DNA from: Nitrospira defluvii
GTDB taxonomy: Bacteria > Nitrospirota > Nitrospiria > Nitrospirales > Nitrospiraceae
Direction of reading: 5' to 3'
DNA: 64,000 nucleotides
NCBI GenBank assembly: GCA_011525625.1
Contig: WYAX01000012.1
Coordinates: 434,001 to 498,000 of the forward strand
Of the stretch, positions 1-64,000 are shown piece after piece. The notes under the pieces were generated by a model. The model was not told the origin of the DNA. It saw only the letters and a list, made by a program, of their open reading frames with translations, and did no database searches. A program made the position numbers and the translations under genes. Each line of letters begins with the position of its first letter. The stretch's first letter is position 1.

Positions 1-400
1 TTGTTCCCCCTGGAAGTGAAGTGATTCGAGGATGCGGCGGTTAGAGTTAGGCGGCACGACGACCGAACGTGGAAGCTTCTGCACGTGCACTGATACGGCA
101 ACTCCGCAAAAAAACTAAGGCAATAGTAGCTGACCGGAGGATTTTTGTCCACCGTTCTATCGGAATTGGTGCGGCGTTGGTCGGCAGGTGCGGCTTGCTT
201 GACAGCTCTTCGAGGCGACTTGTAAGATGGCTTACTTTTCGCGTATTTGGAACATTTTCATCGTAGACGCTCTGCTCCGGCAGTTCCAACCTCGTGGTAC
301 CGGCCTCCATTGGCCGCGGAATCCCACACGCTGCTCATCATTGAGTATGATGGTGGGGGCTGTATGACGGCCAGATCGAAGCGACGAGGCGTGTAGATTC
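1..400. other. Intergenic leader upstream of resB; no gene supported
   Basis: I see no convincing gene here. Short open frames on both strands lack a ribosome binding site and any recognisable family. The first 24 bases could be the last codons of an upstream gene (frame 1 ends in TGA at 22-24), but too little is visible to say. A candidate promoter lies at 199-228. The rest looks like a 5' leader for the cytochrome c maturation operon. Confidence 0.5.
199..228 (+). promoter_or_regulatory. Candidate sigma70 promoter for the resB operon
   Basis: TTGACA at 199-204 is followed by an 18-base spacer and TAAGAT at 223-228. Transcription would begin near 235 and leave a leader of about 165 bases before resB at 401. 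The -35 match is perfect; the -10 is only fair. Confidence 0.4.
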
Positions 401-1837
401 ATGAACGATAAATCCGACGCAGCATCCGATGTGAGTGCACCCCGGCCGTCTACCTCCGGACTGGGATGGGAAGAGTTTTCGCGCGAAGTCGTGGACTTTT
501 TCGCCTCGATCAAGCTGGCGATGTTCCTGTTCATTGTCCTTGCCATGACTGCCACGATCGGCACCGTGATTCAGCAGGGCGAACGTCCGGAAACCTATGT
601 GCAGGAGTATGGGGAAGAGGCCTATCGCTGGTTTCTCCGCCTGGGGTTTACGGATGTGTATCACACCTGGTGGTTTACCGGTCTACTTGGTTTGCTGTGC
701 GTCAATTCGCTCACCTGCTTCTATAAACGGTTTCCCAGCGTTTGGCGCTCCATGCGTCACGATAAAGTCAGTGTTTCGCTGTCGTTTATCCAGGGGATGA
801 AGCAGCAGACCACCCTCGCACTCAGTCAACCCAAAGAAACCGTCGCCGAGGGCCTCGTGAGGCTTTTTGCTGAAAAGGGCTACCGAGTCCTGGCGAAAAG
901 TGATCCTGGGGAAGTCACCGTCTATGCGACCAAAGGCATCATGGGTCGGATCGGGGCGCATGTCGCTCATTTGAGTGCTACTGTGATCGTGTTGGGGGGG
1001 CTTCTTGGTAGTTATTATGGGTTCCAGGAGTTCGGGGTCTGTCTCGAGGGGCAGACCTATCACATCCCGCGGGGCAACTTTGATCTCCGTGTCGATAAGT
1101 TCTGGATCGACTACCATGAAAACGGTTCGGTGAAGTCCTACAACAGCACCTTGACGGTCATCGATCAGGGAACACCGACCATGACGAAGACCATCACCGT
1201 CAATGATCCGTTGGTCTACAAAGGCATCTGGTTCTACCAGTCCAGCTATGGGGATGCGTGGGATCAGATCGAGGCGGCTCGAATCAATATCAAAGACAAG
1301 GCGAATGATAAAATCCTGGCGACGGTGGACTTGGAGTGGAACAAGGAGAAGGCCGTCGACGGACTTCCCTTAAAGATGAAAATGACCGATTTTGTGGCAG
1401 ATTTCGCGTTTAACTCAACCGAAAAAAAGGTCTTCTCGAAGACCGCCGAACATGCCAATCCGGCGATTCGGCTGGCGGTAGATGAGCGCAGCTCCGTACA
1501 ATCCACGCCCTGGGTGTTCTATCATTATCCGGATCTGTTCGAGATCAAGGACTCCGCGTATCAGTTCGAATTTATCGGGTATCAGCCCAAGAAATTCACC
1601 GGCTTGCAGATTGCCAGAAATCCCGGCATCAACATGGTATGGATCGGGTGTACGATGTTGGTGGTGGGTATGACGTTGTCGTCGCTGATCTATCACCGGC
1701 GACTGTGGGCGAAAATTATTCCCGGCGAGTCGGGGGTGACGTTGCACCTCGGGGGTACTACGCATAAGAGCCAAATCGATTTTCAAAAAGAGTTCAAGAA
1801 ACTGACGGAAAAGATTCAAGCAAAGACCTCATCCTGA
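401..1837 (+). CDS. resB: Cytochrome c biogenesis protein ResB (Ccs1)
   Basis: The 478-residue product looks like ResB/Ccs1, which works with CcsA to move haem across the membrane and attach it to apocytochromes c in system II maturation. Hydrophobic segments lie near residues 35-57, 85-105 and 190-210, with a last one near 405-425. The region between the third and fourth segments (about 210-400) is a large extracytoplasmic domain, as expected for ResB. It is followed by ccsA, two thioredoxin-like genes and ccdA on the same strand, the classic system II set. Length and architecture fit the family. A nitrite oxidiser needs many c-type cytochromes, which fits this operon. Confidence 0.9.
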   Translation: MNDKSDAASDVSAPRPSTSGLGWEEFSREVVDFFASIKLAMFLFIVLAMTATIGTVIQQGERPETYVQEYGEEAYRWFLRLGFTDVYHTWWFTGLLGLLCVNSLTCFYKRFPSVWRSMRHDKVSVSLSFIQGMKQQTTLALSQPKETVAEGLVRLFAEKGYRVLAKSDPGEVTVYATKGIMGRIGAHVAHLSATVIVLGGLLGSYYGFQEFGVCLEGQTYHIPRGNFDLRVDKFWIDYHENGSVKSYNSTLTVIDQGTPTMTKTITVNDPLVYKGIWFYQSSYGDAWDQIEAARINIKDKANDKILATVDLEWNKEKAVDGLPLKMKMTDFVADFAFNSTEKKVFSKTAEHANPAIRLAVDERSSVQSTPWVFYHYPDLFEIKDSAYQFEFIGYQPKKFTGLQIARNPGINMVWIGCTMLVVGMTLSSLIYHRRLWAKIIPGESGVTLHLGGTTHKSQIDFQKEFKKLTEKIQAKTSS

Positions 1838-1914
1838 AGACTGATGTCGTGCCGCCCAAAGGAAACGTCTTTGGCGTCGGGTTGCACGCGACGATATGAG
1901 AGACGGAGGCCCGT

Positions 1915-2829
1915 ATGATGCGATCGTTGTTTCTCTTTGATATGACATTTTGGCTCTACTTGGCCGCACTGGGTTTGTATGTGGCCTATCTCTTCGCAAA
2001 ACGTCCCGCCATGCAGATGGCTCCGGCAGGACACCCGATCGACAACCTTGAAGATCGGGACGGTGCCTGGGCCACCCAATTGGGACAAGTCGCCACGTTG
2101 GTCACCGTGTTCGGATGGGTACTGAATACCCTCGCATTGACCACTCGCGCGTTCGAGCGAATGGAACATTCGGGGACCTTTGCGCCGTGGTCGAACCAGT
2201 TTGAAGCCATGGCCTACGTATCCTGGGCCATTATTTTGGGTTATGTTCTCTTGGAGTTCCGATACCGGATCAAGGCGGTCGGCGCGTTTGTGGTGGGGAT
2301 CGGGTTCATTGCCATGGGGGCGGCTTCGCTGTTGCCCTATCGGTATCAGACCGCCGAGCCGCTTGTGCCGGCACTGAATAGCTATTGGATCTACATCCAT
2401 GTCTCCGTCACCTTGACCAGCTACGCGGCCTTTGCCATGGCCGGTGGCTTGGGTCTGATGTATCTGTTCAAGGAGCGAGCGGTGAATCGAGGGATCGAGT
2501 CCCGATTCTACGCGGCCTTCCCAGATCTCGAAACCATCGATGAGCTTGGATATAAGGCGATCATGCTTGGATTCCCGCTGCTGGCGTTCGGGATCATTCT
2601 GGGCGCGATGTGGGCGAACTATGCCTGGGGTGGATATTGGAGTTGGGATCCGAAGGAAACCTGGTCACTGATCGTGTGGCTCATCTATGGGGCCTACATT
2701 CATGCTCGCATGACGCGGGGCTGGGAAGGGCATAAGGCTGCCATCTATGCGATCTTCGGATTCCTGATGGTGATTTTCTGTTTCTGGGGAGTCAACTTTT
2801 TGCTCTCCGGCCTACATGCGTACGCCTAA
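1915..2829 (+). CDS. ccsA: Cytochrome c biogenesis protein CcsA/CcsB (haem handling)
   Basis: This 304-residue integral membrane protein carries the tryptophan-rich haem-handling motif WGGYWSWDPKETW at about residues 239-251, diagnostic of the CcsA/CcmC/CcmF superfamily. Conserved histidines occur near residue 161 (IHVSVTLTSY) and in the C-terminal part, where they would ligate haem. Several hydrophobic helices span the length. It partners with ResB to form the system II cytochrome c synthetase. It lies 77 bases after resB and 3 bases before the next gene, so the group is probably co-transcribed. Confidence 0.94.
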   Translation: MMRSLFLFDMTFWLYLAALGLYVAYLFAKRPAMQMAPAGHPIDNLEDRDGAWATQLGQVATLVTVFGWVLNTLALTTRAFERMEHSGTFAPWSNQFEAMAYVSWAIILGYVLLEFRYRIKAVGAFVVGIGFIAMGAASLLPYRYQTAEPLVPALNSYWIYIHVSVTLTSYAAFAMAGGLGLMYLFKERAVNRGIESRFYAAFPDLETIDELGYKAIMLGFPLLAFGIILGAMWANYAWGGYWSWDPKETWSLIVWLIYGAYIHARMTRGWEGHKAAIYAIFGFLMVIFCFWGVNFLLSGLHAYA

Positions 2830-2832
2830 ACC

Positions 2833-3459
2833 ATGACGGATCAGATTAATCAGGCATCTGCCGGCACTGCGGCGCGACGGGGGCCTCCTCGAACGGTTGT
2901 CGTGCTGGCTGCCGCCGCCATTCTCGGAGTGATGTTTCTGGTCGTGTGGCTGCAGAGTTCAAAGTACGAACCCCTCGTCGTCGGCAAGCAGGCGCCGGAC
3001 TTTCAGCTCCCCGACTTGAACGATAAGCCATTGCGCTTGTCGGACTACCGGGGAAAGGTCGTCTTCTTGAATTTCTGGGCGACGTGGTGCAAACCCTGCC
3101 GTGAAGAAATGCCCTCCATGGAAGTGTTGTACAAGAACTTTGAGAAGGACGGATTGGTGATTCTCGCCGTCAGTATTGATCGGGTCACCACCAAAAAGGA
3201 GATCCCACCCTTCGTCAAAGGGCTGAATCTCACCTTCCCTGTGCTGGTCGATTCCTGGGGACAGACGGATAAGCGTTACAAGTTGATGGGGGTTCCCGAG
3301 ACCTACATTATCGATCAACAGGGCGTGTTGCGAGAAAAGGTCATTGGGCCTCGAGATTGGACGCGTCTGGACAATCTCAAGGTGCTCACGCAACTGTTAA
3401 AGCCTGCTGAAAAGGCGGCCAGCTTGGGCGCCCCCCCCCAGGAGACGCCGGCTTTGTGA
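2833..3459 (+). CDS. resA: TlpA/ResA-family thiol-disulfide oxidoreductase (first copy)
   Basis: This 208-residue protein has an N-terminal membrane anchor (about residues 22-40) followed by a thioredoxin fold of the AhpC/TSA-TlpA type. The redox motif WCKPC has its cysteines at residues 86 and 89. ResA-type proteins keep apocytochrome CXXCH cysteines reduced for haem attachment, using electrons from CcdA. It starts 3 bases after ccsA and its stop overlaps the start of a second TlpA-like gene, so the operon is tight. Which of the two paralogues is the true ResA cannot be told from sequence alone. Confidence 0.88.
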   Translation: MTDQINQASAGTAARRGPPRTVVVLAAAAILGVMFLVVWLQSSKYEPLVVGKQAPDFQLPDLNDKPLRLSDYRGKVVFLNFWATWCKPCREEMPSMEVLYKNFEKDGLVILAVSIDRVTTKKEIPPFVKGLNLTFPVLVDSWGQTDKRYKLMGVPETYIIDQQGVLREKVIGPRDWTRLDNLKVLTQLLKPAEKAASLGAPPQETPAL

Positions 3460-4037
3460 GTGTAACGATGAATCGTTGGGCTATATACTCCATGATCGGT
3501 GTGGGTGCGATGATTGGTGGAGCCATTCTTGCCGATGCCCGGGGAGCATTGTCCCTCGCGGATAGATCACCGGCTCCAGTGGCCAATCGCGCCCCTCAGG
3601 TCGATGACGAGGCGCCGAATTTTCTGCTCAAGGATTCCCAGGGATTCAACGTCACCCTCGATCAGTTTCGTGGCAAAGTCGTGCTTCTGAACTTCTGGGC
3701 GACCTGGTGCGGCCCGTGTAAAATCGAGATGCCGGCGATGGAGCGATTGTACCGGTCGTTCAGCCGCAAGGAATTCGAAATCCTCGCCGTTTCCACTGAT
3801 GCCCAGGGAACCGTGGTCACTCGTCCGTTTCAAGAAGAGGTCGGGTTTACCTTTCCCGTGCTACACGATGCCGACTTTAGAGTCGGCCTCCAATACGGGG
3901 CTCGCCAGCTGCCGATGACCTTCCTGATTGATCGTAAGGGCATCATCCGCAACCGCATTCCCGGCGCCCGCGATTGGAGTGCGCCGGCAGGAAAGCGCTT
4001 AGTCGAAGCCCTGTTACAGGAGCCGTCCCATGGGTGA
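3456..4037 (+). CDS. TlpA/ResA-family thiol-disulfide oxidoreductase (second copy)
   Basis: This is a 193-residue paralogue of the preceding protein, with an N-terminal hydrophobic segment (signal anchor or signal peptide) and a thioredoxin domain whose motif WCGPC has cysteines at residues 85 and 88. The GTG start at 3456 overlaps the stop of the upstream gene; an in-frame ATG at 3468 is an alternative. It overlaps ccdA by 8 bases at its 3' end. CPYC/CGPC-like differences between the two copies may reflect different redox potentials or partners, for example apocytochrome reduction versus another periplasmic thiol protein. That split of labour is inference. Confidence 0.86.
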   Translation: MSVTMNRWAIYSMIGVGAMIGGAILADARGALSLADRSPAPVANRAPQVDDEAPNFLLKDSQGFNVTLDQFRGKVVLLNFWATWCGPCKIEMPAMERLYRSFSRKEFEILAVSTDAQGTVVTRPFQEEVGFTFPVLHDADFRVGLQYGARQLPMTFLIDRKGIIRNRIPGARDWSAPAGKRLVEALLQEPSHG

Positions 4038-4776
4038 CTCGATACAGTCGATCTCATTGGTGGCCGCGTTCTCTGCCGGGTTGTTGTCGTTCGTGTCCCC
4101 CTGTGTGTTACCTCTCGTGCCCTCCTACATTTCCTATATTACCGGGCTTTCGATTGAGCAATTGACCGACGTCTCCGAACGAAGCCGATTCCGCAAGGCG
4201 ATCGTCCTCAATTCTCTCCTGTTTATTGCGGGATTCTCGTCCGTGTTTGTCGCATTCGGAGCCTCGGCAAGCCTGTTGGGTCAGGTCTTGATCACCTACC
4301 AGGAGCATCTGCGACGATTCGGGGGAATCGTGGTCATCGTGTTCGGTCTCTATTTGCTGGGCGTGCTGAATCTCAATTTTCTGAAGATGGAGCATCGATA
4401 CCAGTTCCGAAACCGGCCGGCCGGATTTCTGGGCTCGTTCCTGATAGGCGTCGCCTTTGCGGCGGGATGGACGCCCTGTGTGGGACCTGTCTTGGGAACC
4501 ATTCTCCTCTATGCCAGCACGACGGAATCCATGTTCAGCGGCATCATCTTGCTCACCTGTTATTCCTTAGGGTTGGCCCTGCCTTTGTTCCTCACCGCGC
4601 TGGGCGTCGATCGATTCCTCAGTTACTTCAAGGAAGTGCGAGCCTATCTCTGGGGCGTCTCTACTGTCAGCGGAGTGCTGCTCATCGTCGTGGGTGTGAT
4701 GATTTATGCCAATTCGCTGACTATGATCACGAGCTTTCTCGAGCGATACGGGATCGGCTGGTACCTCGGGCAATAA
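4030..4776 (+). CDS. ccdA: Cytochrome c biogenesis protein CcdA (thiol electron transporter)
   Basis: CcdA is a six-helix membrane protein that carries electrons from cytoplasmic thioredoxin to periplasmic TlpA/ResA proteins. The 248-residue product is almost entirely hydrophobic and holds the two expected cysteine motifs: SFVSPCVLPLVPSY near residues 18-31 and GWTPCVGPVLG near residues 147-157. Overlap with the upstream thioredoxin gene implies translational coupling. It closes the system II cytochrome c maturation operon. Confidence 0.93.
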   Translation: MGDSIQSISLVAAFSAGLLSFVSPCVLPLVPSYISYITGLSIEQLTDVSERSRFRKAIVLNSLLFIAGFSSVFVAFGASASLLGQVLITYQEHLRRFGGIVVIVFGLYLLGVLNLNFLKMEHRYQFRNRPAGFLGSFLIGVAFAAGWTPCVGPVLGTILLYASTTESMFSGIILLTCYSLGLALPLFLTALGVDRFLSYFKEVRAYLWGVSTVSGVLLIVVGVMIYANSLTMITSFLERYGIGWYLGQ

Positions 4777-4891
4777 CGCGGAACGCTGGCTCTTCCCGTC
4801 GGTCTCTCTTCGAACATTCCCGTCGCATCACAGGCTCCCCTTGGGTCCGGTAAGGCTGGGCGGGGGACGTTCCACAATCGGAATACAGCAG

Positions 4892-6100
4892 ATGACTGGT
4901 CGCCAAGGACGCACAACCTATGATGTGATCATCGTCGGCATGGGGCCGGCGGGCGCGACTGCCGCAGCGACTCTCAGCCGGGGTGGCCTGACGGTGCTCG
5001 GTTTAGACAAGGCCACCCATCCGCGCTACAAGGTCTGCGGCGGCGGCCTGTCGGCGCGTATCGAGCAGCTACTGGAGCCTGGGTTTCGGTCTGTCGTGGA
5101 ACAGACTATCAAGGGCGTGCAGTTTGTTCATCGAGGAGGAGATCCGCTGGTCATCGAGTCGTCCGAGCCCATCGCATACATGGTCATGCGAGATCGTTTC
5201 GATCATTATCTGGTTCAACAGGCGATTCGCGCAGGGGCTGATATCCGGACCGGTGCCGGTGTCGAGGGGATCACACAGACCTCCAATGGCGTAGAGGTCG
5301 TCACGGGGCAAGGACGATTTCGCGCGCAACTCGTGATCGGTGCGGATGGGGCGAATAGTCTCGTTGCACGACAACTGTTTCCGAATCGCTCTCAGTATCG
5401 GGCCCCTGCGCTTGAAAGTGAGGTGCGGATCGGTCAAGGGCGACATTTCCCGAGCTCCTCCACAATCCTCGTGGATGTGGGGGCGGCCCGGCAAGGCTAC
5501 GGATGGATTTTCCCCAAACGAGAGTGTCTCTCGGTGGGAGTGGGGGAATTTCGTCGGAAAGCGACGAATCTGCGAGCGACCTTCGAACGTTTCGTGAAAG
5601 AGGAGCGAGGCCTGAGTGGGTGGGAAGTTCCGCGCCCGGTTGGGCATCCAATCCCTGCCTATTCAGAGCCGGCGGGGAGCCAAAGATCGGAAGGGCGCTC
5701 CATCTTTGTCAACGGGCGCGCGGCGCTGATCGGGGATGCAGGGCATTTGGTCGACCCCTTGTTCGGGGAGGGAATCTACTACGCGGTCCGGTCCGGACAG
5801 ATGGTAGCGCGGGCGATTCTTGCGGATACGCAGGTGTGCGCAGAATCGCTGCTCGCCTATGAGGCCGCGCTTGAGCGTGAGATTCTCCCCGACTTTCGAG
5901 TCACGGGCCGCATTGCGAGTGTCGTCTATGCCTTCCCCCGCCTGGCCTTTACGCTGCTCCGTCGGTATCAGGAGGTGGTACAAGCCTATTTCAGGGTGTT
6001 GCAGGGGCACACGACGGCCGCGCAGTTTCTGCCCGACGCGAAACAGCGTCTGAAGGCATCCGTCAATGACCTTCTCCTCCAGGCCTTGCAGATGCGATAG
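4892..6100 (+). CDS. Geranylgeranyl reductase-family flavoprotein
   Basis: The protein begins with an FAD-binding Rossmann motif (GMGPAGATAAATLSRGG) and has the second FAD motif with GDAGHLVDPLFGEGI near the middle to C-terminal part, typical of the geranylgeranyl reductase/FixC-like group of the PHBH superfamily. Members reduce isoprenoid chains or act as electron-transfer dehydrogenases. I chose the ATG at 4892 because the FAD motif follows within about ten residues; an in-frame TTG at 4841 would add 17 unlikely residues. The product is about 402 residues. MEP-pathway and hopanoid genes elsewhere in the window make a prenyl-lipid role plausible, but the substrate is unknown. Confidence 0.82.
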   Translation: MTGRQGRTTYDVIIVGMGPAGATAAATLSRGGLTVLGLDKATHPRYKVCGGGLSARIEQLLEPGFRSVVEQTIKGVQFVHRGGDPLVIESSEPIAYMVMRDRFDHYLVQQAIRAGADIRTGAGVEGITQTSNGVEVVTGQGRFRAQLVIGADGANSLVARQLFPNRSQYRAPALESEVRIGQGRHFPSSSTILVDVGAARQGYGWIFPKRECLSVGVGEFRRKATNLRATFERFVKEERGLSGWEVPRPVGHPIPAYSEPAGSQRSEGRSIFVNGRAALIGDAGHLVDPLFGEGIYYAVRSGQMVARAILADTQVCAESLLAYEAALEREILPDFRVTGRIASVVYAFPRLAFTLLRRYQEVVQAYFRVLQGHTTAAQFLPDAKQRLKASVNDLLLQALQMR

Positions 6101-6128
6101 GTTAGGGTTCTCGCAGACCCGCCTCGCC

Positions 6129-7049
6129 TCAACACCATGCGCCGAGCCGGCACGCGACAAACGGCTGCCGAAGGGAGGCACTCGGTGAAGTCTTGAGGTC
6201 GGGGATGTTTGGGGATGTGGGCGTGGACAGACTCGCCGCTGTCGAGGAATCGGCTATCAGGGAGTTGGTCGGCCGGCTCTGCGTGAGCTGGGACTCATCG
6301 TTCGCTGCGACTATTGGGGCCGGCGGAGAGACCTGTTTCTCCAATTTAGCCAGCAGTCGCCGGCCGCTCTCGGCTACGTCACTATTGGGATATTTTTCGG
6401 CTAGAAGCTGGAGTTTTTCCGTGGCCCAGTCGTTTGCGCCGAGTTCCTGATAGGTCATCGCGAGGTAATAGAGAGCTTCCGGAGCCACCTTCTTGTCCGG
6501 ATAGTCCTTCATAATCATGTCAAAGCGATGCGCCGCCGCGAGATAGGACGAGCGGCGATAATAGAATTGGCCGACGAACAGGTGTGTCTGCGCAAGCCAA
6601 TCATGGCAGTCCGCCAGGCGCTGGAGGGCTTGGGCCTCGTATTTGCTGCCGGGGAATTCTTTGCGTAATTTCTCAAAGGCCGCGATGGCCTTTTGGATCG
6701 GATCCGGATCCCGGTCGATCGATTTACCCATCCGGAGGTGGCTCTCAGCTAAACGGAATTGCGCATAGGCGGCCAGCGGGTGGGCGCGATGGAGTTCGAG
6801 AAAATGCTGGTATTCGACGATGGCCTCGGCGAACTCCTCTTTGTCAAAAAAGGCTTCGCCGCGTTTCATGATGACATTGGGGTCGTAGTTCTTCTCGATC
6901 GTGTCGCCGAGGAAGATCTGTTCGTCCGTGCCGCTGACGGCTTTGGCGTCGGCCGTTGGTTTCGGTTTGCTGGCACATCCCCCTGCCGTGCAGAGCAATC
7001 CCACGATCACGGCCATATGTACAGACCATCCCCTTGAATGCCAGAGCAT
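6129..7049 (-). CDS. bamD: Outer-membrane assembly lipoprotein BamD
   Basis: This 306-residue protein has a short signal sequence ending in a Cys that could be lipidated (TAGGC near residues 17-21). It is followed by tetratricopeptide-like repeats with the BamD/YfiO pattern (tandem helices around AEAIVEYQHFLELH and AALAYYRLA-like blocks, residues about 60-230). BamD is the essential lipoprotein partner of BamA in beta-barrel assembly. The start at 7049 is preferred because AAGGAG lies 8 bases upstream; an upstream ATG at 7076 lacks this. The low-complexity C-terminal tail after about residue 235 is rich in Ser, Thr and Pro. It is divergent from fabH and convergent with the flavoprotein gene. 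Confidence 0.85.
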   Translation of the reverse strand: MLWHSRGWSVHMAVIVGLLCTAGGCASKPKPTADAKAVSGTDEQIFLGDTIEKNYDPNVIMKRGEAFFDKEEFAEAIVEYQHFLELHRAHPLAAYAQFRLAESHLRMGKSIDRDPDPIQKAIAAFEKLRKEFPGSKYEAQALQRLADCHDWLAQTHLFVGQFYYRRSSYLAAAHRFDMIMKDYPDKKVAPEALYYLAMTYQELGANDWATEKLQLLAEKYPNSDVAESGRRLLAKLEKQVSPPAPIVAANDESQLTQSRPTNSLIADSSTAASLSTPTSPNIPDLKTSPSASLRQPFVACRLGAWC

Positions 7050-7153
7050 CCAGCGACTCCTTACGGCTGAGGACATAAATGGAAGACGGAGCGTAACTCC
7101 ACAATTTTTCTAGCAGATCATAGGATGAAAAGCAACGAATTCTCTCTGTGGAG

Positions 7154-7182
7154 TTGACCCTCCCCGAGCCGGGTCCTATAAT
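7154..7182 (+). promoter_or_regulatory. Strong sigma70 promoter for fabH
   Basis: TTGACC (7154-7159), a 17-base spacer and a perfect TATAAT (7177-7182) form a near-consensus promoter in the bamD-fabH divergent region. Transcription should start near 7189, which supports the GTG start of fabH at 7254 and leaves the ATG at 7200 only about ten bases into the transcript with no ribosome binding site. Confidence 0.78.
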
Positions 7183-7253
7183 CGCGCCGCGCCTCCAGGA
7201 TGGGGCGGACGGGTGTGCGCGACGATCCCCTAGAATACTCCGGTAGGAACCTC

Positions 7254-8246
7254 GTGAAGCGCAGTCGTATTGTCGGAACCGGTTCATTCGTGCCCCCTCG
7301 GGTTGTCGGCAACGAGGAGGTCGGGGGACCGCTCGGGTTGAATGCTGAAGAGATTGTGGCCCTGACCGGGATCCGGACCAGGCATTGGGCGGAGCCGGGA
7401 CAGGCCTCCTCGGATTTGGCGATCGCCGCGGGGCAACGTGCCTGTGAAGCGGCCGGTCTGCCGCCCAAGTCGCTGGACGCCATTCTCGTGTCAACCACCT
7501 CCCCGGACAGCGCCTTTCCCTCCACGGCCTGTCATGTGCAGCGTGCCCTGGGGGCCGGTCCACTGATGGCGGTAGACCTGTCGGCTTCCTGCTCGGGTTT
7601 TCTCTATGGACTGTCGATGGCCGATGTGCTGATTCGGAGCGGCCAGATTCGCTCCTGCCTGGTGGTCGCCGCCGAGGTGAAGTCGAGGTCGCTCGACGTG
7701 ATGGATCGGGAAACGGCGATGTTGTTCGGCGACGGCGCCGGGGCGGTGGTGGTCGTGGGAGAGGAGTCGACCGCATCCAACGAAGCCGGAATCTTAGGCC
7801 TACGGCTCTATGCCGAAGGGGCTGGGCATGGATTGATTACCGTTCCGGCAGGAGGTTCGCGGCGGCCAGGAGGAGTCGAGTCCGTCCGTGCGAAGGAGCA
7901 CGTTCTGCGGATGCGGGGCAGTGCCGTCTTTCGCGCGGCGGTGCGCCACCTGGAACGAGCGGTAGTGGAGCTCTTCACGGAATTCGGACTCACGGCAAGG
8001 GATGTCAACCGCGTGATCGCCCATCAGGCAAACGCCCGAATTCTTGAGCAACTTCGCCGTCGTCTCGGGTTCTCGCCGGACGCGATGTATTCGGTGATCG
8101 AGCAGGTCGGCAATACCTCCTCGGCCTCCCTCCCGATCGCGCTGGATCAAGCGGTGCGGATGCAGAGAGTCGCGGCAGGAGACCTGGTGTTGCTCGGCGC
8201 GTTCGGCGGGGGCCTAACCTGGGCCACAGGACTGGTCCGGTGGTGA
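7254..8246 (+). CDS. fabH: 3-oxoacyl-ACP synthase III (FabH)
   Basis: FabH condenses an acyl-CoA with malonyl-ACP to start type II fatty acid synthesis. The 330-residue product has the catalytic Cys at residue 113 (in LSASCSGFLYGL), the His of HQAN and the Asn of GNTSSAS, which complete the Cys-His-Asn triad. The GTG start at 7254 is chosen because GGTAGGA precedes it and because the IVGTGSFVPPR beginning matches the family N-terminus. An ATG at 7200 would add 18 residues. The gene stands alone between bamD and the phosphate transport pair. A related thiolase-fold enzyme with a different acyl primer cannot be excluded. Confidence 0.92.
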   Translation: MKRSRIVGTGSFVPPRVVGNEEVGGPLGLNAEEIVALTGIRTRHWAEPGQASSDLAIAAGQRACEAAGLPPKSLDAILVSTTSPDSAFPSTACHVQRALGAGPLMAVDLSASCSGFLYGLSMADVLIRSGQIRSCLVVAAEVKSRSLDVMDRETAMLFGDGAGAVVVVGEESTASNEAGILGLRLYAEGAGHGLITVPAGGSRRPGGVESVRAKEHVLRMRGSAVFRAAVRHLERAVVELFTEFGLTARDVNRVIAHQANARILEQLRRRLGFSPDAMYSVIEQVGNTSSASLPIALDQAVRMQRVAAGDLVLLGAFGGGLTWATGLVRW

Positions 8247-8470
8247 CCCCCGGTGCCCCCAGGCTGATGGGATAAACGGGAGCACGCGCGGCAAGGTGTC
8301 TGTCGAGTTACGCGAGGCCGACCCGTGCTGTGTGGGGCTGGACCAAGAAAGCCATCCGGTGCGCTCACAGTCGGCGTACGGTGCGCGTCGCATGAAGATG
8401 GCGAGAGTCTTGTCGGTGCCGAGGGCGCAAGGTCGTACGCCTTGTTCAACGGCCCACTGGAAAGGACCTT

Positions 8471-9088
8471 ATGTTTGGGCTCATACCTCGGGAAGAAGCG
8501 TTTTTCGATCTGTTCAAGAATGCCGCCCATAACATGATCGAAGGCAGTCGCCTGCTGAAGGACATGACGGAAGATTTTCGGAATCCGGTTGAGAAGGCGA
8601 AGCGTATCAAAGACGTTGAACATGTCGGCGACGGCATCACGCACGAAATAGCGAGGAAACTCAACCAAACCTTCATTACACCGATCGACCGCGAAGATAT
8701 TCATGATTTAGCCAGCGCGTTGGACGATATCCTGGACGTGGTCGAGGCGATCGCCGATCGATTCGTGTTGTACAAGGTGGTCGTACCCACGGAGGCGGCG
8801 ATCCGGTTGGCGAACGTGCTGTATCAGGCGGCGGTCGAAGTCGGTGCCACAGTCGATTTACTCGGTAAGTCGCATCAAGCGGTCACGGAATGCAGCGTCC
8901 GGGTCAATAGCCTGGAGAATGAAGCCGACCGGATCTCGCGCGACGCCATCTCGGCGTTATTCGAGAAGGAAACGGATCCGATCGCCGTCATCAAATGGAA
9001 AGAGATCTACGAGAACTTTGAAGCGGGGACCGATCGCTGTGAAGATGTCGCCAACATCCTGGAGCGCATCGCATTGAAACATACGTGA
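8471..9088 (+). CDS. PhoU-like DUF47 protein, partner of Pit phosphate transporter
   Basis: This 205-residue, helix-rich protein has the features of the DUF47/PhoU-like family: an early FFDLFKNAAHNMIEG segment, HVGDGITHEIARKLNQTFITPIDREDI near residues 60-84, and a second PhoU-like helical half. Family members are encoded next to low-affinity Pit transporters and are thought to regulate them. Here pit follows 64 bases downstream on the same strand, which supports the call. Acidic residues on the helices could bind metal. A PhoR/PhoB-type pair lies immediately beyond pit. Confidence 0.9.
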   Translation: MFGLIPREEAFFDLFKNAAHNMIEGSRLLKDMTEDFRNPVEKAKRIKDVEHVGDGITHEIARKLNQTFITPIDREDIHDLASALDDILDVVEAIADRFVLYKVVVPTEAAIRLANVLYQAAVEVGATVDLLGKSHQAVTECSVRVNSLENEADRISRDAISALFEKETDPIAVIKWKEIYENFEAGTDRCEDVANILERIALKHT

Positions 9089-9152
9089 GCTCCTCCCGAA
9101 TCTTCTTCGGTACTCACCCCCATCACTATTGCGCGGGTAGAAAGCGGCTGTC

Positions 9153-10145
9153 ATGGTTGAACTGAGCGGACTATTGTTGGTGGTCGTCGTCCTGGCGTTG
9201 CTCTTTGACTTTTCCAATGGATGGCACGACAGCGCCAATGCCATCGCGACGGTGGTTTCCACCCGCGTGGTCAGTCCATCGACAGCCGTCATCGTGGCCG
9301 GTGGGCTCAACGTGGCGGGCGCGTTTATGTCGACGGCGGTGGCCAAGATGGTCGGGACAGGCATCGTCGATCCCCAGTCGGTGACGCAGACTGTGGTGGC
9401 GTCGGCACTGGCCGGTGCCATCATCTGGAACTTTCTCACTTTGTTATTGGGTTTGCCGACCAGTTCGTCGCATGCGCTGATCGGCGGCTTGGTCGGGGCG
9501 GCGTTGACACATGGCGGCATGGCCGCCGTCAAATTCTCCGGCTTACGGTCCGTCCTCGAAGCGATGGTCTTGTCGCCGTTCTTCGGGTTTGCGATCGGGC
9601 TGGTGCTGATGGTCATCTTGAGTTGGATGTTTTTCCGGGTACAGCGGGCTGTCGCGCTTCGGCTGTTTTCACGTATGCAGCTGATCTCAGCAAGCTTTAT
9701 GGCGTTCAGCCATGGGGCGAACGATGCACAAAAGGCCATGGGGATTATCACGCTGGCACTTGTGTCGGCCGGGGCGATCCCGACTGCAGAGGTCCCGACC
9801 TGGGTCATTGCGTCCTGTGCCGTGGCGATGGGCCTCGGCACGGCAGTGGGCGGATGGCGAATCGTACGGACCCTGGGGATGCGAATCGTCAAACTGGAGC
9901 CCGTTCACGGGTTCGCGGCAGAGACGGGCGCGGCGATCGTGTTGATGGCGACGGCTCACATCGGCCTTCCGGTCAGTACGACTCATACCATCACGTCGAC
10001 GGTGATGGGCGTCGGGGCGGTGAAGCGGGTCTCGGCGGTGCGGTGGGGGGTGACGAGGCGGATCTTGTCCGCCTGGCTGTTTACGTTGCCGGGGGCGGCG
10101 TTGCTCTCGACTATTTGTTATCTGCTCCTGTCGAAGCTGACGTAG
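9153..10145 (+). CDS. pit: Inorganic phosphate transporter, PiT family
   Basis: This 330-residue integral membrane protein belongs to the PiT family, which moves metal-phosphate into the cell with a proton or cation. Two inverted signature repeats are visible: FDFSNGWHDSANAIATVV near residues 15-32 and FSHGANDAQKAMG near residues 187-199. A GLPTSSSHALIGG segment and a matching GLPVSTTHTITSTVMG segment occur in the two halves. The 3' end overlaps the oppositely oriented histidine kinase gene by 35 bases. The neighbouring DUF47 protein is its expected accessory subunit. Confidence 0.95.
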   Translation: MVELSGLLLVVVVLALLFDFSNGWHDSANAIATVVSTRVVSPSTAVIVAGGLNVAGAFMSTAVAKMVGTGIVDPQSVTQTVVASALAGAIIWNFLTLLLGLPTSSSHALIGGLVGAALTHGGMAAVKFSGLRSVLEAMVLSPFFGFAIGLVLMVILSWMFFRVQRAVALRLFSRMQLISASFMAFSHGANDAQKAMGIITLALVSAGAIPTAEVPTWVIASCAVAMGLGTAVGGWRIVRTLGMRIVKLEPVHGFAAETGAAIVLMATAHIGLPVSTTHTITSTVMGVGAVKRVSAVRWGVTRRILSAWLFTLPGAALLSTICYLLLSKLT

Positions 10146-11967
10146 GAAGCTCCTCGGCGACGGGGAGATGCACGACAAAGCGGCTGCCCCTTGGGACATT
10201 GCCTTCCACCCACACCATGCCGCTATGAGCTTCCACAATATGTTTGACGATCGCGAGTCCCAAGCCGGTGCCGCCGAGTTCGCGGGAGCGGGCTTTATCG
10301 ACCCGGTAGAATCGCTCAAACACCCGCGGGCGATCCGCCTCGGGAATGCCGATGCCTGAATCGGCGACGACGACCTCAATCATGGCGCGTGCGGCGCCGG
10401 GCCGTCCCGGCACCCGGCGTAGGGTCATCGAAATCCGGCCGTGATCCGGCGTGTACTTGACGGCGTTTTCCAGCAGGTTGATGAATACCTGCACCAGGCG
10501 CTCCTCGTCACCCTCCACTACCATGTAGTCGTCGGGCATCGCCAACTCGATGCGATGCTGTTTTTTGTCGGCCAGCGGCTTGACCACCGCGACCGTGCGC
10601 TCCAGCAGGGCGCGTAGCTCAACCGGCTCTCGACGAAACTGCACCTGCCCCGACTCGATCTGTGACAGCTGCAGCAGGTCGTCCAGGATCAGATTGAGGC
10701 GATTGCTTTGACGCATGATGATTTCGAGGAAGGCCGTCGCCGTGCCGGGCTCGTCCTTGCCCCCGTCCAGTAGCGCTTCCACATAGCCTTTGATCGATGT
10801 GAGCGGTGTGCGAAGTTCGTGCGACACGTTCGCGACGAAATCCTTGCGGATTTTTTCCAGTCGTCGCAGTTCCGTAATATCGTGAAACACGAACACCGCG
10901 CAGGCCTCCTGTTCGCGTTTTCCGCCCGCGATCGAGGCCTCCACCCGCAAGCAGCGGCCGCTGGGTGAGAGGGTGATTTCTCCTCCCTGTCCGGAGCGAG
11001 TGTCGAGCACCGCGGACACGAGCGCCGTCAGCCCTTCGTGACGGATCACTTCGGCATAGTGCCGGCCTCGTGACTCCGTCAATTCGAGGGCGAACATGCG
11101 TTCCAACGCCGGATTCACCTGGACGACAGTGCCCCGGTAGTCCAGCACCATGACCCCCTCCACCATGGCGATCAGCATGGCCAGGAGCTGTGCACGATCG
11201 TCGGATACCTCCTTGATTTTCGTCTCTAATTGATCGGTCATCTGATTGAGCGTTTGGGCCAGCAGGCCCACCTCGTCCGTCGATGCCACGACCAACCGGA
11301 TGCCGGGCGCTCCCGCGGCAAGTTGCCGGGCGGCTGCGGCCATTTCCGAGAGCGGTTTCGTGAGATTGCGAGAGACCCAGAGACTGAGCGCCATGGCAAG
11401 CAGAAAGGCGACGCCGAAGGCCGTCAACAGATCCTGCTGGATATGGCGCACGCGCTCATCGATCGAAGTCAGCGGTAGGCCGAGGCGGATGACCGGGGTG
11501 CCGGCGTGTCGCTGCGCGGGGTCTGTCAGCAGACGCGCGACGTAATAAGTGCGCTCGCCGGTTGTCTGGCTGGCTCTGATGTCCATGCCTCGTCCGGAGG
11601 CCAGCGCGTGCGCGACCTCAGGGCGGGACAGGTGGTTGTCTACGTGTGAGAGCTCATCGGCAGGAACGGCGCTGTCGGAGAGGACCGCACCATCCTCGTG
11701 GATCACGGTAATGCGGAGATGGGCCTGTCGGCTCAACTCGCGAATCGTGGCATGGAGCTGGGGGGACGGCACGGTGGGGTCGGACTGATCGAAGAGCGGC
11801 CGGAGTGTCATGGCGGCCAAGCCGCTACGGGTTTCCAGCATCTCGGCCATGCGTCCCAGTTCGGTCTGCTCGACCGAGCGGATGACCAGCCATCCCGCAA
11901 CCACGAGGCCGACGAGAACGGCGGCGAGCGTGCCCAGGGCGACTTTCCACCGGATGCCGAGGTTCAT
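10111..11967 (-). CDS. phoR: PhoR-type sensor histidine kinase
   Basis: The 618-residue protein has two N-terminal membrane helices (about residues 8-28 and 175-195) flanking a periplasmic sensor region, a HAMP segment, a PAS domain (residues about 255-365), a HisKA dimerisation domain with the phospho-acceptor His in VSHELRTPL, and a C-terminal HATPase with N, G1 (DSGIGIP) and G2 (GTGLGLAI) boxes. It overlaps the response regulator gene by 4 bases, so the pair is translated together. Its 3' end runs 35 bases into pit. The neighbours make phosphate sensing likely, but the signal is inferred. Confidence 0.85.
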   Translation of the reverse strand: MNLGIRWKVALGTLAAVLVGLVVAGWLVIRSVEQTELGRMAEMLETRSGLAAMTLRPLFDQSDPTVPSPQLHATIRELSRQAHLRITVIHEDGAVLSDSAVPADELSHVDNHLSRPEVAHALASGRGMDIRASQTTGERTYYVARLLTDPAQRHAGTPVIRLGLPLTSIDERVRHIQQDLLTAFGVAFLLAMALSLWVSRNLTKPLSEMAAAARQLAAGAPGIRLVVASTDEVGLLAQTLNQMTDQLETKIKEVSDDRAQLLAMLIAMVEGVMVLDYRGTVVQVNPALERMFALELTESRGRHYAEVIRHEGLTALVSAVLDTRSGQGGEITLSPSGRCLRVEASIAGGKREQEACAVFVFHDITELRRLEKIRKDFVANVSHELRTPLTSIKGYVEALLDGGKDEPGTATAFLEIIMRQSNRLNLILDDLLQLSQIESGQVQFRREPVELRALLERTVAVVKPLADKKQHRIELAMPDDYMVVEGDEERLVQVFINLLENAVKYTPDHGRISMTLRRVPGRPGAARAMIEVVVADSGIGIPEADRPRVFERFYRVDKARSRELGGTGLGLAIVKHIVEAHSGMVWVEGNVPRGSRFVVHLPVAEELPTSASTGADNK

Positions 11968-12680
11968 GCCGGTAGGTCGGCCTCGCGCAATTTGTAGCCG
12001 AGTGATTTGATCGACACGATGGCGTCATCGAGGATCGGAAGTTTCTGCTTCAGCCGTCGCACGTGCACGTCGACCGTCCGTGTCGTCCCGTAATAGTCGT
12101 ATCCCCAGACGGCGCTCAGCAGCACGTCGCGGGTCAGTACCCGGCCCACGTTACGCAGCAGGTGCTCCAGCAGGCCGAACTCTTTTGCCGTGAGGGTCAC
12201 TTCTTCGCCCTTCAGCCGGACCTCATGCCGGGAAAGATCCACGGTCAGCGGACCATATTGATATTGCGTCTGCGGGCTGTTCGCATGGCGGTCCAATCGC
12301 CGGAGCAAGGCCTTCACCCTCGCCACCAGAGCCTTGGGGCTGAAGGGTTTGGTGACGTAATCGTCGGCTCCCAGCTCCAGTCCGATCACCGTGTCGGATT
12401 CTTCCGCCTTGGCGGTCAGCATGAGGATGGGCAGGAGCGCCGTCTCCTGATTGAGACGAATTCGTTTGCAGACTTCCAAGCCGTCCAACTCGGGGAGCAT
12501 GAGGTCCAGAATGACCAGGTCCGGATGTTCGGCTTTGACTTGGCGCAACCCCTCCGTCCCGGTCATGGCGGAGACCGTCCGGAAGCCCTCTTTCTCCAGG
12601 TACAGTTTGACGAGCTGGAGAATGTCCTTTTCGTCCTCGACGATGAGGATTTTTTTATGCGTGGTGGGAGACGGCGCCAT
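11964..12680 (-). CDS. phoB: PhoB-type response regulator
   Basis: This 238-residue OmpR/PhoB-class regulator has a receiver domain with the acidic pair EDE near residue 16, phospho-acceptor Asp in LVILDLMLPELDG, Thr and Lys of LTAK and TKPFSPK, then a winged-helix DNA-binding domain ending in VHVRRLKQKL and SIKSLGYKL. I start at the ATG at 12680. The same frame stays open upstream to 13553, but that part is antisense to ispH and has no family match. It likely pairs with the overlapping PhoR-like kinase to control phosphate uptake. Confidence 0.88.
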   Translation of the reverse strand: MAPSPTTHKKILIVEDEKDILQLVKLYLEKEGFRTVSAMTGTEGLRQVKAEHPDLVILDLMLPELDGLEVCKRIRLNQETALLPILMLTAKAEESDTVIGLELGADDYVTKPFSPKALVARVKALLRRLDRHANSPQTQYQYGPLTVDLSRHEVRLKGEEVTLTAKEFGLLEHLLRNVGRVLTRDVLLSAVWGYDYYGTTRTVDVHVRRLKQKLPILDDAIVSIKSLGYKLREADLPA

Positions 12681-12749
12681 GCGCGGGATTCTCCCACAAT
12701 CCTGCGATCGCCTCAACTGGGTCTTCGATGACCGGGAATGGTCCGTTGG

Positions 12750-12779
12750 TTGACGGCAAGGGCGGGTCTGACGTAAGGT
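12750..12779 (+). promoter_or_regulatory. Weak candidate promoter for ispH
   Basis: TTGACG at 12750-12755 is followed, after 18 bases, by TAAGGT at 12774-12779 in the phoB-ispH divergent region. The -35 box is good and the -10 poor. Transcription would start about 65 bases before the ispH ATG at 12852. Confidence 0.35.
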
Positions 12780-12851
12780 GACTTGTGCCGTCTCGCGCCA
12801 GTCGCTCTGGAGCGACGCGTGCGCCACTGTCAGTCGGAAGGGATACAGAAG

Positions 12852-13814
12852 ATGAAGATATATTTGGCCAATCCTCGCGGATTTTGCGCGGGCGTCGACC
12901 GCGCGATCGATATCGTCGATCTCTCGCTGAAAAAATACGGCGCACCGATTTATGTGCGTCATGAGATCGTGCATAGCCGGCATGTGGTGAACTCGTTGCG
13001 GCAGAAGGGCGCCGTATTTGTGGAGGAGCTGAACGAAGTCCCCGAAGGGTCGGTGGTGATTTTCAGCGCTCACGGTGTGGCAAAGTCGGTGTGGGAGGAG
13101 GCACAGAGCCGCCGTCTGCATGTGATCGACGCGACCTGCCCGCTGGTCATCAAGGTGCATAACGAAGTGAATCGTGACTACACCCAGGGGTATGAGCTGA
13201 TTCTCATCGGCCATGCCGGCCATCCGGAAGTCATCGGCACCCTGGGACAGATTCCGGACAAGTTCCACCTTGTCTCCTCGGTGCAGGATGTCGAAACGCT
13301 GCAAGTCGAGAAGACGCAGAACCTCTCCTATGTCACCCAGACGACCTTGAGTGTGGATGAGTGCCGGGATATCGTCGAAGCCCTGCATCGCCGGTTTCCC
13401 AATATCAAAGGGCCGCACCAGGAAGACATCTGTTACGCCACGCAAAATCGTCAGAATGCGGTCAAGTCCCTGTCGAAGTTGGTCGATGTGATTCTCGTGA
13501 TCGGGTCGCCGAACAGTTCGAATTCCAACCGCTTGCGGGAGTTGGGCGAACATTGCGGCATCCCGTCCTATCTGATCGACGCGGCATCGGATATCAATCC
13601 TGACTGGCTCAAAGATGCCAAGAGCGTCGGCTTGTCGGCCGGTGCCTCCGCCCCCGAAGTGCTGGTGACGGAAGTGGTGGCCTATCTGAAACGCCTCGGG
13701 TCTTCAGAAGAGGTTGAGGAATTGACCGTCATCGAGGAGGATGTGGAGTTTCTGCTTCCCAAAGAGCTGGTCACGATCGAGTCTGCCTCGCGGAAAACCG
13801 CATCGGTCAACTAG
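12852..13814 (+). CDS. ispH: 4-hydroxy-3-methylbut-2-enyl diphosphate reductase (IspH/LytB)
   Basis: IspH is the last enzyme of the MEP isoprenoid pathway; its iron-sulfur cluster converts HMBPP to IPP and DMAPP. The 320-residue product has the three cluster cysteines: Cys12 in NPRGFCAGV, the Cys of DATCPLV, and a third downstream in the C-terminal half (conserved NSSNSNRL region nearby). The active-site Glu region and the HGV and GHPE motifs are also present. The ATG at 12852 is chosen because the conserved N-terminus begins there; an in-frame TTG at 12783 is unlikely. Dxs and IspG are encoded 13 kb downstream. Confidence 0.95.
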
Positions 13815-13851
13815 CCGCCCCCTCAGCTTCCTGTTGTCCTACGTCATGAAC

Positions 13852-13892
13852 CGGCCACTCTTCCATATGTTGGGGGAGTGGCCGCTTTATTC
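13852..13892 (+). terminator. Rho-independent terminator after ispH
   Basis: A perfect 9-bp inverted repeat (CGGCCACTC at 13852-13860 and GAGTGGCCG at 13876-13884) surrounds a 15-base loop and is followed by the T-rich CTTTATTC. It sits 38 bases past the ispH stop and before smc, so it probably separates the two units. Confidence 0.7.
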
Positions 13893-14005
13893 CCCCATAT
13901 CCAGGGCTTTTTCTTTGCATTGATTCTATCGCTGTGATAGAAGATTTTTCGTTTTTATCCCTCACACAGCATCCCATCTCAACCTTCTTGCTCTGGAGGT
14001 CGCCG

Positions 14006-17000
14006 GTGTATCTGAAGTCCCTGGAAATGCTTGGCTTCAAGTCATTCGCGGAGGCGAAGATCCAATTCCCGAAAGGCATCACGGCCATCGTGGGGCCCAA
14101 CGGAAGCGGGAAGAGCAACGTTGTGGATTCCATCCTCTGGGTCTTGGGTGAGCAGAGCACCAAAACGCTTCGGAGCGAGAAGATGGAAGACGTCATCTTC
14201 AACGGCACGGAACTGCGCAAGCCGCTGGGGTTGGTGGAGGTCTCGCTGGTGATCGGTGGCCTGGGCGAACTGCGGTTGGATGCGATCTCAGGCCTGCCGA
14301 GTGAGTTGAGCGAATATCAGGAACTCATGATTACGCGACGCCTCTATCGAAACGGCGACAGTGAATATCTCATCAATAAAACGCCGTGCCGGTTGAAGGA
14401 CATTCGCAATGTGTTGATTGAAACCAGGGCCGGGTCCAAGGGGCACACGGTCATCGAACAGGGGCGGATCGAGCAGATTCTTCAGGCCTCGCCGCAGGAC
14501 CGGCGGGAACTCATTGAGGAAACCGCCGGCATCGTCCGGTACAAGAAGCAAAAGGCCGAAGCGCTCCGCAAATTGGAATCGACCCAGCAAAACTTGCTGC
14601 GGGTGCGCGACATTGTGGCGGAAGTGAAGAAGCAGCTGAATTCGTTGGAGCGTCAGGCCCGTCAGGCTCGGACATATCAAACCCTGCAGCAGGAAGCCAA
14701 GGGACTGGAGATTGAACTGTTGTCCCGTGATTACCGCACCATGCATGCCGACTTGGAGGCGGTGGATCAGGAAGCCCGCGAAGTCGAAGCGCTGGAGGCG
14801 GAGCAGGTGGCCGAGCAGGCCCGTCTGGATTCCGAGCAGGAGGCCATTCGACTTCGGATGAACGATGCGGCTGAGGCGATCGGGCGAGTGCGGGATACTC
14901 TGGCGGGCACCGAACAGCGCCAGTCGCAGGCGTTGACAGCTGCGGAGGTTGAACGGAACCGGACAGAACTCTTCGAGCGGCAACGGGTTCAAGCGGCGCA
15001 GGAAATGCAGCGGTTGGCGGCGGATCAGGAACAGGCGCAGGCGGAGATCGAAGAATTGCGGGCGACGCTCCTTCAATTGGAGGGGGATATCGTCGAGCAG
15101 GAGGGGCAGTTGCAGCAGGCCGACGGCGAGGCCAAGGCGTTGGCCGGGCATCGTGCCGCAGCGGTGGCCGAAGAGGAACGTGCGCGAAAAGACGTCCTGA
15201 ATCTGGCCGTGCTCGTCGCGAACACCGAGCAGAGTCTTACGCAGGTGCGGGTGCGTCAACAGGAAACCTCCGCCCGAGCGGAGCGTGTCTCGCGTGAGCG
15301 GGAACAGCTCGAGGCCCAGGCGGCGGGGCTCGACGAGCAGCGCGAATTGTTGGCGGCGCAGCGCGAGGAGGCCTCGCAGCGCATCGAGGGCCTCACGGCG
15401 GAGCGTCAGGCAGCCATTGAACGCATCGAAGGGCTGGGGGGACAGATTTCCGGACTGGATCGCGATATCGTTCGCTTGTCCGAAGATGTGGCAGGGGTGG
15501 AATCGCGACTCGGCGCGCTCCAAGGCGTCGTGCGTGAGGAGATGGGGTATGGCCGCGAAGGGGATGAAGAGGGGACGGCGCTGAAGACTTGCGAAGGGGT
15601 GCGGGAGGCGCTGGCTGAGTGGTTGGAGATTCCCCCTGGTTTGGATCGTGCGGTCGAGACGATTCTTGGAGAGCGGGTGCGTGGGTGGTTGGTCGATGAG
15701 CCCGCTGCCGCGAGTCGCGCCGTGGAATTCCTGAAAGGCAAGGAGCTTGGTCGCGGAGCCTTTATCCCGCAGCAGATTCGATGGGCGCATGATCAGACGG
15801 GCGGTGATCCCTCGACAGCCTGGTGGCCAGCGTTGGATGGGCAACCGGGAGTCGTCGGTCGCGCCGTGGATCTGATTCGCGCGCAAGGCGCGGCGTCATC
15901 CACTCTCAGTTACCTGTTCGACGGCATCGTCATTGTGGAGTCCGTTGCGGTCGCTCTGGCGCTCTGGAATCAACATCAGTGGGCCGCTCCCGCCGGTCCT
16001 ACCTATGTGACGCTCTCAGGCGAAACGCTCGATGCGGCCGGGGTGATGACCGGTGGCGGCACCAGCACGGGGGGTGGGTTGCTCCAGCGACGGCGCGAGG
16101 TGATGGAGCTTGAGGCGAGACGCACCGAGGCGGCACAGGCGTTGGATCTCGCCAGGGTGGCCCGTGAAGAGGCTGCGGCGGCGTTAGGCTTGGGGCGTGA
16201 AGACGAACAGCGCCTGGGGCGTGCGATCCGTGAAGCGGAGATGTTGGAATTGTCGCTGCAGAAAGACGACGCAGGTGTCGAGCGACAGCGTGGCGAACTG
16301 CATCGACGCATGGACGTATTGGGCGATGAGCTGCAGCGAGGTTTGGCCGAACAGGCGCGGCTTCACGAGGAATGTCTGTCGAGCGAATCCCAATTGGCAC
16401 AGTGGGTGGGCGAAAAGGCCGGTCAGGAAGCGAGTTTGCTTCAGGTGCGGGAACGGTTGGCGGTGATCGAAAACCAAAGCCTGGCGGTTCAGCAGCGACT
16501 GACGGAGGTCCGGCTCTCGGTGGAAAGTATGCGGGGCCGACGGGAGCATGCCACGAACGATGTCGCGCGGTTCACCCAACGACTCGATGCCGCCCAGCGG
16601 CGGGTGACCGACCTTGAGGAGCAGCTGGCCGGCCTGGCGGACGCGACGGAGAACAGTCGTGAAGAGCAGACCAGGCAGGAAGCGTTGTGCCGTGAGCTGG
16701 GATCCGAAGTGGACGGCATCAAGGCGGAGTTGATCGCAGCGCAGGAGCAACAGGCGCAGGAGATGAGTCGCTTGCACGCGGTGGAGGAGGCGCTGACCAC
16801 GGTCCGGCAAGGGTTATCGGCTTTGCACGAACGTCGTATGACCGCGGAGGTACGCAAGGCTGAAGTGAAGGCCCATCTCTCGACGATTGAGAGCACCTTG
16901 TCCGGTACGTATCAGATCGATCCCGCGACGCTGCTGATACCGGCGGAGGGGCAAGCGGCACCGGAAGGCGAAACGCCGGCCGCACCGGTCTCGCTGCTCG

Positions 17001-17686
17001 ACACGCCTCAACTGCGAGAACAGATTCAGAAGATCCGCGAACGCCTGGATCGCATGGGCGCGATCAATCTGGCGGCGATTGAGGAGCATCGTGAATTGGA
17101 AGCGCGATACCAATTCCTTACGACGCAAGAACAAGACCTGTCGACCTCCATCGCCTCGCTCAAGGAAATCATCCAGCGCATCAACCGGACGACCAAGGAC
17201 ATGTTCGTCGAGACCTTCAACGAACTGCAGCAGAAATTCCGAGACGTCTTCGCGCAGTTCTTCCCGGGCGGACGTGCAGAGTTGCAGCTGGTCGAAGAGC
17301 CCTTGGAGGAGGGGGTGGAGGACAACGGGGCCCGCGAGCCCGGTGTGGAAATTGTGGCGCAGCCGCCGGGGAAGCGGTTGAAGAGCATTACCATGTTGTC
17401 CGGCGGAGAAAAAACGCTGACCGCGATGGCCTTGCTGATTGCCAGCTTCCTGATCCGCCCGACTCCCTTTTGCATTCTGGACGAAATCGATGCGCCCTTG
17501 GACGAAGAGAACATCGGGCGATTTACGGCGGTGCTGCGCAGCCTGTCGGCGACGGCGCAATTTCTCGTGATCACGCACAACAAGCGTACGATGGCGATGG
17601 CGGATTCGCTGTTCGGCGTGACGATGGAAGAGCCCGGCGTCTCGACCTTGATCTCCGTCAGGCTCGGTGATCTTCAGCCGGCGTAG
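14006..17686 (+). CDS. smc: Chromosome segregation protein SMC
   Basis: SMC is the ATP-driven coiled-coil protein that organises and segregates the chromosome. The 1226-residue product has an N-terminal ATPase half with Walker [10 protein letters not shown] (about residues 30-38) and two very long Gln/Glu/Arg-rich coiled coils. These surround a hinge at about residues 530-690 (ending in [12 protein letters not shown]). A C-terminal half carries the signature LSGGEKT and Walker [14 protein letters not shown] start at the GTG at 14006, which has GGAGG just upstream and gives the conserved [13 protein letters not shown] beginning; a longer frame from 13934 is unlikely. Partners ScpA and ScpB are not in this window. 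Confidence 0.95.
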
Positions 17687-17763
17687 CGGCGATGGGGTGG
17701 GAGTGAGTAGCGTGTCGGTGCCGCCCCGGCGCGATCGGAGCGCCCCTGTCGGAGGTACTTCTC

Positions 17764-17792
17764 TTGACTGGTCTGAAACAGTTTGTTATACA
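17764..17792 (+). promoter_or_regulatory. Sigma70 promoter upstream of squalene-hopene cyclase
   Basis: TTGACT (17764-17769), a 17-base spacer and TATACA (17787-17792) make a good promoter. Transcription would begin near 17800, before both candidate starts of the cyclase gene (17850 and 17907). It probably drives the hopanoid and lipid transport genes that follow. Confidence 0.7.
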
Positions 17793-17849
17793 AACCTGCT
17801 AATGATTACAACTGATACTATGCGGTTTCATGTGATCTCAGCTTGAGAG

Positions 17850-20081
17850 ATGGAACCGTCTCGACTATCGATCCCGCCGTCTTTTTCTGACTCACGGCAT
17901 CACGCTATGCAACTTCTGAAAAATTTGTTTAACCGTTTGTCCGACAGCCTTCTGGTGTCGGTTCCGAGCCGCATCAGGGCTGCGCGCGATTTTGCCTCCG
18001 CTCCGGTGTTGCGACTGGTCTCGAATAAACCCGACGCGGCAGCCGGCGACAGTACCGCCAAGCGGGCTCCGTCTCATTCGACCGGCCACCCGGAAGCTTT
18101 GGAAGAGGCACTGCGGAAGAGTCAGGCCTGGTTTCTCGCGAAACAGCATGCCGCCGAAGGGTATTGGGTTGCCGAACTCGAAGCCGATACCACGCTCACA
18201 TCCGAATATCTGATGTTGCGCCGGTTCATGGATTGTGTGGATCCTGAACGGGAGCGCAAAGCCGTTCGATATTTGAAATCCGCGCAGCTGCCGTGCGGCG
18301 GGTGGCCTATTTATCACGGGGGGCCTGCTGAAATCAGCGCCTCGGTCAAGGCCTATTTCGCCTTGAAGCTCTCCGGTGTCTCGGCGGACGAACCCTTCAT
18401 GCAGTTGGCCAGAACCTGCATCCTCGACAAGGGAGGCGTGCCGGCGGCCAACGTGTTCACGAAAATCGCCCTTGCCTTGTTCGGCCAGTACGATTGGCGC
18501 GGTGTGCCCAGCATGCCGCCGGAAATCATGCTGTTACCGAAACGGTTTTACTTCAGCATCTACGCGATTTCCTATTGGTCGCGCGCAGTGCTCATTCCGC
18601 TCCTGATTATTTTCGCAAAACGGCCGCAGTGCTCTGTGCCGCCGGAACAGGGCATCGACGAGTTGTATACGCAGCCCCCCGCGGAGATCGACTACAGCAC
18701 GGTGCCGCCGTTCAAGAAGGATCGAACCTGGTTTACCGCAAGAAACTTCTTCATCAATCTCGACGCGTTGCTGAAGATCTACGATCGGTCCCCGGTCGAG
18801 TGGGTCCGTCAGAAGTCGCTCAAGTTCGCCGCTGACTGGATGTTGGATCACATGAAGGGGAGCGGCGGTCTCGGTGCGATCTATCCCGCCATGGCCAATT
18901 CCGTCATGGCCCTGCATTGCCTCGGGTATAAACATGATGACCCGCTGGTGGTGAAGGCGATGCGGGAGATCGAAGAGCTCGAAGTCCACGACACTGTGAT
19001 GGAGAACGGACAAGTGGTGGATGCCATGCATCTGCAGCCCTGTCATTCCCCGATCTGGGATACGGCGTTGCTCATCAATGCGTTGGTCGAAGCCGGGATG
19101 CCGCAGGACCATCCGGCGCTGCAGAAGGCCTCGAACTGGCTGCTGTCGAAGCAAACGACAACCGTGGGCGACTGGATCATCTCCTCTCCCGGTGCGGAAC
19201 CCGGCGGATGGTATTTCCAATTCGAGAACGAGCTGTTTCCGGATGTCGACGACTCCGCAGTCGTCTTGATGGCGCTCGCCAAGGTGCGCCTGTCCGATGA
19301 AGAGCAACAGCGGTCGGCGATTCGCCGCGGATGCCGCTGGGTCACCGCCATGCAGGGATCCGACGGCGGCTGGGGCGCCTACGACGTCGACAATAACCGG
19401 ATCGTCTTCAACTACATCCCCTTCGCCGACCACCGTGCGCTGCTGGATCCCAGCACCGCCGACTTAGCCGGTCGCTGCCTGGAAATGCTCGCGACCTTGG
19501 GATACGACTGGACTCACCCTTCGGTGGCGTCGGCCTTGACGTTCGTGAAAAACGATCAGGAGCAGGACGGAAGCTGGTACGGTCGTTGGGGCGTCAACTA
19601 CATTTACGGCACCTGGTCGGTCTTGTCCGGTTTGCGCGCGATCGGCGAAGATCTCTCCTCGCCGTATATTCGCCGGGCGGTCAACTGGGTTGAGTCGAAG
19701 CAGAACCCTGACGGCGGCTGGGGCGAGTCGTGCCTCTCCTATGCGGATGTCGCAGAAAGCGGGTGTGGCGAGAGTACGCCGTCACAAACCGCCTGGGCGC
19801 TGTTGGCCCTGATGGCAGGCGGAGTCACAGACTCGTTCAGCCTGGCCAGAGGGATTCACTACCTCATTCGGAATCAGCGGAAGGACGGCTCATGGGAGGA
19901 GGTACGCCATACCGGGACCGGGTTCCCGCGCGTGTTCTATCTTCGGTACCATTGGTATTGCCAATACTTCCCCCTCTGGGCGCTGGCCATGTACCGCAAC
20001 CTCAAGACTCGTGGCATGACGAGGGCCGATGAGTTGCGTCAGCTGGCCTATCAATCGGGACAGTTCCGGTCGCCTCGCTGA
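17850..20081 (+). CDS. shc: Squalene-hopene cyclase
   Basis: This terpenoid cyclase folds squalene into hopene, the first committed step of hopanoid synthesis, at the membrane surface. The 743-residue product has the catalytic aspartate motif PDVDD near residue 465 and many QW repeats, for example QGSDGGWGAYDVDNN near 500-515 and KQNPDGGWGESC near 615-626. Length fits the family (about 630-740), with a somewhat long N-terminal extension; an in-frame ATG at 17907 would remove 19 residues. A strong promoter precedes it and a HpnG-like gene follows, which supports a hopanoid cluster. Confidence 0.95.
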   Translation: MEPSRLSIPPSFSDSRHHAMQLLKNLFNRLSDSLLVSVPSRIRAARDFASAPVLRLVSNKPDAAAGDSTAKRAPSHSTGHPEALEEALRKSQAWFLAKQHAAEGYWVAELEADTTLTSEYLMLRRFMDCVDPERERKAVRYLKSAQLPCGGWPIYHGGPAEISASVKAYFALKLSGVSADEPFMQLARTCILDKGGVPAANVFTKIALALFGQYDWRGVPSMPPEIMLLPKRFYFSIYAISYWSRAVLIPLLIIFAKRPQCSVPPEQGIDELYTQPPAEIDYSTVPPFKKDRTWFTARNFFINLDALLKIYDRSPVEWVRQKSLKFAADWMLDHMKGSGGLGAIYPAMANSVMALHCLGYKHDDPLVVKAMREIEELEVHDTVMENGQVVDAMHLQPCHSPIWDTALLINALVEAGMPQDHPALQKASNWLLSKQTTTVGDWIISSPGAEPGGWYFQFENELFPDVDDSAVVLMALAKVRLSDEEQQRSAIRRGCRWVTAMQGSDGGWGAYDVDNNRIVFNYIPFADHRALLDPSTADLAGRCLEMLATLGYDWTHPSVASALTFVKNDQEQDGSWYGRWGVNYIYGTWSVLSGLRAIGEDLSSPYIRRAVNWVESKQNPDGGWGESCLSYADVAESGCGESTPSQTAWALLALMAGGVTDSFSLARGIHYLIRNQRKDGSWEEVRHTGTGFPRVFYLRYHWYCQYFPLWALAMYRNLKTRGMTRADELRQLAYQSGQFRSPR

Positions 20082-20135
20082 CCGTGGCTGTCCATCGAGT
20101 CCACTTCCCCTTGTCATCGTCCCTCTGGAGCAGTT

Positions 20136-20891
20136 GTGACCGCAATCGGAGTCTTCGTGGCGACCCGATGGGAGCTGAGCGCGGTATGCCAGGCCTTCGC
20201 GACGACCGATCTGCACGTCGTCGGGGGAATCCGCTGCCATGTCGCGAGTCAGGCGCAAACTGAATGGTGGCTGATACCGATGGGGGTGGGGCCGCAACGA
20301 GCCGCGGCCACGGCCGCCAACGTGCTCGCGGCGAAGCGGTTGGACGCGCTCTGGTCGACGGGGTTTGCCTGTGCCTTGGGAACGGCCGGCATCGGTGATG
20401 TCTTGATCGGAACGGGGGTGACGAGGGTGGACGGCGTCACGCAAGGTCAGCCGCTTGCTTGCGCGCCTTCGACGGTCGAGTGGCTGCGCCAGGCCGCCGG
20501 GGCCAAGGGCCTGGAGACGCATTATGGCGGCTTTGTGACGGTGCCACGGGTGCTCTGCCGGGCGGAAGAAAAGCGGGAGATGGCCGACCTGGTGGGAGGG
20601 ATCGGACTCGACATGGAGAGTGCGGCGCTCGGGCTGGTGGCGATGGAACAAGGGATTCCCTTTGCGATCGTCCGCACCGTCTCGGACCTGCTCGATGAAA
20701 GCCTTCCGCTTGACTTCAATCTGTTTCTCAGGCCATCTGGATGGGCGAAGGGCGTCGCCGCGTGTCTGGCACATCCGTCGAGTCTGGTCGGACTCAATCG
20801 TCTTCGGGTACAGAGTCGGATCGCGGGGCAGCAACTGACCGCCCTGTATCGGGCCTGCGCCGAGCGGGCAGCGCGCGAAAAGGTCGCCTGA
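20136..20891 (+). CDS. hpnG: Hopanoid-associated nucleoside phosphorylase-like protein (HpnG)
   Basis: The 251-residue protein resembles the purine/uridine phosphorylase (MTA/SAH nucleosidase) superfamily, with a GVGPQRAAATAANVL segment near residues 50-64 and the nucleoside-binding DMESAALG motif near 158-165. HpnG releases adenine from adenosylhopane to give ribosylhopane-type intermediates. Position directly after squalene-hopene cyclase, 54 bases apart on the same strand, supports this assignment over a housekeeping nucleosidase. The start is a GTG at 20136. The adenosylhopane synthase HpnH is not in this window. Confidence 0.8.
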   Translation: MTAIGVFVATRWELSAVCQAFATTDLHVVGGIRCHVASQAQTEWWLIPMGVGPQRAAATAANVLAAKRLDALWSTGFACALGTAGIGDVLIGTGVTRVDGVTQGQPLACAPSTVEWLRQAAGAKGLETHYGGFVTVPRVLCRAEEKREMADLVGGIGLDMESAALGLVAMEQGIPFAIVRTVSDLLDESLPLDFNLFLRPSGWAKGVAACLAHPSSLVGLNRLRVQSRIAGQQLTALYRACAERAAREKVA

Positions 20892-20944
20892 CAGCGGCAG
20901 GTCCGAATTCCTGCTCAGGTCAGGAGATAAGAGGAGGGCGTGGC

Positions 20945-21712
20945 GTGGAAGGCATTGCGCGTATCGGACGATTCACCATCGATCTGACGGAACAGATGGG
21001 CCGGATGATGCTGTTCGTGCTGTCCTCCTTTGCCTGGTTGACCAGACCGCCGTTCCGGTTCTTCCAAATCGTCAAGCAACTAAATTTTATCGGCTACAAA
21101 TCCACGTTCGTGGTCGTGCTGACCGCCGTGTTTACCGGCATGGTGCTCGCCCTCCAAGGGCACTACACGTTACGAAAATTCGGTTCGGAGGCGGTGCTCG
21201 GGTCGGCCGTGGCGCTCAGCATCATCCGGGAGTTGGGCCCCGTGCTTGCGGCGCTGATGGTGACCGCTCGGGCCGGGTCGGCCATGACGGCTGAAATCGG
21301 CATCATGCGCATCACCGAACAGATCGATGCGTTGGACACGATGGCGGTGAACCCGCTGCAATATCTGATCGCGCCCAAACTTGTGGCCAGTGTGATTGCC
21401 GTGCCGCTGCTGGTCGCGTTGTTCGATGTGGTCGGTATCTACGGCGGATATGTCGTCGGGGTGCAACTGCTGAACGGCAATGAGGGCGCCTATTGGAGTT
21501 CGATCGAATCGGCGGTGGAGTGGAAAGATGTCTACGGCGGCATCCTCAAATCCGTCAGTTTCGGTCTCTTGATCAGCTGGGTCTGTTGTTATAAGGGATT
21601 TCATACCAAGCACAGCGCCGAAGGACTGGGCACCGCAACCACGGAAGCCGTGGTATTGTCGGCCGTGCTGATTCTGGTGTGGGACTATTTCCTGACGTCG
21701 GTTCTGCTCTAA
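20945..21712 (+). CDS. mlaE: MlaE-family ABC transporter permease (lipid transport)
   Basis: MlaE/YrbE permeases form the membrane core of MCE-type lipid transporters between the inner and outer membranes. The 255-residue product has the typical multi-helix pattern and the family signatures FTGMVLALQG near residues 63-72 and RELGPVLAALMVTARAGSAMTAEIG near 95-119 (written here in parts of one conserved block). I start at the GTG at 20945, preceded by GAGGAGGG; the open frame to 20741 overlaps hpnG and lacks family similarity. ATPase, MCE and MlaC-like genes follow in order. Confidence 0.92.
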   Translation: MEGIARIGRFTIDLTEQMGRMMLFVLSSFAWLTRPPFRFFQIVKQLNFIGYKSTFVVVLTAVFTGMVLALQGHYTLRKFGSEAVLGSAVALSIIRELGPVLAALMVTARAGSAMTAEIGIMRITEQIDALDTMAVNPLQYLIAPKLVASVIAVPLLVALFDVVGIYGGYVVGVQLLNGNEGAYWSSIESAVEWKDVYGGILKSVSFGLLISWVCCYKGFHTKHSAEGLGTATTEAVVLSAVLILVWDYFLTSVLL

Positions 21713-21716
21713 TGCC

Positions 21717-21744
21717 GTGAAACGTGAAGGGTGAAACGTGAAAC
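21717..21744 (+). repeat. Four tandem heptamers (GTGAAAC/GTGAAGG)
   Basis: Four adjacent seven-base units, GTGAAAC, GTGAAGG, GTGAAAC and GTGAAAC, lie in the 89-base gap between mlaE and mlaF. No promoter elements accompany them. They could be slipped-strand repeats or a small binding-site array. Confidence 0.6.
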
Positions 21745-21801
21745 GCATGAAGGGAATGCGGCTGCGACCACAGGGGGCAGAGGAGGCCGACACGAGGCCT
21801 C

Positions 21802-22566
21802 ATGATTAAACTGGTCGGAGTCGAAAAAACATTGGGGAAGCAGCCGGTGCTGCGCGGCGTGAACTTGACCATTCCGACGGGCAAGCTGACGACGATTATC
21901 GGACGGAGCGGCGAAGGCAAGAGTGTGTTGTTGAAGCACATCATCGGCCTGATGCAGCCCGATCGCGGCGAAGTCTGGATCGACGGGACGGACATTGCCC
22001 GCTTAAAAGGGCAGGCGCTCAACGAGGTCCGGAAAAAGTTCGCGATGTTGTTTCAAGGCGCGGCGCTCTTCGATTCGTTGACCGTCTTCGAAAACGTCGC
22101 CTTCCCGTTGCGTGAAAAGCTCAGGTTGAAAGGCGATACGGTCACGAGACGAGTGGAAGAGAAGCTCGAGCAAGTCGGCCTTAAGGGCATGGGGCACAAA
22201 TTCCCCGCAGAGTTGAGCGGAGGCATGCGCAAACGTGCCGGCTTGGCTCGTGCGTTGGTGATGGAGCCGGAAATCATGCTGTTCGACGAGCCGACGACGG
22301 GGCTCGACCCGTTGATGGCCAAGGCCATCCACGATCTCATCGTGGCCATGCAACAACAGTTCAAGTTCACGGCTGTGATGGTCAGCCACGAAATCCCCGA
22401 GATCTTCGGTATTTCCGATTATGTGGCGATGTTGAAGAACGGACGTATTGCCGAAATGGCCCCCTCGAGCGAATTTGTGAAGACGACGGACGAGGAGATT
22501 CGCGAGTTTATTTTTGTCGGCGGCACCGTCACGGCGAAGGAATTGCCGACGGCATCCCGTTCTTGA
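21802..22566 (+). CDS. mlaF: MlaF-family ABC transporter ATPase
   Basis: This 254-residue ATPase powers the MlaE permease. Walker A is GRSGEGKSV near residues 34-42, the signature is LSGGMRKRAGLARAL near 136-150, and Walker B is IMLFDEPTTGLDP near 157-169, followed by the switch His in VSHE. The GGMRKRAG signature is typical of the MlaF/Ttg2A group. It overlaps the open frame of the MCE gene by 4 bases, although the preferred MCE start lies further downstream. Confidence 0.94.
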   Translation: MIKLVGVEKTLGKQPVLRGVNLTIPTGKLTTIIGRSGEGKSVLLKHIIGLMQPDRGEVWIDGTDIARLKGQALNEVRKKFAMLFQGAALFDSLTVFENVAFPLREKLRLKGDTVTRRVEEKLEQVGLKGMGHKFPAELSGGMRKRAGLARALVMEPEIMLFDEPTTGLDPLMAKAIHDLIVAMQQQFKFTAVMVSHEIPEIFGISDYVAMLKNGRIAEMAPSSEFVKTTDEEIREFIFVGGTVTAKELPTASRS

Positions 22567-22637
22567 GCCGGTTGTCGAGTGCGCCCGTCATGCCGCGATC
22601 GGTCTGCCACGCGGGCGAGGGGCTGGGAGGAGAGGAC

Positions 22638-23081
22638 ATGGAACGCGCAAAGCTCGAAGTGATGGTCGGTATCTTCGTGCTCGTCGGGATCGCCTGCCTG
22701 GGGTACCTGTCCATCAAGCTGGGGAAGCTGGAGGTGATCGGCGGGCACAATTATCCGGTCGAGGCGGAATTTACCTCCGCGTCGGGACTTAAGCCCGGCG
22801 CCTCGGTGGAAATCGCCGGGGTGGAAGTCGGGCGCGTGCGACAGATCGGCCTGAACAGCGACCGCGCGGTGGTGGCGTTAGCCATTCAAGAGGGCGTGAA
22901 ACTGTACTCCGATACGATCGCCTCGATTAAGACGCGCGGGATCATCGGCGACAAGTACCTCTCGCTCTCGGTCGGCGGCGGCGGCGATGTGCTGAAGCCA
23001 GGCGAGAAGATTCGTGACACCGAGTCGGGGCTTGATCTCGAAGAATTGGTTAGCCAGTATGTGCACGGGAAGGTCAACTAG
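22638..23081 (+). CDS. mlaD: MlaD-family MCE domain lipid-binding protein
   Basis: The 147-residue protein has one N-terminal membrane helix (about residues 8-27) and a single MCE domain with the expected FTSASGLKPGASVEIAGV and KTRGIIGDKYLSL blocks. MlaD hexamers sit on the permease and bind phospholipids or other lipids in the periplasm. The ATG at 22638 is chosen because GGGAGGAGAGG precedes it; the open frame extends to 22563, overlapping mlaF. The length is near that of minimal MlaD proteins. Confidence 0.9.
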   Translation: MERAKLEVMVGIFVLVGIACLGYLSIKLGKLEVIGGHNYPVEAEFTSASGLKPGASVEIAGVEVGRVRQIGLNSDRAVVALAIQEGVKLYSDTIASIKTRGIIGDKYLSLSVGGGGDVLKPGEKIRDTESGLDLEELVSQYVHGKVN

Positions 23082-23168
23082 CCTGGTCGGCTGAGGGTGG
23101 AGCGCTCGGTGGGGCGCGTACCAGGCCGGCGGGGTAACGGGGTCGCCACTCACAGGAGAGGTGTTGGG

Positions 23169-23783
23169 ATGCACGGAACGCGATGGATGATCATGGCGGG
23201 TGTGTTGGCGCTGTCTTTGTGCCTGGGCGGGTTGTCCCCCGCTATGGCCGGACCTGCGACGGAGTCGGTCCGGGGCACGATCGACGAGGTGTTGAAGATC
23301 CTGAACGATAAGGAATTGAAAGCTCCGGCCAAGCAGGAAGATCGTCGGCAGCGGCTGGAGAAGGTCGTGGCGGCGCGATTCGATTACTCCGAAATGTCGC
23401 GGCGCTCGTTGGGCGCGCAGTGGAATCAGTTGTCGGACAAGGACAAGCAAGAGTTCGTGGATCTGTTCCGCACACTGTTGACGAATACCTACGCCGATCG
23501 GGTTGAAACCTATTCCGGCGAAGGGGTGAAATATCTCAACGAGCGGACGGAGAAGGAATATGCGGAGGTCCGCACGAAGGTCTTGTCCGGCAAGACCGAA
23601 ATTCCCATGGACTACCGGTTGATGAACAAGAGCGATGATTGGCATGTGTACGATGTTGTGGTCGATGGTGTCAGTCTGGTGAATAACTATCGCGGGCAGT
23701 TTTCGAAGATCCTGCACACGTCCTCGTACTCCGACCTCGTCGACCAGCTCCGCAAGAAATCTGAAAAAATCAAAGCTCCGTAG
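23169..23783 (+). CDS. mlaC: MlaC/HpnM-like periplasmic lipid carrier (Ttg2D family)
   Basis: The 204-residue product has a cleavable-looking signal peptide (hydrophobic residues 5-25 ending near PAMAGPA). A MlaC/Ttg2D domain follows, with RFDYSEMSRRSLGAQWNQLS near residues 68-87 and a C-terminal NYRGQFSKIL segment. MlaC ferries lipids between MCE complexes and the outer membrane. The hopanoid-associated HpnM belongs to the same superfamily; because squalene-hopene cyclase lies upstream, hopanoid cargo is plausible but not shown. The start at 23169 has AGGAGAGG upstream. Confidence 0.85.
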   Translation: MHGTRWMIMAGVLALSLCLGGLSPAMAGPATESVRGTIDEVLKILNDKELKAPAKQEDRRQRLEKVVAARFDYSEMSRRSLGAQWNQLSDKDKQEFVDLFRTLLTNTYADRVETYSGEGVKYLNERTEKEYAEVRTKVLSGKTEIPMDYRLMNKSDDWHVYDVVVDGVSLVNNYRGQFSKILHTSSYSDLVDQLRKKSEKIKAP

Positions 23784-23816
23784 TTCCCGTAGGGGACGAT
23801 TGTTCCGGCGAGCGCC

Positions 23817-25022
23817 ATGCAGCGACATTATTGTTCGTCGATCCTTCTTGTGCTGGCGCTGGCCGGACTCCTCCCTCTCATCCTGCCGGCTCCCCTTCGC
23901 GCCGATACGCAAATTTTTCCGGTTCCGTCGGTGTCAACCAGCAAGAACGACGGGAACGACGCCGGTTTGATTGCGCCGATTTTGATTTCCGATCCCGACG
24001 GCGAATTGAAGTACCTCATGGCGCCGATGCTGATTCAGAATTCGATCGTCGGCAGCCGGGCGGTGTTTAACCTGTTTAAGTACGATCCGGGCGGCCGCCA
24101 GATGAAGCTGATCGCCTCGCTGACCGAGAAGATCGAGCGCAAAGTGCTGTTCGACTATGTCGATCCGGCCTTCGGGAACGGACAATACTTCTTGAATTTC
24201 GGCGGCACGTTCTTCAAAAACGCGACCTCCCGGTTCTTCGGCTTAGGCCAGTCGACCGTACAGGCGGACGAATCGAATTACACGGCCAGGGAAGCGCGTG
24301 CCTACTGGCGACTGGGCCTCTATGCGAACGAGGTGACGCAGGTGTCGGTCGGACAGCGGGTCCGGCAGGTGCAACTCCAGCGAGGCGCTACGGACCTCCC
24401 CTTCTCTGTCGAGCAATTTCCCACGGTGGACGGCATTCAAGGCGAATCCATTATCGTCGGGCATCGGGCATCATTTTATTACGACACCCGCGACAGCCTG
24501 ATAACACCCACGGACGGCATGTCCGTCATGGCCTATGCGGAGTTGAATCAAAATGTGAAAAACGGCGACCATCCCGTCTATTCACGATATGAACTGGAGA
24601 TCAAGAAACTGTTTCCCAGTGAATCCAAACGCGCCATTCTTGTGGTGCGGGCCGATCTGCAGGCCACGATCGGTTCCCAAGTCCCCTTCTTCGAGCAGTC
24701 GTCGCTGGGGGGGCAGAACAATCTGCGGGGATTCGGGATGGATCGGTATATCGATAAACATCTGATCTCGTTGAGTATCGAAGAGCGGATTCACGTCTTG
24801 CGAACAAAGGTTGCGGGGGTGACGGCGGATTTTGAGCTGGCGCCGTTTTTGGACACGGGACAAGTGTTCAACTCTTTTAAAGATGTGAGCTTTCAAGATT
24901 ACCGGATGACGCCGGGTGTCGGCTTTCGAGCGATCGTGCGCCCCAACGTCGTCGGTCGTCTGGATTATGGCTACAGCCGCGAAGGCGGGGCGATTTTTGC
25001 GGGGTTGGATTTCCCCTATTAG
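23817..25022 (+). CDS. POTRA-less Omp85-type outer-membrane barrel protein
   Basis: The 401-residue protein has a signal peptide (to about residue 30) and a C-terminal barrel domain of the surface-antigen/BamA-TamA type. The key clue is SSLGGQNNLRGFGMDRYID, near residues 298-316, with the family's RGF-like motif; the C-terminus ends in FPY, a barrel-like aromatic end. No POTRA domains fit in the available length, unlike BamA. It follows mlaC by 33 bases and may be co-transcribed. A role in receiving lipids at the outer membrane is speculative. Confidence 0.75.
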   Translation: MQRHYCSSILLVLALAGLLPLILPAPLRADTQIFPVPSVSTSKNDGNDAGLIAPILISDPDGELKYLMAPMLIQNSIVGSRAVFNLFKYDPGGRQMKLIASLTEKIERKVLFDYVDPAFGNGQYFLNFGGTFFKNATSRFFGLGQSTVQADESNYTAREARAYWRLGLYANEVTQVSVGQRVRQVQLQRGATDLPFSVEQFPTVDGIQGESIIVGHRASFYYDTRDSLITPTDGMSVMAYAELNQNVKNGDHPVYSRYELEIKKLFPSESKRAILVVRADLQATIGSQVPFFEQSSLGGQNNLRGFGMDRYIDKHLISLSIEERIHVLRTKVAGVTADFELAPFLDTGQVFNSFKDVSFQDYRMTPGVGFRAIVRPNVVGRLDYGYSREGGAIFAGLDFPY

Positions 25023-25059
25023 ACGTCTCGTCGCAGTGAGTGAACGGCCGGGGTTACTC

Positions 25060-26058
25060 ATGCGGAAGATCAGCTGTCTGTTCGGGATGCTCATATCGTG
25101 CGTCGGTCTGCCGTGGACGGTCGGGGCGGAGGGGTTCGGTCCGTTTCCGGTCAGAAACTTTCAGGCGTTGGACCAGCTGGTACTGGCGATGCCGGGTGAG
25201 CGCGCGGCCGTGTTGAAGAAAGGAGATTTCGATATCCGGCTCGAAGTCGCGAATACCGCCTCGATTGCTCGCGATCAGGAAGAGCAGGCGGATGTCACGA
25301 TGAAGTTTGAAACCGTCCGCGCCGGGTTGTTCCTGCGATATGGTTTGACCGACCGGCTGGAGATCGGCGTGGAAGTTCCAGGCTATCACCGCTATCGTGG
25401 ATTTATGGAGGAGCCGATCCTCGGGGTGGAGCGGGGAACGACCGGGATCTCACCGGCCCGCAAAGCGCTGAGAGAAACGGCCTATGCCTTCAACATCACC
25501 AACGGCGGTCGAACTCTGTTTCAGGGAGCCAAGGGCGCGACGGGGTTGGGCGATATTTCATTCTACGGAAAATATCAGCTGCTGAAAGAGACCTCGACGC
25601 TACCGGCCCTCTCGTTTCGCGTGGGGATCAAGGCTCCGACCGGCGAGACGGACCAGGTCTTCGGCAGCGGGCATCCGGATGCCGGGATCGGCCTCGCGTT
25701 GGATAAGACCCTTGCGACCAATTGGATTCTGTACGCCAACCTCAACGGGGTGTTTCCGACAGGGCGGATCGCGGGCCTCGATCTCCAGCCGGTCATGAGT
25801 GGATTGGTGGCCGTGGAGTATCTCTGGACGGACAATTTTTCCATCACCGCACAGTTCGATTATTATTCGCCGCCCTTTCACGGCACGGGAACCAGGGTCT
25901 TGGACAAGGGCGTGACCGAGTCGGTCATCGGCGTCAGTTACCGGATCCTGCCCAGTCTGCTCTGGCAGGTGTACGGGGTCGAGAATTTGGACTTCATTAC
26001 CGGGAGCGCGGCCGACTTTACGATCGCCACCCTGTTCACCTATCGGATGCGTTCGTAG
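25060..26058 (+). CDS. DUF3187-like outer-membrane barrel protein
   Basis: The 332-residue product has a signal peptide (about residues 1-23) and then FGPFPVRNFQALDQLVLAM, which matches my recollection of the DUF3187 family beginning. The rest alternates polar and hydrophobic residues as in a beta barrel, with aromatic girdle-like segments and many glycine turns such as GIKAPTGETDQVFGSGHPDAG near residues 188-208 (given as two halves of one loop). It ends with TYRMRS. No enzymatic motif is visible. Position after the Omp85-like gene suggests a shared role in the outer membrane. Confidence 0.65.
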   Translation: MRKISCLFGMLISCVGLPWTVGAEGFGPFPVRNFQALDQLVLAMPGERAAVLKKGDFDIRLEVANTASIARDQEEQADVTMKFETVRAGLFLRYGLTDRLEIGVEVPGYHRYRGFMEEPILGVERGTTGISPARKALRETAYAFNITNGGRTLFQGAKGATGLGDISFYGKYQLLKETSTLPALSFRVGIKAPTGETDQVFGSGHPDAGIGLALDKTLATNWILYANLNGVFPTGRIAGLDLQPVMSGLVAVEYLWTDNFSITAQFDYYSPPFHGTGTRVLDKGVTESVIGVSYRILPSLLWQVYGVENLDFITGSAADFTIATLFTYRMRS

Positions 26059-26095
26059 ACGAGGGTGCGGAGGCCGAAGACAGATCAGCGGAATC

Positions 26096-26124
26096 TTGAC
26101 ATGTGCGGTGCCATATGTGAGGAT
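26096..26124 (+). promoter_or_regulatory. Candidate promoter for dxs
   Basis: TTGACA (26096-26101) is followed by a 17-base spacer and GAGGAT (26119-26124). The -35 is perfect and the -10 is weak. The transcript would carry a leader of about 110 bases before dxs. Confidence 0.35.
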
Positions 26125-26240
26125 GAGGCGATTTGTACACAACTGCTTTCGCTGCTTCGCCAGACCTTCTCAACACGAATATTCTCCATCGATATGAATA
26201 CGTGCGTCCAATTGTCATGCTCTGACAAGGAGATTGTGCA

Positions 26241-28184
26241 ATGTCTCTTTTAAAAAATATCCACAGTCCCGCCGATTTGAAGCGCCTGTCCCCTGGACAG
26301 TTTCCGGAACTCTGCCAGGAGATTCGTGAGCAAATCCTCGCGGTGGTTTCGAATGTCGGGGGGCATCTGGCCTCCAATCTCGGTGTCGTGGAGTTGACGG
26401 TCGCCTTGCAATATCTCCTGGATACGCCGAACGATAAAATCGTCTGGGATACCAGTAATCAAGCCTATACCCACAAGCTCCTGACCGGACGCCGGGAACA
26501 GTTCCACACGTTGCGGCAATACGGTGGATTGAGCGGATTCTGCAAGCGTGAAGAAAGTGCGTACGATACCTTTAATGCCGGGCATGCCGGTACCGGTGTC
26601 TCGGCTGCCTTCGGAATGGTCGAGGCGCGAGAGCAACGGGGCGAGAAGCACAAGGTCGTCTGCGTCGTCGGCGACGGAGCGATGACCGCGGGGATGACTC
26701 TGGAGGGTTTGCACCACGCGGGTGGGACGAACAAGGACTTCCTTGTCGTGCTGAACGACAATCAAATGTCGATTTCTCGCAACGTCGGAGCCATTTCCGC
26801 CTACCTGAACCGGACCTTCACCGGGGAATTCTACGCGCGGATGCGAGAGGAAACCGGACAACTGCTGCGCAAAATTCCCCACATCGGGCTGGAAGTACAA
26901 AAGATCGCCCGTCGGGCCGAAGAATTGGCCAAAGGCGCAATTCTCCCCGGTCTACTCTTCGAAGAGTTAGGCTTCCAGTATGCCGGACCGATCGATGGGC
27001 ACAACTTCGAGCATTTGCTCCCGACACTGGAAAACGCCTTGAAAATGAAGGGCCCGGTCTTGCTGCATGTGATCACGAAAAAGGGGTTGGGGTATCAGGC
27101 GGCCATGGACAACCCCGTCTGGTTCCATGCCTGTCCGCCGTTCGTGCGTGAAACGGGCGTGCCGGCCAAGAAAGCCGTGCGCCCCAGCTACACCAGCATG
27201 GCTGTCGATGCCCTGATCAAAGTGGCGCATCAAGACAAGCGAGTGGTCGCCATCACCGCGGCTATGTGTGAGGGCACCGGTCTGAATGCCTTTGAGAAGG
27301 AGTTTCCTGAGCGGATTTATGACGTGGGTATCGCTGAACAGCATGCGGTGACCTTCGCGGCCGGTATGGCAGCACAGGGCATGAAGCCGGTGGTGGCGTT
27401 GTATTCCACCTTCTTGCAACGAGCCTACGACCAGGTCGTGCACGATGTGGCCACCCAGAACTTGCCGGTGACCTTCTGCATCGACCGTGGCGGTCTTGTG
27501 GCTGAAGACGGCACGACCCACCACGGCGCCTTCGATTTCGCGTTCCTGCGGCATGTGCCGAACATGGTCGTTGCCGCTCCCAAAGACGAGAACGAATTGC
27601 AGCATATGATCAAGACCTGTGTGAGTTACGATGGCCCCGCTTCTGTGCGCTACGCACGGGGGGTGAGCCTCGGGGTGCCGATGGATCCTGAGCCCGCCAT
27701 CCTGCCGATCGGCAAGGGCGAGCTGCTGCGGGAGGGGACGGATGTGGTGATCGTGGCCATCGGCGTCACCGTCTGGCCTGCCATGAAGGCCGCCGAACGG
27801 CTGGCCCAGGAAGGCATTTCCGCCGCCGTCGTCAACGCCCGGTTTGCGAAGCCGCTGGATACCGAACTCATCCTCAAGACGGCGAAGAACGTCCGATGTC
27901 TGGTGACGGTGGAAGAAGGCTGCAAGATGGGCGGATTCGGGTCCGCCGTGTTGGAAGCCCTGTCCGAAGCCGGACTCATGTTGCGCACCAAGGTGCTCGG
28001 GTTACCCGATTGGTATATCGAGCAGGGGCCGCAGGATCTGTTGCGTGAACGGTATGGCCTGACCGCCGACGGGATCTATAACAGCGTCAAGGCCTTGTTT
28101 GGAGCCGGTGTGGTGGCGGACGATGCCGCTCGCCTCGCCGCGCTCGTGGGTAGTTTACCGCACGGCGATGAGCAGGGCAGCTAA
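26241..28184 (+). CDS. dxs: 1-deoxy-D-xylulose-5-phosphate synthase
   Basis: DXS joins pyruvate and glyceraldehyde 3-phosphate in a thiamine diphosphate-dependent step to start the MEP pathway. The 647-residue product has the ThDP/Mg motif VVGDGAMTAGM near residues 143-153 with the paired Asn at LNDNQMSISRN, the catalytic Glu region GIAEQHAVTFAAGMA near residues 363-377, and the transketolase segment DRGGLVAEDGTTHHGAFD. Domain order and length match the family. It is followed by ispG 51 bases downstream, so the two MEP genes may form an operon. Confidence 0.96.
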   Translation: MSLLKNIHSPADLKRLSPGQFPELCQEIREQILAVVSNVGGHLASNLGVVELTVALQYLLDTPNDKIVWDTSNQAYTHKLLTGRREQFHTLRQYGGLSGFCKREESAYDTFNAGHAGTGVSAAFGMVEAREQRGEKHKVVCVVGDGAMTAGMTLEGLHHAGGTNKDFLVVLNDNQMSISRNVGAISAYLNRTFTGEFYARMREETGQLLRKIPHIGLEVQKIARRAEELAKGAILPGLLFEELGFQYAGPIDGHNFEHLLPTLENALKMKGPVLLHVITKKGLGYQAAMDNPVWFHACPPFVRETGVPAKKAVRPSYTSMAVDALIKVAHQDKRVVAITAAMCEGTGLNAFEKEFPERIYDVGIAEQHAVTFAAGMAAQGMKPVVALYSTFLQRAYDQVVHDVATQNLPVTFCIDRGGLVAEDGTTHHGAFDFAFLRHVPNMVVAAPKDENELQHMIKTCVSYDGPASVRYARGVSLGVPMDPEPAILPIGKGELLREGTDVVIVAIGVTVWPAMKAAERLAQEGISAAVVNARFAKPLDTELILKTAKNVRCLVTVEEGCKMGGFGSAVLEALSEAGLMLRTKVLGLPDWYIEQGPQDLLRERYGLTADGIYNSVKALFGAGVVADDAARLAALVGSLPHGDEQGS

Positions 28185-28235
28185 CGTCGAAGAAATCAGG
28201 CAGGCCGAAGGGGAACGCGACAGGTCGAGATACTG

Positions 28236-29435
28236 ATGCATATCACCAGGAAAAAGACGCGGCAGATTCAAGCAGGATCGGTCAAGATCGGTGGCGATGC
28301 GCCGATTTCGGTCCAGTCGATGTGTTCCACCGATACGCGCGACGTGAAGGCGACCGTGGAGCAGATCCGGCAGTTGGAAACCGCCGGGTGCGAGCTCATT
28401 CGCGTCGCGGTTCCAGACGAAGAGGCGGCAAACGCGCTGCCGAAGATCAAAGCCGCGATGACCGTGCCGCTGATTGCCGATATTCACTTCGACCATCGCC
28501 TGGCTCTCAAGGCGGCCGAAGTCGTCGATTGCGTCCGTATCAACCCCGGCAACATCGGGGCCTGGTGGAAGGTGCAGGAGGTGATCAAGGCGGTGAACGA
28601 GCGGGGCATTCCCCTGCGCGTGGGCGTCAATGGCGGCTCGCTCGAACGCCCGCTGTTGGATAAGTATGGCTGGCCATCGCCGGAAGCCCTGTCCGAATCG
28701 GCCTTGAACGCCGTGCATGCGCTCGAAGACGAAGGCTTCACCAACATGAAGGTGTCGCTCAAAGCTTCCGACGTGCACCACGCCATCGACGCCTACTACC
28801 TTTTTTCCACCCAATGCAATTACCCGTTGCACATCGGTATTACGGAGGCCGGCACCGCCATGACTGGCGCGGTCAAATCCGCGATCGGCCTCGGTTGGCT
28901 GCTCTCGCAAGGCATCGGCGACACATTACGCGTCTCGCTCGCTGCTGATCCGGTGGAAGAGGTCAAAGTCGGCTTTGAAATCCTCAAGTCCTTGGAGTTG
29001 CGTCATCGCGGCATCAACGTCATCGCCTGCCCGACCTGCGGGCGGGTCGAAATCGACGTGGTGCGCATGGCCAACGAGTTGGAAAAGAAGCTGGGCCATA
29101 TCAAAACTCCCCTGAATGTCTCGGTGCTGGGGTGCGTCGTGAACGGCATCGGCGAAGGCAAGGAAGCCGACATCGGCATTGCCGGCGGCGAAGGCAAAGG
29201 CATCCTCTTCAAGAAGGGGAAGCTGATGCGTAAGGTGCCTATGGAAGAACTCATGGACACGCTCATTCACGAAGTCGAGCAGTTGGCCAAGGAAAAGGAA
29301 GCTGAAGCGTCCGGCGTCGCGGTGAACGGGTCGTCGGATGAGCAAGCAGAGGCGGGTTGGGAAGTGATAGGGCACGCGCCGGACGAGCAGTCCACCATTG
29401 TCCGCGACATTCCTGTGCTTCCAAGCAAGCCTTAG
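28236..29435 (+). CDS. ispG: 4-hydroxy-3-methylbut-2-enyl diphosphate synthase (IspG/GcpE)
   Basis: IspG converts MEcPP to HMBPP in the MEP pathway using a [4Fe-4S] cluster. The 399-residue product has a TIM-barrel N-terminal half beginning with QAGSVKIGGDAPISVQSM, and cluster cysteines at residues 265 and 268 (CPTC) and 300 (VLGCVVNGIGE), with the Glu of that motif as fourth ligand. It is the compact two-domain bacterial form. The last 40 or so residues are an acidic, low-complexity tail beyond the catalytic domain. The gene product feeds IspH, encoded earlier in the window. Confidence 0.95.
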   Translation: MHITRKKTRQIQAGSVKIGGDAPISVQSMCSTDTRDVKATVEQIRQLETAGCELIRVAVPDEEAANALPKIKAAMTVPLIADIHFDHRLALKAAEVVDCVRINPGNIGAWWKVQEVIKAVNERGIPLRVGVNGGSLERPLLDKYGWPSPEALSESALNAVHALEDEGFTNMKVSLKASDVHHAIDAYYLFSTQCNYPLHIGITEAGTAMTGAVKSAIGLGWLLSQGIGDTLRVSLAADPVEEVKVGFEILKSLELRHRGINVIACPTCGRVEIDVVRMANELEKKLGHIKTPLNVSVLGCVVNGIGEGKEADIGIAGGEGKGILFKKGKLMRKVPMEELMDTLIHEVEQLAKEKEAEASGVAVNGSSDEQAEAGWEVIGHAPDEQSTIVRDIPVLPSKP

Positions 29436-29498
29436 TCAGGACTCGTCCGATTGCCGGCTGTCTTGTTGAAGTTTCCTCTGTTTCCCCGTTCTTCGCGG

Positions 29499-29528
29499 TT
29501 GAGTTCCTGAAGCTCCCCCTTCTATAAT
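29499..29528 (+). promoter_or_regulatory. Promoter of tRNA-Cys
   Basis: TTGAGT (29499-29504), an 18-base spacer and a perfect TATAAT (29523-29528) lie directly before the tRNA, whose first base is at 29538. The spacing predicts transcription starting at or very close to the mature 5' end. Confidence 0.7.
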
Positions 29529-29537
29529 CCGACCCGT

Positions 29538-29613
29538 GGCGCCGTACCCAAGTGGCTAAGGGAGCAGTCTGCAAAACTGCGATGCGGCGGTTCGAACCCG
29601 CCCGGCGCCTCCA
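29538..29613 (+). tRNA. tRNA-Cys (anticodon GCA), with encoded CCA
   Basis: The cloverleaf can be drawn by eye. The acceptor stem GGCGCCG (29538-29544) pairs with CGGCGCC (29603-29609), followed by T and an encoded CCA. The anticodon stem GCAGT/ACTGC holds the loop CTGCAAA, with anticodon GCA at 29571-29573. The T stem GGCGG/CCGCC holds TTCGAAC. The 3' half is the attachment site of the adjacent island and is repeated at 38229-38276. The integrase reading frame ends inside this tRNA on the opposite strand. Confidence 0.96.
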
Positions 29614-30758
29614 ACCATTCCTGTAAATATCTCAGAGGGTTCGGTGATTCTGGCCGGACCCTGTTCAACCTGCTGATTATCGCTACTCCCGGTTTTACTC
29701 CCGGTTCCACTCGCACTTTTCGCGGCAATTGCCCCCAAACTCGCTCGATTCACTGCTGTGCGTAGGTGAGCCGGGGAGAGATGCGCATAGCGCATGGTCA
29801 TCGTGATCGTGGAATGGCCCATCAATTCTTGGACGGTCCGGATATCGACTCCTGCCATCACAGCCCGAGAGGCAAAGGTATGCCGTAAGGTGTGCCAGGT
29901 GACTCCTTCGATTTTTGCCCGTTTCAAGGCAGGTTCGTAGATCTTCACCACAAAGTTGCGCCCCTGCATCGGTTGTGCGGAGGTGAGAGGACTCGGAAAA
30001 AGAAAGGGGCTGTGCATCCAAGAAGTGAGACCCTTGACGATTTCTAGCGCAGCATCCGTGAGAATAACGTGGCGAGTCTTGCCGGATTTACTCAGTGGGA
30101 TGGTCAGGATGCCCTGTTCGGAGTTCAGGCAGTCCCAGCGCGAATGAAACTGTTCGGTGAGGCGTAACCCTGTTTCGAGAGCGAAGGCCACGATCAACCA
30201 GTGCTCCGGAGGCAAGGTATCCCGGAGGCTGGAGATTTCCTTATCACTCAGGAAGCGAAGCCGCCCGGCAGGCTCGGAAAAGAACTTCACGCCTTTGATG
30301 GGATTGGCCGAAAGCAGACCATCGGCAATCGCCAAGTTCAGGATGCGTCGTAAGGCTCCAAAGTAGCGATTAATCGTTCGGGCGGTGCGGGTGCCCTTGT
30401 GTTTCATTTTGGCTTGGATATGCCGTAAGTCGTCGGCGGTAATCTCGGTCAAAAGCTTCCGCCCTAGGAGCTTCGACCAGAACTTTCCATAGCGATGCAC
30501 ATTCCGAAGACCTGGTGAGGTCACGCCTTCCAGATACCGCGCAATCCAAGCCCGGAGGGTCAACTCTTTGGAGACGGCATACTTCTCGGGGAAGTAACGG
30601 TTCTCGCGAGCTTCGGACCGCAACCGACCGTACAGCGTCTTGGCTTGGCTCTTGGAGTCCGCCCGGAACCATTTCTCCCGGCCATTCACATACAGGCGAA
30701 CCCACCAACCGCCTTGCTTAAACACTATTCCACGGTCCTTACCGTTTGGTCTTGCCAT
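29556..30758 (-). CDS. int: Tyrosine recombinase (phage-type integrase)
   Basis: The 400-residue protein integrates and excises the island. It has an N-terminal arm-binding-like domain, a SAM-like core-binding region (residues about 70-160) and a C-terminal catalytic domain with the expected residues: Arg in ETGLRLTE, His and Arg in HTLRHTFAS, His in MGHSTI, and the nucleophilic Tyr in MRYAHL. Downstream of the catalytic domain the frame runs through the att core and stops within the tRNA on the antisense strand, so about the last 20 residues are encoded by tRNA DNA. Its start overlaps the upstream zinc-finger gene by 20 bases. Confidence 0.95.
   Translation of the reverse strand: MARPNGKDRGIVFKQGGWWVRLYVNGREKWFRADSKSQAKTLYGRLRSEARENRYFPEKYAVSKELTLRAWIARYLEGVTSPGLRNVHRYGKFWSKLLGRKLLTEITADDLRHIQAKMKHKGTRTARTINRYFGALRRILNLAIADGLLSANPIKGVKFFSEPAGRLRFLSDKEISSLRDTLPPEHWLIVAFALETGLRLTEQFHSRWDCLNSEQGILTIPLSKSGKTRHVILTDAALEIVKGLTSWMHSPFLFPSPLTSAQPMQGRNFVVKIYEPALKRAKIEGVTWHTLRHTFASRAVMAGVDIRTVQELMGHSTITMTMRYAHLSPAHLRTAVNRASLGAIAAKSASGTGSKTGSSDNQQVEQGPARITEPSEIFTGMVGGAGRVRTAASQFCRLLP
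29569..29616 (+). repeat. attL: 48-bp direct repeat in tRNA-Cys
   Basis: This stretch, starting at the anticodon loop and ending three bases past CCA, is identical to 38229-38276. Sequence diverges immediately on both sides, so the repeat ends are clear. The intact tRNA is kept at this end because the island supplies an identical 3' half. Confidence 0.95.
29687..29722 (+). repeat. Left-end 12-bp direct repeats (candidate integrase arm sites)
   Basis: Two adjacent 12-base units, TCCCGGTTTTAC and TCCCGGTTCCAC, are followed by a degenerate third, about 70 bases inside attL. The same units recur four times near attR (38066-38113), in the same orientation. Tandem short repeats near both ends of an integrating element are typical of integrase arm-binding sites. 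Here they also lie inside the integrase coding region, and their 12-base period keeps the frame. Confidence 0.6.
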
Positions 30759-31455
30759 CGGGGCCTCCCTTTCGACCTTTCCTGGCTAAATCGGCCTTTG
30801 TGCTATCCGTATCTCCGGAGGCTTTGTGTTTCTTGGGTAGATGTTTCTCTCTCCATTTCCGAGTGGCTACTCGCGTCTGGCATCGAGGACCGCAGTAGGT
30901 TTGATCAAACCGAATAGCGAGGTAAATCCGTTGGCATTCCGGGCAACGGCGAATTCGCCCGGAATAGTCGACCAATAAATGGGCGAACCGATATTCAAAC
31001 TCCTTCACTTTTCGCTTTGTGGCAACAAACACACTCCCTTTGCGTTCATGGTCCGCGCCCGGCAACGTGACAATGATCGTGAATTGGGGAAACGTGAAGG
31101 CAGCCACGGCCTTTGTCCATAAGTTCTTTAAGCTGCGGAGGACCATGGTTTGAATCTCCTTGGCCTCTGTGCGGCTTGGAATAGTGCCACGAAACTTCTC
31201 TCCTGGGATAGATTGGACGCTCCATCCTCCTTCCGTCGCGATTTCTTCCCCATGGCGAATCGCAACGTCATCGACAAAGCTGGCCACCTCGAAAGCCAGA
31301 ACCATCCATTCACTTGGGGTGAGAGCCTCGAGGTCGGTTTGGATAAACTTCAAGAGCCAGCCGACCTCGCCGTCTGCTGTAGTCAGAATCCGTTCTCTAG
31401 CCTTCTTCATCTCGCCGTAGAACTGCTCATAGATTGCGGCACGGTCTATGTTCAT
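30739..31455 (-). CDS. Uncharacterised protein with C-terminal four-Cys zinc finger
   Basis: The 238-residue product is not a family I can name firmly. The N-terminal two-thirds is mostly helical with no motif. The C-terminal part has CPEC, then CGPRC about 18 residues later, in the pattern of CGNR-type treble-clef zinc fingers, followed by a strongly basic Lys/Arg tail. This suggests nucleic-acid binding. The ATG at 31455 has AAGGAGAGG upstream; a longer frame to 31506 is less likely. It is read in the same direction as int and overlaps it by 20 bases, so it is probably co-transcribed with the integrase and may regulate it. Confidence 0.7.
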   Translation of the reverse strand: MNIDRAAIYEQFYGEMKKARERILTTADGEVGWLLKFIQTDLEALTPSEWMVLAFEVASFVDDVAIRHGEEIATEGGWSVQSIPGEKFRGTIPSRTEAKEIQTMVLRSLKNLWTKAVAAFTFPQFTIIVTLPGADHERKGSVFVATKRKVKEFEYRFAHLLVDYSGRIRRCPECQRIYLAIRFDQTYCGPRCQTRVATRKWREKHLPKKHKASGDTDSTKADLARKGRKGGPDGKTKR

Positions 31456-31585
31456 CTGACCTCTCCTTCTGTAGCTGGCTTCGGCAGCTTCATCACTCCA
31501 TCCCATTTCCTAAGAAAAAACTGGAGGTGAACGAGCCACTTTCGGACTGAAAACTCTTGGGAAGTGTACCTCGTCAATGGTAATG

Positions 31586-31617
31586 CGTGTCAAGACACGT
31601 TATGCATCACGTATACA
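31586..31617 (+). promoter_or_regulatory. Operator-like palindrome and promoter for the xis-rep genes
   Basis: CGTGTCAAGACACG (31586-31599) is a perfect palindrome with 6-bp arms. TATACA at 31612-31617 makes a good -10 box, and the palindrome covers where the -35 would be. It lies between the int-side genes (minus strand) and the xis-like gene (plus strand). A repressor or the excisionase could act here to set the direction of expression. Confidence 0.4.
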
Positions 31618-31660
31618 AGGCATAACACCAATGATTCGCTCATTACCAAGGAGGTGCCCG

Positions 31661-31870
31661 ATGGTCCCGAGTACAAAATTGATCACCATTCGAGAAGCGG
31701 CCGAACGCTTAGGACTCAAAGAAAGCACGATCAGGAAATACATCCTGAAACGGCAGATTGCCTATGTGAAGCCGTCCGTGCGTGCCGTGCGGATTCCCAT
31801 TGAGGAATTGGAACGGATTCTCGCTGCCGGTCTTCGTCCTGCCATTCCTCAAGCGGAGGCTGCCCGATGA
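31661..31870 (+). CDS. xis: Excisionase/MerR-like helix-turn-helix protein
   Basis: The 69-residue product has a single winged-helix motif of the excisionase (HTH_17) type: LITIREAAERLGLKESTIRKYI followed by a short wing region ending in RIPIEELERIL. Such small proteins bend DNA at attachment sites and favour excision, or regulate the element. The ATG at 31661 has AAGGAGGTG upstream, a near-perfect ribosome binding site; the frame is open to 31577 but that part is not conserved. Its stop overlaps the start of the next gene by 4 bases. Confidence 0.8.
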   Translation: MVPSTKLITIREAAERLGLKESTIRKYILKRQIAYVKPSVRAVRIPIEELERILAAGLRPAIPQAEAAR

Positions 31871-32580
31871 GCCGCTGGAAGGAGTTCCGGCGGGAGCCCG
31901 TCGCCGGGGAATGGACGAGGAAACAGAAACGAGGCTACCACCGGGTGCGGTCGCTCTTGTGGTTCTGGGAATGCCACCAGTTCCAAGTCCTCTGGGTGAC
32001 GCTCTCCACGGCAGAAGGCGGGGATGCGGAAAAGCTGACCTATCACCACAAGCAGCTGCGCCAGCGGATTGAACGCCAGCTGGGATTTCAGGGCTTGGAG
32101 TATTACCAGGTCCGGACGGAAGAGGGGCATGGCGTGCTTCATATCTTCTGGGCCTGGCGGGTGCCGGATGGGGAACGTGCGCGTCGGTTCTGGGTCTCCC
32201 AGGAATGGCTCTCGTCCCAGTGGCAAGCTCTCCACGGGGCTCCGGTGGTCTGGATCAAGGCCTATCAGCCCAGTCATCGGTCCCGCAATCGACTCAGCCG
32301 GTACGTCATCAGCCAATATGTCCAGGATCAATGCGGCTACGTGAATATGTGCTGGTCCTGGAAGCGCTCCCTCGGGTTCCCAATTAGCCGACTGTGGGAA
32401 GAGATGCGGCACCAATGGTCCACCCGGAACGCCTATCGCCGGATCAGAGGCGAGATTGAGATCCCGCGGATCGTGTTCATCAAGACCTGGGAGGATCTGC
32501 TCTCGGGCCATCCCATTTGGTTCAGCGGCACGATTTTGCAACTGGTGCTTGGGAAGGGACTCGTCTATCAGGAGGTGTGA
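31867..32580 (+). CDS. Putative Rep-like (rolling-circle replication) protein
   Basis: The 237-residue protein is rich in Trp, Tyr and Arg. Its middle resembles the replication-associated (G2P/ORF2-like) HUH fold: VRTEEGHGVLHIFWAWR near residues 82-98, then WQALHGAPVVWIKAY near 118-132, and RLSRYVISQYVQDQ near 141-154, where a catalytic Tyr would sit. The usual HxH pair is not intact (H-I-F), so the enzyme could be inactive or the match spurious. Overlap with the excisionase gene implies one operon. A Rep would allow the excised island to copy itself. This is a tentative call. Confidence 0.4.
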   Translation: MSRWKEFRREPVAGEWTRKQKRGYHRVRSLLWFWECHQFQVLWVTLSTAEGGDAEKLTYHHKQLRQRIERQLGFQGLEYYQVRTEEGHGVLHIFWAWRVPDGERARRFWVSQEWLSSQWQALHGAPVVWIKAYQPSHRSRNRLSRYVISQYVQDQCGYVNMCWSWKRSLGFPISRLWEEMRHQWSTRNAYRRIRGEIEIPRIVFIKTWEDLLSGHPIWFSGTILQLVLGKGLVYQEV

Positions 32581-32582
32581 GG

Positions 32583-32834
32583 ATGATCTGGCATCGATGT
32601 GATCTGAAGCTGCCGAGTCTCTTTGGGCCGGCCTGTTGCGGACGGGAAGCGACCACCTATGACCGGGCGCGCAAAGCTTGGCTCTGTCCTGAGCATACGA
32701 AGGAACGGCTCTGTGAGTTCTGCCAATTTGAACGGTCGTGGGTGCGGTTTTATTATAGGGAGCATGACGTCACATGCGAAATCTGGCTCTGTATCGACTG
32801 TGCGGGGCTGACCACTCGTAGTCTCGCTTCTTAA
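32583..32834 (+). CDS. Small Cys-rich, zinc-ribbon-like protein
   Basis: The 83-residue product contains two zinc-binding-like pairs: CC near residues 17-18 with CPEH, and CEFC near residues 43-46 with CIDC near residues 70-73. No named family is recognised. The start at 32583 follows GGAGGTGTGAGG directly after the Rep-like gene, so it belongs to the same unit. A DNA- or RNA-binding accessory role for the element is plausible. Confidence 0.65.
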   Translation: MIWHRCDLKLPSLFGPACCGREATTYDRARKAWLCPEHTKERLCEFCQFERSWVRFYYREHDVTCEIWLCIDCAGLTTRSLAS

Positions 32835-32949
32835 AATTCTCGGCTACCGACACATGGAATATTCGCGCGATTAAACCAGGCCTTGGCATTGAAAGCGGAC
32901 ATTTCCTCAGCATGCCCGGCTTTCTTCGGTTCGGTCTATAAACTATGGC

Positions 32950-32978
32950 TGTGATGAATTTGTGACGGACGCTATGCT
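32950..32978 (+). promoter_or_regulatory. Promoter with two 11-bp-spaced TGTGA boxes before the island two-component genes
   Basis: TGTGA occurs at 32950-32954 and again at 32961-32965, exactly 11 bp apart. Seven bases later is TATGCT (32973-32978), a plausible -10 box, about 27 bases before the regulator's start. The same box type with the same -10 sequence precedes cld. This suggests the regulator controls its own gene. Confidence 0.6.
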
Positions 32979-33004
32979 AAAGGCATTCCTGCTGCCTCGA
33001 ATAT

Positions 33005-33733
33005 ATGGTTTTCATGGCTAAACAAATTCTTGTCGTAGAAGACGACTTAGATATTGGTCGGCTCTTGGAGATGCACCTGACCGACACCGCATATGCCGTA
33101 GAGATCGCCAAAACCGGAGAGGATGGTCTTCAATGTGTGCTCTCGAAGAGATATGACCTTATTATTCTTGACGTGATGCTGCCTGGCATCGACGGGTTAG
33201 AGATATGTCGGCAGCTTCGATCGCTCCCCACCTATACACCCATCCTCATGTTGACTGCGAAATCCTCAGAAATAGACAGGGTCCTTGGGCTGGAAGTTGG
33301 TGCTGACGACTATGTTACTAAACCATTTAGTGTTCGAGAACTGCTCGCACGTGTAAAGGCCCTCTTCCGCCGTTCTGAAGCATTTAGAGATAAGACGCAG
33401 GACGTTCAGAAAACTATCCGCGCAAAGGGCCTCTTCATCGATGTTGAAAAACGGAAGGTCACAGTGAGAGGCAGCTTGAGGGATCTCACGGCCAAAGAGT
33501 TCGATTTGCTCCTGCAGTTTGCATCCCATCCAGGCAGAGTTTATACGCGCAGTCAGCTTCTCGATTCGGTCTGGGGCTACGGTCACGACGGCTATGAACA
33601 CACGGTAAATTCCCATATCAACAGATTGCGCGCCAAGATTGAAAAGGATTCGGCCAAGCCCGACTTTATTCTGACTGTGTGGGGCGTCGGATACAAATTC
33701 TGTGAACTAGAAGGATCCGGCTTAAAGGACTGA
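33005..33733 (+). CDS. OmpR/PhoB-class response regulator of the island
   Basis: The 242-residue protein has a receiver domain with acidic residues EDD, phospho-acceptor Asp in LIILDVMLPGIDG, and LTAK and TKPFS switch residues. A winged-helix DNA-binding domain follows, with SHINRLRAKI recognition helix and a GVGYKF end. PhoB-class proteins bind tandem sites about 11 bp apart, which matches the boxes found upstream of this gene and of cld. The start is at 33005 or the in-frame ATG at 33014; neither has a clear ribosome binding site. The kinase gene begins 2 bases downstream. Confidence 0.93.
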   Translation: MVFMAKQILVVEDDLDIGRLLEMHLTDTAYAVEIAKTGEDGLQCVLSKRYDLIILDVMLPGIDGLEICRQLRSLPTYTPILMLTAKSSEIDRVLGLEVGADDYVTKPFSVRELLARVKALFRRSEAFRDKTQDVQKTIRAKGLFIDVEKRKVTVRGSLRDLTAKEFDLLLQFASHPGRVYTRSQLLDSVWGYGHDGYEHTVNSHINRLRAKIEKDSAKPDFILTVWGVGYKFCELEGSGLKD

Positions 33734-33735
33734 CC

Positions 33736-35214
33736 ATGTCGCGGTCACTTTACGGCAAACTCGCCCTTGTGTTGCTCTTCCTGTTTTGTGCGGTTGGGGT
33801 TCTATACACCCTCCTAATGGTCTTCACGACGCGCATGTATCAGCAAGAAGTGAATCAGAAGCTGAACCGTGCTCTGGCCAGAAACATTGTTACTGACCAG
33901 TTACTAAGCAGCCAAGGAGAGGTGAGTCCGTACGCTCTGAAAGAACTGTTTCACCTACTTATGGTTATCAATCCGAGCATTGAGATGTACTTGCTTGATG
34001 AGAATGGGGGCATAGTCAACTTCTCCGCTCCCACTGAGAAGGTCAAGCGCTCGGCTGTCTCGTTAGAACCAATACATCGTTTTCTCACCGAGGCGGACGC
34101 ATTTCCTATTCTTGGTGACGATCCCCGTGATGCGACTCGACAGAAGGTCTTTTCTGTTTCAGCCATACCCTTACACGGACAACCAACAGGATATCTGTAC
34201 ATTGTCCTTGGCGGAGAGGAGTATGACTCCGTCGCCGATATGCTGAATCGGAGCTACATCTTCCGGCTGAGTCTCTGGGCAGCACTTACCGGCTTACTGT
34301 TCGCTCTTTTGGGCGGTCTCTTTCTATTCAACATGCTCACCAGAAGGTTAACCAAACTAGCATCGACGATGGAAACGTTCGCAAAGAGCGATTTTTCAGA
34401 GGCGCTCGAGCTGCATCCTCAGGATTTCATTCCTGAGCGGAATAGTGATGAAATTGATCGGCTCCGGTCCACATTCAATCGGATGGTAGAACGAATTCTT
34501 CAGCAAGTGGCCACTTTGAAGCAGACGGACATCCTTCGGCGTGAGTTGGTGGCCAATGTGTCCCATGATTTGCGTACCCCCCTGGCATCCTTGCATGGGT
34601 ATCTGGAAACGTTACTGATGAAAGAAGGAACGCTTACACGAGAGGAATACCGGACGTTTCTCGACGTTGCCCTCAAGCAAAGCCAACGGCTTAGGGAGCT
34701 TGTGGGGGAACTCTTTGAATTGGCTCGCTTAGATTCGCGTGAAGCTCGCATTCAATGCGAACAATTTTCTTTAGCCGAGCTTGTCCAGGATGTGTGTCAA
34801 AAGTTTCAACTCACCGTCGCAAATAGGGGGATAGCCCTAAAGAGCAGTTTTACAGATGATCTGCCATTTGTGGAGGCTGATATCGGCCTCATCGAGCGGG
34901 CGCTAGAAAACATAATCAATAATGCTACTCGCTATACACCGAGCGGAGGGACCATTGCGATTTCGTTAAGCCACGAATCCGGCTCGGTTATGATACGAAT
35001 TTCTGATACTGGCTGTGGGATCGCTGATCACGACTTGCCTTATATTTTTGATCGTTTTTATAGGGCGAATCGACAAAATCAGCCTGGAGGAGCTGGGCTC
35101 GGGCTGGCCATTACTAAGCGAATCCTAGAGCTACATGGAAGTACAATTCGAGCAGAGAGTATACCTAACATCGGAACCATCATCAGCTTTGAACTGCCCA
35201 CCGTGCACTTCTAG
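33736..35214 (+). CDS. Sensor histidine kinase of the island
   Basis: The 492-residue kinase has an N-terminal helix (about residues 8-30), a periplasmic region of about 130 residues, a second helix (about 175-200), HAMP, a HisKA domain with His in VSHDLRTPLASLHG, and a HATPase with DTGCGI and GGAGLGLAI boxes. It forms a two-gene operon with the response regulator. The periplasmic sensor region has no family I recognise. Location of chlorite dismutase directly downstream suggests it senses chlorite, chlorate, or a related oxidative signal; that is inference. Confidence 0.92.
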   Translation: MSRSLYGKLALVLLFLFCAVGVLYTLLMVFTTRMYQQEVNQKLNRALARNIVTDQLLSSQGEVSPYALKELFHLLMVINPSIEMYLLDENGGIVNFSAPTEKVKRSAVSLEPIHRFLTEADAFPILGDDPRDATRQKVFSVSAIPLHGQPTGYLYIVLGGEEYDSVADMLNRSYIFRLSLWAALTGLLFALLGGLFLFNMLTRRLTKLASTMETFAKSDFSEALELHPQDFIPERNSDEIDRLRSTFNRMVERILQQVATLKQTDILRRELVANVSHDLRTPLASLHGYLETLLMKEGTLTREEYRTFLDVALKQSQRLRELVGELFELARLDSREARIQCEQFSLAELVQDVCQKFQLTVANRGIALKSSFTDDLPFVEADIGLIERALENIINNATRYTPSGGTIAISLSHESGSVMIRISDTGCGIADHDLPYIFDRFYRANRQNQPGGAGLGLAITKRILELHGSTIRAESIPNIGTIISFELPTVHF

Positions 35215-35257
35215 TCTCTATTGTTCTCGACCGTTACGGGCCGCTCGCCACATCAGG

Positions 35258-35312
35258 CGTGATAAAAATGTGACAATTTCGTGAGATCGATGTGAAGGGG
35301 CAGGGCTATGCT
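35258..35312 (+). promoter_or_regulatory. cld promoter with four 11-bp-spaced GTGA boxes
   Basis: Four boxes occur at exact 11-bp steps: CGTGA at 35258, TGTGA at 35269, CGTGA at 35280 and TGTGA at 35291. TATGCT follows at 35307-35312 as a likely -10, and no TTGACA-like -35 is present. The arrangement is typical of a promoter activated by a PhoB-class dimer array standing in for the -35 box. The transcript would begin near 35319, about 47 bases before the cld ATG. Confidence 0.72.
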
Positions 35313-35365
35313 TGACCATGCATTGGGTTGTACCAGCCCTTTTAACCGAAAAGGAGAACGGACTT

Positions 35366-36160
35366 ATGAAGAGAATCAGTCAGATTTCGATGGTTGCGCT
35401 TCTATTATGCTTCCTTCCCATGTTGTCTGTAGTGAGTGAGGCGGCCATGGATCACGACAAGCTCTTAAAGGATCCTGGTGTCTACGCAACGTTTGCTGTG
35501 TTCAAGATGGGGGAGCACTGGTGGCAGATGGATCATGAAGCGCGTGTCAAGGCGGCCTCCGAAATGAAAAAGGTGTTCGAAAAGCACGCCGATAAGTTAA
35601 TAGTCGATACGCATTTGCTTCGTGGTCTGTCTGAGAGAGCTGATGTACTTGTCAGGATTCACTCGAAAGAGATGGTTCATAATCAGAACTTCTTGTTAGA
35701 CCTCATGGGGACCACTATGGGGATGGATATGAAAAATACTGACACCTTCAATGGCATCACCAAAACCCTAAATTATGTCCCTAGCTTCCCAGAAGAACTG
35801 AAGGGGGAGTTGAAGACACCGCCACCTCAGGGCAGCCCATACGTTATAGTGGTTCCTATACGCAAGGACGCAGAATGGTGGATTTCTGGACAAGACACCC
35901 GAACAGGCCTGATGAAGGAACACACGGATGCGACGGTCGCATACTTGAAGACGGTGAAACGGAAGCTCTATCACTCCAGCGGGTTGGATGATTGGGATTT
36001 TATTACCTACTTTGAAACATCCAAGCTGGATGATTTCAACAATCTTGTGACTGGATTGCTCAAGGTCAAGGAGAACCGTCATAATAGGCGTTTCGGTGAT
36101 CCTCTCCTGTTGGGGACCATTCGACCATTGGATGAAATCCTCGATATTCTCAGTCGCTAG
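35366..36160 (+). CDS. cld: Chlorite dismutase, periplasmic (Cld)
   Basis: This haem enzyme splits chlorite into chloride and O2. The 264-residue precursor has a signal peptide (residues about 1-26) and a mature protein that strongly resembles, from memory, the pentameric Cld of Candidatus Nitrospira defluvii. The proximal haem His is His186 (in EHTDATVAYL) and the catalytic distal Arg is Arg199 (in KTVKRKLYHSSGLDD). FITYFET and HNRRFG blocks also match. The ATG at 35366 follows AAAAGGAG. It lies inside the island, directly after a two-component system whose likely binding boxes precede it. In nitrite oxidisers Cld probably removes chlorite formed by nitrite oxidoreductase acting on chlorate. 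Confidence 0.97.
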   Translation: MKRISQISMVALLLCFLPMLSVVSEAAMDHDKLLKDPGVYATFAVFKMGEHWWQMDHEARVKAASEMKKVFEKHADKLIVDTHLLRGLSERADVLVRIHSKEMVHNQNFLLDLMGTTMGMDMKNTDTFNGITKTLNYVPSFPEELKGELKTPPPQGSPYVIVVPIRKDAEWWISGQDTRTGLMKEHTDATVAYLKTVKRKLYHSSGLDDWDFITYFETSKLDDFNNLVTGLLKVKENRHNRRFGDPLLLGTIRPLDEILDILSR

Positions 36161-36188
36161 TCTATTCGCTCGCGCGTTCCAGAACACG

Positions 36189-36214
36189 GTGACCACCTGG
36201 GAACAGGTGGTCAC
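36189..36214 (+). terminator. Perfect 11-bp hairpin after cld
   Basis: GTGACCACCTG (36189-36199) and CAGGTGGTCAC (36204-36214) pair perfectly around a GGAA loop, 28 bases past the cld stop. The following T tract is short (TTCTAT), so it may act as a terminator or as an mRNA 3' stabiliser. Confidence 0.55.
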
Positions 36215-36281
36215 TTCTATGCTGGTACTCACAAATCTTTACTTCTAATACTTAGTTATAGGCTCTATATGGCCCCACCCT

Positions 36282-36347
36282 GTCACCACCTGTTGGCTTC
36301 TCAGGGGGTGAGAGGGAGGAAATGCAGGGTTATTTTCAAGTGGTGAC
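36282..36347. repeat. Inverted repeat related to the cld hairpin
   Basis: GTCACCACCTG (36282-36292) and CAAGTGGTGAC (36337-36347) form an inverted repeat with one mismatch and 44 bases between. The arms differ by one or two bases from those of the hairpin at 36189-36214, so the same 11-base family appears four times within 160 bases. Confidence 0.5.
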
Positions 36348-36466
36348 GGCGATGCGCTAGCTTGGCCGTCCCCTTGGTGAATTAGTGGCCATGCAGAGTT
36401 GAGATGAAGACTTTGTCTGCCCAGGATTATCAACTAGACGCGAAATATGCTGACCACAAAGGCCCG

Positions 36467-36524
36467 CCGGCCGCTCCGGACTGCCGGGGCCGGACGGCCG
36501 GGGGGCTCGGGGGCGCAGCCCCCG
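36467..36524. repeat. GC-rich double hairpin
   Basis: Two inverted repeats sit side by side. CCGGCCGCTCCGG (36467-36479) pairs with CCGGACGGCCGG (36490-36501), with one bulge. CGGGGGC (36508-36514) pairs perfectly with GCCCCCG (36518-36524) around a GCA loop. The block is far richer in GC than its A/T-rich surroundings. Confidence 0.6.
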
Positions 36525-36755
36525 CTTCACTTGATCTATATGGTCAAAGTAGGACGACCCTTCCTTTGGGTTCTCAGGCGGAAGCCTAACTTTTGGGCGG
36601 GAGGATTCAGTTGCAAGGAAGCGCTCGCCGATTGCCTAAAGATTTTGCGCGAGCCTCTGAGGAACCTCGAAATGTCGATCTAATGAGGTTATATTTCGAA
36701 AATCTTTAATGCAGAGGGGTGCCGGAAAGGCAAAGGCTGAACGAAAAAAGGATCC

Positions 36756-37985
36756 ATGAGAATTAAACTAAAAAAAGGGACGCCTCAGTGGTTCAAGTGG
36801 AAACTTAGTTTCTTAGGTGAGCCCGCTCCGATTAATCCGATGGCACTGTTTGCTGGAAACATGTGGAGTTACTTCGATCCTGGATCTCCAAATGAAAGAT
36901 ATGAAAATTTCATACGGAACGGCCGGCATCCTCTATCGACCTTTTTGGATAGCATGCTTCTGTATGACAAGGTTATTGTCCCAACTCATGACTTCATGTC
37001 GGTTGTTATTTTGATAAGTGTTTTTGGAGAAGATGGCGTTGCAGAGCTGATTGAAAATAATGCAGTTAGTTTTGTACGTGTGAAAGGGGCACTTGCGTAC
37101 ATAGGGAACGGGGGTGGCCTTGCATCATACGACATTCTTCACGACCAAACTCGCCCTGTAGATCAATTTGCGGATGATGATTCAACCTTGGAGTGGGCCC
37201 TGAATGGGCTCAGTACGAAGCCGAGAAGGGTGAACTTAAGTAGGATGATCCTTGAGAACACCCAAACATTCCCGATGGAGAAGATGGTTTCTCTGATCCG
37301 CGAGGAGTCCTACAAGGATATTTTAGATAGCCCATATTTAAGGACTGCTTTTAGCCTCAGGAATACCAGTCTTGATCATTTGTTTGGTGTTGAGCCCAAT
37401 CAATTTAGGTGTGGGGAAATTCAGACTTTCGAAGAGCGAGATGAAATTGATTCCGTTCTTAGAATCGCCCGCGCCAATCTAGAAATGTTGCTTGCATTAC
37501 AGACTGGTTGCACGGATACAGCTACTGGAACGCCTGTTGGTCACGTATTGAAGGCGAAACAGCAGCGAGGCAGTGCTAGATCTAGTCCTTTTGAGACATT
37601 TGGATCCCTGAAAGAAATTACAGAAGTTCCCGATATCGCGAGTTATGTAATAGACGCCTCGATTCCAGATAGACCAGCACGCCTGCATGACATTTTGATT
37701 AAGCGAGGGACTAGAGATGCTGTTCAATTTAGAGCGTGGTTTCATGAAAAGTGTCGTGACAGTCCTCACGTAATTGCCAAGGAATACGGGAGATTAATGC
37801 ATGATATTCCATTTGTTTCGACTCACAAAGGCAAGACTTTGCGTCTTTTGGCTACGACAATGGCGGGAGTGTATGACCCCGCTCTGGGCTTGGTAACCTC
37901 CATCGCAGACAGCTTTCTTGTAGATCTTGTGCGGAAACGAAACCCGAAGTATTTTATTGAGGATCTACGGCAAATTAATAATTAA
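36756..37985 (+). CDS. Uncharacterised 409-residue island protein
   Basis: I do not recognise this protein. It is soluble, with no signal peptide or clear membrane helix, and is mixed alpha/beta by eye. Features include a basic start (MRIKLKKGTPQWFKWK), STFLDSMLLYDKVIVPTHDF near residues 60-79, a Ser/Arg-rich central stretch near 270-285, and a helical C-terminus. AAAAAAGGA lies upstream of the ATG. Its codon use and base composition are clearly more A/T-rich than any other gene in the window, which points to a separate recent origin. It is the last gene before attR, a common position for cargo such as defence or stress genes; no such function is shown. Confidence 0.8.
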   Translation: MRIKLKKGTPQWFKWKLSFLGEPAPINPMALFAGNMWSYFDPGSPNERYENFIRNGRHPLSTFLDSMLLYDKVIVPTHDFMSVVILISVFGEDGVAELIENNAVSFVRVKGALAYIGNGGGLASYDILHDQTRPVDQFADDDSTLEWALNGLSTKPRRVNLSRMILENTQTFPMEKMVSLIREESYKDILDSPYLRTAFSLRNTSLDHLFGVEPNQFRCGEIQTFEERDEIDSVLRIARANLEMLLALQTGCTDTATGTPVGHVLKAKQQRGSARSSPFETFGSLKEITEVPDIASYVIDASIPDRPARLHDILIKRGTRDAVQFRAWFHEKCRDSPHVIAKEYGRLMHDIPFVSTHKGKTLRLLATTMAGVYDPALGLVTSIADSFLVDLVRKRNPKYFIEDLRQINN

Positions 37986-38065
37986 TTAGTATGTTGGTTT
38001 AGACGGGCAGTGTTATTGGGAACTGATTCGCTTCCCACCAATCTACGGCAACGTACAAACCCTGA

Positions 38066-38113
38066 TCCCGGTTTTAGTCCCGGTTCCACTCCCGATTTTG
38101 CTCCCGGTTGGGA
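38066..38113 (+). repeat. Right-end array of four 12-bp direct repeats (candidate integrase arm sites)
   Basis: The units TCCCGGTTTTAG, TCCCGGTTCCAC, TCCCGATTTTGC and TCCCGGTTGGGA lie head to tail, 115 bases inside attR. The first two match the left-end units at 29687-29710 in the same orientation. The array is noncoding here, which argues against a mere protein repeat. Confidence 0.65.
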
Positions 38114-38228
38114 GTCCTCTTTAGTCGTAAATGGGCACCAATAAAATGTCGTAACACCTTGTTATTTAATGGCCTTACTCTCTGTCTGTCGCTGTTGATC
38201 TTCATGGGTCGTAGAGCCCTCGGGCAAG

Positions 38229-38276
38229 CTGCAAAACTGCGATGCGGCGGTTCGAACCCGCCCGGCGCCTCCAACC
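38229..38276 (+). repeat. attR: 48-bp direct repeat of the tRNA-Cys 3' half
   Basis: This is identical to 29569-29616. It lacks the 5' half of the tRNA and is therefore a displaced fragment, marking the right boundary of the island. Confidence 0.95.
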
Positions 38277-38469
38277 CGCACTTCGTGCCTCCCGACGGCT
38301 CTGCAGACCAAGCCACTTTGTCTTGTCGCCGCCGGAGAAAACCCTCCAGTCTTGCACTCTTCGTAGATTTGCCTCGAGCGGGAGCCATCCCAATTATTCT
38401 TGGCTCAGGGATAGAACCCTCTAGCAATCTTGTGCTGTACCCATCGGGAAGCGTGTCATCGCGTTCTTG

Positions 38470-40236
38470 TTATTGCCGCCGACCCAGACTTCCCCCCCGC
38501 TCAATGAAATAATTCCCCATCACCAGCGCATCGACGCCGCTGTCGAGAAAGGTTGCGAGCGCTTGCTGGGGCGTGCAGACGATCGGCTCCTGGATGTTGA
38601 ATGACGTATTGAGGAGCACCGGCACGCCGGTTGCGCGTTCGAACCGGTCGAGCAGATTCCAGTAACGCGGATTGTCGGCGCGACGCACGGTTTGCACTCT
38701 GGCCGATCCGTCGATGTGGGTGACGGCGGGAATGAGTGAGCGCTTGTCCGGTTTCACCGGAATGGTCAGATTCATGAACGGGCTTGGCTGGGCGCAGCCG
38801 AAATACTCGTCCGCCGCCTCCTCTTTGACGGACGGGGCAAAGGGACGAAACAGTTCTCGTTTCTTGATCTTGGCGTTGATCGTGTCGCGAATGGATTCAT
38901 GCCGGGGGTCGGCGAGAAAGGAGCGCGCCCCCAATGCACGCGGCCCGAACTCCATCGCCCCCTGAAACCAGCCCACCACCCCGCCGTTCGTCAGCACCTC
39001 CACCGTTTTGGCGAGCAGCCGCTCCTCGTCGGTCATCGGTTGTATCTCGATCCCCTGTGCTTGGAGCGCCTGGCCGATCTCCGAATCGCCATACTCCGGT
39101 CCGTAGTAGGCGTGGGTCATCTCAAACCTTCGTGGATGCCCTAGGACCTCGTGATAGACCAGGAGTGCCGCGCCCACCGAACATCCCGCGTCATGCGGAG
39201 CGGGGGGCACATAGATCCGTTCGAATGGCCCCTGGCGGAGCACACGACCGTTCGCGGCGCAGTTGAGGCCGCACCCTCCGGCAATGGCGAGGTCTCGACG
39301 CTGTCCGCCTTCCTGAAAGGCCCACAGGGCCAAATCCTGCACGACCTCTTCAAACGCCGCCTGGGTGCTTCCGGCTATGTGGTGGTGTCGATCACTGAAG
39401 GGCGCGGATTCGTGTTCCCGGGGTTCGCCGAAGATGTCTCGCAGCGCCTGTGGGAAATGCCCTTGGAGTGCCGCATGGTAATCGATGAACGCAGGGTTGA
39501 GCCGGTAGGAGCCGGGCGTATCGGTGATCAGCATGTGTCTGCGAATGAACGAGAGGTGTTCCGGCCGGCCGTAGGGCGCCAGCCCCATGAGCTTGTATTC
39601 GCCATCCAACATGGTGAAGCCCAAAAACCCCGTCATCGTCGAGTAGAAATGGCCGAGTGAATGGGGCCAGGGGATCGACCGCAGCACCGTCAGCCGGGTG
39701 CCGCTCCCGACGGCCAATGTCGTGGAGGCCTCTTCCCCCGCGCCGTCGAAGACGAGGATCGTCGCCTCTTCGAAGGGCGAGGCGAAGAAGGCGCTCGCCA
39801 TATGGCATCGGTGGTGATCGAGGTAATGCAGGCGGCCACGGAAGGGGACAAAATGTTTCTGCAGGAGAGACCGTACAAAAAATAGTTCCATCCAACTGCC
39901 CTGGCTGGCGGGGGAGTGGCCGCCGCCGGCCGGGGTGAATTCTCGAAGGGCGCTGCCTGCCTGTCTCAGAAAGGAGGCGGGATTGTGCAGCGCGGTCTTG
40001 AGCATGCCTCTGGCGCGGGTGCCCATCCGGAACGGCTGCCAGTAGACGCCGATATGCTCGATCTCCGCCAACGAAATGCCGGCCTTGGCCAGACAGAAGG
40101 CGATCGCGCGGAGAGGAAAACAGCCCTCATGTTTGATGCGGGTGAACCGTTCTTCTTCCGCGGCGGCGATCAGGATGCCGTCTTTGAGCAGTGCTGCGGC
40201 GCTTTCGCCCATGGTTGCCAAGCCGAGGATATACAT
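38470..40236 (-). CDS. NodU/CmcH-family carbamoyltransferase
   Basis: The 588-residue enzyme transfers a carbamoyl group to a sugar or other hydroxyl using carbamoyl phosphate and ATP. The start MYILGLATMGESAAALLKDG and the EEERFTRIKH and LDHHRCHMASAFF blocks are typical of the TobZ/NodU family; the His cluster near residue 140 binds iron. The C-terminal YrdC-like catalytic region has GWFQGAMEFGPRALGARSFLADPR. It starts 19 bases after the deacetylase gene on the same strand. In this polysaccharide locus it most likely decorates a glycan. Confidence 0.9.
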   Translation of the reverse strand: MYILGLATMGESAAALLKDGILIAAAEEERFTRIKHEGCFPLRAIAFCLAKAGISLAEIEHIGVYWQPFRMGTRARGMLKTALHNPASFLRQAGSALREFTPAGGGHSPASQGSWMELFFVRSLLQKHFVPFRGRLHYLDHHRCHMASAFFASPFEEATILVFDGAGEEASTTLAVGSGTRLTVLRSIPWPHSLGHFYSTMTGFLGFTMLDGEYKLMGLAPYGRPEHLSFIRRHMLITDTPGSYRLNPAFIDYHAALQGHFPQALRDIFGEPREHESAPFSDRHHHIAGSTQAAFEEVVQDLALWAFQEGGQRRDLAIAGGCGLNCAANGRVLRQGPFERIYVPPAPHDAGCSVGAALLVYHEVLGHPRRFEMTHAYYGPEYGDSEIGQALQAQGIEIQPMTDEERLLAKTVEVLTNGGVVGWFQGAMEFGPRALGARSFLADPRHESIRDTINAKIKKRELFRPFAPSVKEEAADEYFGCAQPSPFMNLTIPVKPDKRSLIPAVTHIDGSARVQTVRRADNPRYWNLLDRFERATGVPVLLNTSFNIQEPIVCTPQQALATFLDSGVDALVMGNYFIERGGSLGRRQ

Positions 40237-40255
40237 CGTGGTCAGGTCGGAACGG

Positions 40256-41155
40256 TTATGGAGCAGGTCTGGTGCATCGGACGGTGGTGTGCACCGGGAG
40301 CGCCGTTTGCATCGGGCCCTGGTGGGAAAATATCGTGAGTATGGCGCGAAGCTTGTCGGCGACGCTGTGCGCCCCCAGTCGCCATTGTTGCTGGCGCAGG
40401 CTCCAGGCGCAACGCGAAACGTACGGGAGAGGGCGCATCTCGTTCAACCGTACCGGGCTCGATTGGTCATCGGCATCGGCTGCGTGGAGGTAGATCAAAG
40501 GGACGTAGCCGAGCGCGGCCGATTGTTTCATGAGCGTCACGATCAGGCCGAGCGGCAGCAACCGGAAATAGGTCCCGCCGATCACCCGGATGCCATGGCC
40601 TCCCGGAAGCCTGTGGCGGTAAATGGGGAATTCGAACAATGCGTGATCGGACAGGGGCATGACGTCATAGGCTTCCATCTTGGTCCGCGGGCCGCTCGTG
40701 GCCAAGCTGGAGTCGTAGAGAAATCCCGCCTCTGCGAGTACGGAATACGCCCAGGGCGTCCGGTCGTCGATGGAAAAATTCGGGGCCCTGAAGCCGACTA
40801 CCGGTTGGCCGCAGGCCGCCTCCAGCGCGTCTTTGGCTCGACGAAGATTGTGCAGGAGCCTGTCCCGGTCCAGCGAGTAGACATTCTCATGCTGATCGCT
40901 GTGGCAGGCGATTTCGTGCCCCTGTGCCGCCAACTCCCGCACGAGGTCGGGTTGATCCCTGGCCACCTGCCCGGTGGTGAAGAGTGTGACGGCAGGGTGG
41001 CTCTCGGTCTCGCGCAATACGGAGAGAATGCGGGTGACGCCTCTCCAGGTTTGTTCGGGATTCGTGCGCGGTTCCAGCCCCATGTCGAGCATGGTAGCGT
41101 GTTTGTAGTCTTCCAGATCGATCGACAGGTAGCAGGGTTGCCGGGGAATCGTCAT
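40256..41155 (-). CDS. Polysaccharide deacetylase (NodB fold)
   Basis: The enzyme has the NodB catalytic motifs: an N-terminal SIDLEDYKHA with the metal-binding Asp pair, and the metal-binding His pair in ACHSDQHEN. Motif three (GFRAPNFSI) also fits. The DLEDY variant and C-terminal extension resemble the deacetylases of PEP-CTERM/exosortase polysaccharide loci. The ATG at 41155 gives about 299 residues and begins just before the first motif; the frame stays open to 41227. It is the first gene of a unit with the carbamoyltransferase and would remove acetyl groups from the exported polymer or its precursor. Confidence 0.87.
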   Translation of the reverse strand: MTIPRQPCYLSIDLEDYKHATMLDMGLEPRTNPEQTWRGVTRILSVLRETESHPAVTLFTTGQVARDQPDLVRELAAQGHEIACHSDQHENVYSLDRDRLLHNLRRAKDALEAACGQPVVGFRAPNFSIDDRTPWAYSVLAEAGFLYDSSLATSGPRTKMEAYDVMPLSDHALFEFPIYRHRLPGGHGIRVIGGTYFRLLPLGLIVTLMKQSAALGYVPLIYLHAADADDQSSPVRLNEMRPLPYVSRCAWSLRQQQWRLGAHSVADKLRAILTIFSHQGPMQTALPVHTTVRCTRPAP

Positions 41156-41292
41156 AGTGCTTGAAGCGACGGGGTATCGGGAGTTCACCGTTACGAGCGC
41201 GAAGCCGTGTGCGGCCGTCCGGTTCAACGACGGCGCTCTGATGAGGCAAGAGTACTCTACCGGGGAAGGGGGATTCCAGGCTTGGATGTCGG

Positions 41293-41919
41293 TCAGCGCC
41301 CGAAGTGGTAGGCGACGCCGAACATGAACAGATTGGCGCGGTAGTCGGCGGTGATGTTGCTGCGACTGAAGCTGAAATGTGCGAAATTGTACTTGTATTC
41401 GATGAAGGGAGCGATCTTCGGTGTCATGAAATATTTGATGCCGGCTAACACGTTAAAGCTCGGGGCAAACGATGCTTCAGGCCTGAAGTTGCCGTCCGAA
41501 ATGTTTCCCACGTTGAGGCCGACTCCCAGCCCGGCATAGGGTTCGACTTTGTACCGGTAGCCGGTCACGCGAACCAACGCATTGAATGCGAGCGAATGCA
41601 CCAGGAAATCCGCACCGGGGACTTTTTGCGACAGAAAGCGATTGGTGGACCCGGGAACGTTTTGTTGCTTAATGTCTGGCGCCGACCGATACATGTCGAC
41701 TTCGAGGCCGAACCAGTTGAAACCACGATCGTCGAAATAGTGGCCGAATTTCGCACCATAAGCCAGATTATTCGCGAGATCGAGTTTGCCGACGTCCGTG
41801 GTATCGAGCGTGGCGATATTCGGCCCAATGGCGAATGCAGCATAGTTTTCGGCATGACCAAGCGAAGGGAGGCAAAGCGCCACGACTCCTAACAAAACCC
41901 CCAACTTCCTGCGAAACAT
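41293..41919 (-). CDS. Small outer-membrane beta-barrel protein
   Basis: The 208-residue product has a signal peptide (about residues 1-23, ending GHAEN) and alternating beta strands with aromatic ends, closing in GVAYHFGR, a typical barrel C-terminus. A GGAGGGTG ribosome binding site lies directly upstream of the ATG. It resembles generic OmpA-like or opacity-family eight-stranded barrels; no substrate can be given. It lies between the deacetylase and the large duplicated barrel, all on the minus strand. Confidence 0.75.
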   Translation of the reverse strand: MFRRKLGVLLGVVALCLPSLGHAENYAAFAIGPNIATLDTTDVGKLDLANNLAYGAKFGHYFDDRGFNWFGLEVDMYRSAPDIKQQNVPGSTNRFLSQKVPGADFLVHSLAFNALVRVTGYRYKVEPYAGLGVGLNVGNISDGNFRPEASFAPSFNVLAGIKYFMTPKIAPFIEYKYNFAHFSFSRSNITADYRANLFMFGVAYHFGR

Positions 41920-42012
41920 ACACCCTCCACCGTGAACGAAACTTCTGCCTGCCGCCTGTCGCTGGTGCTACTCTAACGGGCTTGATGCGGGGTGGCAAGA
42001 GAGAAGTGTGCC

Positions 42013-44265
42013 TCAAGGCTGGTTGCAGGAAGACTCGTGTCGATGCAGCAGCGTCGGACGCAGGCAGAAACCTCTCCAGGGAGACTGATCCCACGACCAG
42101 TTCAGCAACGCGTATTCGGTATGGGTCACGCGGCCGTCGATGGTGCGTCCGAACCCGCCGATGCGCAGTGAGAACCCGTCGGGCAGCGCGACATCCTTTA
42201 CTAGCCCGAATTCCGTAAAGTTGCCGGCGTAGTAGGCCGGGTCGCCCTGGTCGTTCACGAAACGCTCGCCGCGCCAGAAGGTGACATAGGGGCGCCACCC
42301 GTCCAGGTTTAGTCCGGCGGTGAGTTGATACCCTCGACCACGCTCGATCGGCAGTCCGCTCTGCGTCGGTTCATGCTGGCTTGTGAGGTAGAGCGCCATC
42401 ACGTCCACTTCCTTGAACCATGATAGGGCCGACCAATAGCGGTTCGGTTGAAACGTGAGTTGTGGACCGAAGGCGGTCAGGAAATTATTCGATGCGGGCC
42501 GGTCGCGCGGCAGACCGGCGCCGAAGAAGGTGCGCGATTCGGAGTACTGGGCGCCGCCGCTGTGCGTCCAATAGACCTGGCCGTTGAACGAGAGCATTCC
42601 GGCGCTGACGCGTCCCGCATAGCCCACGTCGAACCGTTCCGCCTTTTGAAACGTCTCGAGCTGATTCCAGTTGATGAACAGGTCCTGCTGATAGTGCTCG
42701 CGATTCACGAGCAGTTGAAATCCCTGTTCGATCGGCCGTGAGAACAGCGAGGCATCGTTGAAGAGAGCGTCGACGAACGGGTGGTTCCGCTTGATCGTGC
42801 CCGCGATCACCGAGACCGCCGGCCAGAGTTCGTACTCCGCCGAAAGGATCGGTTGCACCGTGTGGAATCGTTGCGTGTCTCCGATCGGCAATCCTGCAAA
42901 GACGCCGATATCCAAATTCAACCTCGACGACGGGCTGTATCGCAGCACAGGCGCAAGGTATTGCCCGGCAAAGGTGGTGTCGGCGACGGGACGTCCGCCG
43001 ATCTGCCCGAGGCCGGAATAATTGAGGTGGTACACATAGGTCAGGGTGTCGAGTTTGGCCGTGAATCGAGGCGCGGAATCTGGGGGCTCTGTGGCTGCCG
43101 GGTTGTCCTGCGCGGGGAACAAGTCTCTCATGAACCGACCATTTGCGGTATCCCAGTTCCAGTTGAAGACGAGATATTGCTGGTTCACCCATTTGGTCCC
43201 TTGTGGGATGAATTCATTGACCGCATTGCGCAGGCGCCTTGCTTGCACCCCGAACTCGATGGAGGCATTCTCCCCCAGCGCATACACTTTGGAGAGCCCC
43301 ACTTCCATGAAATTCCCTGCAACGAATTCAGGATCGCCCTGTTGGCCAAGGAAGTTCACGCCGCGCCAGAATCCTATGCGCGGCCGCCAGCCTGCGATAT
43401 CCAGCCAGGCTTGAACATCGTAGCCGCGTCCCTGGTCATAAGGGACGGCACGAGCCGCTTGATTGAAGCTGTTGAGATACGTCAAGCGGATGCCAAGTTC
43501 ATGCCACCATCGGAGGGAACTAAAGTACCGTGCCGGTTCGAAAACCAGTTCGGGGCCGAAGGCGGTTACCAGATTGTTGCCGGTAGTGAAGGAACGATCG
43601 AGTTTGAGAAGGGCTTGGCCGTGATGGACCCAGTGCGCCTGCCCATTGAAGCGGAAGAGGCCGGCTCGAAGTTGTCCCGCATACCCCACATCGTACCGAT
43701 TAGTGGCGGAGCCGCGGAAGGCCTGCTCCCAGTTGATAAACAGGTCTTGTCGGTAATACTCTGAGTTCACCGTCACTTGCGCACCCTGTTCGATCGGTCG
43801 CACAAACCGGTTGGCATTGTCGAAGACCGCGTCGTGAAAGTCCCGGTGCGGGACCGCAAGGGTGCCGAGCAGCGCCGTGATTTCCTCAGTGGGGCGATAT
43901 TGAAGGCGGATAATCGGCCGGACTTGCGACACCTCCGTGTCATGGCCGTACGGCATATTGGCGAACACTCCAAGGTCCAAGTCGACGGAGGATAGCAGGC
44001 GTTTCCGCACATACACGTTCAGCAGATTGCCCATCAGGGTCGTATCCCGGCCCAGACCATTCGTGAACGTGTTGTCCTCGAGCCCTTGTTTTTCAAGGTT
44101 CAGGAGGAAGGTTGTGGTTTCGACATGCAGGTCCAGCGCATGCGGGGCGGAGGCGGAATCCCCTGCGCTGTCCCCCGAGGCCGGGAGTGTGTCAAATAGC
44201 GCCAGGAGCGTCCAAACGACGATCAGTGGAAGCGCGCGCCATGTGAGGGGTGTGGGCTGAAGCAC
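42013..44265 (-). CDS. Internally duplicated outer-membrane barrel protein
   Basis: The 750-residue product starts with a GTG and a signal peptide (about residues 10-32) and consists of two homologous halves. Residues about 95-375 and 435-715 align in order: LDLGVFANMPYG with LDIGVFAGLPIG, RPIEQGAQVTVN with RPIEQGFQLLVN, QDLFINWEQ with QDLFINWNQ, YDVGYAGQLRAGL with FDVGYAGRVSAGM, and GDPEFVAGNFMEVG with GDPAYYAGNFTEFG. Each half looks like an entire beta barrel. No named family is recognised. It is transcribed away from the polysaccharide genes, so its link to them is uncertain. Confidence 0.8.
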   Translation of the reverse strand: MLQPTPLTWRALPLIVVWTLLALFDTLPASGDSAGDSASAPHALDLHVETTTFLLNLEKQGLEDNTFTNGLGRDTTLMGNLLNVYVRKRLLSSVDLDLGVFANMPYGHDTEVSQVRPIIRLQYRPTEEITALLGTLAVPHRDFHDAVFDNANRFVRPIEQGAQVTVNSEYYRQDLFINWEQAFRGSATNRYDVGYAGQLRAGLFRFNGQAHWVHHGQALLKLDRSFTTGNNLVTAFGPELVFEPARYFSSLRWWHELGIRLTYLNSFNQAARAVPYDQGRGYDVQAWLDIAGWRPRIGFWRGVNFLGQQGDPEFVAGNFMEVGLSKVYALGENASIEFGVQARRLRNAVNEFIPQGTKWVNQQYLVFNWNWDTANGRFMRDLFPAQDNPAATEPPDSAPRFTAKLDTLTYVYHLNYSGLGQIGGRPVADTTFAGQYLAPVLRYSPSSRLNLDIGVFAGLPIGDTQRFHTVQPILSAEYELWPAVSVIAGTIKRNHPFVDALFNDASLFSRPIEQGFQLLVNREHYQQDLFINWNQLETFQKAERFDVGYAGRVSAGMLSFNGQVYWTHSGGAQYSESRTFFGAGLPRDRPASNNFLTAFGPQLTFQPNRYWSALSWFKEVDVMALYLTSQHEPTQSGLPIERGRGYQLTAGLNLDGWRPYVTFWRGERFVNDQGDPAYYAGNFTEFGLVKDVALPDGFSLRIGGFGRTIDGRVTHTEYALLNWSWDQSPWRGFCLRPTLLHRHESSCNQP

Positions 44266-44408
44266 AATGGGAGCGGATCATAAGTGGGAGCGGTGTAAAA
44301 CGTCAATGTTCGGGAGCTCTTCCGGGAAGGTTCTCATTGAATGCCGCCAGGCAGGATTCGCGTGAGTACAGGCGTGTGCAAGACCGGGCCGGCAGAGGGA
44401 ATAGGGTC

Positions 44409-45977
44409 ATGAGCCGAATTGCAGTGATCGGAGCGGGCTACTGGGGCAAGAACCTGATCCGGAATTTCGCCGAACTTCAGGCACTCGGAACTATTTGCGA
44501 TACCGACGAGACGGTGCTTCCCTATTTCACGCAGCGCTATCCGGAATGTGTCACAACAGCGTCACCATCCGATGTGCTCGGCGACCGCACAATCGATGCG
44601 GTGGCAATCGCAACTCCCGCTGAAACCCACGGCCGATTGGTCAGGGAAGCGCTTCTGGCGGGGAAGGATGTATTCGTCGAGAAACCCCTCTGCCTCACCC
44701 TTGAAGGCGGCCGAGAATTGGTCGCGCTCGCGGCGGCTCAGGGGCGGGTGCTGATGGTGGGGCACCTGCTCTGGTATCACCCCGCGGTGCTCACGCTGAA
44801 GCAGCTGATCGCCCGAGGGGAACTGGGTCGCATCCAATATATCTACTCCAATAGATTGAACCTGGGGCGGGTGCGAAGAGAAGAAAATATCCTATGGTCG
44901 TTTGCGCCTCACGATCTGTCGGTGATTCTTGGGCTCCTCAATGAGATGCCGGAGACGGTCAATGCTCAGGGCGGCAACTACTTGCAGCAACGGATTGCCG
45001 ATGTCACCGTCAGCCTGCTGTCCTTTCCCAGTGGTGTAAAGGCCCATGTCTTTGTTTCGTGGCTGCACCCGTACAAAGAACAGAAGTTAATCGTGGTAGG
45101 CAGTCAAAAGATGGCCGTCTTCGACGATATGGAGCCTGAACGGAAGCTGCTGCTCTATCCCCACGCCATCGGATGGAAAGATCAACTCCCTGTGCCCACG
45201 AAAATGGATGCTGAGGTTGTGCCCGTGGCTCACGAGGAACCGTTGCGGGCTGAATGTGCCCATTTCCTCGATTGCGTGAGGACACGGAGCACGCCCAGAA
45301 CCGATGGGCGTGAAGCCCTGCGCGTATTGCAGGTGCTCCAGTTGTGCCAGCAATCGCTCGAAACCGGGCAGGTGATACGACGCCCGCTTGAGACCGGTTC
45401 GCCCAGGCTTCCCTATATTGCTCATGAATCAGCGTTTATCGACGAGGGGGCTGAGATCGGTGAGGGAACGCAAATCTGGCATGTGTCGCATGTCATGCGT
45501 GGGGCGAAAATCGGGAAGAATTGTCGTATCGGTCAGAATGTTGTGATCGGCCCGAACACGACCATCGGGGACGGGGTCAAGATCCAGAATAACGTGTCGG
45601 TGTATGAAGGGGTGACCCTGGAAGACGCAGTCTTTTGCGGACCATCAGTGGTGTTTACGAATGTCCTCAATCCGCGCAGTGAAGTGCCTCGCATGAACGA
45701 GCTCAGGCCGACCTTGATTAGGAATGGCGCGAGTCTGGGCGCGAATTGCACGGTGGTGTGCGGAGTGACCGTCGGCCGGTATGCGTTCGTCGGTGCCGGT
45801 GCCGTGGTCACGAGCGACGTCGACGCGCATGCGCTGGTCGTTGGAAATCCTGCCCGCCGTACAGGTTGGATGTGTCGGTGTGGCGAGCAACTCAAGGCTG
45901 CCCGAGGACCGCTCATATGTCATGTCTGCCGACGGCGCTATCGCAAAGGTCGGGATGGGCTGGCTGAAGAATGGTAA
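44409..45977 (+). CDS. Fused sugar-nucleotide dehydrogenase and acetyltransferase (WbpB/WbpD-like)
   Basis: The 522-residue protein joins two enzymes. Residues 1 to about 330 are a Gfo/Idh/MocA dehydrogenase, with an NAD motif VIGAGYWGKN and the catalytic EKPLCLT block. Residues about 335-480 are a left-handed beta-helix acetyltransferase with repeated hexapeptides (for example IGKNCRIGQNVVIG) ending in VVGNPARRTG. The last 40 residues carry two CxxC-like pairs (CRCG, CHVC), a likely zinc ribbon. In Pseudomonas aeruginosa the separate proteins WbpB and WbpD make UDP-2,3-diacetamido-uronic acid. The partner aminotransferase appears at 54828. The ATG at 44409 begins the NAD motif. Confidence 0.88.
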   Translation: MSRIAVIGAGYWGKNLIRNFAELQALGTICDTDETVLPYFTQRYPECVTTASPSDVLGDRTIDAVAIATPAETHGRLVREALLAGKDVFVEKPLCLTLEGGRELVALAAAQGRVLMVGHLLWYHPAVLTLKQLIARGELGRIQYIYSNRLNLGRVRREENILWSFAPHDLSVILGLLNEMPETVNAQGGNYLQQRIADVTVSLLSFPSGVKAHVFVSWLHPYKEQKLIVVGSQKMAVFDDMEPERKLLLYPHAIGWKDQLPVPTKMDAEVVPVAHEEPLRAECAHFLDCVRTRSTPRTDGREALRVLQVLQLCQQSLETGQVIRRPLETGSPRLPYIAHESAFIDEGAEIGEGTQIWHVSHVMRGAKIGKNCRIGQNVVIGPNTTIGDGVKIQNNVSVYEGVTLEDAVFCGPSVVFTNVLNPRSEVPRMNELRPTLIRNGASLGANCTVVCGVTVGRYAFVGAGAVVTSDVDAHALVVGNPARRTGWMCRCGEQLKAARGPLICHVCRRRYRKGRDGLAEEW

Positions 45978-47380
45978 GCCCGCGGCAACTCGGTGTCGCT
46001 CCCCACGCGGCTCATGATCGCGACGACGGACCGGCCAAGAGCGGTCTACACGTCGGCCCAACTCTGTCCGCCGTCATTGTGCTGCAAATCGTGAGCGCCT
46101 TCGGCATCCAATGGTATACCGTTGCGCATCTGGGCGTCGGTGCCCAAGCCGATGCCCTCTATGCCGGAGGCACGTTGCCTCAGATTGCGACCGCGTTCCT
46201 CATGGAGCCGCTCGGATTCGTCTTAATCCCGTTCCTCTCGTCGAAGCCGGCGGCCGATCGGGACCGGGCCGGGTGGCCGCTGCTGTGCGCCATCGCGGCG
46301 GTCTCGTCGATAGTCGCTCTCCTGTTATTTCTCGTCGCACCGATCGTCGTCCCGTTTCTTGCGCCCGGACTGGCTGCGTCCACTGCTGCCCTCACGGTGG
46401 AATTGGCTCAGATTCAGGCGGTGGGCGTAATAGGGGCCGGTTGTGGAATCATGTTGATGTGCCTTTCCCAAGCCAAGGGTCGTTTTGTCTGGCCTGCCTT
46501 GACGGTTCTGATCTGTACCTGCGGCGGGTGGGGGCTGCTTGTGGTCGGGCTGGATCGATGGGGAGTTCGGCTGGCTGCCTGGGTACAAGTCGCGATCGTG
46601 ACCGGCCCTGTGTTGCTGCAATTGCCGGTACTGGCCGGGATGGCGCAGGGGTCTCTCGCCGATATTCCGTTGCTCTCGAAGGATGTGTGGAGGCGGATGC
46701 GGCCGCTTGTCGCCGGTGCGTCGTATCACCGCACAGGGTTTGTCGTCGACCGGTTTTTTGCCTCGCTTCTCGCCCCTGGAAGCATTGCCGTTTTGGACCT
46801 GGTGCTTCGGGTACATTCGGCGATAGGACGAGTGCTCAATCATGGCGTGGTCGCTCCGATCGTTCCCCGCTTGGCTCGACTGGCGAGCGAAAAATCCTGG
46901 CGTTCGTTCAATGCGTTATGGCGCGAACGGGTGTGGTGGATGGGATGGTTGAGTGGAGGGGTGGTGCTTGTGCTTTTTCTCGGGGCGTTCGCCGTGCACC
47001 GCTTGGATCTGCTGAGTCCGCTGAGCCGCGACGGCATCTTGCAAGCCGGCGATCTGATAAGGATGTGGATCATCCTGATGAGTTGTTCCGGCGTCGTGCT
47101 GGTAGGCGGCATCAATCACATATTGGTGAACGCCTTTTATGCCCAGGGCGACATGACGACTCCCGCGAAGATCGAGGCGTTGACCTACACGGTGGGACTG
47201 ATTTTGAAAGGGATTGGGGCCTGGCTTGCCGGTCTGATTGGAGTTGCGACCGCGATTAGTGCCTACTATGTCTTGAATAGTGTCGTGCTCGGAGCCGTGC
47301 TCAGGAGACGTGCCGTGGCACAGCTTCAGGAACAGCCTACGATCCAGGCTAATCCACTCATGCCGGGAGAACTCCGTTAG
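45971..47380 (+). CDS. MurJ/Wzx-like flippase
   Basis: The 469-residue integral membrane protein looks like the MOP superfamily group of MurJ/MviN flippases, with roughly twelve to fourteen hydrophobic helices, an early GADALYAGGTLPQI segment and a C-terminal ALTYTVGLILKGIGAWLAG helix pair. Such proteins flip lipid-linked glycan units to the periplasm. In this locus it is the best candidate for the Wzx step, though a true MurJ acting on lipid II is possible. It overlaps the upstream gene by 7 bases, so it is translationally coupled. Confidence 0.82.
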   Translation: MVSPRQLGVAPHAAHDRDDGPAKSGLHVGPTLSAVIVLQIVSAFGIQWYTVAHLGVGAQADALYAGGTLPQIATAFLMEPLGFVLIPFLSSKPAADRDRAGWPLLCAIAAVSSIVALLLFLVAPIVVPFLAPGLAASTAALTVELAQIQAVGVIGAGCGIMLMCLSQAKGRFVWPALTVLICTCGGWGLLVVGLDRWGVRLAAWVQVAIVTGPVLLQLPVLAGMAQGSLADIPLLSKDVWRRMRPLVAGASYHRTGFVVDRFFASLLAPGSIAVLDLVLRVHSAIGRVLNHGVVAPIVPRLARLASEKSWRSFNALWRERVWWMGWLSGGVVLVLFLGAFAVHRLDLLSPLSRDGILQAGDLIRMWIILMSCSGVVLVGGINHILVNAFYAQGDMTTPAKIEALTYTVGLILKGIGAWLAGLIGVATAISAYYVLNSVVLGAVLRRRAVAQLQEQPTIQANPLMPGELR

Positions 47381-47386
47381 GTTGCT

Positions 47387-49291
47387 ATGTGTGGAATCTG
47401 TGGTGTTGTCAGGCCGGCAGTCGATCATGCCCTTTCGGAAACGATCGGCCGAATGGCTCACGCCCTGCACCATCGGGGGCCGGATGGGTCGGGAACGTGG
47501 GTTGATTCAACGGGAACAGTCGGGCTGGGACACGCGCGCCTGGCCGTGATCGATCCGGCCGGAGGACGGCAACCCATGAGTTCGGCCGACGAGCGCTACG
47601 TCATGGTCTATAACGGTGAAATGTATAATTTCCACAGTCTGCGGGAGAAGCTTGAACAGGTCGGAAAAAGGTTTCGCACGCAGTCCGATACGGAAGTGCT
47701 CCTCGAAGCGTACGGCTATTGGGGGGCCACCTGCCTGTCGAAGTTCCATGGCATGTTTGCCTTGGCGGTGTATGACAGGCTGGAGAACGAGCTGTTTCTC
47801 GCGAGAGACAGAACCGGAATCAAGCCCTTGTACTATGCCACGCTCGACGGGGCATTCTGCTTTGCATCGGAGATCAAAGCGCTCCACCAGCTGAGCGCCC
47901 GGTCGCTTACGTTGAATTATGCCTCCCTCGTCGATTTTCTCCTGCTCAGCTATACCGTTCCGCCACGCACGTTCTTCTCGGAAATCCATGAAGTCGAGCC
48001 CGGGTCGTGGTTGCGTGTCACGAGGCGGGGGATTGAGCGTGGGACATACTGGACGTGGAAGCGGGAGCCGGCCGATTGGAACGAACCGGTGTCTCTTGAA
48101 GCCGGCCGCCGCGCCATTTTGGAAAGCTTGAGTGAACAGCTCGTCGCAGACGTGCCGATCGGGGCGTTTTTAAGCGGAGGCATCGATTCGTCCCTTCTCC
48201 TCGCGATGCTCGTCAACGATCTTGGGCGAAAGGTTCCATCGTTCACCGTTGCGTTCGGTGAGACCTCCTATGATGAATCCCCCTATGCGGCCATGGTGGC
48301 CCGGCATTTGGGAACAGATCATCATGAGATCCGTGTGCCGGTCGGACAGGGACATCTTGCGCTGATCGACGAGGTGCTTTCGCAATTCGATCAACCATTC
48401 GGGGACTCATCCGCCGTTCCCTCCTACGTGATGTGTCGAGCCGTCAGACCGTTTGTCAAAGTGGTGATAGGAGGGGACGGTGGCGACGAGATGTTCGGGG
48501 GGTATCCCCGCTATGGTTACGCGGATTTCGCCAGGACATTGGGCCGGGCGCCCGCCTGGGCTCTTCGGGCAATGCTCCGCTTCTCCCGCGCGGTTTCGCG
48601 GGTCTCGCCCTCCGAGCGGGTCCGACAAGTTCAGAGATTGTTACGGGCTGCGGAGGCGTCCGGCAACGAGCGACTTCTGGCCTTGTCCTGTTATCTGTTC
48701 CCCGAAGAATTGCAGGACATGCTGACTCCTTCCGCAAGGCAGAAAACCACTGATTGTGTTCCGATACTCTTGGGAGCCGGAGACCGCTCAAGGGAGGTTG
48801 GTGGCGCGGCTTTCATCGATGCCACGATGAGCACGGCCTTGCCAGGCGACTATTTGAGAAAGGTCGACATGATGAGCAGCGCCCATGGCCTGGAAGTCCG
48901 CATTCCATTCCTGGGAGAATCGGTGTTGGCCTGTTCGGCTCGGATCCCGGAGCGCTGGAAGTACTCGGTCGGGGAGAACAAGCGGCTCCTCCGGAAACTT
49001 GCCGAACGCTATTTGCCGGCGGCGACCTGCCGCAGGCCCAAAGCGGGGTTCGGCTTTCCGTTCGATGCCTGGCTGGGGGACCAGGGGCGCCGCGAGCTCC
49101 ATCAGCAACTGTGTTCACCGACGGCACGCGTCAGAGATATTGTATCTGCCGGTTACCTTGAGCGATTGCTCCGGTGCTTTGTCGAACAACGTTGGGACGA
49201 CCTTCGGATCAGCAGATACAACTTGTATCAACGGGTCTATTGCCTCTGGGCCCTGGAGCGATGGCTGCAACGGTGGAGCCCGAATCTGTGA
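47387..49291 (+). CDS. asnB: Asparagine synthetase-type amidotransferase
   Basis: The 634-residue protein has an N-terminal glutaminase domain with catalytic Cys2 (MCGICGVV) and the RHRGPDGSG-like block. An AMP-binding synthetase domain follows, with the pyrophosphate loop SGGIDSS near residue 260 and a DGGDEMFGGY block. Enzymes of this type make asparagine or amidate other acids. Copies in polysaccharide and exosortase loci are common and may amidate sugar uronates. That role would fit the uronic-acid enzymes here but is not proven. Confidence 0.93.
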   Translation: MCGICGVVRPAVDHALSETIGRMAHALHHRGPDGSGTWVDSTGTVGLGHARLAVIDPAGGRQPMSSADERYVMVYNGEMYNFHSLREKLEQVGKRFRTQSDTEVLLEAYGYWGATCLSKFHGMFALAVYDRLENELFLARDRTGIKPLYYATLDGAFCFASEIKALHQLSARSLTLNYASLVDFLLLSYTVPPRTFFSEIHEVEPGSWLRVTRRGIERGTYWTWKREPADWNEPVSLEAGRRAILESLSEQLVADVPIGAFLSGGIDSSLLLAMLVNDLGRKVPSFTVAFGETSYDESPYAAMVARHLGTDHHEIRVPVGQGHLALIDEVLSQFDQPFGDSSAVPSYVMCRAVRPFVKVVIGGDGGDEMFGGYPRYGYADFARTLGRAPAWALRAMLRFSRAVSRVSPSERVRQVQRLLRAAEASGNERLLALSCYLFPEELQDMLTPSARQKTTDCVPILLGAGDRSREVGGAAFIDATMSTALPGDYLRKVDMMSSAHGLEVRIPFLGESVLACSARIPERWKYSVGENKRLLRKLAERYLPAATCRRPKAGFGFPFDAWLGDQGRRELHQQLCSPTARVRDIVSAGYLERLLRCFVEQRWDDLRISRYNLYQRVYCLWALERWLQRWSPNL

Positions 49292-49346
49292 GTGGCGTTC
49301 ATTGGCATTCAGTCTCAGCGGAACAGACGAAAAGGCTGCGAACGAG

Positions 49347-50507
49347 ATGACTCCGGGCTCGCATCGTGCGTCACTGTCCGTCAGGGTGGTGACCGTAGTG
49401 TTGTCCCTGTTGGCCTGCGGCACCTTCCTGGAAATCGGCCTGAGACTGCTGCCGGTCAGCGAAGGGTTCCGTGCGCTGGCTGTGAACGATGCGAACCCGA
49501 TTTATCGCTATGCACCGAACCGCACGGCCGTCTGGTCCAAAGGATGGAACTTCTCCATTACGAATCGTGTGCGAACCAACAATCTGGGGTTCATTTCCGA
49601 GGTGGACTACGATCCGACACACGCCACGCCGTTGCTGGCGATCGTCGGAGACAGCTATATCGAAGCGGCCATGGTTCCGTCCGATCACACGGCGGCGGCG
49701 CTCTTGAGGCGTGACATCGGAGCGAGAGGGTCTGTGTATAGTTTTGGCGCATCCGGGTCGGCGCTGAGTCAATACTTGGCCTATGCGAACTATGTCAAAG
49801 ACGTCTTTCGACCCGAGGGCCTCGTGGTGACCGTGGTCGGGAACGATTTTGATGAAAGCCTGCTGCGATACAAGCAGGTGCCGGGGTTTCACTATTTTTC
49901 GCAGAATGGGACCGCCGAGATGCAGCTCATCCGGCTCGACCGCGACATCCCGCTGTGGAGGGATTATGTTGCGGCCTCTTCCTTGGCGATGTACGTCGTG
50001 GCAAATTTGGAGGTCGCGGGCCTGCTGGATCGGAGTCTGACGCGGGTGAAGAGTTGGTTCAGTGCAGACCTCAAACCGAGCATGTACGTGGGAAATACCC
50101 TCGAGCATGCTGAACCAGCGCGGATCGCCGATTCGAAAACCGCAGTCGATGCCTTTCTGAGGCAACTGCCGGATCGGGCGGGGCTGCCTGCGTCGAACAT
50201 TCTCCTTGTCGTCGATGCTCCCAGGCCTGAGTTGTATGAGCCTGTTCGTCGCGCCGCAGCCACGCGCAGTTATTTTGGGCTTATGCGCGCGTATGTGATG
50301 GACCGGGCCGTCGAGAAAGGCTTCGAGGTCGTGGATATGGAACGGGAGTTTCTGGCGGACTATTCCAGGTCCGGCCGGCGTTTCGAGCATCCTGACGATC
50401 ATCATTGGAACAGCGTCGGACATGAGGTATTCGCTCGAGCCGTGAGGAAGTCGGCGGTCTATAAATCGGTGTTCGGAGGAGCTCGGCAGGAGGTGGGTCC
50501 GAAATGA
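49347..50507 (+). CDS. SGNH-hydrolase-like polysaccharide-modifying protein
   Basis: The 386-residue protein has an N-terminal membrane anchor (about residues 10-33) and an SGNH/GDSL domain: block I GDSYIEA near residue 110, and block V DDHHWNSVGH near residue 350 with the catalytic Asp-His. This arrangement resembles AlgJ/AlgX-type and other sugar O-acetyltransferase partners. I choose the ATG at 49347 (GAACGAG upstream); a longer frame to 48885 lies inside the asparagine synthetase gene. It likely acts on the polymer in the periplasm. Its stop overlaps the next gene. Confidence 0.7.
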   Translation: MTPGSHRASLSVRVVTVVLSLLACGTFLEIGLRLLPVSEGFRALAVNDANPIYRYAPNRTAVWSKGWNFSITNRVRTNNLGFISEVDYDPTHATPLLAIVGDSYIEAAMVPSDHTAAALLRRDIGARGSVYSFGASGSALSQYLAYANYVKDVFRPEGLVVTVVGNDFDESLLRYKQVPGFHYFSQNGTAEMQLIRLDRDIPLWRDYVAASSLAMYVVANLEVAGLLDRSLTRVKSWFSADLKPSMYVGNTLEHAEPARIADSKTAVDAFLRQLPDRAGLPASNILLVVDAPRPELYEPVRRAAATRSYFGLMRAYVMDRAVEKGFEVVDMEREFLADYSRSGRRFEHPDDHHWNSVGHEVFARAVRKSAVYKSVFGGARQEVGPK

Positions 50508-51541
50508 GCGGTATTGTCCCGGCCGTCTCCATGGCGTGCCCGCCGGAACGAGGGCGTTCCAGCCAGGCGCTTCGTGTGTGTCATGTACTTCCCGGCCCCG
50601 CAGATTCGTCCAATATGATTTTCGCCAAGAATCAGATCCTGGCGCTATCCGAGGCCGGGGTGGAGTGTCGCTCGGTGTTTCTGCAATCACGGACGTCGCC
50701 TGTCGTAATCGTTCGAGAGGTCGCACGGCTGCGGAGAGAGTTGGCGCAGTTTCGTCCGGATCTCATTCATGCGCACTACGGAACCGTGACGGCAGCGGTG
50801 TGCGCGCTTGTATCGCGGTTTCCGTTGGTGATCACGTACCGAGGCAGTGATCTCAATCGTGGACCCGGGCTGTTTTCGCTTCGCTCTGGAGTCGGGATAT
50901 TGTTGTCGCAATGTGCCGCACTGCGTGCGAGCCGAATGATGTGTGTCAGCACGCAACTAAAAAATCGCTTATGGTGGAGAAAAAGATTCGTGGCCGTTGT
51001 TCCGAGCGGCGTTGATCTGCAGCGCTTCAGGCCGATGGCGAAAGTCGCTGCGCGTCTACGCATGGGTTGGAGTCCGGAGGAGAAGGTTGTCGTATTTAAT
51101 GCAGGATTCGACGCGATACGGAAGCGATTGGACCTAGCCGAGGCTGCCATACGGATGGCTCGTCAATGGTGCGGTGACATCCGATTTGAGGTCCTGGACG
51201 GTTCTGAAACGCAGGAACGGATGCCGTTCTATCTCAATGCAGCCGATTGTCTTCTCATGACCAGCGATAGGGAGGGGTCTCCGAACATGGTGAAGGAGGC
51301 CATCGCCTGTAATCTTCCAGTCGTCTCAGTCGATGTCGGCGATGTCAAAGAGCGGCTGGCAAACGTTCGACCGTCGAGGATTGTCGGTCGAGATCCGGTC
51401 GAGATCGGAAGGGCCTTGGCCGACGTGTTGCAGCGGCCCGAGCGGTCCAATGGGTACGAGGTCATTCAAGACGTCTCTTCCGAGAATGTCGCTGAACGTG
51501 TCATGGCAGTGTATCGGGAAGCCGTTCGCAACATGTGCTGA
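50504..51541 (+). CDS. Glycosyltransferase family 4 (GT-B)
   Basis: The 345-residue protein has a GT-B fold with an N-terminal acceptor domain and the family 4 signature SDREGSPNMVKEAIACNLPVV near residues 256-276 (quoted in part), holding the E-x7-E nucleotide-sugar-binding glutamates. It begins with a 4-base overlap (ATGA) with the SGNH gene. It would add one sugar during assembly of the lipid-linked repeat unit on the cytoplasmic face. The donor and linkage cannot be told. Confidence 0.88.
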   Translation: MSGIVPAVSMACPPERGRSSQALRVCHVLPGPADSSNMIFAKNQILALSEAGVECRSVFLQSRTSPVVIVREVARLRRELAQFRPDLIHAHYGTVTAAVCALVSRFPLVITYRGSDLNRGPGLFSLRSGVGILLSQCAALRASRMMCVSTQLKNRLWWRKRFVAVVPSGVDLQRFRPMAKVAARLRMGWSPEEKVVVFNAGFDAIRKRLDLAEAAIRMARQWCGDIRFEVLDGSETQERMPFYLNAADCLLMTSDREGSPNMVKEAIACNLPVVSVDVGDVKERLANVRPSRIVGRDPVEIGRALADVLQRPERSNGYEVIQDVSSENVAERVMAVYREAVRNMC

Positions 51542-51606
51542 AATATGTGAGGCGACCGGGTATGCTTTTTCAGTGACCCGACTGCTGGGGGAGCGAGATA
51601 GGCAAC

Positions 51607-53022
51607 GTGGATTTTTACCTGCTTCTAACGAGCGTCACAACCGTGATTCTGCTTCTCGCCTGGCTTGTCTGGAGCAGAACCCGCCATCTCTCATTCCCTC
51701 TCGGCATCGGCCTTATCTATTACTGGTCCTTGTTCGGAGCCTGGTCCGTCGTGCAAGACCGGCTCGGTGGCGAGAGTGGGAAACGGTACGACTATTTGGA
51801 AGCGAAATTGTTTCCGATCATACTCGATGAGCACTACTTGACGACATTGCTGCTTTATGGGGCGTTCATCATTCTGATCGAGATCGCGCTGCTCGTGTTT
51901 TTGAAGCCCGGGCCTCTCCCGGATGAAACCGGGTCGGCCCCGATCGATGTGTCCCATGAAGTGTTGCTTTGTCTGGCGGTGCTGTGCGGGATTGGCAGTT
52001 ACGCACTCATCCGCGAGCCGTTGGAAATGGCTAACAACATGAATCTGTCCACCTACATGGTGACGCGAGGAGGATTGGGAGAGATCCCCCCCTATTTCAC
52101 CATCCATCAGTTGTTGAGTCGCGGAGCGATGCTGTCAACCGCCATCGGGTTGAGCATTTTCAGCAGCGGCAGCGAGGCTCGTTTGTTCGTCGGCTCAGGC
52201 GGATGGGTCGTACGGGCTGGATATCTGGCTGTTGCGACCGGCCTCTTCTGGTTCGCGCTCATCTTGGGAAACAAGAATGAATTGCTGTTCGTCGGCATCG
52301 GAGGCGGCCTCCTGTACCTCGCCAATGCGCGGCGACCTCGATTGGTCGTGGTGGCGCTCACCGGTGCGGTCGGCTTAGTCGGGTTATGGCTCGTCGACAC
52401 GTTGCGCGGCTTGCCGCTGGCGGCAGTCGCGGGAGGCCTACAGGATCTCGAGCCAGCCCGGTGGCTGGACGCCGCACAGTTTGTCACATCGAGTAATGAA
52501 GCCTTCTCGGCTCATTTTTCCTTGTACGGGGCTCTGGCTCTCAACGTGCCGCTGACCTATGGAGAGAGTGTGCTCAGCATGCTCGCCTCGGTGATTCCAC
52601 GGTTTGCATGGCCGAACCGACCGCCGGATATTTATCTGCACTATGCCGATAGCATCGGGGCCGCTGAAGGGCAGGGTTTTACTATTCACCACGCGACAGG
52701 GTGGTATCTCAACTTCGGCGTGCTTGGAATTCTGATCGGAGCGCTGCTTTGGGGGTGGGTGTGGGCCAGATGTTCTGTCGATGCTCATCCTGTCGTCCCA
52801 CACCGATCGCGTTTTTGGATATTGTGGGGACGCGTGCTGCCCTGGATGTTCGTGGCCAGTATCCCCATGCTGATCAGGGCTGGATTGGAAGGGTACAAAG
52901 CGCTTCTCGTCGAAGCCTTCTTGCTCCCCACGGTCATTCTGCTCCTGGCGTCGACCGACGGAACATTCTGCCGTGTGCTTCGTCTGAATCCCGACCGCCG
53001 GACGCCTCTTCTTGCGGAGTGA
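51607..53022 (+). CDS. O-antigen polymerase-like membrane protein (Wzy)
   Basis: The 471-residue protein has about eleven to twelve hydrophobic helices and one large loop near residues 270-370, typical of Wzy-type polymerases that join repeat units in the periplasm. The family lacks strong sequence motifs, so the call rests on topology and on position among flippase, glycosyltransferase and chain-length genes. The start is the GTG at 51607. An O-antigen ligase is the main alternative. Confidence 0.75.
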   Translation: MDFYLLLTSVTTVILLLAWLVWSRTRHLSFPLGIGLIYYWSLFGAWSVVQDRLGGESGKRYDYLEAKLFPIILDEHYLTTLLLYGAFIILIEIALLVFLKPGPLPDETGSAPIDVSHEVLLCLAVLCGIGSYALIREPLEMANNMNLSTYMVTRGGLGEIPPYFTIHQLLSRGAMLSTAIGLSIFSSGSEARLFVGSGGWVVRAGYLAVATGLFWFALILGNKNELLFVGIGGGLLYLANARRPRLVVVALTGAVGLVGLWLVDTLRGLPLAAVAGGLQDLEPARWLDAAQFVTSSNEAFSAHFSLYGALALNVPLTYGESVLSMLASVIPRFAWPNRPPDIYLHYADSIGAAEGQGFTIHHATGWYLNFGVLGILIGALLWGWVWARCSVDAHPVVPHRSRFWILWGRVLPWMFVASIPMLIRAGLEGYKALLVEAFLLPTVILLLASTDGTFCRVLRLNPDRRTPLLAE

Positions 53023-53033
53023 AAGAGTCGCGG

Positions 53034-54080
53034 ATGAATGATGCATCGCAACCTGCCGTGACCGTCCTGGTTCCGTGCCGCAATGAGGAGAGGTTCATCG
53101 GCGCGTGTCTCGACTCGATCCTCAACAATGACTATCCAAAGCACCGCCTCGAGATCCTAGTCATCGACGGCATGAGCCAGGATGAGACGCGAACGATTGT
53201 CTCTCGTTACGCCACGCGACATCCGTTGATCAGGCTGGTGGACAATACTCAGTTGATCACCCCCTGTGCATTTAATGTCGGAATTGCGGAATCGCGCGGG
53301 GATATCATCCTCATCATGGGGGCCCATGCGGAGTATTCCGCGACCTACATTTCAAGACTGGTTGATTGGCTCACGCAGAGCGGAGCGGACAATGTCGGTG
53401 GCGTGTGCATGACCGTGCCCGCGAATGACAGTCCCGTGGCGCGCGCGATTGCCTGGGGTCTTTCGCACCCGTTCGGTGTGGGCACGTCGTATTTCCGGAT
53501 CGGGACCTCCACACCGCGATGGGTCGATACGGTATTCGGAGGCTGTTACCGGAGAGACGTATTTGCACGAATCGGGTTGTTCGATGAGCAACTCATCAGA
53601 AATCAGGACGATGAATTCAATCACCGATTGATCGCTCGCGGGGGGCGGATTTTGTTGGTCCCGGACGTGGTCTCCTACTATTATCCCCGGTCGTCGCTCG
53701 CGCAGCTCTGGAGAATGTTTTATCAGTACGGGTACTTCAAACCGCTGGTCGCCTTGAAGCTCGGCAGGATCGGCACCGGACGGCAAGTGGTTCCTATGGT
53801 GTGCCTGGGGTTGCTCGTCGGCCTCTCCGTCGCCTCGATCGCTTCCCCCGTCGCCAGATTCATGCTCATGCTGCTCGTCGCCCTGTACCTGTCGGCAGAT
53901 TTTTCCGTCTCGTTTGCGGTAGGATTGTCGAGCGGTCTTCGTTGCGCCGGTTGGCTGATGCTGGTGTTTCCGACCCTCCATGTCAGTTACGGCATGGGCT
54001 ATATGCGCGGGATATTCGATTTTGTGATCCGTCGGAAGCGGCCCGACATCGCCACGAACGCGATCCCACTGTCCAGATGA
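53034..54080 (+). CDS. Glycosyltransferase family 2 (ExoA-like)
   Basis: The 348-residue protein begins with the GT-2 motif TVLVPCRNEERFIGACLDSIL, followed by VIDGMSQDET and the metal-binding region MGAHAEY (degenerate DXD). A GGCYRRDVF block near residue 170 fits GT-2 enzymes of the succinoglycan ExoA type. Two hydrophobic segments lie near residues 260-320. The ATG at 53034 lies 11 bases after the wzy-like stop; the longer frame from 52701 lies inside wzy. Its stop overlaps the methyltransferase start. Confidence 0.9.
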   Translation: MNDASQPAVTVLVPCRNEERFIGACLDSILNNDYPKHRLEILVIDGMSQDETRTIVSRYATRHPLIRLVDNTQLITPCAFNVGIAESRGDIILIMGAHAEYSATYISRLVDWLTQSGADNVGGVCMTVPANDSPVARAIAWGLSHPFGVGTSYFRIGTSTPRWVDTVFGGCYRRDVFARIGLFDEQLIRNQDDEFNHRLIARGGRILLVPDVVSYYYPRSSLAQLWRMFYQYGYFKPLVALKLGRIGTGRQVVPMVCLGLLVGLSVASIASPVARFMLMLLVALYLSADFSVSFAVGLSSGLRCAGWLMLVFPTLHVSYGMGYMRGIFDFVIRRKRPDIATNAIPLSR

Positions 54081-54835
54081 TGCCTGTGGAACTCTCACGG
54101 AAGAAATGTACGACCGATGCCGCGGATCTCAAACGGGAAGCGGCTCGGATTCGTGACGCCTATGCGCGCCGTACGACCGGTTCGTGTGCCGGACTGTATT
54201 CCTTCTTCAATCGCGGCAACCTGTTCATGCTTCAGGAGCGGGAGCGCCGTGTCCTGTCCGTCCTGGAACGGGCCGGTTGGTCGTCGCTTCAGGCCGTTCG
54301 CATTCTTGACGTGGGGTGTGGCGCAGGGTTCTGGATTCGAGATCTCATTCGTTGGGGTGCCGATCCACGACACATCACCGGCGTGGACCTTCTGGAACAA
54401 CGTGTTGAGGAAGCCCGATGCCTGAGTCCGGAGGGGGTGACCATCCATTGTCGGAACGCGGCCGCACTCGAGTTTTCCGATGAAAGCTTCGACCTCATCA
54501 TCCAGTCCACGGTGTTTACGTCCATTCTGAACCGGGACGTACAACAACGGCTTGCCCGTGAAATGGTGCGAGTACTGAGGCCGAATGGGTTGATCCTGTG
54601 GTATGACTTTCACATGAATAATCCCCGCAATCCCGATGTTCGCGGGGTCACGGCGCGCGAGATCCACCGGCTGTTTGGGGACTGTACCATCGAGCTGAGC
54701 CGCATAACTCTCGCCCCACCGGTCACGCGGATGCTGGCACCGCTTTCCTGGTTTGCCTGTCAGCTTTTGAGCGCAGTGCCGTGGCTATGCACCCATTATC
54801 TCGGAACTATTCGAAAGTCAGTGCGCTATGAGTGA
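54077..54835 (+). CDS. SAM-dependent methyltransferase
   Basis: The 252-residue protein has a class I methyltransferase core: motif I ILDVGCGAGFWIRDL near residues 75-89, motif II GVDLLEQRVEEA and a post-core segment LRPNGLILWYDF. It starts with ATG at 54077 overlapping the previous stop (ATGA); a second ATG is at 54080. It would methylate a sugar of the repeat unit, or possibly a lipid. The hydrophobic C-terminal tail suggests membrane contact. Its stop overlaps the aminotransferase start by 8 bases. Confidence 0.85.
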   Translation: MMPVELSRKKCTTDAADLKREAARIRDAYARRTTGSCAGLYSFFNRGNLFMLQERERRVLSVLERAGWSSLQAVRILDVGCGAGFWIRDLIRWGADPRHITGVDLLEQRVEEARCLSPEGVTIHCRNAAALEFSDESFDLIIQSTVFTSILNRDVQQRLAREMVRVLRPNGLILWYDFHMNNPRNPDVRGVTAREIHRLFGDCTIELSRITLAPPVTRMLAPLSWFACQLLSAVPWLCTHYLGTIRKSVRYE

Positions 54836-55988
54836 ACACGCGGTCCCGTTTCATCTTCCGGAGATCGGCGAAGAGGAAATTCTCGCGGTCACTGAAACGC
54901 TGCGCTCCGGCTGGTTGACGACGGGGCAGCGGACGAAGCAATTCGAGCAGGAGTTTGCACAGGCCGTGCACGCAACTCATGCGGTGGCCACGAATTCCGG
55001 CACGGCTGCGCTGCACCTGGCCCTGGAAGCGGTCGGAGTCAAAGAAGGCGATGAAGTCATTCTGCCGACCATGACGTTTGCCGCCACGGCTGAAGTGGTG
55101 TCGTATCTCAGAGCAAAACCGGTTCTGGTGGATAGTGAACCTGACACTTTGAACCTCGATCCCGACGCGGTGAGGCAGGCAATTACCCCGCGGACCAAGG
55201 TGATCATGCCCGTTCACTTCGCCGGGCATCCCTGCGCGATGGATCGGCTGTTGTTATTGGCGACGGAGTACGAGTTGAAGGTGGTCGAAGATGCCGCGCA
55301 TGCGCTGCCGGCGGCAGATCACGGACGGATGGTCGGCGCGATCGGTGACATCACCTGCTTCTCTTTCTACGCGACCAAGTCCATTACGACCGGGGAAGGC
55401 GGGATGGCCACCACCCACCATGCCCACTACGCCGAGCGCATGCGGAGCATGAGTCTGCATGGGATTACGAAGGATGCGTGGAGCCGCTACGCGGGGACCG
55501 GATCCTGGTATTACGAGATTCGCGAGCCTGGATTCAAATACAACCTGACCGATATCGCGGCGTCGATCGGCATCGAACAGCTCAGGAAATCTCGCCGGTT
55601 CTGGACGGCGCGCGCTCGAATCGCCGCGGCCTATCACGATGCGTTCAACGAACTGCCGGAGATTCAGCGACCTCTGTGCCGTCCCGGCTATGAACATGCC
55701 TGGCATTTGTATGTGATTCAATTGAATCCCGAACGTCTTCGTATTACCCGGGACGATTTTATCGAAGCCTTGAAGAAGGAACAGATCGGAACGTCCGTAC
55801 ATTTTATGCCCCTGCACATGCATCCGTATTACCGGGAGCGGTACGGATACCATCGCGATGATTTCCCGCATGCCTGCGCAGCTTTCGAACGCAGCATCTC
55901 TCTGCCGATTTACTCGCGTATGAGCGAGGCCGATATCCGGCATGTCATCGATGTCGTTCGATCACTGATTACGCAGTATCGGCGGTGA
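54828..55988 (+). CDS. DegT/DnrJ-family sugar aminotransferase (WbpE-like)
   Basis: The 386-residue PLP enzyme matches the DegT/DnrJ/EryC1/StrS family: FHLPEIGEEEILAVTETLRSGWLTTG near the start (quoted in part), the phosphate-binding TNSGTAALHLAL, the Asp of VVEDAAHALPA, and the PLP Lys in FSFYATKSITTGEGG near residue 184. It would convert a keto sugar made by the fused dehydrogenase to an amino sugar, which the acetyltransferase half could then acetylate. Tight coupling with neighbours supports one pathway. Confidence 0.93.
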   Translation: MSEHAVPFHLPEIGEEEILAVTETLRSGWLTTGQRTKQFEQEFAQAVHATHAVATNSGTAALHLALEAVGVKEGDEVILPTMTFAATAEVVSYLRAKPVLVDSEPDTLNLDPDAVRQAITPRTKVIMPVHFAGHPCAMDRLLLLATEYELKVVEDAAHALPAADHGRMVGAIGDITCFSFYATKSITTGEGGMATTHHAHYAERMRSMSLHGITKDAWSRYAGTGSWYYEIREPGFKYNLTDIAASIGIEQLRKSRRFWTARARIAAAYHDAFNELPEIQRPLCRPGYEHAWHLYVIQLNPERLRITRDDFIEALKKEQIGTSVHFMPLHMHPYYRERYGYHRDDFPHACAAFERSISLPIYSRMSEADIRHVIDVVRSLITQYRR

Positions 55989-56587
55989 TCAAGCGGTTGG
56001 TCGATATCGCGGGCGCGAGTCTCGGCCTGTTGCTGTTTAGTCCGCTCTTTCTGATCCTCGCCGCGCTGGTCAAACTCGACTCCTCCGGCCCGGTGTTGTT
56101 CCGGCAGGAGCGGATCGGTCGGGGATTCACCCCGTTCCTCATCTATAAATTCAGAACCATGGCGGCCGATCGAGCGAACGAGGGGTTGTGCATCACCAGT
56201 CGTAATGATGCACGCATCACCCGCGTCGGGCGATGGTTGCGTGCGACGAAGCTTGACGAGCTCCCGCAACTCCTCAATGTGCTGATCGGAGATATGAGTC
56301 TGGTGGGCCCTCGGCCGGAGGTTCGGCACTACGTCGAACTCTTTCGATCCGAGTATGAACAGCTGCTCTCGATTCGGCCCGGCATGACCGACCTGGCGTC
56401 ACTGAAGTATCAAGATGAAGGGGATGTGCTGGCTCAGGTTGAAGACCCCGAAGCCGAATATGTGACCCGTATTTTGCCGGACAAGATTGAACTGGGGAAC
56501 CTGTATCTCCGACGAGCCTCTCTACTCTTCGACCTCTCCCTTATCCTGAAAACAGTGCTGAGGCTCGTCCGGCCAGCCAAGAAGTAA
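55985..56587 (+). CDS. Initiating sugar-phosphate transferase (PglC/WbaP-like)
   Basis: The 200-residue enzyme moves a sugar-1-phosphate onto undecaprenyl phosphate, the first step of repeat-unit synthesis. It has one N-terminal membrane segment (residues about 10-35), the KFRTM motif near residue 57 and LVGPRPEV near residue 110, diagnostic of the bacterial sugar transferase family. The short form lacks the extra N-terminal helices of WbaP and so is PglC-like. The GTG start at 55985 overlaps the aminotransferase gene by 4 bases. Confidence 0.92.
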
Positions 56588-56753
56588 TTCTCCTGCGATC
56601 CTCGGCGTCTGAATTCCCTCCGAGGGCCCCTGCCGGCAGTTCGCCTCCGCATGCCTGGGATTTATCCTAGGGCTGGATTCGGCGATTGGAGACGGAGTAT
56701 GTTCTTGACTGGTCCCATCGGGGGGTCGAGTCACTCATTGTCCAGAGACTGTC

Positions 56754-58724
56754 ATGCCGACTCCGGTTTCTACAGCCATGACGGCCGTCCAGCGGCGTCT
56801 CCTGCTCTTCGTCGCCTATCTGGGGCTGGCGGCCTTATCTAATGTCGCGGCCTTTCTGCTTCGTTTCGATCACGTCGTTCCGGCCGCTCAGTGGGAGTTG
56901 TGCCTCACCCTGCTTCCGCTGTTGTTGGCGATCCGGGCGTTGGCCTTCTATCCCTTCCGGCTCTATGACGGGCTCTGGCGCTACACGAGTTTGTGGGATG
57001 TCCGCGATCTGGCGCTGAGTATCGCGCTCAGTACGCTGGTGTTTGTCGGAGTAGTCCGACTGGGGTTGGGCATTCGGGCCTATCCCTCTTCGATTTTTGT
57101 CATCGATGCGTTGCTGCTGTTCTGTCTCCAAACCGGGGTGCGCGCGATGCCCCGGCTCTTGCGGGAGCGTGGCTGGATGGGAACGGGCCGCAAGCGCGCC
57201 CTCATCGTCGGGGCGGGTGATGCGGGAGCGATGATTGTGCGAGAGATGCGCAACAATCCCTCCTCCGGCTACCGGCCCATCGGGTTCGTGGACGACGATC
57301 CGGCCAAGGTCGGACACCGCATTCACGGGGTGAAGGTGTTGGGGAGCCGCGCCCGACTGTCGGAGATCATCGCCGAGGACGCGCCCGACGTGGTGCTGGT
57401 GGCCATGCCGAGTGCGGCACCCGCCACAATTCGAGAAGTGGTCACGGCGCTCGAGCCGTTCCATCTGCCGATTCAAACCCTCCCGAACTTGCGCGACCTG
57501 TTGCAGTGTCGCGTGGAGGTCGGCCAAATCCGCAATCTCTCCGTTGAAGACCTGCTCGACCGTGTTCCGGTCGATTTGGATCCCGAACCCCTGCGCGCGC
57601 TGGTGCAAGGGGCGCGTGTGTTGGTGACCGGCGCCGGGGGGTCGATCGGCTCGGAGTTGTGCCGGCAGGTCGCACGGTTAGGGCCCGCGACGTTGGTGTT
57701 GCTGGACCGGTATGAGCACGGCTTGTTCGCCATTGCGACTGAACTCACGGCCGCCGGGTATCCATCGATCGCTCCGGTGATCGGAGACGTGACTGAGGTC
57801 GGCCAGATGAATCGGCTGTTCGCCGAATATCGCCCGACGCTGGTGTTTCATGCTGCTGCGCATAAACATGTGCCGCTGATGGAGGGCAACCCTTGTGAGG
57901 CGGTGTTGAACAATGTCGGCGGCACTCGCATCGTGGCCGAGGCCGCGCATCGCCATGAAGTCGAACGCTTTATTCTCATTTCGACCGACAAGGCCGTCAA
58001 TCCCGTCAGTGTCATGGGCGCCAGCAAAGGGATCGCGGAATTGCTGTTGCAAAAACTTGGGCGCTCGTCTCGCACCAGGTTTGCCACCGTGCGGTTCGGC
58101 AACGTCCTGGGCAGCAACGGCAGCGTCGTGCCGTTGTTTCTTGAACAAATCAAGGCGGGAGGACCCGTCACGATCACCGATCCGCAGATGCGCCGGTATT
58201 TCATGTTGGTGGCGGAGGCGGTTCACCTGGTGCTCCATGCCGCACACCTGGCCAAGGGTGGCGAGCTGTTTGTCCTGGAGATGGGTGAACAAATCAGCGT
58301 GGTGGAAATGGCGCGCAATCTTATCCGTCTGGCCGGGTTTGTCCCCGACAAGGACATTGCGCTTGCCTATGTGGGCTGTAGACCGGGGGAGAAACTGGTG
58401 GAAGAATTGGTTGCCGCCCATGAACGGGTCGAGAAGACGGCGATCTCCAAGGTGCTCGCCGTTGTGCCGGACTCGGGACGCGATCTCACGCGCCTGTCCA
58501 CGCTCGTGGCACAGTTGGAGGAGTCGGCGGCTGAAGGGAGTGTGGCCACGGTGCTTGAACTCCTTCGCACCATGCTTCCGAGCTACCATCCGTCCCCCGT
58601 TCCTGCAACATCGGAGGGCTCTCCCGATGCCGACAATGGAGTGACGGAAGGCGTGCCTGCCCCCTCAGTGGATATCGTGACCGCAGCCGGCCCGTCGTCT
58701 ACGGGCTCCCGCAGGCGAGCATGA
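56754..58724 (+). CDS. Membrane-bound UDP-sugar 4,6-dehydratase/epimerase (WbpM/CapD-like)
   Basis: The 656-residue protein has four N-terminal membrane helices (residues about 10-125), a first Rossmann domain, and a C-terminal SDR domain with VTGAGGSIGSEL near residue 288. The catalytic motif reads ISTDKAVNPVSVMGASK, with Met in place of the usual Tyr, as in WbpM and FlaA1. Such enzymes convert UDP-GlcNAc to a 4-keto-6-deoxy sugar. Its C-terminal tail (about 40 residues) is low-complexity. It likely supplies a deoxyamino sugar to the repeat unit. Confidence 0.92.
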   Translation: MPTPVSTAMTAVQRRLLLFVAYLGLAALSNVAAFLLRFDHVVPAAQWELCLTLLPLLLAIRALAFYPFRLYDGLWRYTSLWDVRDLALSIALSTLVFVGVVRLGLGIRAYPSSIFVIDALLLFCLQTGVRAMPRLLRERGWMGTGRKRALIVGAGDAGAMIVREMRNNPSSGYRPIGFVDDDPAKVGHRIHGVKVLGSRARLSEIIAEDAPDVVLVAMPSAAPATIREVVTALEPFHLPIQTLPNLRDLLQCRVEVGQIRNLSVEDLLDRVPVDLDPEPLRALVQGARVLVTGAGGSIGSELCRQVARLGPATLVLLDRYEHGLFAIATELTAAGYPSIAPVIGDVTEVGQMNRLFAEYRPTLVFHAAAHKHVPLMEGNPCEAVLNNVGGTRIVAEAAHRHEVERFILISTDKAVNPVSVMGASKGIAELLLQKLGRSSRTRFATVRFGNVLGSNGSVVPLFLEQIKAGGPVTITDPQMRRYFMLVAEAVHLVLHAAHLAKGGELFVLEMGEQISVVEMARNLIRLAGFVPDKDIALAYVGCRPGEKLVEELVAAHERVEKTAISKVLAVVPDSGRDLTRLSTLVAQLEESAAEGSVATVLELLRTMLPSYHPSPVPATSEGSPDADNGVTEGVPAPSVDIVTAAGPSSTGSRRRA

Positions 58725-58812
58725 TGTGGGTTCGCTGCGCGTTCCCGATACCCGGCGACGTGATCGTGCCCTCGCGTCCCGTCCTCGCCGCTCTTGTGGT
58801 TTGGCTTGCCCA

Positions 58813-60447
58813 GTGAACGTTCCGCGCCTTTTCTGCTCGCTGACGCTGGGCCTCTTCCTCTGGCTGATCTCCGGGGGCGCCGCCTTGGCGTCCAGCAACC
58901 TTCCACTGCACCATTGGGGATATGATGCCATCGAGCGGTTGATCGCTCTGGAGGTGATCGACCGGGCCTTGGTCGGCGCAAAACCGTTCACCCGCATGCA
59001 GGCAGCGCAGTATGTGGCGAGGGCGATCGAGCGCGTGCGGACCGATGAGGTGGCACTCGACGGCCGGGAGGCCATCGCGGAGCCCTTGTTGGAGCGGCTC
59101 CTCGTAGAGTTTCGGCCTGAACTGATCCGTTTCGGCACCATCAGGGCTCGCCCGGAGGACAAATCCGGTTCGGTACGGTTCGGTGCGCGTGTGACGTCGG
59201 AGGTCGACGCATCGTCCATCGGCGGCGGACAAACCATCCGGTTTCGTGAAAATCGCGGGGGGGAGTATTTCGTCAACGGTGTGCAGAACCAGACCGATGT
59301 GCGTGCCTGGGCGGAGCTGAACGAATGGGCCGCTGTGATGGTCCAACCGAAATTTATCAGCGATCGCCATCTGCTGGGGCTGGGGGCCACCAACAACAGC
59401 GACAATTTTTACTTGCGCGAGTTCAGCCTCAAACTGAGCTATGCCAATGTCGCGCTGGAGGTGGGGCGAGGGACGCAGTGGTGGGGGCCCGGGTATCACG
59501 GATCGTTGTTACTGACCGATCACGCGTTTCCGATGGACATGATCAAGCTCGGCACCGAACGTCCGTTTCGATTGCCGGGATTTCTCAACGGACTCGGGGA
59601 CTGGAAGGTCAACGCCTTTCTGGGTCGTCTCGAGGAGAACCGGGATTTCTCGCGCGCGAAACTGTTCGGGGTACGGCTCAGTTATCTGCCGGCCTCCTGG
59701 CTGGAGTTCGGCCTCACTCGGCTGACCCAGTTCGGCGGCCGCGGGCGCGACCAGTCATTCCCCGGCGTGGTGGTCGATGCCTACATCTCGGAGCCCAACC
59801 AAACGGGCAATCGGGATGTGAATGAACAGGCGATGGCCGATTTCCGGCTCCGGATTCCCTCGGTTCCCTACCTGATCCCGTTTCCGGCCGGCCTGCAGCT
59901 CTATGGGGAGGTCGCCACGGAAGACAAGTGGTCGCAACTTCCTGTGCCGAGCCGCGCCGCCTTTTTGGGGGGGATCTACATTCCGCAGGTGTTTGCGGGC
60001 GATACCCTGGACCTCCGCATCGAATACGCCGACACGGATTATGGGCGGCGACGCCATCCGGAGCTGGGCCAAGTTTGGTACAACAACGGCACCTATACCA
60101 GCGGCATGCGTTACCGGGGTTTGCCGCTCGGGCATCACATGGGCACCGATGGCGTCGATTTCTTCATCCGCACGACCCGGTATCTGACGGACACCCTGCA
60201 ACTCGGCGCGAATTTCAACATCCAGGAGCGGGACCGGGGTCAGCCGGTCCATGAAAAGAAGCGTGAGGCGGCAATCGACCTGACCTGGTGGTATGCCAAG
60301 GACGTGCAGGTGATGGCCGGGTATACCTTTCAGCGATTGAAGAATCCCGGCCAGGTCACGGCGATTACGCCCTTTGACGAAACGTTTGCCGGCGGGGTGC
60401 AGGCCCAGAACCATTTGTTCTGGACTTCTTTAGCGGTGCAGTTTTAG
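58813..60447 (+). CDS. Wzi-like outer-membrane capsule protein
   Basis: The 544-residue protein has a signal peptide (to about residue 27) and a region resembling Wzi/capsule assembly barrels, with WGPGYHGSLLLTDHAFPMD near residues 221-239 and a C-terminal strand ending SLAVQF. Wzi holds capsule polysaccharide at the cell surface. An S-layer-like or domain-linking segment precedes the barrel. The GTG at 58813 starts the signal peptide; a frame from 58726 overlaps wbpM. It lies between the dehydratase and the Wza-like exporter. Confidence 0.82.
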   Translation: MNVPRLFCSLTLGLFLWLISGGAALASSNLPLHHWGYDAIERLIALEVIDRALVGAKPFTRMQAAQYVARAIERVRTDEVALDGREAIAEPLLERLLVEFRPELIRFGTIRARPEDKSGSVRFGARVTSEVDASSIGGGQTIRFRENRGGEYFVNGVQNQTDVRAWAELNEWAAVMVQPKFISDRHLLGLGATNNSDNFYLREFSLKLSYANVALEVGRGTQWWGPGYHGSLLLTDHAFPMDMIKLGTERPFRLPGFLNGLGDWKVNAFLGRLEENRDFSRAKLFGVRLSYLPASWLEFGLTRLTQFGGRGRDQSFPGVVVDAYISEPNQTGNRDVNEQAMADFRLRIPSVPYLIPFPAGLQLYGEVATEDKWSQLPVPSRAAFLGGIYIPQVFAGDTLDLRIEYADTDYGRRRHPELGQVWYNNGTYTSGMRYRGLPLGHHMGTDGVDFFIRTTRYLTDTLQLGANFNIQERDRGQPVHEKKREAAIDLTWWYAKDVQVMAGYTFQRLKNPGQVTAITPFDETFAGGVQAQNHLFWTSLAVQF

Positions 60448-60553
60448 GCTACCGGTTTGATTTGTCAGGCGGACCGGATCGCCGGTGCCGCACGCGTTCA
60501 AGTACGGCCACGGTTGTTCCCGGTTCGGACCTGTGCAGGAGGTGCGAGCGGTT

Positions 60554-63190
60554 ATGGGTATACGTCGATACGCTTCCCATGGTGCAAGGGGCTCCCTGCG
60601 GTCGAGTTTCTGCGCGCGCACCATCATTTGGATGTTGGCGGCGTCCTTTGTGCTGCCGCCCTCACTGCTCGCGCAACATCTTCAGTCTCAGCCGGCGGTG
60701 CCGGGGGGCTTGCAACAGCAGCCGGGAGCCGGTGCGCCCGGCGGGCTATTTACTCCCGGTGGATTTACCGCTCCCGGAACGGGCGGTCAGCTGGGGCAGG
60801 CGATCGTCACCAATCCCACCGCCTTGCAGCCCATCGTGCCCAGCCAGGTGCCCTGTCCGATCCCTCTCGCTTCCGACCTGAGTAGCAAGGGAACCGTGCC
60901 GAATCTGAACGACTATTGGCCTGTCGAGCCGAGCAGTTTGCTGCCCAGCTCCATCGAACAACGGATGAAACAGGAGCAGGAAGAACGGGATCGCCGACAG
61001 GAGAAGCTGCAGGCGGAGAAGGAAAAGTCGAGCATCGAGTATCAAGTGCAGGTGGAGCGCGAGAAAAAAAGTGTTGCCCAGCTGCCTTTTGGCCAGGGAT
61101 CGGTTCCGGGGCTCCAACCGTCGCTCGGCCAGCAGCCTCCGCAACAGGGGACTCCACCTCCCGGCCAGCCGGGAGCGGGGCGGCCACTACCGGAAAAGAA
61201 GGCCTTCACGGCGGAATTGCTGCGGCAGCAGGACTTCAATGTCGAGGAGGCCTTTGCCGAATTTTCTGTGTTGCACGGCGTGAAGAGCCGTGTGCGGCAG
61301 TTCGGCTACGAGTTCTTCGAGGCTCAGGCCAACACCTTCTCCCCGGTGCTGGATGTGCCGGTGGGGCCGGATTATGTCGTCGGACCGCAGGATTCCCTCG
61401 CCGTCCACATCTGGAATGTGCCGGACCCCAATTTCAACCGCAGCTTTATCGTGCCGGTCGAACGGGATGGGATGATCGTGATTCCGCAGGTGGGGGCGAT
61501 TTCCGTCGGCGGTCAGCGGTTTTCCCAGGTGGAACAGACGGTTCGGGCACGGTTGGGCAGTCTTCTGAAACGATTTGAATTGCATGTGTCGATGGCGCGG
61601 ATCCGCACCATCAAGGTGTTTGTCGTGGGCGAAGTCATCCGTCCCGGCGCGTACGAAATCAGCGCGCTGGCCACCGCCTCGAACGCGCTCTATGCCGCCT
61701 GCGGTCCGGCCCGTTCCGGCTCGTTGCGTCAGGTGAAGGTGATGCGGGAGGGAAAGACGGTTGCCGATCTCGATCTGTACGATTTCTTGTTGCGCGGCGA
61801 CCGGCGGTTCGATCAGCGCCTCCAATCGGGCGATGTGGTCCTTGTCCCGCCGCTCGGTCCGGTGGTGGCGATCAGCGGATCGATCAAACGGCCGGCCATT
61901 TATGAAGTCAAACCCGGTGTGCGATTGACGGAGCTGTTGACGCTTGCGGGAGGGCTGACGCCGCTGTCGGACCGGCAGCGGTGCCATCTTTTCCGGTTGG
62001 ATCCGGAGCGCGGTCGGATCATGGTCGATGTGGATCTGGTCGGCGCCCTTGCTTCTCAGGGGCATGAGAAGAGTCGTCCCGGTGTCGCGGGCGGGGATCC
62101 GCTGCTGTTGGACGGGGACTACGTGCGGATCGGCATCCTCCCGACGCAGATCACCAACGTGGTGAGTCTCGTCGGGGCGGTGAAAAGCCCCGGTCCCTAT
62201 GAATATCGCCCGGGCATGAAGGTCAAGGATCTGCTGGTTCACGATCAGTTGACGATGGATGCCTACGCAGATCGCGCGGAGATCGTCAGGACCGACCCGG
62301 TCACCTATCAAACCAAGGTCATTCAATTCAGTCCTCGGGCGCTGCTCGACGGCAACGACGCCGAGAATCATCTGCTTCAACGGCTGGATCAAGTGGTGGT
62401 GGCCAGTCAGCATCGTCCGCCCAAATTGGTGTTGGTCGAGGGGGAGCTGCAGCGGCCGGGCTATTTCACGATTGAAACGGGCGAACGCTTGAGCTCGGTG
62501 TTGAAGCGGGCGGGCGGCGTCACGGCGAATGCCTTTCCCGCCGGTCTGGTGTTGACGCGCGAGTCCGTCAAGCTCAGGCAACAGGCGGAGCTGGAGCGGT
62601 TCATTGCCTCGGAGCGCCAACGATTGACGGCACAGGCGGCGGGCGGAGCGGCAGGGGCCACCGGACTCAGCACCGCCGCGGTCTTGTCTGCCGGAGGGGG
62701 CCTTGCCGAGCAGCAGGTCTTGTCCCTGCGTCTGCAGCAACTGGAAGCGATTACGTCGCGATTGGAGTTGGGGCGGGTTGTGATTCGGATGGAATCGATC
62801 GAGCATCTGGAAGGCACGGAAGACGACATCATCCTTGAGGCGCGCGACCGAATTTTAATGCCGACGCCGTCGCAGACGGTCAGCATCATCGGCTCGGTGA
62901 AGAACCCCAGCACGGTGGTGTATCGGCCCGGTTTTGGGTTGGACGATTACCTGCGTCAGGCCGGGGGCGTGACCGAGGATGCCAACAAGAAAGAAATGTA
63001 TGTGATGCGCGCGAATGGGACCACGGACTCCGCCTATCTCGCCGTCAAAGAATTACGCTCCGGGGACACGATTGTCGTTCCGCAGAAAATCGAAGCCCGG
63101 ACGCCGCAGCTTGCCTTATGGCAAACGGTGGCCAGTATCATCGGCAGCGTGGCCCTCACGGCGGCCGGCATTGCCGTAGTCGGTCGATAA
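60554..63190 (+). CDS. Wza-like polysaccharide export protein with SLBB domains
   Basis: The 878-residue protein has a signal peptide (cleavage near residue 41), a Pro/Gln/Gly-rich region (residues about 40-100 and 165-215), a charged coiled segment, a Poly_export domain beginning GPDYVVGPQDSLAVHIWNVP near residue 270, and several SLBB repeats, for example GSIKRPAIYEVKPGVRL and GAVKSPGPYEYRPGMKV. It ends with a hydrophobic segment. Such proteins form the outer-membrane exit channel. It is much longer than Escherichia coli Wza, with more SLBB repeats. No lipobox is obvious. AGGAGG lies upstream of the ATG at 60554. Confidence 0.92.
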   Translation: MGIRRYASHGARGSLRSSFCARTIIWMLAASFVLPPSLLAQHLQSQPAVPGGLQQQPGAGAPGGLFTPGGFTAPGTGGQLGQAIVTNPTALQPIVPSQVPCPIPLASDLSSKGTVPNLNDYWPVEPSSLLPSSIEQRMKQEQEERDRRQEKLQAEKEKSSIEYQVQVEREKKSVAQLPFGQGSVPGLQPSLGQQPPQQGTPPPGQPGAGRPLPEKKAFTAELLRQQDFNVEEAFAEFSVLHGVKSRVRQFGYEFFEAQANTFSPVLDVPVGPDYVVGPQDSLAVHIWNVPDPNFNRSFIVPVERDGMIVIPQVGAISVGGQRFSQVEQTVRARLGSLLKRFELHVSMARIRTIKVFVVGEVIRPGAYEISALATASNALYAACGPARSGSLRQVKVMREGKTVADLDLYDFLLRGDRRFDQRLQSGDVVLVPPLGPVVAISGSIKRPAIYEVKPGVRLTELLTLAGGLTPLSDRQRCHLFRLDPERGRIMVDVDLVGALASQGHEKSRPGVAGGDPLLLDGDYVRIGILPTQITNVVSLVGAVKSPGPYEYRPGMKVKDLLVHDQLTMDAYADRAEIVRTDPVTYQTKVIQFSPRALLDGNDAENHLLQRLDQVVVASQHRPPKLVLVEGELQRPGYFTIETGERLSSVLKRAGGVTANAFPAGLVLTRESVKLRQQAELERFIASERQRLTAQAAGGAAGATGLSTAAVLSAGGGLAEQQVLSLRLQQLEAITSRLELGRVVIRMESIEHLEGTEDDIILEARDRILMPTPSQTVSIIGSVKNPSTVVYRPGFGLDDYLRQAGGVTEDANKKEMYVMRANGTTDSAYLAVKELRSGDTIVVPQKIEARTPQLALWQTVASIIGSVALTAAGIAVVGR

Positions 63191-63206
63191 GCCGGATAGG
63201 ATCGGC

Positions 63207-64000
63207 ATGATGGGTCCAGTGCTGGAATCACACCAGGTTGCCATGACGCCCACTCACGGTCATGGATCCAGTCCGCTCGTCCCTTCGCCGGTCGGGCCGC
63301 TCGACCTCTGGAGCGTGCTGTCGCGGCGGCGTGGGTTGGTGGCAGCGATCGTCCTCGTCTTCCTCCTCGCAACGTATGCGGTGAGCATAGTTCTGCTTCC
63401 CAAGAGGTATGAGTCGACCGCGACGCTCCTGCCCCAGTTGGATTCCAAGGAAAGCGGAGGGCTTGCCGCTCTGCTCACGGCCACAGGCGCCGGAGGGATG
63501 GCGCAGAATCTGGGCGCCACCCTGCCGAATATGCCGACGACACCCACCGATGTGTTTGTGGCGATTCTCAAATCCCGGGTCATGGCGGATGAGGTGATCG
63601 CCAAGTTCGGCCTGATGGCGTTGTATGACGAACGGACGATGCATGACACTCGTCTGGAGTTGGCGGACCGGGTGCGGATCAGCCTGTCGAAAGAGAAGGT
63701 CATCAAGGTGACGGTGGAAGATGTCAGTCCGCAGCGGGCCGCCGACATCGCGGCCTATTTTGTGGCCGGTCTCGACCGGTTGAATCGCACCTTGAATGTG
63801 AGCAAGGCCGGGCAGAATCGTGCCTTCCTGGAACGCCGTCTCAATGAGACGATGGATACGATGGCCAAGGCGGAGGAGGCGCTTCGGGATTTTCAGGCGA
63901 AGAATAAAGCGGTGGCCGTGGAGGCGCAGTCGAAAGCCATGATCGAAGCCGCCGCGCTGATACAGGGCCAAATCACGGCGCAGGAAGTGCAGTTGCAGGT
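63207..64000 (+). CDS. Wzz/GNVR chain-length determinant, partial (cut by window end)
   Basis: The frame begins at ATG 63207 and is open to the last base, giving about 264 residues. It has an N-terminal helix near residues 42-64 (VAAIVLVFLLATYAVSIVLL) and a periplasmic region that turns into a Glu/Ala-rich coiled coil at about residues 200-264, as in Wzz and GNVR-type co-polymerases. The C-terminal membrane helix, and any tyrosine kinase domain, would lie beyond the window. It follows the exporter by 16 bases and would set polymer length. Confidence 0.85.
   Translation, partial: MMGPVLESHQVAMTPTHGHGSSPLVPSPVGPLDLWSVLSRRRGLVAAIVLVFLLATYAVSIVLLPKRYESTATLLPQLDSKESGGLAALLTATGAGGMAQNLGATLPNMPTTPTDVFVAILKSRVMADEVIAKFGLMALYDERTMHDTRLELADRVRISLSKEKVIKVTVEDVSPQRAADIAAYFVAGLDRLNRTLNVSKAGQNRAFLERRLNETMDTMAKAEEALRDFQAKNKAVAVEAQSKAMIEAAALIQGQITAQEVQLQ

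Follow-up and report, generated by a model that had tools for sequence, protein, structure and literature searches.

Hopanoids are bacterial sterol-like lipids, and HpnN is the known hopanoid exporter. In Rhodopseudomonas palustris the HpnN route delivers hopanoids to the outer membrane (Doughty 2011, as cited in the available portions of PMC10942540 and PMC12583986). The locus described here lies in a 64,000-nucleotide stretch of the Nitrospira defluvii genome (assembly GCA_011525625.1, contig WYAX01000012.1, positions 434,001 to 498,000), which we call the window. It resembles the HpnN route in that both would serve hopanoid producers and in that Nitrospirota HpnN loci themselves carry an MlaC-like neighbour (11 of the 12 loci read). 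It differs in that HpnN is an RND inner-membrane transporter, whereas the window genome has the ABC-type MlaEFD and an Omp85 barrel and gave no match in either of two HpnN searches. As in the E. coli Mla system (MlaFEDB, MlaC and MlaA), MlaE, MlaF, MlaD and MlaC are encoded together in one gene block, as judged by Pfam and NCBIfam; here, however, the block sits among hopanoid genes with the Omp85 barrel gene next to it, mlaA is unlinked and the block showed no gene resembling mlaB.

The minimal Mla system of Veillonella parvula also lacks a linked MlaA and has MlaEFD near TolC, comparable to the f13 loci described below, but its MlaD is long and envelope-bridging and MlaC is missing, whereas the window block encodes a short MlaD and an MlaC (based on the accessible part of PMC10665443). 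The BstABC transporters of Methylococcus move sterol-like lipids between membranes, and a TPR protein with weak resemblance to BstC is encoded next to the f2 barrel and within the f13 hpnJ/hpnI cluster; however, the window block showed no such gene and no Omp85 barrel is described in the accessible part of PMC10942540. The 'noNterm' Omp85 proteins of Heinz and Lithgow (2014) are, like ours, barrels without N-terminal domains, but the sections of PMC4104836 at hand do not give the link to hopanoids that ties the Nitrospirota barrel to its neighbours. Finally, Omp85 and squalene-hopene cyclase are among the domains listed for a hopanoid cluster of Leptospirillum ferriphilum, although Omp85 is merely listed, with neither a transport role nor a comparison with HpnN given in the available text of PMC12654047.

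Gene content of the block

Pfam and NCBIfam searches bore out the order shc-hpnG-mlaE-mlaF-mlaD-mlaC-Omp85 barrel-DUF3187 barrel claimed by the initial annotation, and two further genes, which we take from their sequences to be dxs and ispG, complete the block (Table 1). The intergenic gaps are short (33 bp between mlaC and the Omp85 barrel gene and 37 bp between the two barrel genes, using the judged starts). A promoter and terminator scan found sites no more numerous than in shuffles, and a search for plasmid-borne relatives gave no plasmid match.

Table 1. Genes of the shc to ispG block, with positions in the window
Gene or product	Position	Strand	Evidence and remarks
shc, squalene-hopene cyclase (first committed hopanoid-synthesis step)	17850..20081	+	TIGR01507 773.7 bits (cut-off 431.1); PF13243, PF13249
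hpnG-like phosphorylase	20136..20891	+	PF01048; best NCBIfam TIGR03468 HpnG 96.9 bits, below cut-off 187.1
mlaE, MCE-type ABC permease	20945..21712	+	PF02405 281 bits; start by eye, mechanical ORF start 20741
mlaF-like ATPase	21802..22566	+	PF00005; best NCBIfam PRK11831 MlaF 219 bits, below cut-off 441
mlaD, short, single MCE domain	22638..23081	+	TIGR04430 143.9 bits (above cut-off), PF02470; start by eye, mechanical ORF start 22563
mlaC, HpnM-like periplasmic lipid carrier	23169..23783	+	PF05494 175.6 bits; start uncertain, 23097 or 23169
Omp85-type outer-membrane barrel without POTRA	23817..25022	+	PF01103; alignment of 21 homologues; predicted model; PDB matches
DUF3187-like barrel, optional accessory	25060..26058	+	PF11383; start by eye, mechanical ORF start 24916
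dxs (presumed), isoprenoid precursor synthesis	26241..28184	+	ORF; conserved neighbour; closes conserved block with ispG
ispG (presumed), isoprenoid precursor synthesis	28236..29435	+	ORF; conserved neighbour; closes conserved block with dxs

On balance we lean towards the reading that this block combines hopanoid synthesis with a pathway, made up of MlaEFD, the HpnM-like MlaC and the Omp85 barrel, that takes hopanoids to the outer membrane independently of HpnN. It draws on the observed gene content, the linkage to hopanoid genes, the near exclusion with HpnN and the Omp85 fold.

Whether the barrel genes always follow mlaC in relatives, a question raised by the initial annotation, has a different answer for each barrel. 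For the Omp85 barrel, mlaC lies directly upstream in 52 of 52 fetched loci of the window genome's family that have a window-type copy. The same holds for 78 of 80 named loci, and in the remaining two a contig end interrupts the locus; such adjacency goes beyond coincidence. These named loci are the best 80 of 181 in a scan of a genome collection and are labelled as Nitrospira or other Nitrospirota, except for one labelled as an uncultured Nitrosospira (L182). The DUF3187 gene, on the other hand, adjoins the Omp85 barrel in just 22 of 52 fetched family loci and in 44 of the same best 80, and we accordingly rejected the second barrel as a core component. Its product matches PF11383 at 78.9 bits (gathering cut-off 24), and the predicted model (pLDDT 84) has the fold of FapF / COG4313 channels. 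Because this gene is optional, the earlier idea that a pair of barrels takes the place of MlaA is mistaken as far as the second is concerned.

The Omp85 barrel tracks hopanoid synthesis across Nitrospirota

The barrel tracks hopanoid synthesis rather than mla. When it was called at E below 1e-50, a threshold picked after the match list had been seen and lying in a clear gap (next match 3e-27), it was present in 98 of 245 Nitrospirota genomes. The cyclase (SHC) was found in 96 of these 98 and in 18 of the 147 genomes without the barrel. Both barrel genomes without SHC are incomplete (G046, 75%; G063, 83%), and no hopanoid gene was seen at the barrel locus of the latter (L236). At the level of gene neighbourhood, shc, hpnI, hpnJ or hpnK occurs in 74 of 80 barrel loci read, often without mla genes, and hopanoid genes are absent from the other six (L100, L106, L120, L123, L124 and L128). 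The locus tallies, including those of the 52 family loci above, cover the 80 loci fetched of 104 strong matches outside the window; the loci of G120 and G063 were read later and belong to the 24 left out. Three f1 genomes have no barrel in the position that follows mlaC, and their sole paralogues, 34-37% identical, lie in loci that, as read, have no hopanoid genes.

Across the phylum, no other hopanoid-linked element is as constant as the barrel. The possibility that the barrels lie apart from mla genes in most relatives, which the initial annotation had counted against its proposal, was realised outside Nitrospirales, yet there the barrel keeps company with hopanoid genes; in Nitrospirales MlaEFDC adjoins it.

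HpnN, MlaA and MlaC in relation to the barrel

By genome counts HpnN and the barrel are nearly exclusive. Among 114 Nitrospirota genomes with SHC, 94 have the barrel only, 16 HpnN only, 2 both (G155 and G200) and 2 neither; 15 genomes with both would be expected if the two were independent. A repeat search with a Nitrospirota HpnN query returned the same 18 HpnN genomes plus a truncated copy in G029. One genome with neither system (G227) is nearly complete, and searching its contig edge gave no HpnN fragment. MlaA and MlaC show no exclusion toward HpnN, each being present in 18 of 18 HpnN genomes. Since the barrel is almost confined to hopanoid makers without HpnN, it may belong to a second hopanoid route.

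The apparent exclusion could instead reflect shared ancestry with no functional replacement, a scenario that is itself compatible with the barrel serving hopanoids and that we consider rather unlikely. In its favor, genomes with both systems exist, and on the cyclase gene tree HpnN and the barrel are opposite in only two independent contrasts and show no difference in three, so that a sign test does not reach significance for the exclusion (p 0.5; this tree excluded L235, a long row from a truncated contig that the earlier cyclase tree had included). Our reasoning against it is that: (i) on the starred branches of the earlier tree, the HpnN-only label must have changed at least 3 times and the barrel-only label at least 5 times; (ii) a genus-level table gives 21 barrel only, 8 HpnN only, 2 mixed and 2 neither; and (iii) within family f2 the switch takes place at one fixed slot, where the five HpnN genomes read show shc-hpnG-(mlaEFD)-mlaC without a barrel and, in the four that lack HpnN, mlaC is immediately followed by the barrel.

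The absence of MlaA, on which the initial annotation had relied, holds within the window but not genome-wide: two mlaA genes, unlinked to the block, lie on other contigs of the same assembly, and at least one was found in 62 of 62 genomes examined of its family, an outcome that the initial annotation had itself named as refuting its proposal. We therefore rejected the idea that the barrels replace a lost MlaA. Because mlaC and mlaA often occur as a pair in HpnN loci (8 of 12 read have both, with examples checked by Pfam), the Omp85 barrel can still be said to hold, loosely, the place of MlaA in the other arrangement.

These MlaA proteins could serve the block's MlaEFDC, which would then be an ordinary Mla system moving phospholipids, its genes merely parked in an isoprenoid/hopanoid operon; in E. 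coli, too, mlaA is unlinked from mlaB-F (accessible part of PMC10665443). We regard this as unlikely. The link between mla and hopanoid genes extends beyond a single lineage, given that in f2 mlaC stays with shc-hpnG even where a genome gave no MlaE match (e.g. G081; L209) and that in f13 mlaEFD, a TolC-type gene and mlaC lie beside shc/hpnH (Pfam-checked). Moreover, HpnM (TIGR03481) is the best NCBIfam model of the window MlaC, though at 107.7 bits it falls below the cut-off of 160.1. MlaC is not the partner everywhere, as genomes of barrel lineages f19 and f27 gave no MlaC match.

Barrel fold and a proposed hopanoid route

Domain, motif and fold place the barrel in the Omp85 superfamily, of which an RGF/Y-type motif in L6 is a feature. 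It matches PF01103 at 67.5 bits (cut-off 24), begins with a signal-peptide-like start and carries the motif LRGFG, related forms of which occur in other rows of the 21-homologue alignment (LEGFG or LRAFG in some lineages). The best PDB matches of its predicted model (pLDDT 74) are BamA/TamA barrels, with Z up to 21.9. Pfam POTRA models gave no match, and in the alignment and predicted model the first strands are preceded by little more than a helix resembling a signal peptide; on this basis the protein falls outside the BamA, TamA and TpsB subfamilies and agrees with the definition of 'noNterm' Omp85.

The Omp85 proteins studied so far have roles in protein assembly or translocation (according to the available part of PMC11116518). 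That this barrel is likewise an insertase or translocase, assembling an outer-membrane protein needed by hopanoid makers rather than handling lipid, fits its BamA/TamA fold and the membrane-protein biogenesis suggested for 'noNterm' Omp85 (Heinz and Lithgow, accessible sections of PMC4104836), but we think it quite improbable, since there is no POTRA domain, no constant client gene adjoins it, its constant neighbours are hopanoid genes and TamB was not found in 77 f1 and f2 genomes, leaving no TamA role for TamB there. A TamA-like anchor for TamB was rejected on the same result; in the window genome TamB gave no match at 1e-10, a search that a very divergent AsmA-like protein could escape.

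In the hopanoid route that we favor, the lipid would be extracted or loaded by MlaEFD at the inner membrane and carried through the periplasm by the HpnM-like MlaC, from which the POTRA-less barrel would receive it and put it into the outer membrane, perhaps via its lateral seam; the DUF3187 protein would be an optional extra. We infer the cargo, the direction and the MlaC-barrel contact. Hopanoids as cargo, as the initial annotation had suggested, seem likely, given that the barrel tracks hopanoid genes phylum-wide and is nearly exclusive with HpnN, and for the same reasons its view of the barrels as the outer-membrane partner probably stands for the Omp85 barrel but not for the optional DUF3187 protein. 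More tentatively, most Nitrospirota that make hopanoids could use the POTRA-less barrel to insert them into the outer membrane; it would then be an Omp85 protein that handles lipid in HpnN-independent export, fed in Nitrospira by MlaEFD and HpnM-like MlaC and in other lineages by different partners.

Nitrospira are major nitrite oxidisers, and those surveyed carry shc, mostly without HpnN. A defined alternative gene set makes the question of how they transport hopanoids testable. If the proposal is true, it would give a stand-alone Omp85 barrel a role in lipid handling and make clear where MlaC/HpnM belongs in hopanoid transport.

Conservation of the gene block

On the plus strand, the window holds the order smc-like gene, shc, hpnG, mlaE, mlaF, mlaD, mlaC, Omp85 barrel, DUF3187 barrel, dxs and ispG, with smc, dxs and ispG being what we take the flanking genes to be. 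The spacing fits a single predicted transcript from shc to dxs because the gaps between these genes measure 33 to 182 bp (starts judged by eye). A scan for promoters and terminators yielded no excess of sites over shuffled sequence. A window-type barrel copy was found in 59 genomes of the window's own family (f1), including G000, which holds the window. In all 52 further f1 loci that we fetched, mlaC lay directly upstream of the barrel and shc and hpnG were present. Of the two barrels, only the Omp85 protein follows mlaC throughout (52/52); DUF3187 was next to it in 22 loci, and in the other 30 the next gene was dxs. Among 80 named loci, mlaC preceded the barrel in 78 (the remaining two are at contig ends), and DUF3187 came after the barrel in 44. 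Three f1 genomes (G060, G143 and G220; loci L214-L216) keep shc-hpnG-mlaEFDC with no barrel in the slot and carry a barrel paralogue elsewhere.

The central negative of the initial annotation, that MlaA is missing and two barrels stand in its place, fails genome-wide. In G000 (4.6 Mb, 35 contigs), whose best matches among named genomes are Nitrospira MAGs, MlaA (PF04333) scores about 228-230 bits on each of two contigs, C12 and C3, and at least one MlaA gene is present in every one of 62 f1 genomes. MlaE, MlaC and Omp85 proteins are each encoded three times in G000, the Omp85 set being a BamA-sized one, the window barrel and a ShlB-like one with POTRA_2. Directly after a second MlaC gene in this genome is another predicted barrel, which is not an Omp85 and has a weak Phenol_MetA_deg match. 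An integrated island is likely directly downstream of ispG, as an ORF there, presumably a tyrosine recombinase, terminates within a tRNA-Cys gene, and a few kb further on the GC content drops.

Features noted in the window and in related loci
Feature	Location	Position	Strand
POTRA-less Omp85 barrel	window	23817-25022	+
tRNA-Cys gene	window	29538-29613	+
Tyrosine-recombinase-like ORF	window	29556-30758	-
GC down to about 0.47-0.49	window	34001-38000	
Second MlaC gene, then predicted barrel	L015 (G000)	6295-8148	-
HpnG-like/barrel continuous ORF	L113 (f19)	7040-9262	
HpnG-like/barrel continuous ORF	L114 (f19)	1248-3410	
HpnG-like/barrel continuous ORF	L116 (f19)	4551-6710	
TPR protein beside barrel	L102 (f2)	8189-8989	
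TPR protein inside hpnJ/hpnI cluster	L112 (f13)	10374-11108	
Long ORF matching cyclase C-terminal domain (example)	G229, contig C55	40960-41934	

Linkage of the barrel to hopanoid genes

Beyond Nitrospirales the barrel often occurs with hopanoid genes at loci from which mla genes are absent. The order is shc-hpnG-barrel-DUF3187 in family f6 (L108) and shc-(hpnG)-barrel in f19, where SHC is present at 8 of 9 loci and the ninth ends at a contig edge yet has hpnI and hpnJ. In f13 the barrel is beside hpnJ at 4/5 loci, three of which also have hpnI, and second barrel copies in f1 lie at loci with hpnI, hpnJ or hpnK (L109, L118, L119, L122). In a set of 80 barrel loci fetched from the Nitrospirota genomes, distinct from the 80 named loci, shc, hpnI, hpnJ or hpnK (hpn names taken from NCBIfam) are present at 74. 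Mla and hopanoid genes are combined in a third way at three f13 loci (L220-L222), where mlaEFD and mlaC adjoin hpnH, shc and hpnG; at L220 a TolC-type outer-membrane efflux gene (OEP match) lies between mlaEFD and mlaC. The two tabulated TPR proteins are weakly BstC-like (a sterol transporter), at 29 bits in f2 and 45 bits in f13 against a cut-off of 350.

Fold of the barrels and a candidate route

The window barrel has a signal-peptide-like start and a PF01103 match, and a domain model search matched no POTRA domain in it. Its AlphaFold2 model (window protein plus 42 relatives; pLDDT 74, pTM 0.71) had BamA and TamA barrels as top structural matches (Foldseek, VIA-align 2). The loop region around LRGFG is kept across 21 aligned homologues from six families (f1, f2, f6, f13, f19, f27), with LEGFG or LRAFG in some lineages. 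The DUF3187 model is confident (pLDDT 84) and closest to FapF and a COG4313 channel, with FadL ranking lower. The barrel shares a single reading frame (719-740 aa) with an HpnG-like domain at three f19 loci, a hydrophobic stretch separating the two; this may represent a fusion protein or a pair of overlapping starts. That the barrel substitutes for TamA in f1 and f2 is disfavoured, since TamB, matched in 132/245 Nitrospirota genomes, gave no hit at E 1e-10 across the 77 f1 and f2 genomes.

Lipid handling is established for the MCE-type MlaEFD and MlaC families. In the route we propose, MlaEFD would load hopanoid onto the HpnM-like MlaC, which would pass it to the barrel. HpnN is credited with moving hopanoids to the outer membrane, and HpnM with a possible part in their transport (PMC12583986); Mla transport is usually given as retrograde (PMC10665443). 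Among openly accessible papers, searched mainly by title and abstract opening, we found no published proposal linking an Omp85 barrel to hopanoid transport. The Leptospirillum ferriphilum hopanoid cluster has Omp85 among its listed domains, without comment on transport in the accessible portion (PMC12654047). A 2014 description of 'noNterm' Omp85 proteins suggested a role for them in membrane-protein biogenesis (PMC4104836), and shc and hpnH are reported in marine Nitrospirales (PMC10579370).

Alternation with HpnN

Among 245 Nitrospirota genomes, 114 have SHC (E up to 1e-30), 98 the barrel (E below 1e-50) and 18 HpnN (over its cut-off). Barrel and SHC occur together in 96, barrel alone in 2, SHC alone in 18 and neither in 129. 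The 114 SHC genomes comprise 94 with barrel only, 16 with HpnN only, two with both (G155, G200) and two with neither, of which G029 carries a long piece of HpnN at the edge of a contig and G227 gave no HpnN fragment. By genus the counts are 21 barrel only, 8 HpnN only, 2 mixed and 2 neither, and repeating the search with an HpnN sequence from Nitrospirota returned the identical 18 genomes plus G029. As controls, MlaA (65/94 barrel-only vs 18/18 HpnN genomes) and MlaC (69/94 vs 18/18) are therefore not exclusive with HpnN. Six f2 genomes (g11) have another ORF, very long at 1143-1216 aa, that scores about 184-191 bits against the C-terminal domain of the cyclase.

At the five shc loci read of 11 in f2 HpnN genomes (L209-L213), the order is shc-hpnG-mlaC, with mlaEFD and a TPR gene added at L210, and no barrel was found; in the four f2 genomes without HpnN (L102-L105) the barrel immediately follows mlaC. 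HpnN loci, read in 12 of 18 genomes with examples checked by Pfam, hold MlaC and MlaA in eight cases, MlaC only in three and neither in one, whose genome has an mlaC-mlaA pair beside shc; judged from coordinates only, 11/18 genomes have MlaA no more than 3 kb from HpnN. A genome-wide match search found no MlaC in f19 and f27 genomes with the barrel. Two arrangements therefore alternate: one combines HpnN with MlaC and, in most cases, MlaA; the other has the barrel, either with MlaC (f1, f2) or in a genome without it (f19, f27).

On the starred branches of a 40-row cyclase tree, HpnN-only requires at least 3 changes and barrel-only at least 5, so neither is one clade. Phylogenetically independent contrasts gave two cases of opposite behaviour and three of no difference. 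Because a sign test cannot reach significance with two opposite cases, the replacement of HpnN is the weaker part of our argument and gene-order linkage to hopanoid genes the firmer. The initial observation is confirmed in part and the idea of hopanoids as cargo is strengthened, although the argument from MlaA is lost with MlaA in the genome. Within Nitrospirota, the barrel best fits the description of a POTRA-less Omp85 linked to hopanoids and alternating with HpnN.
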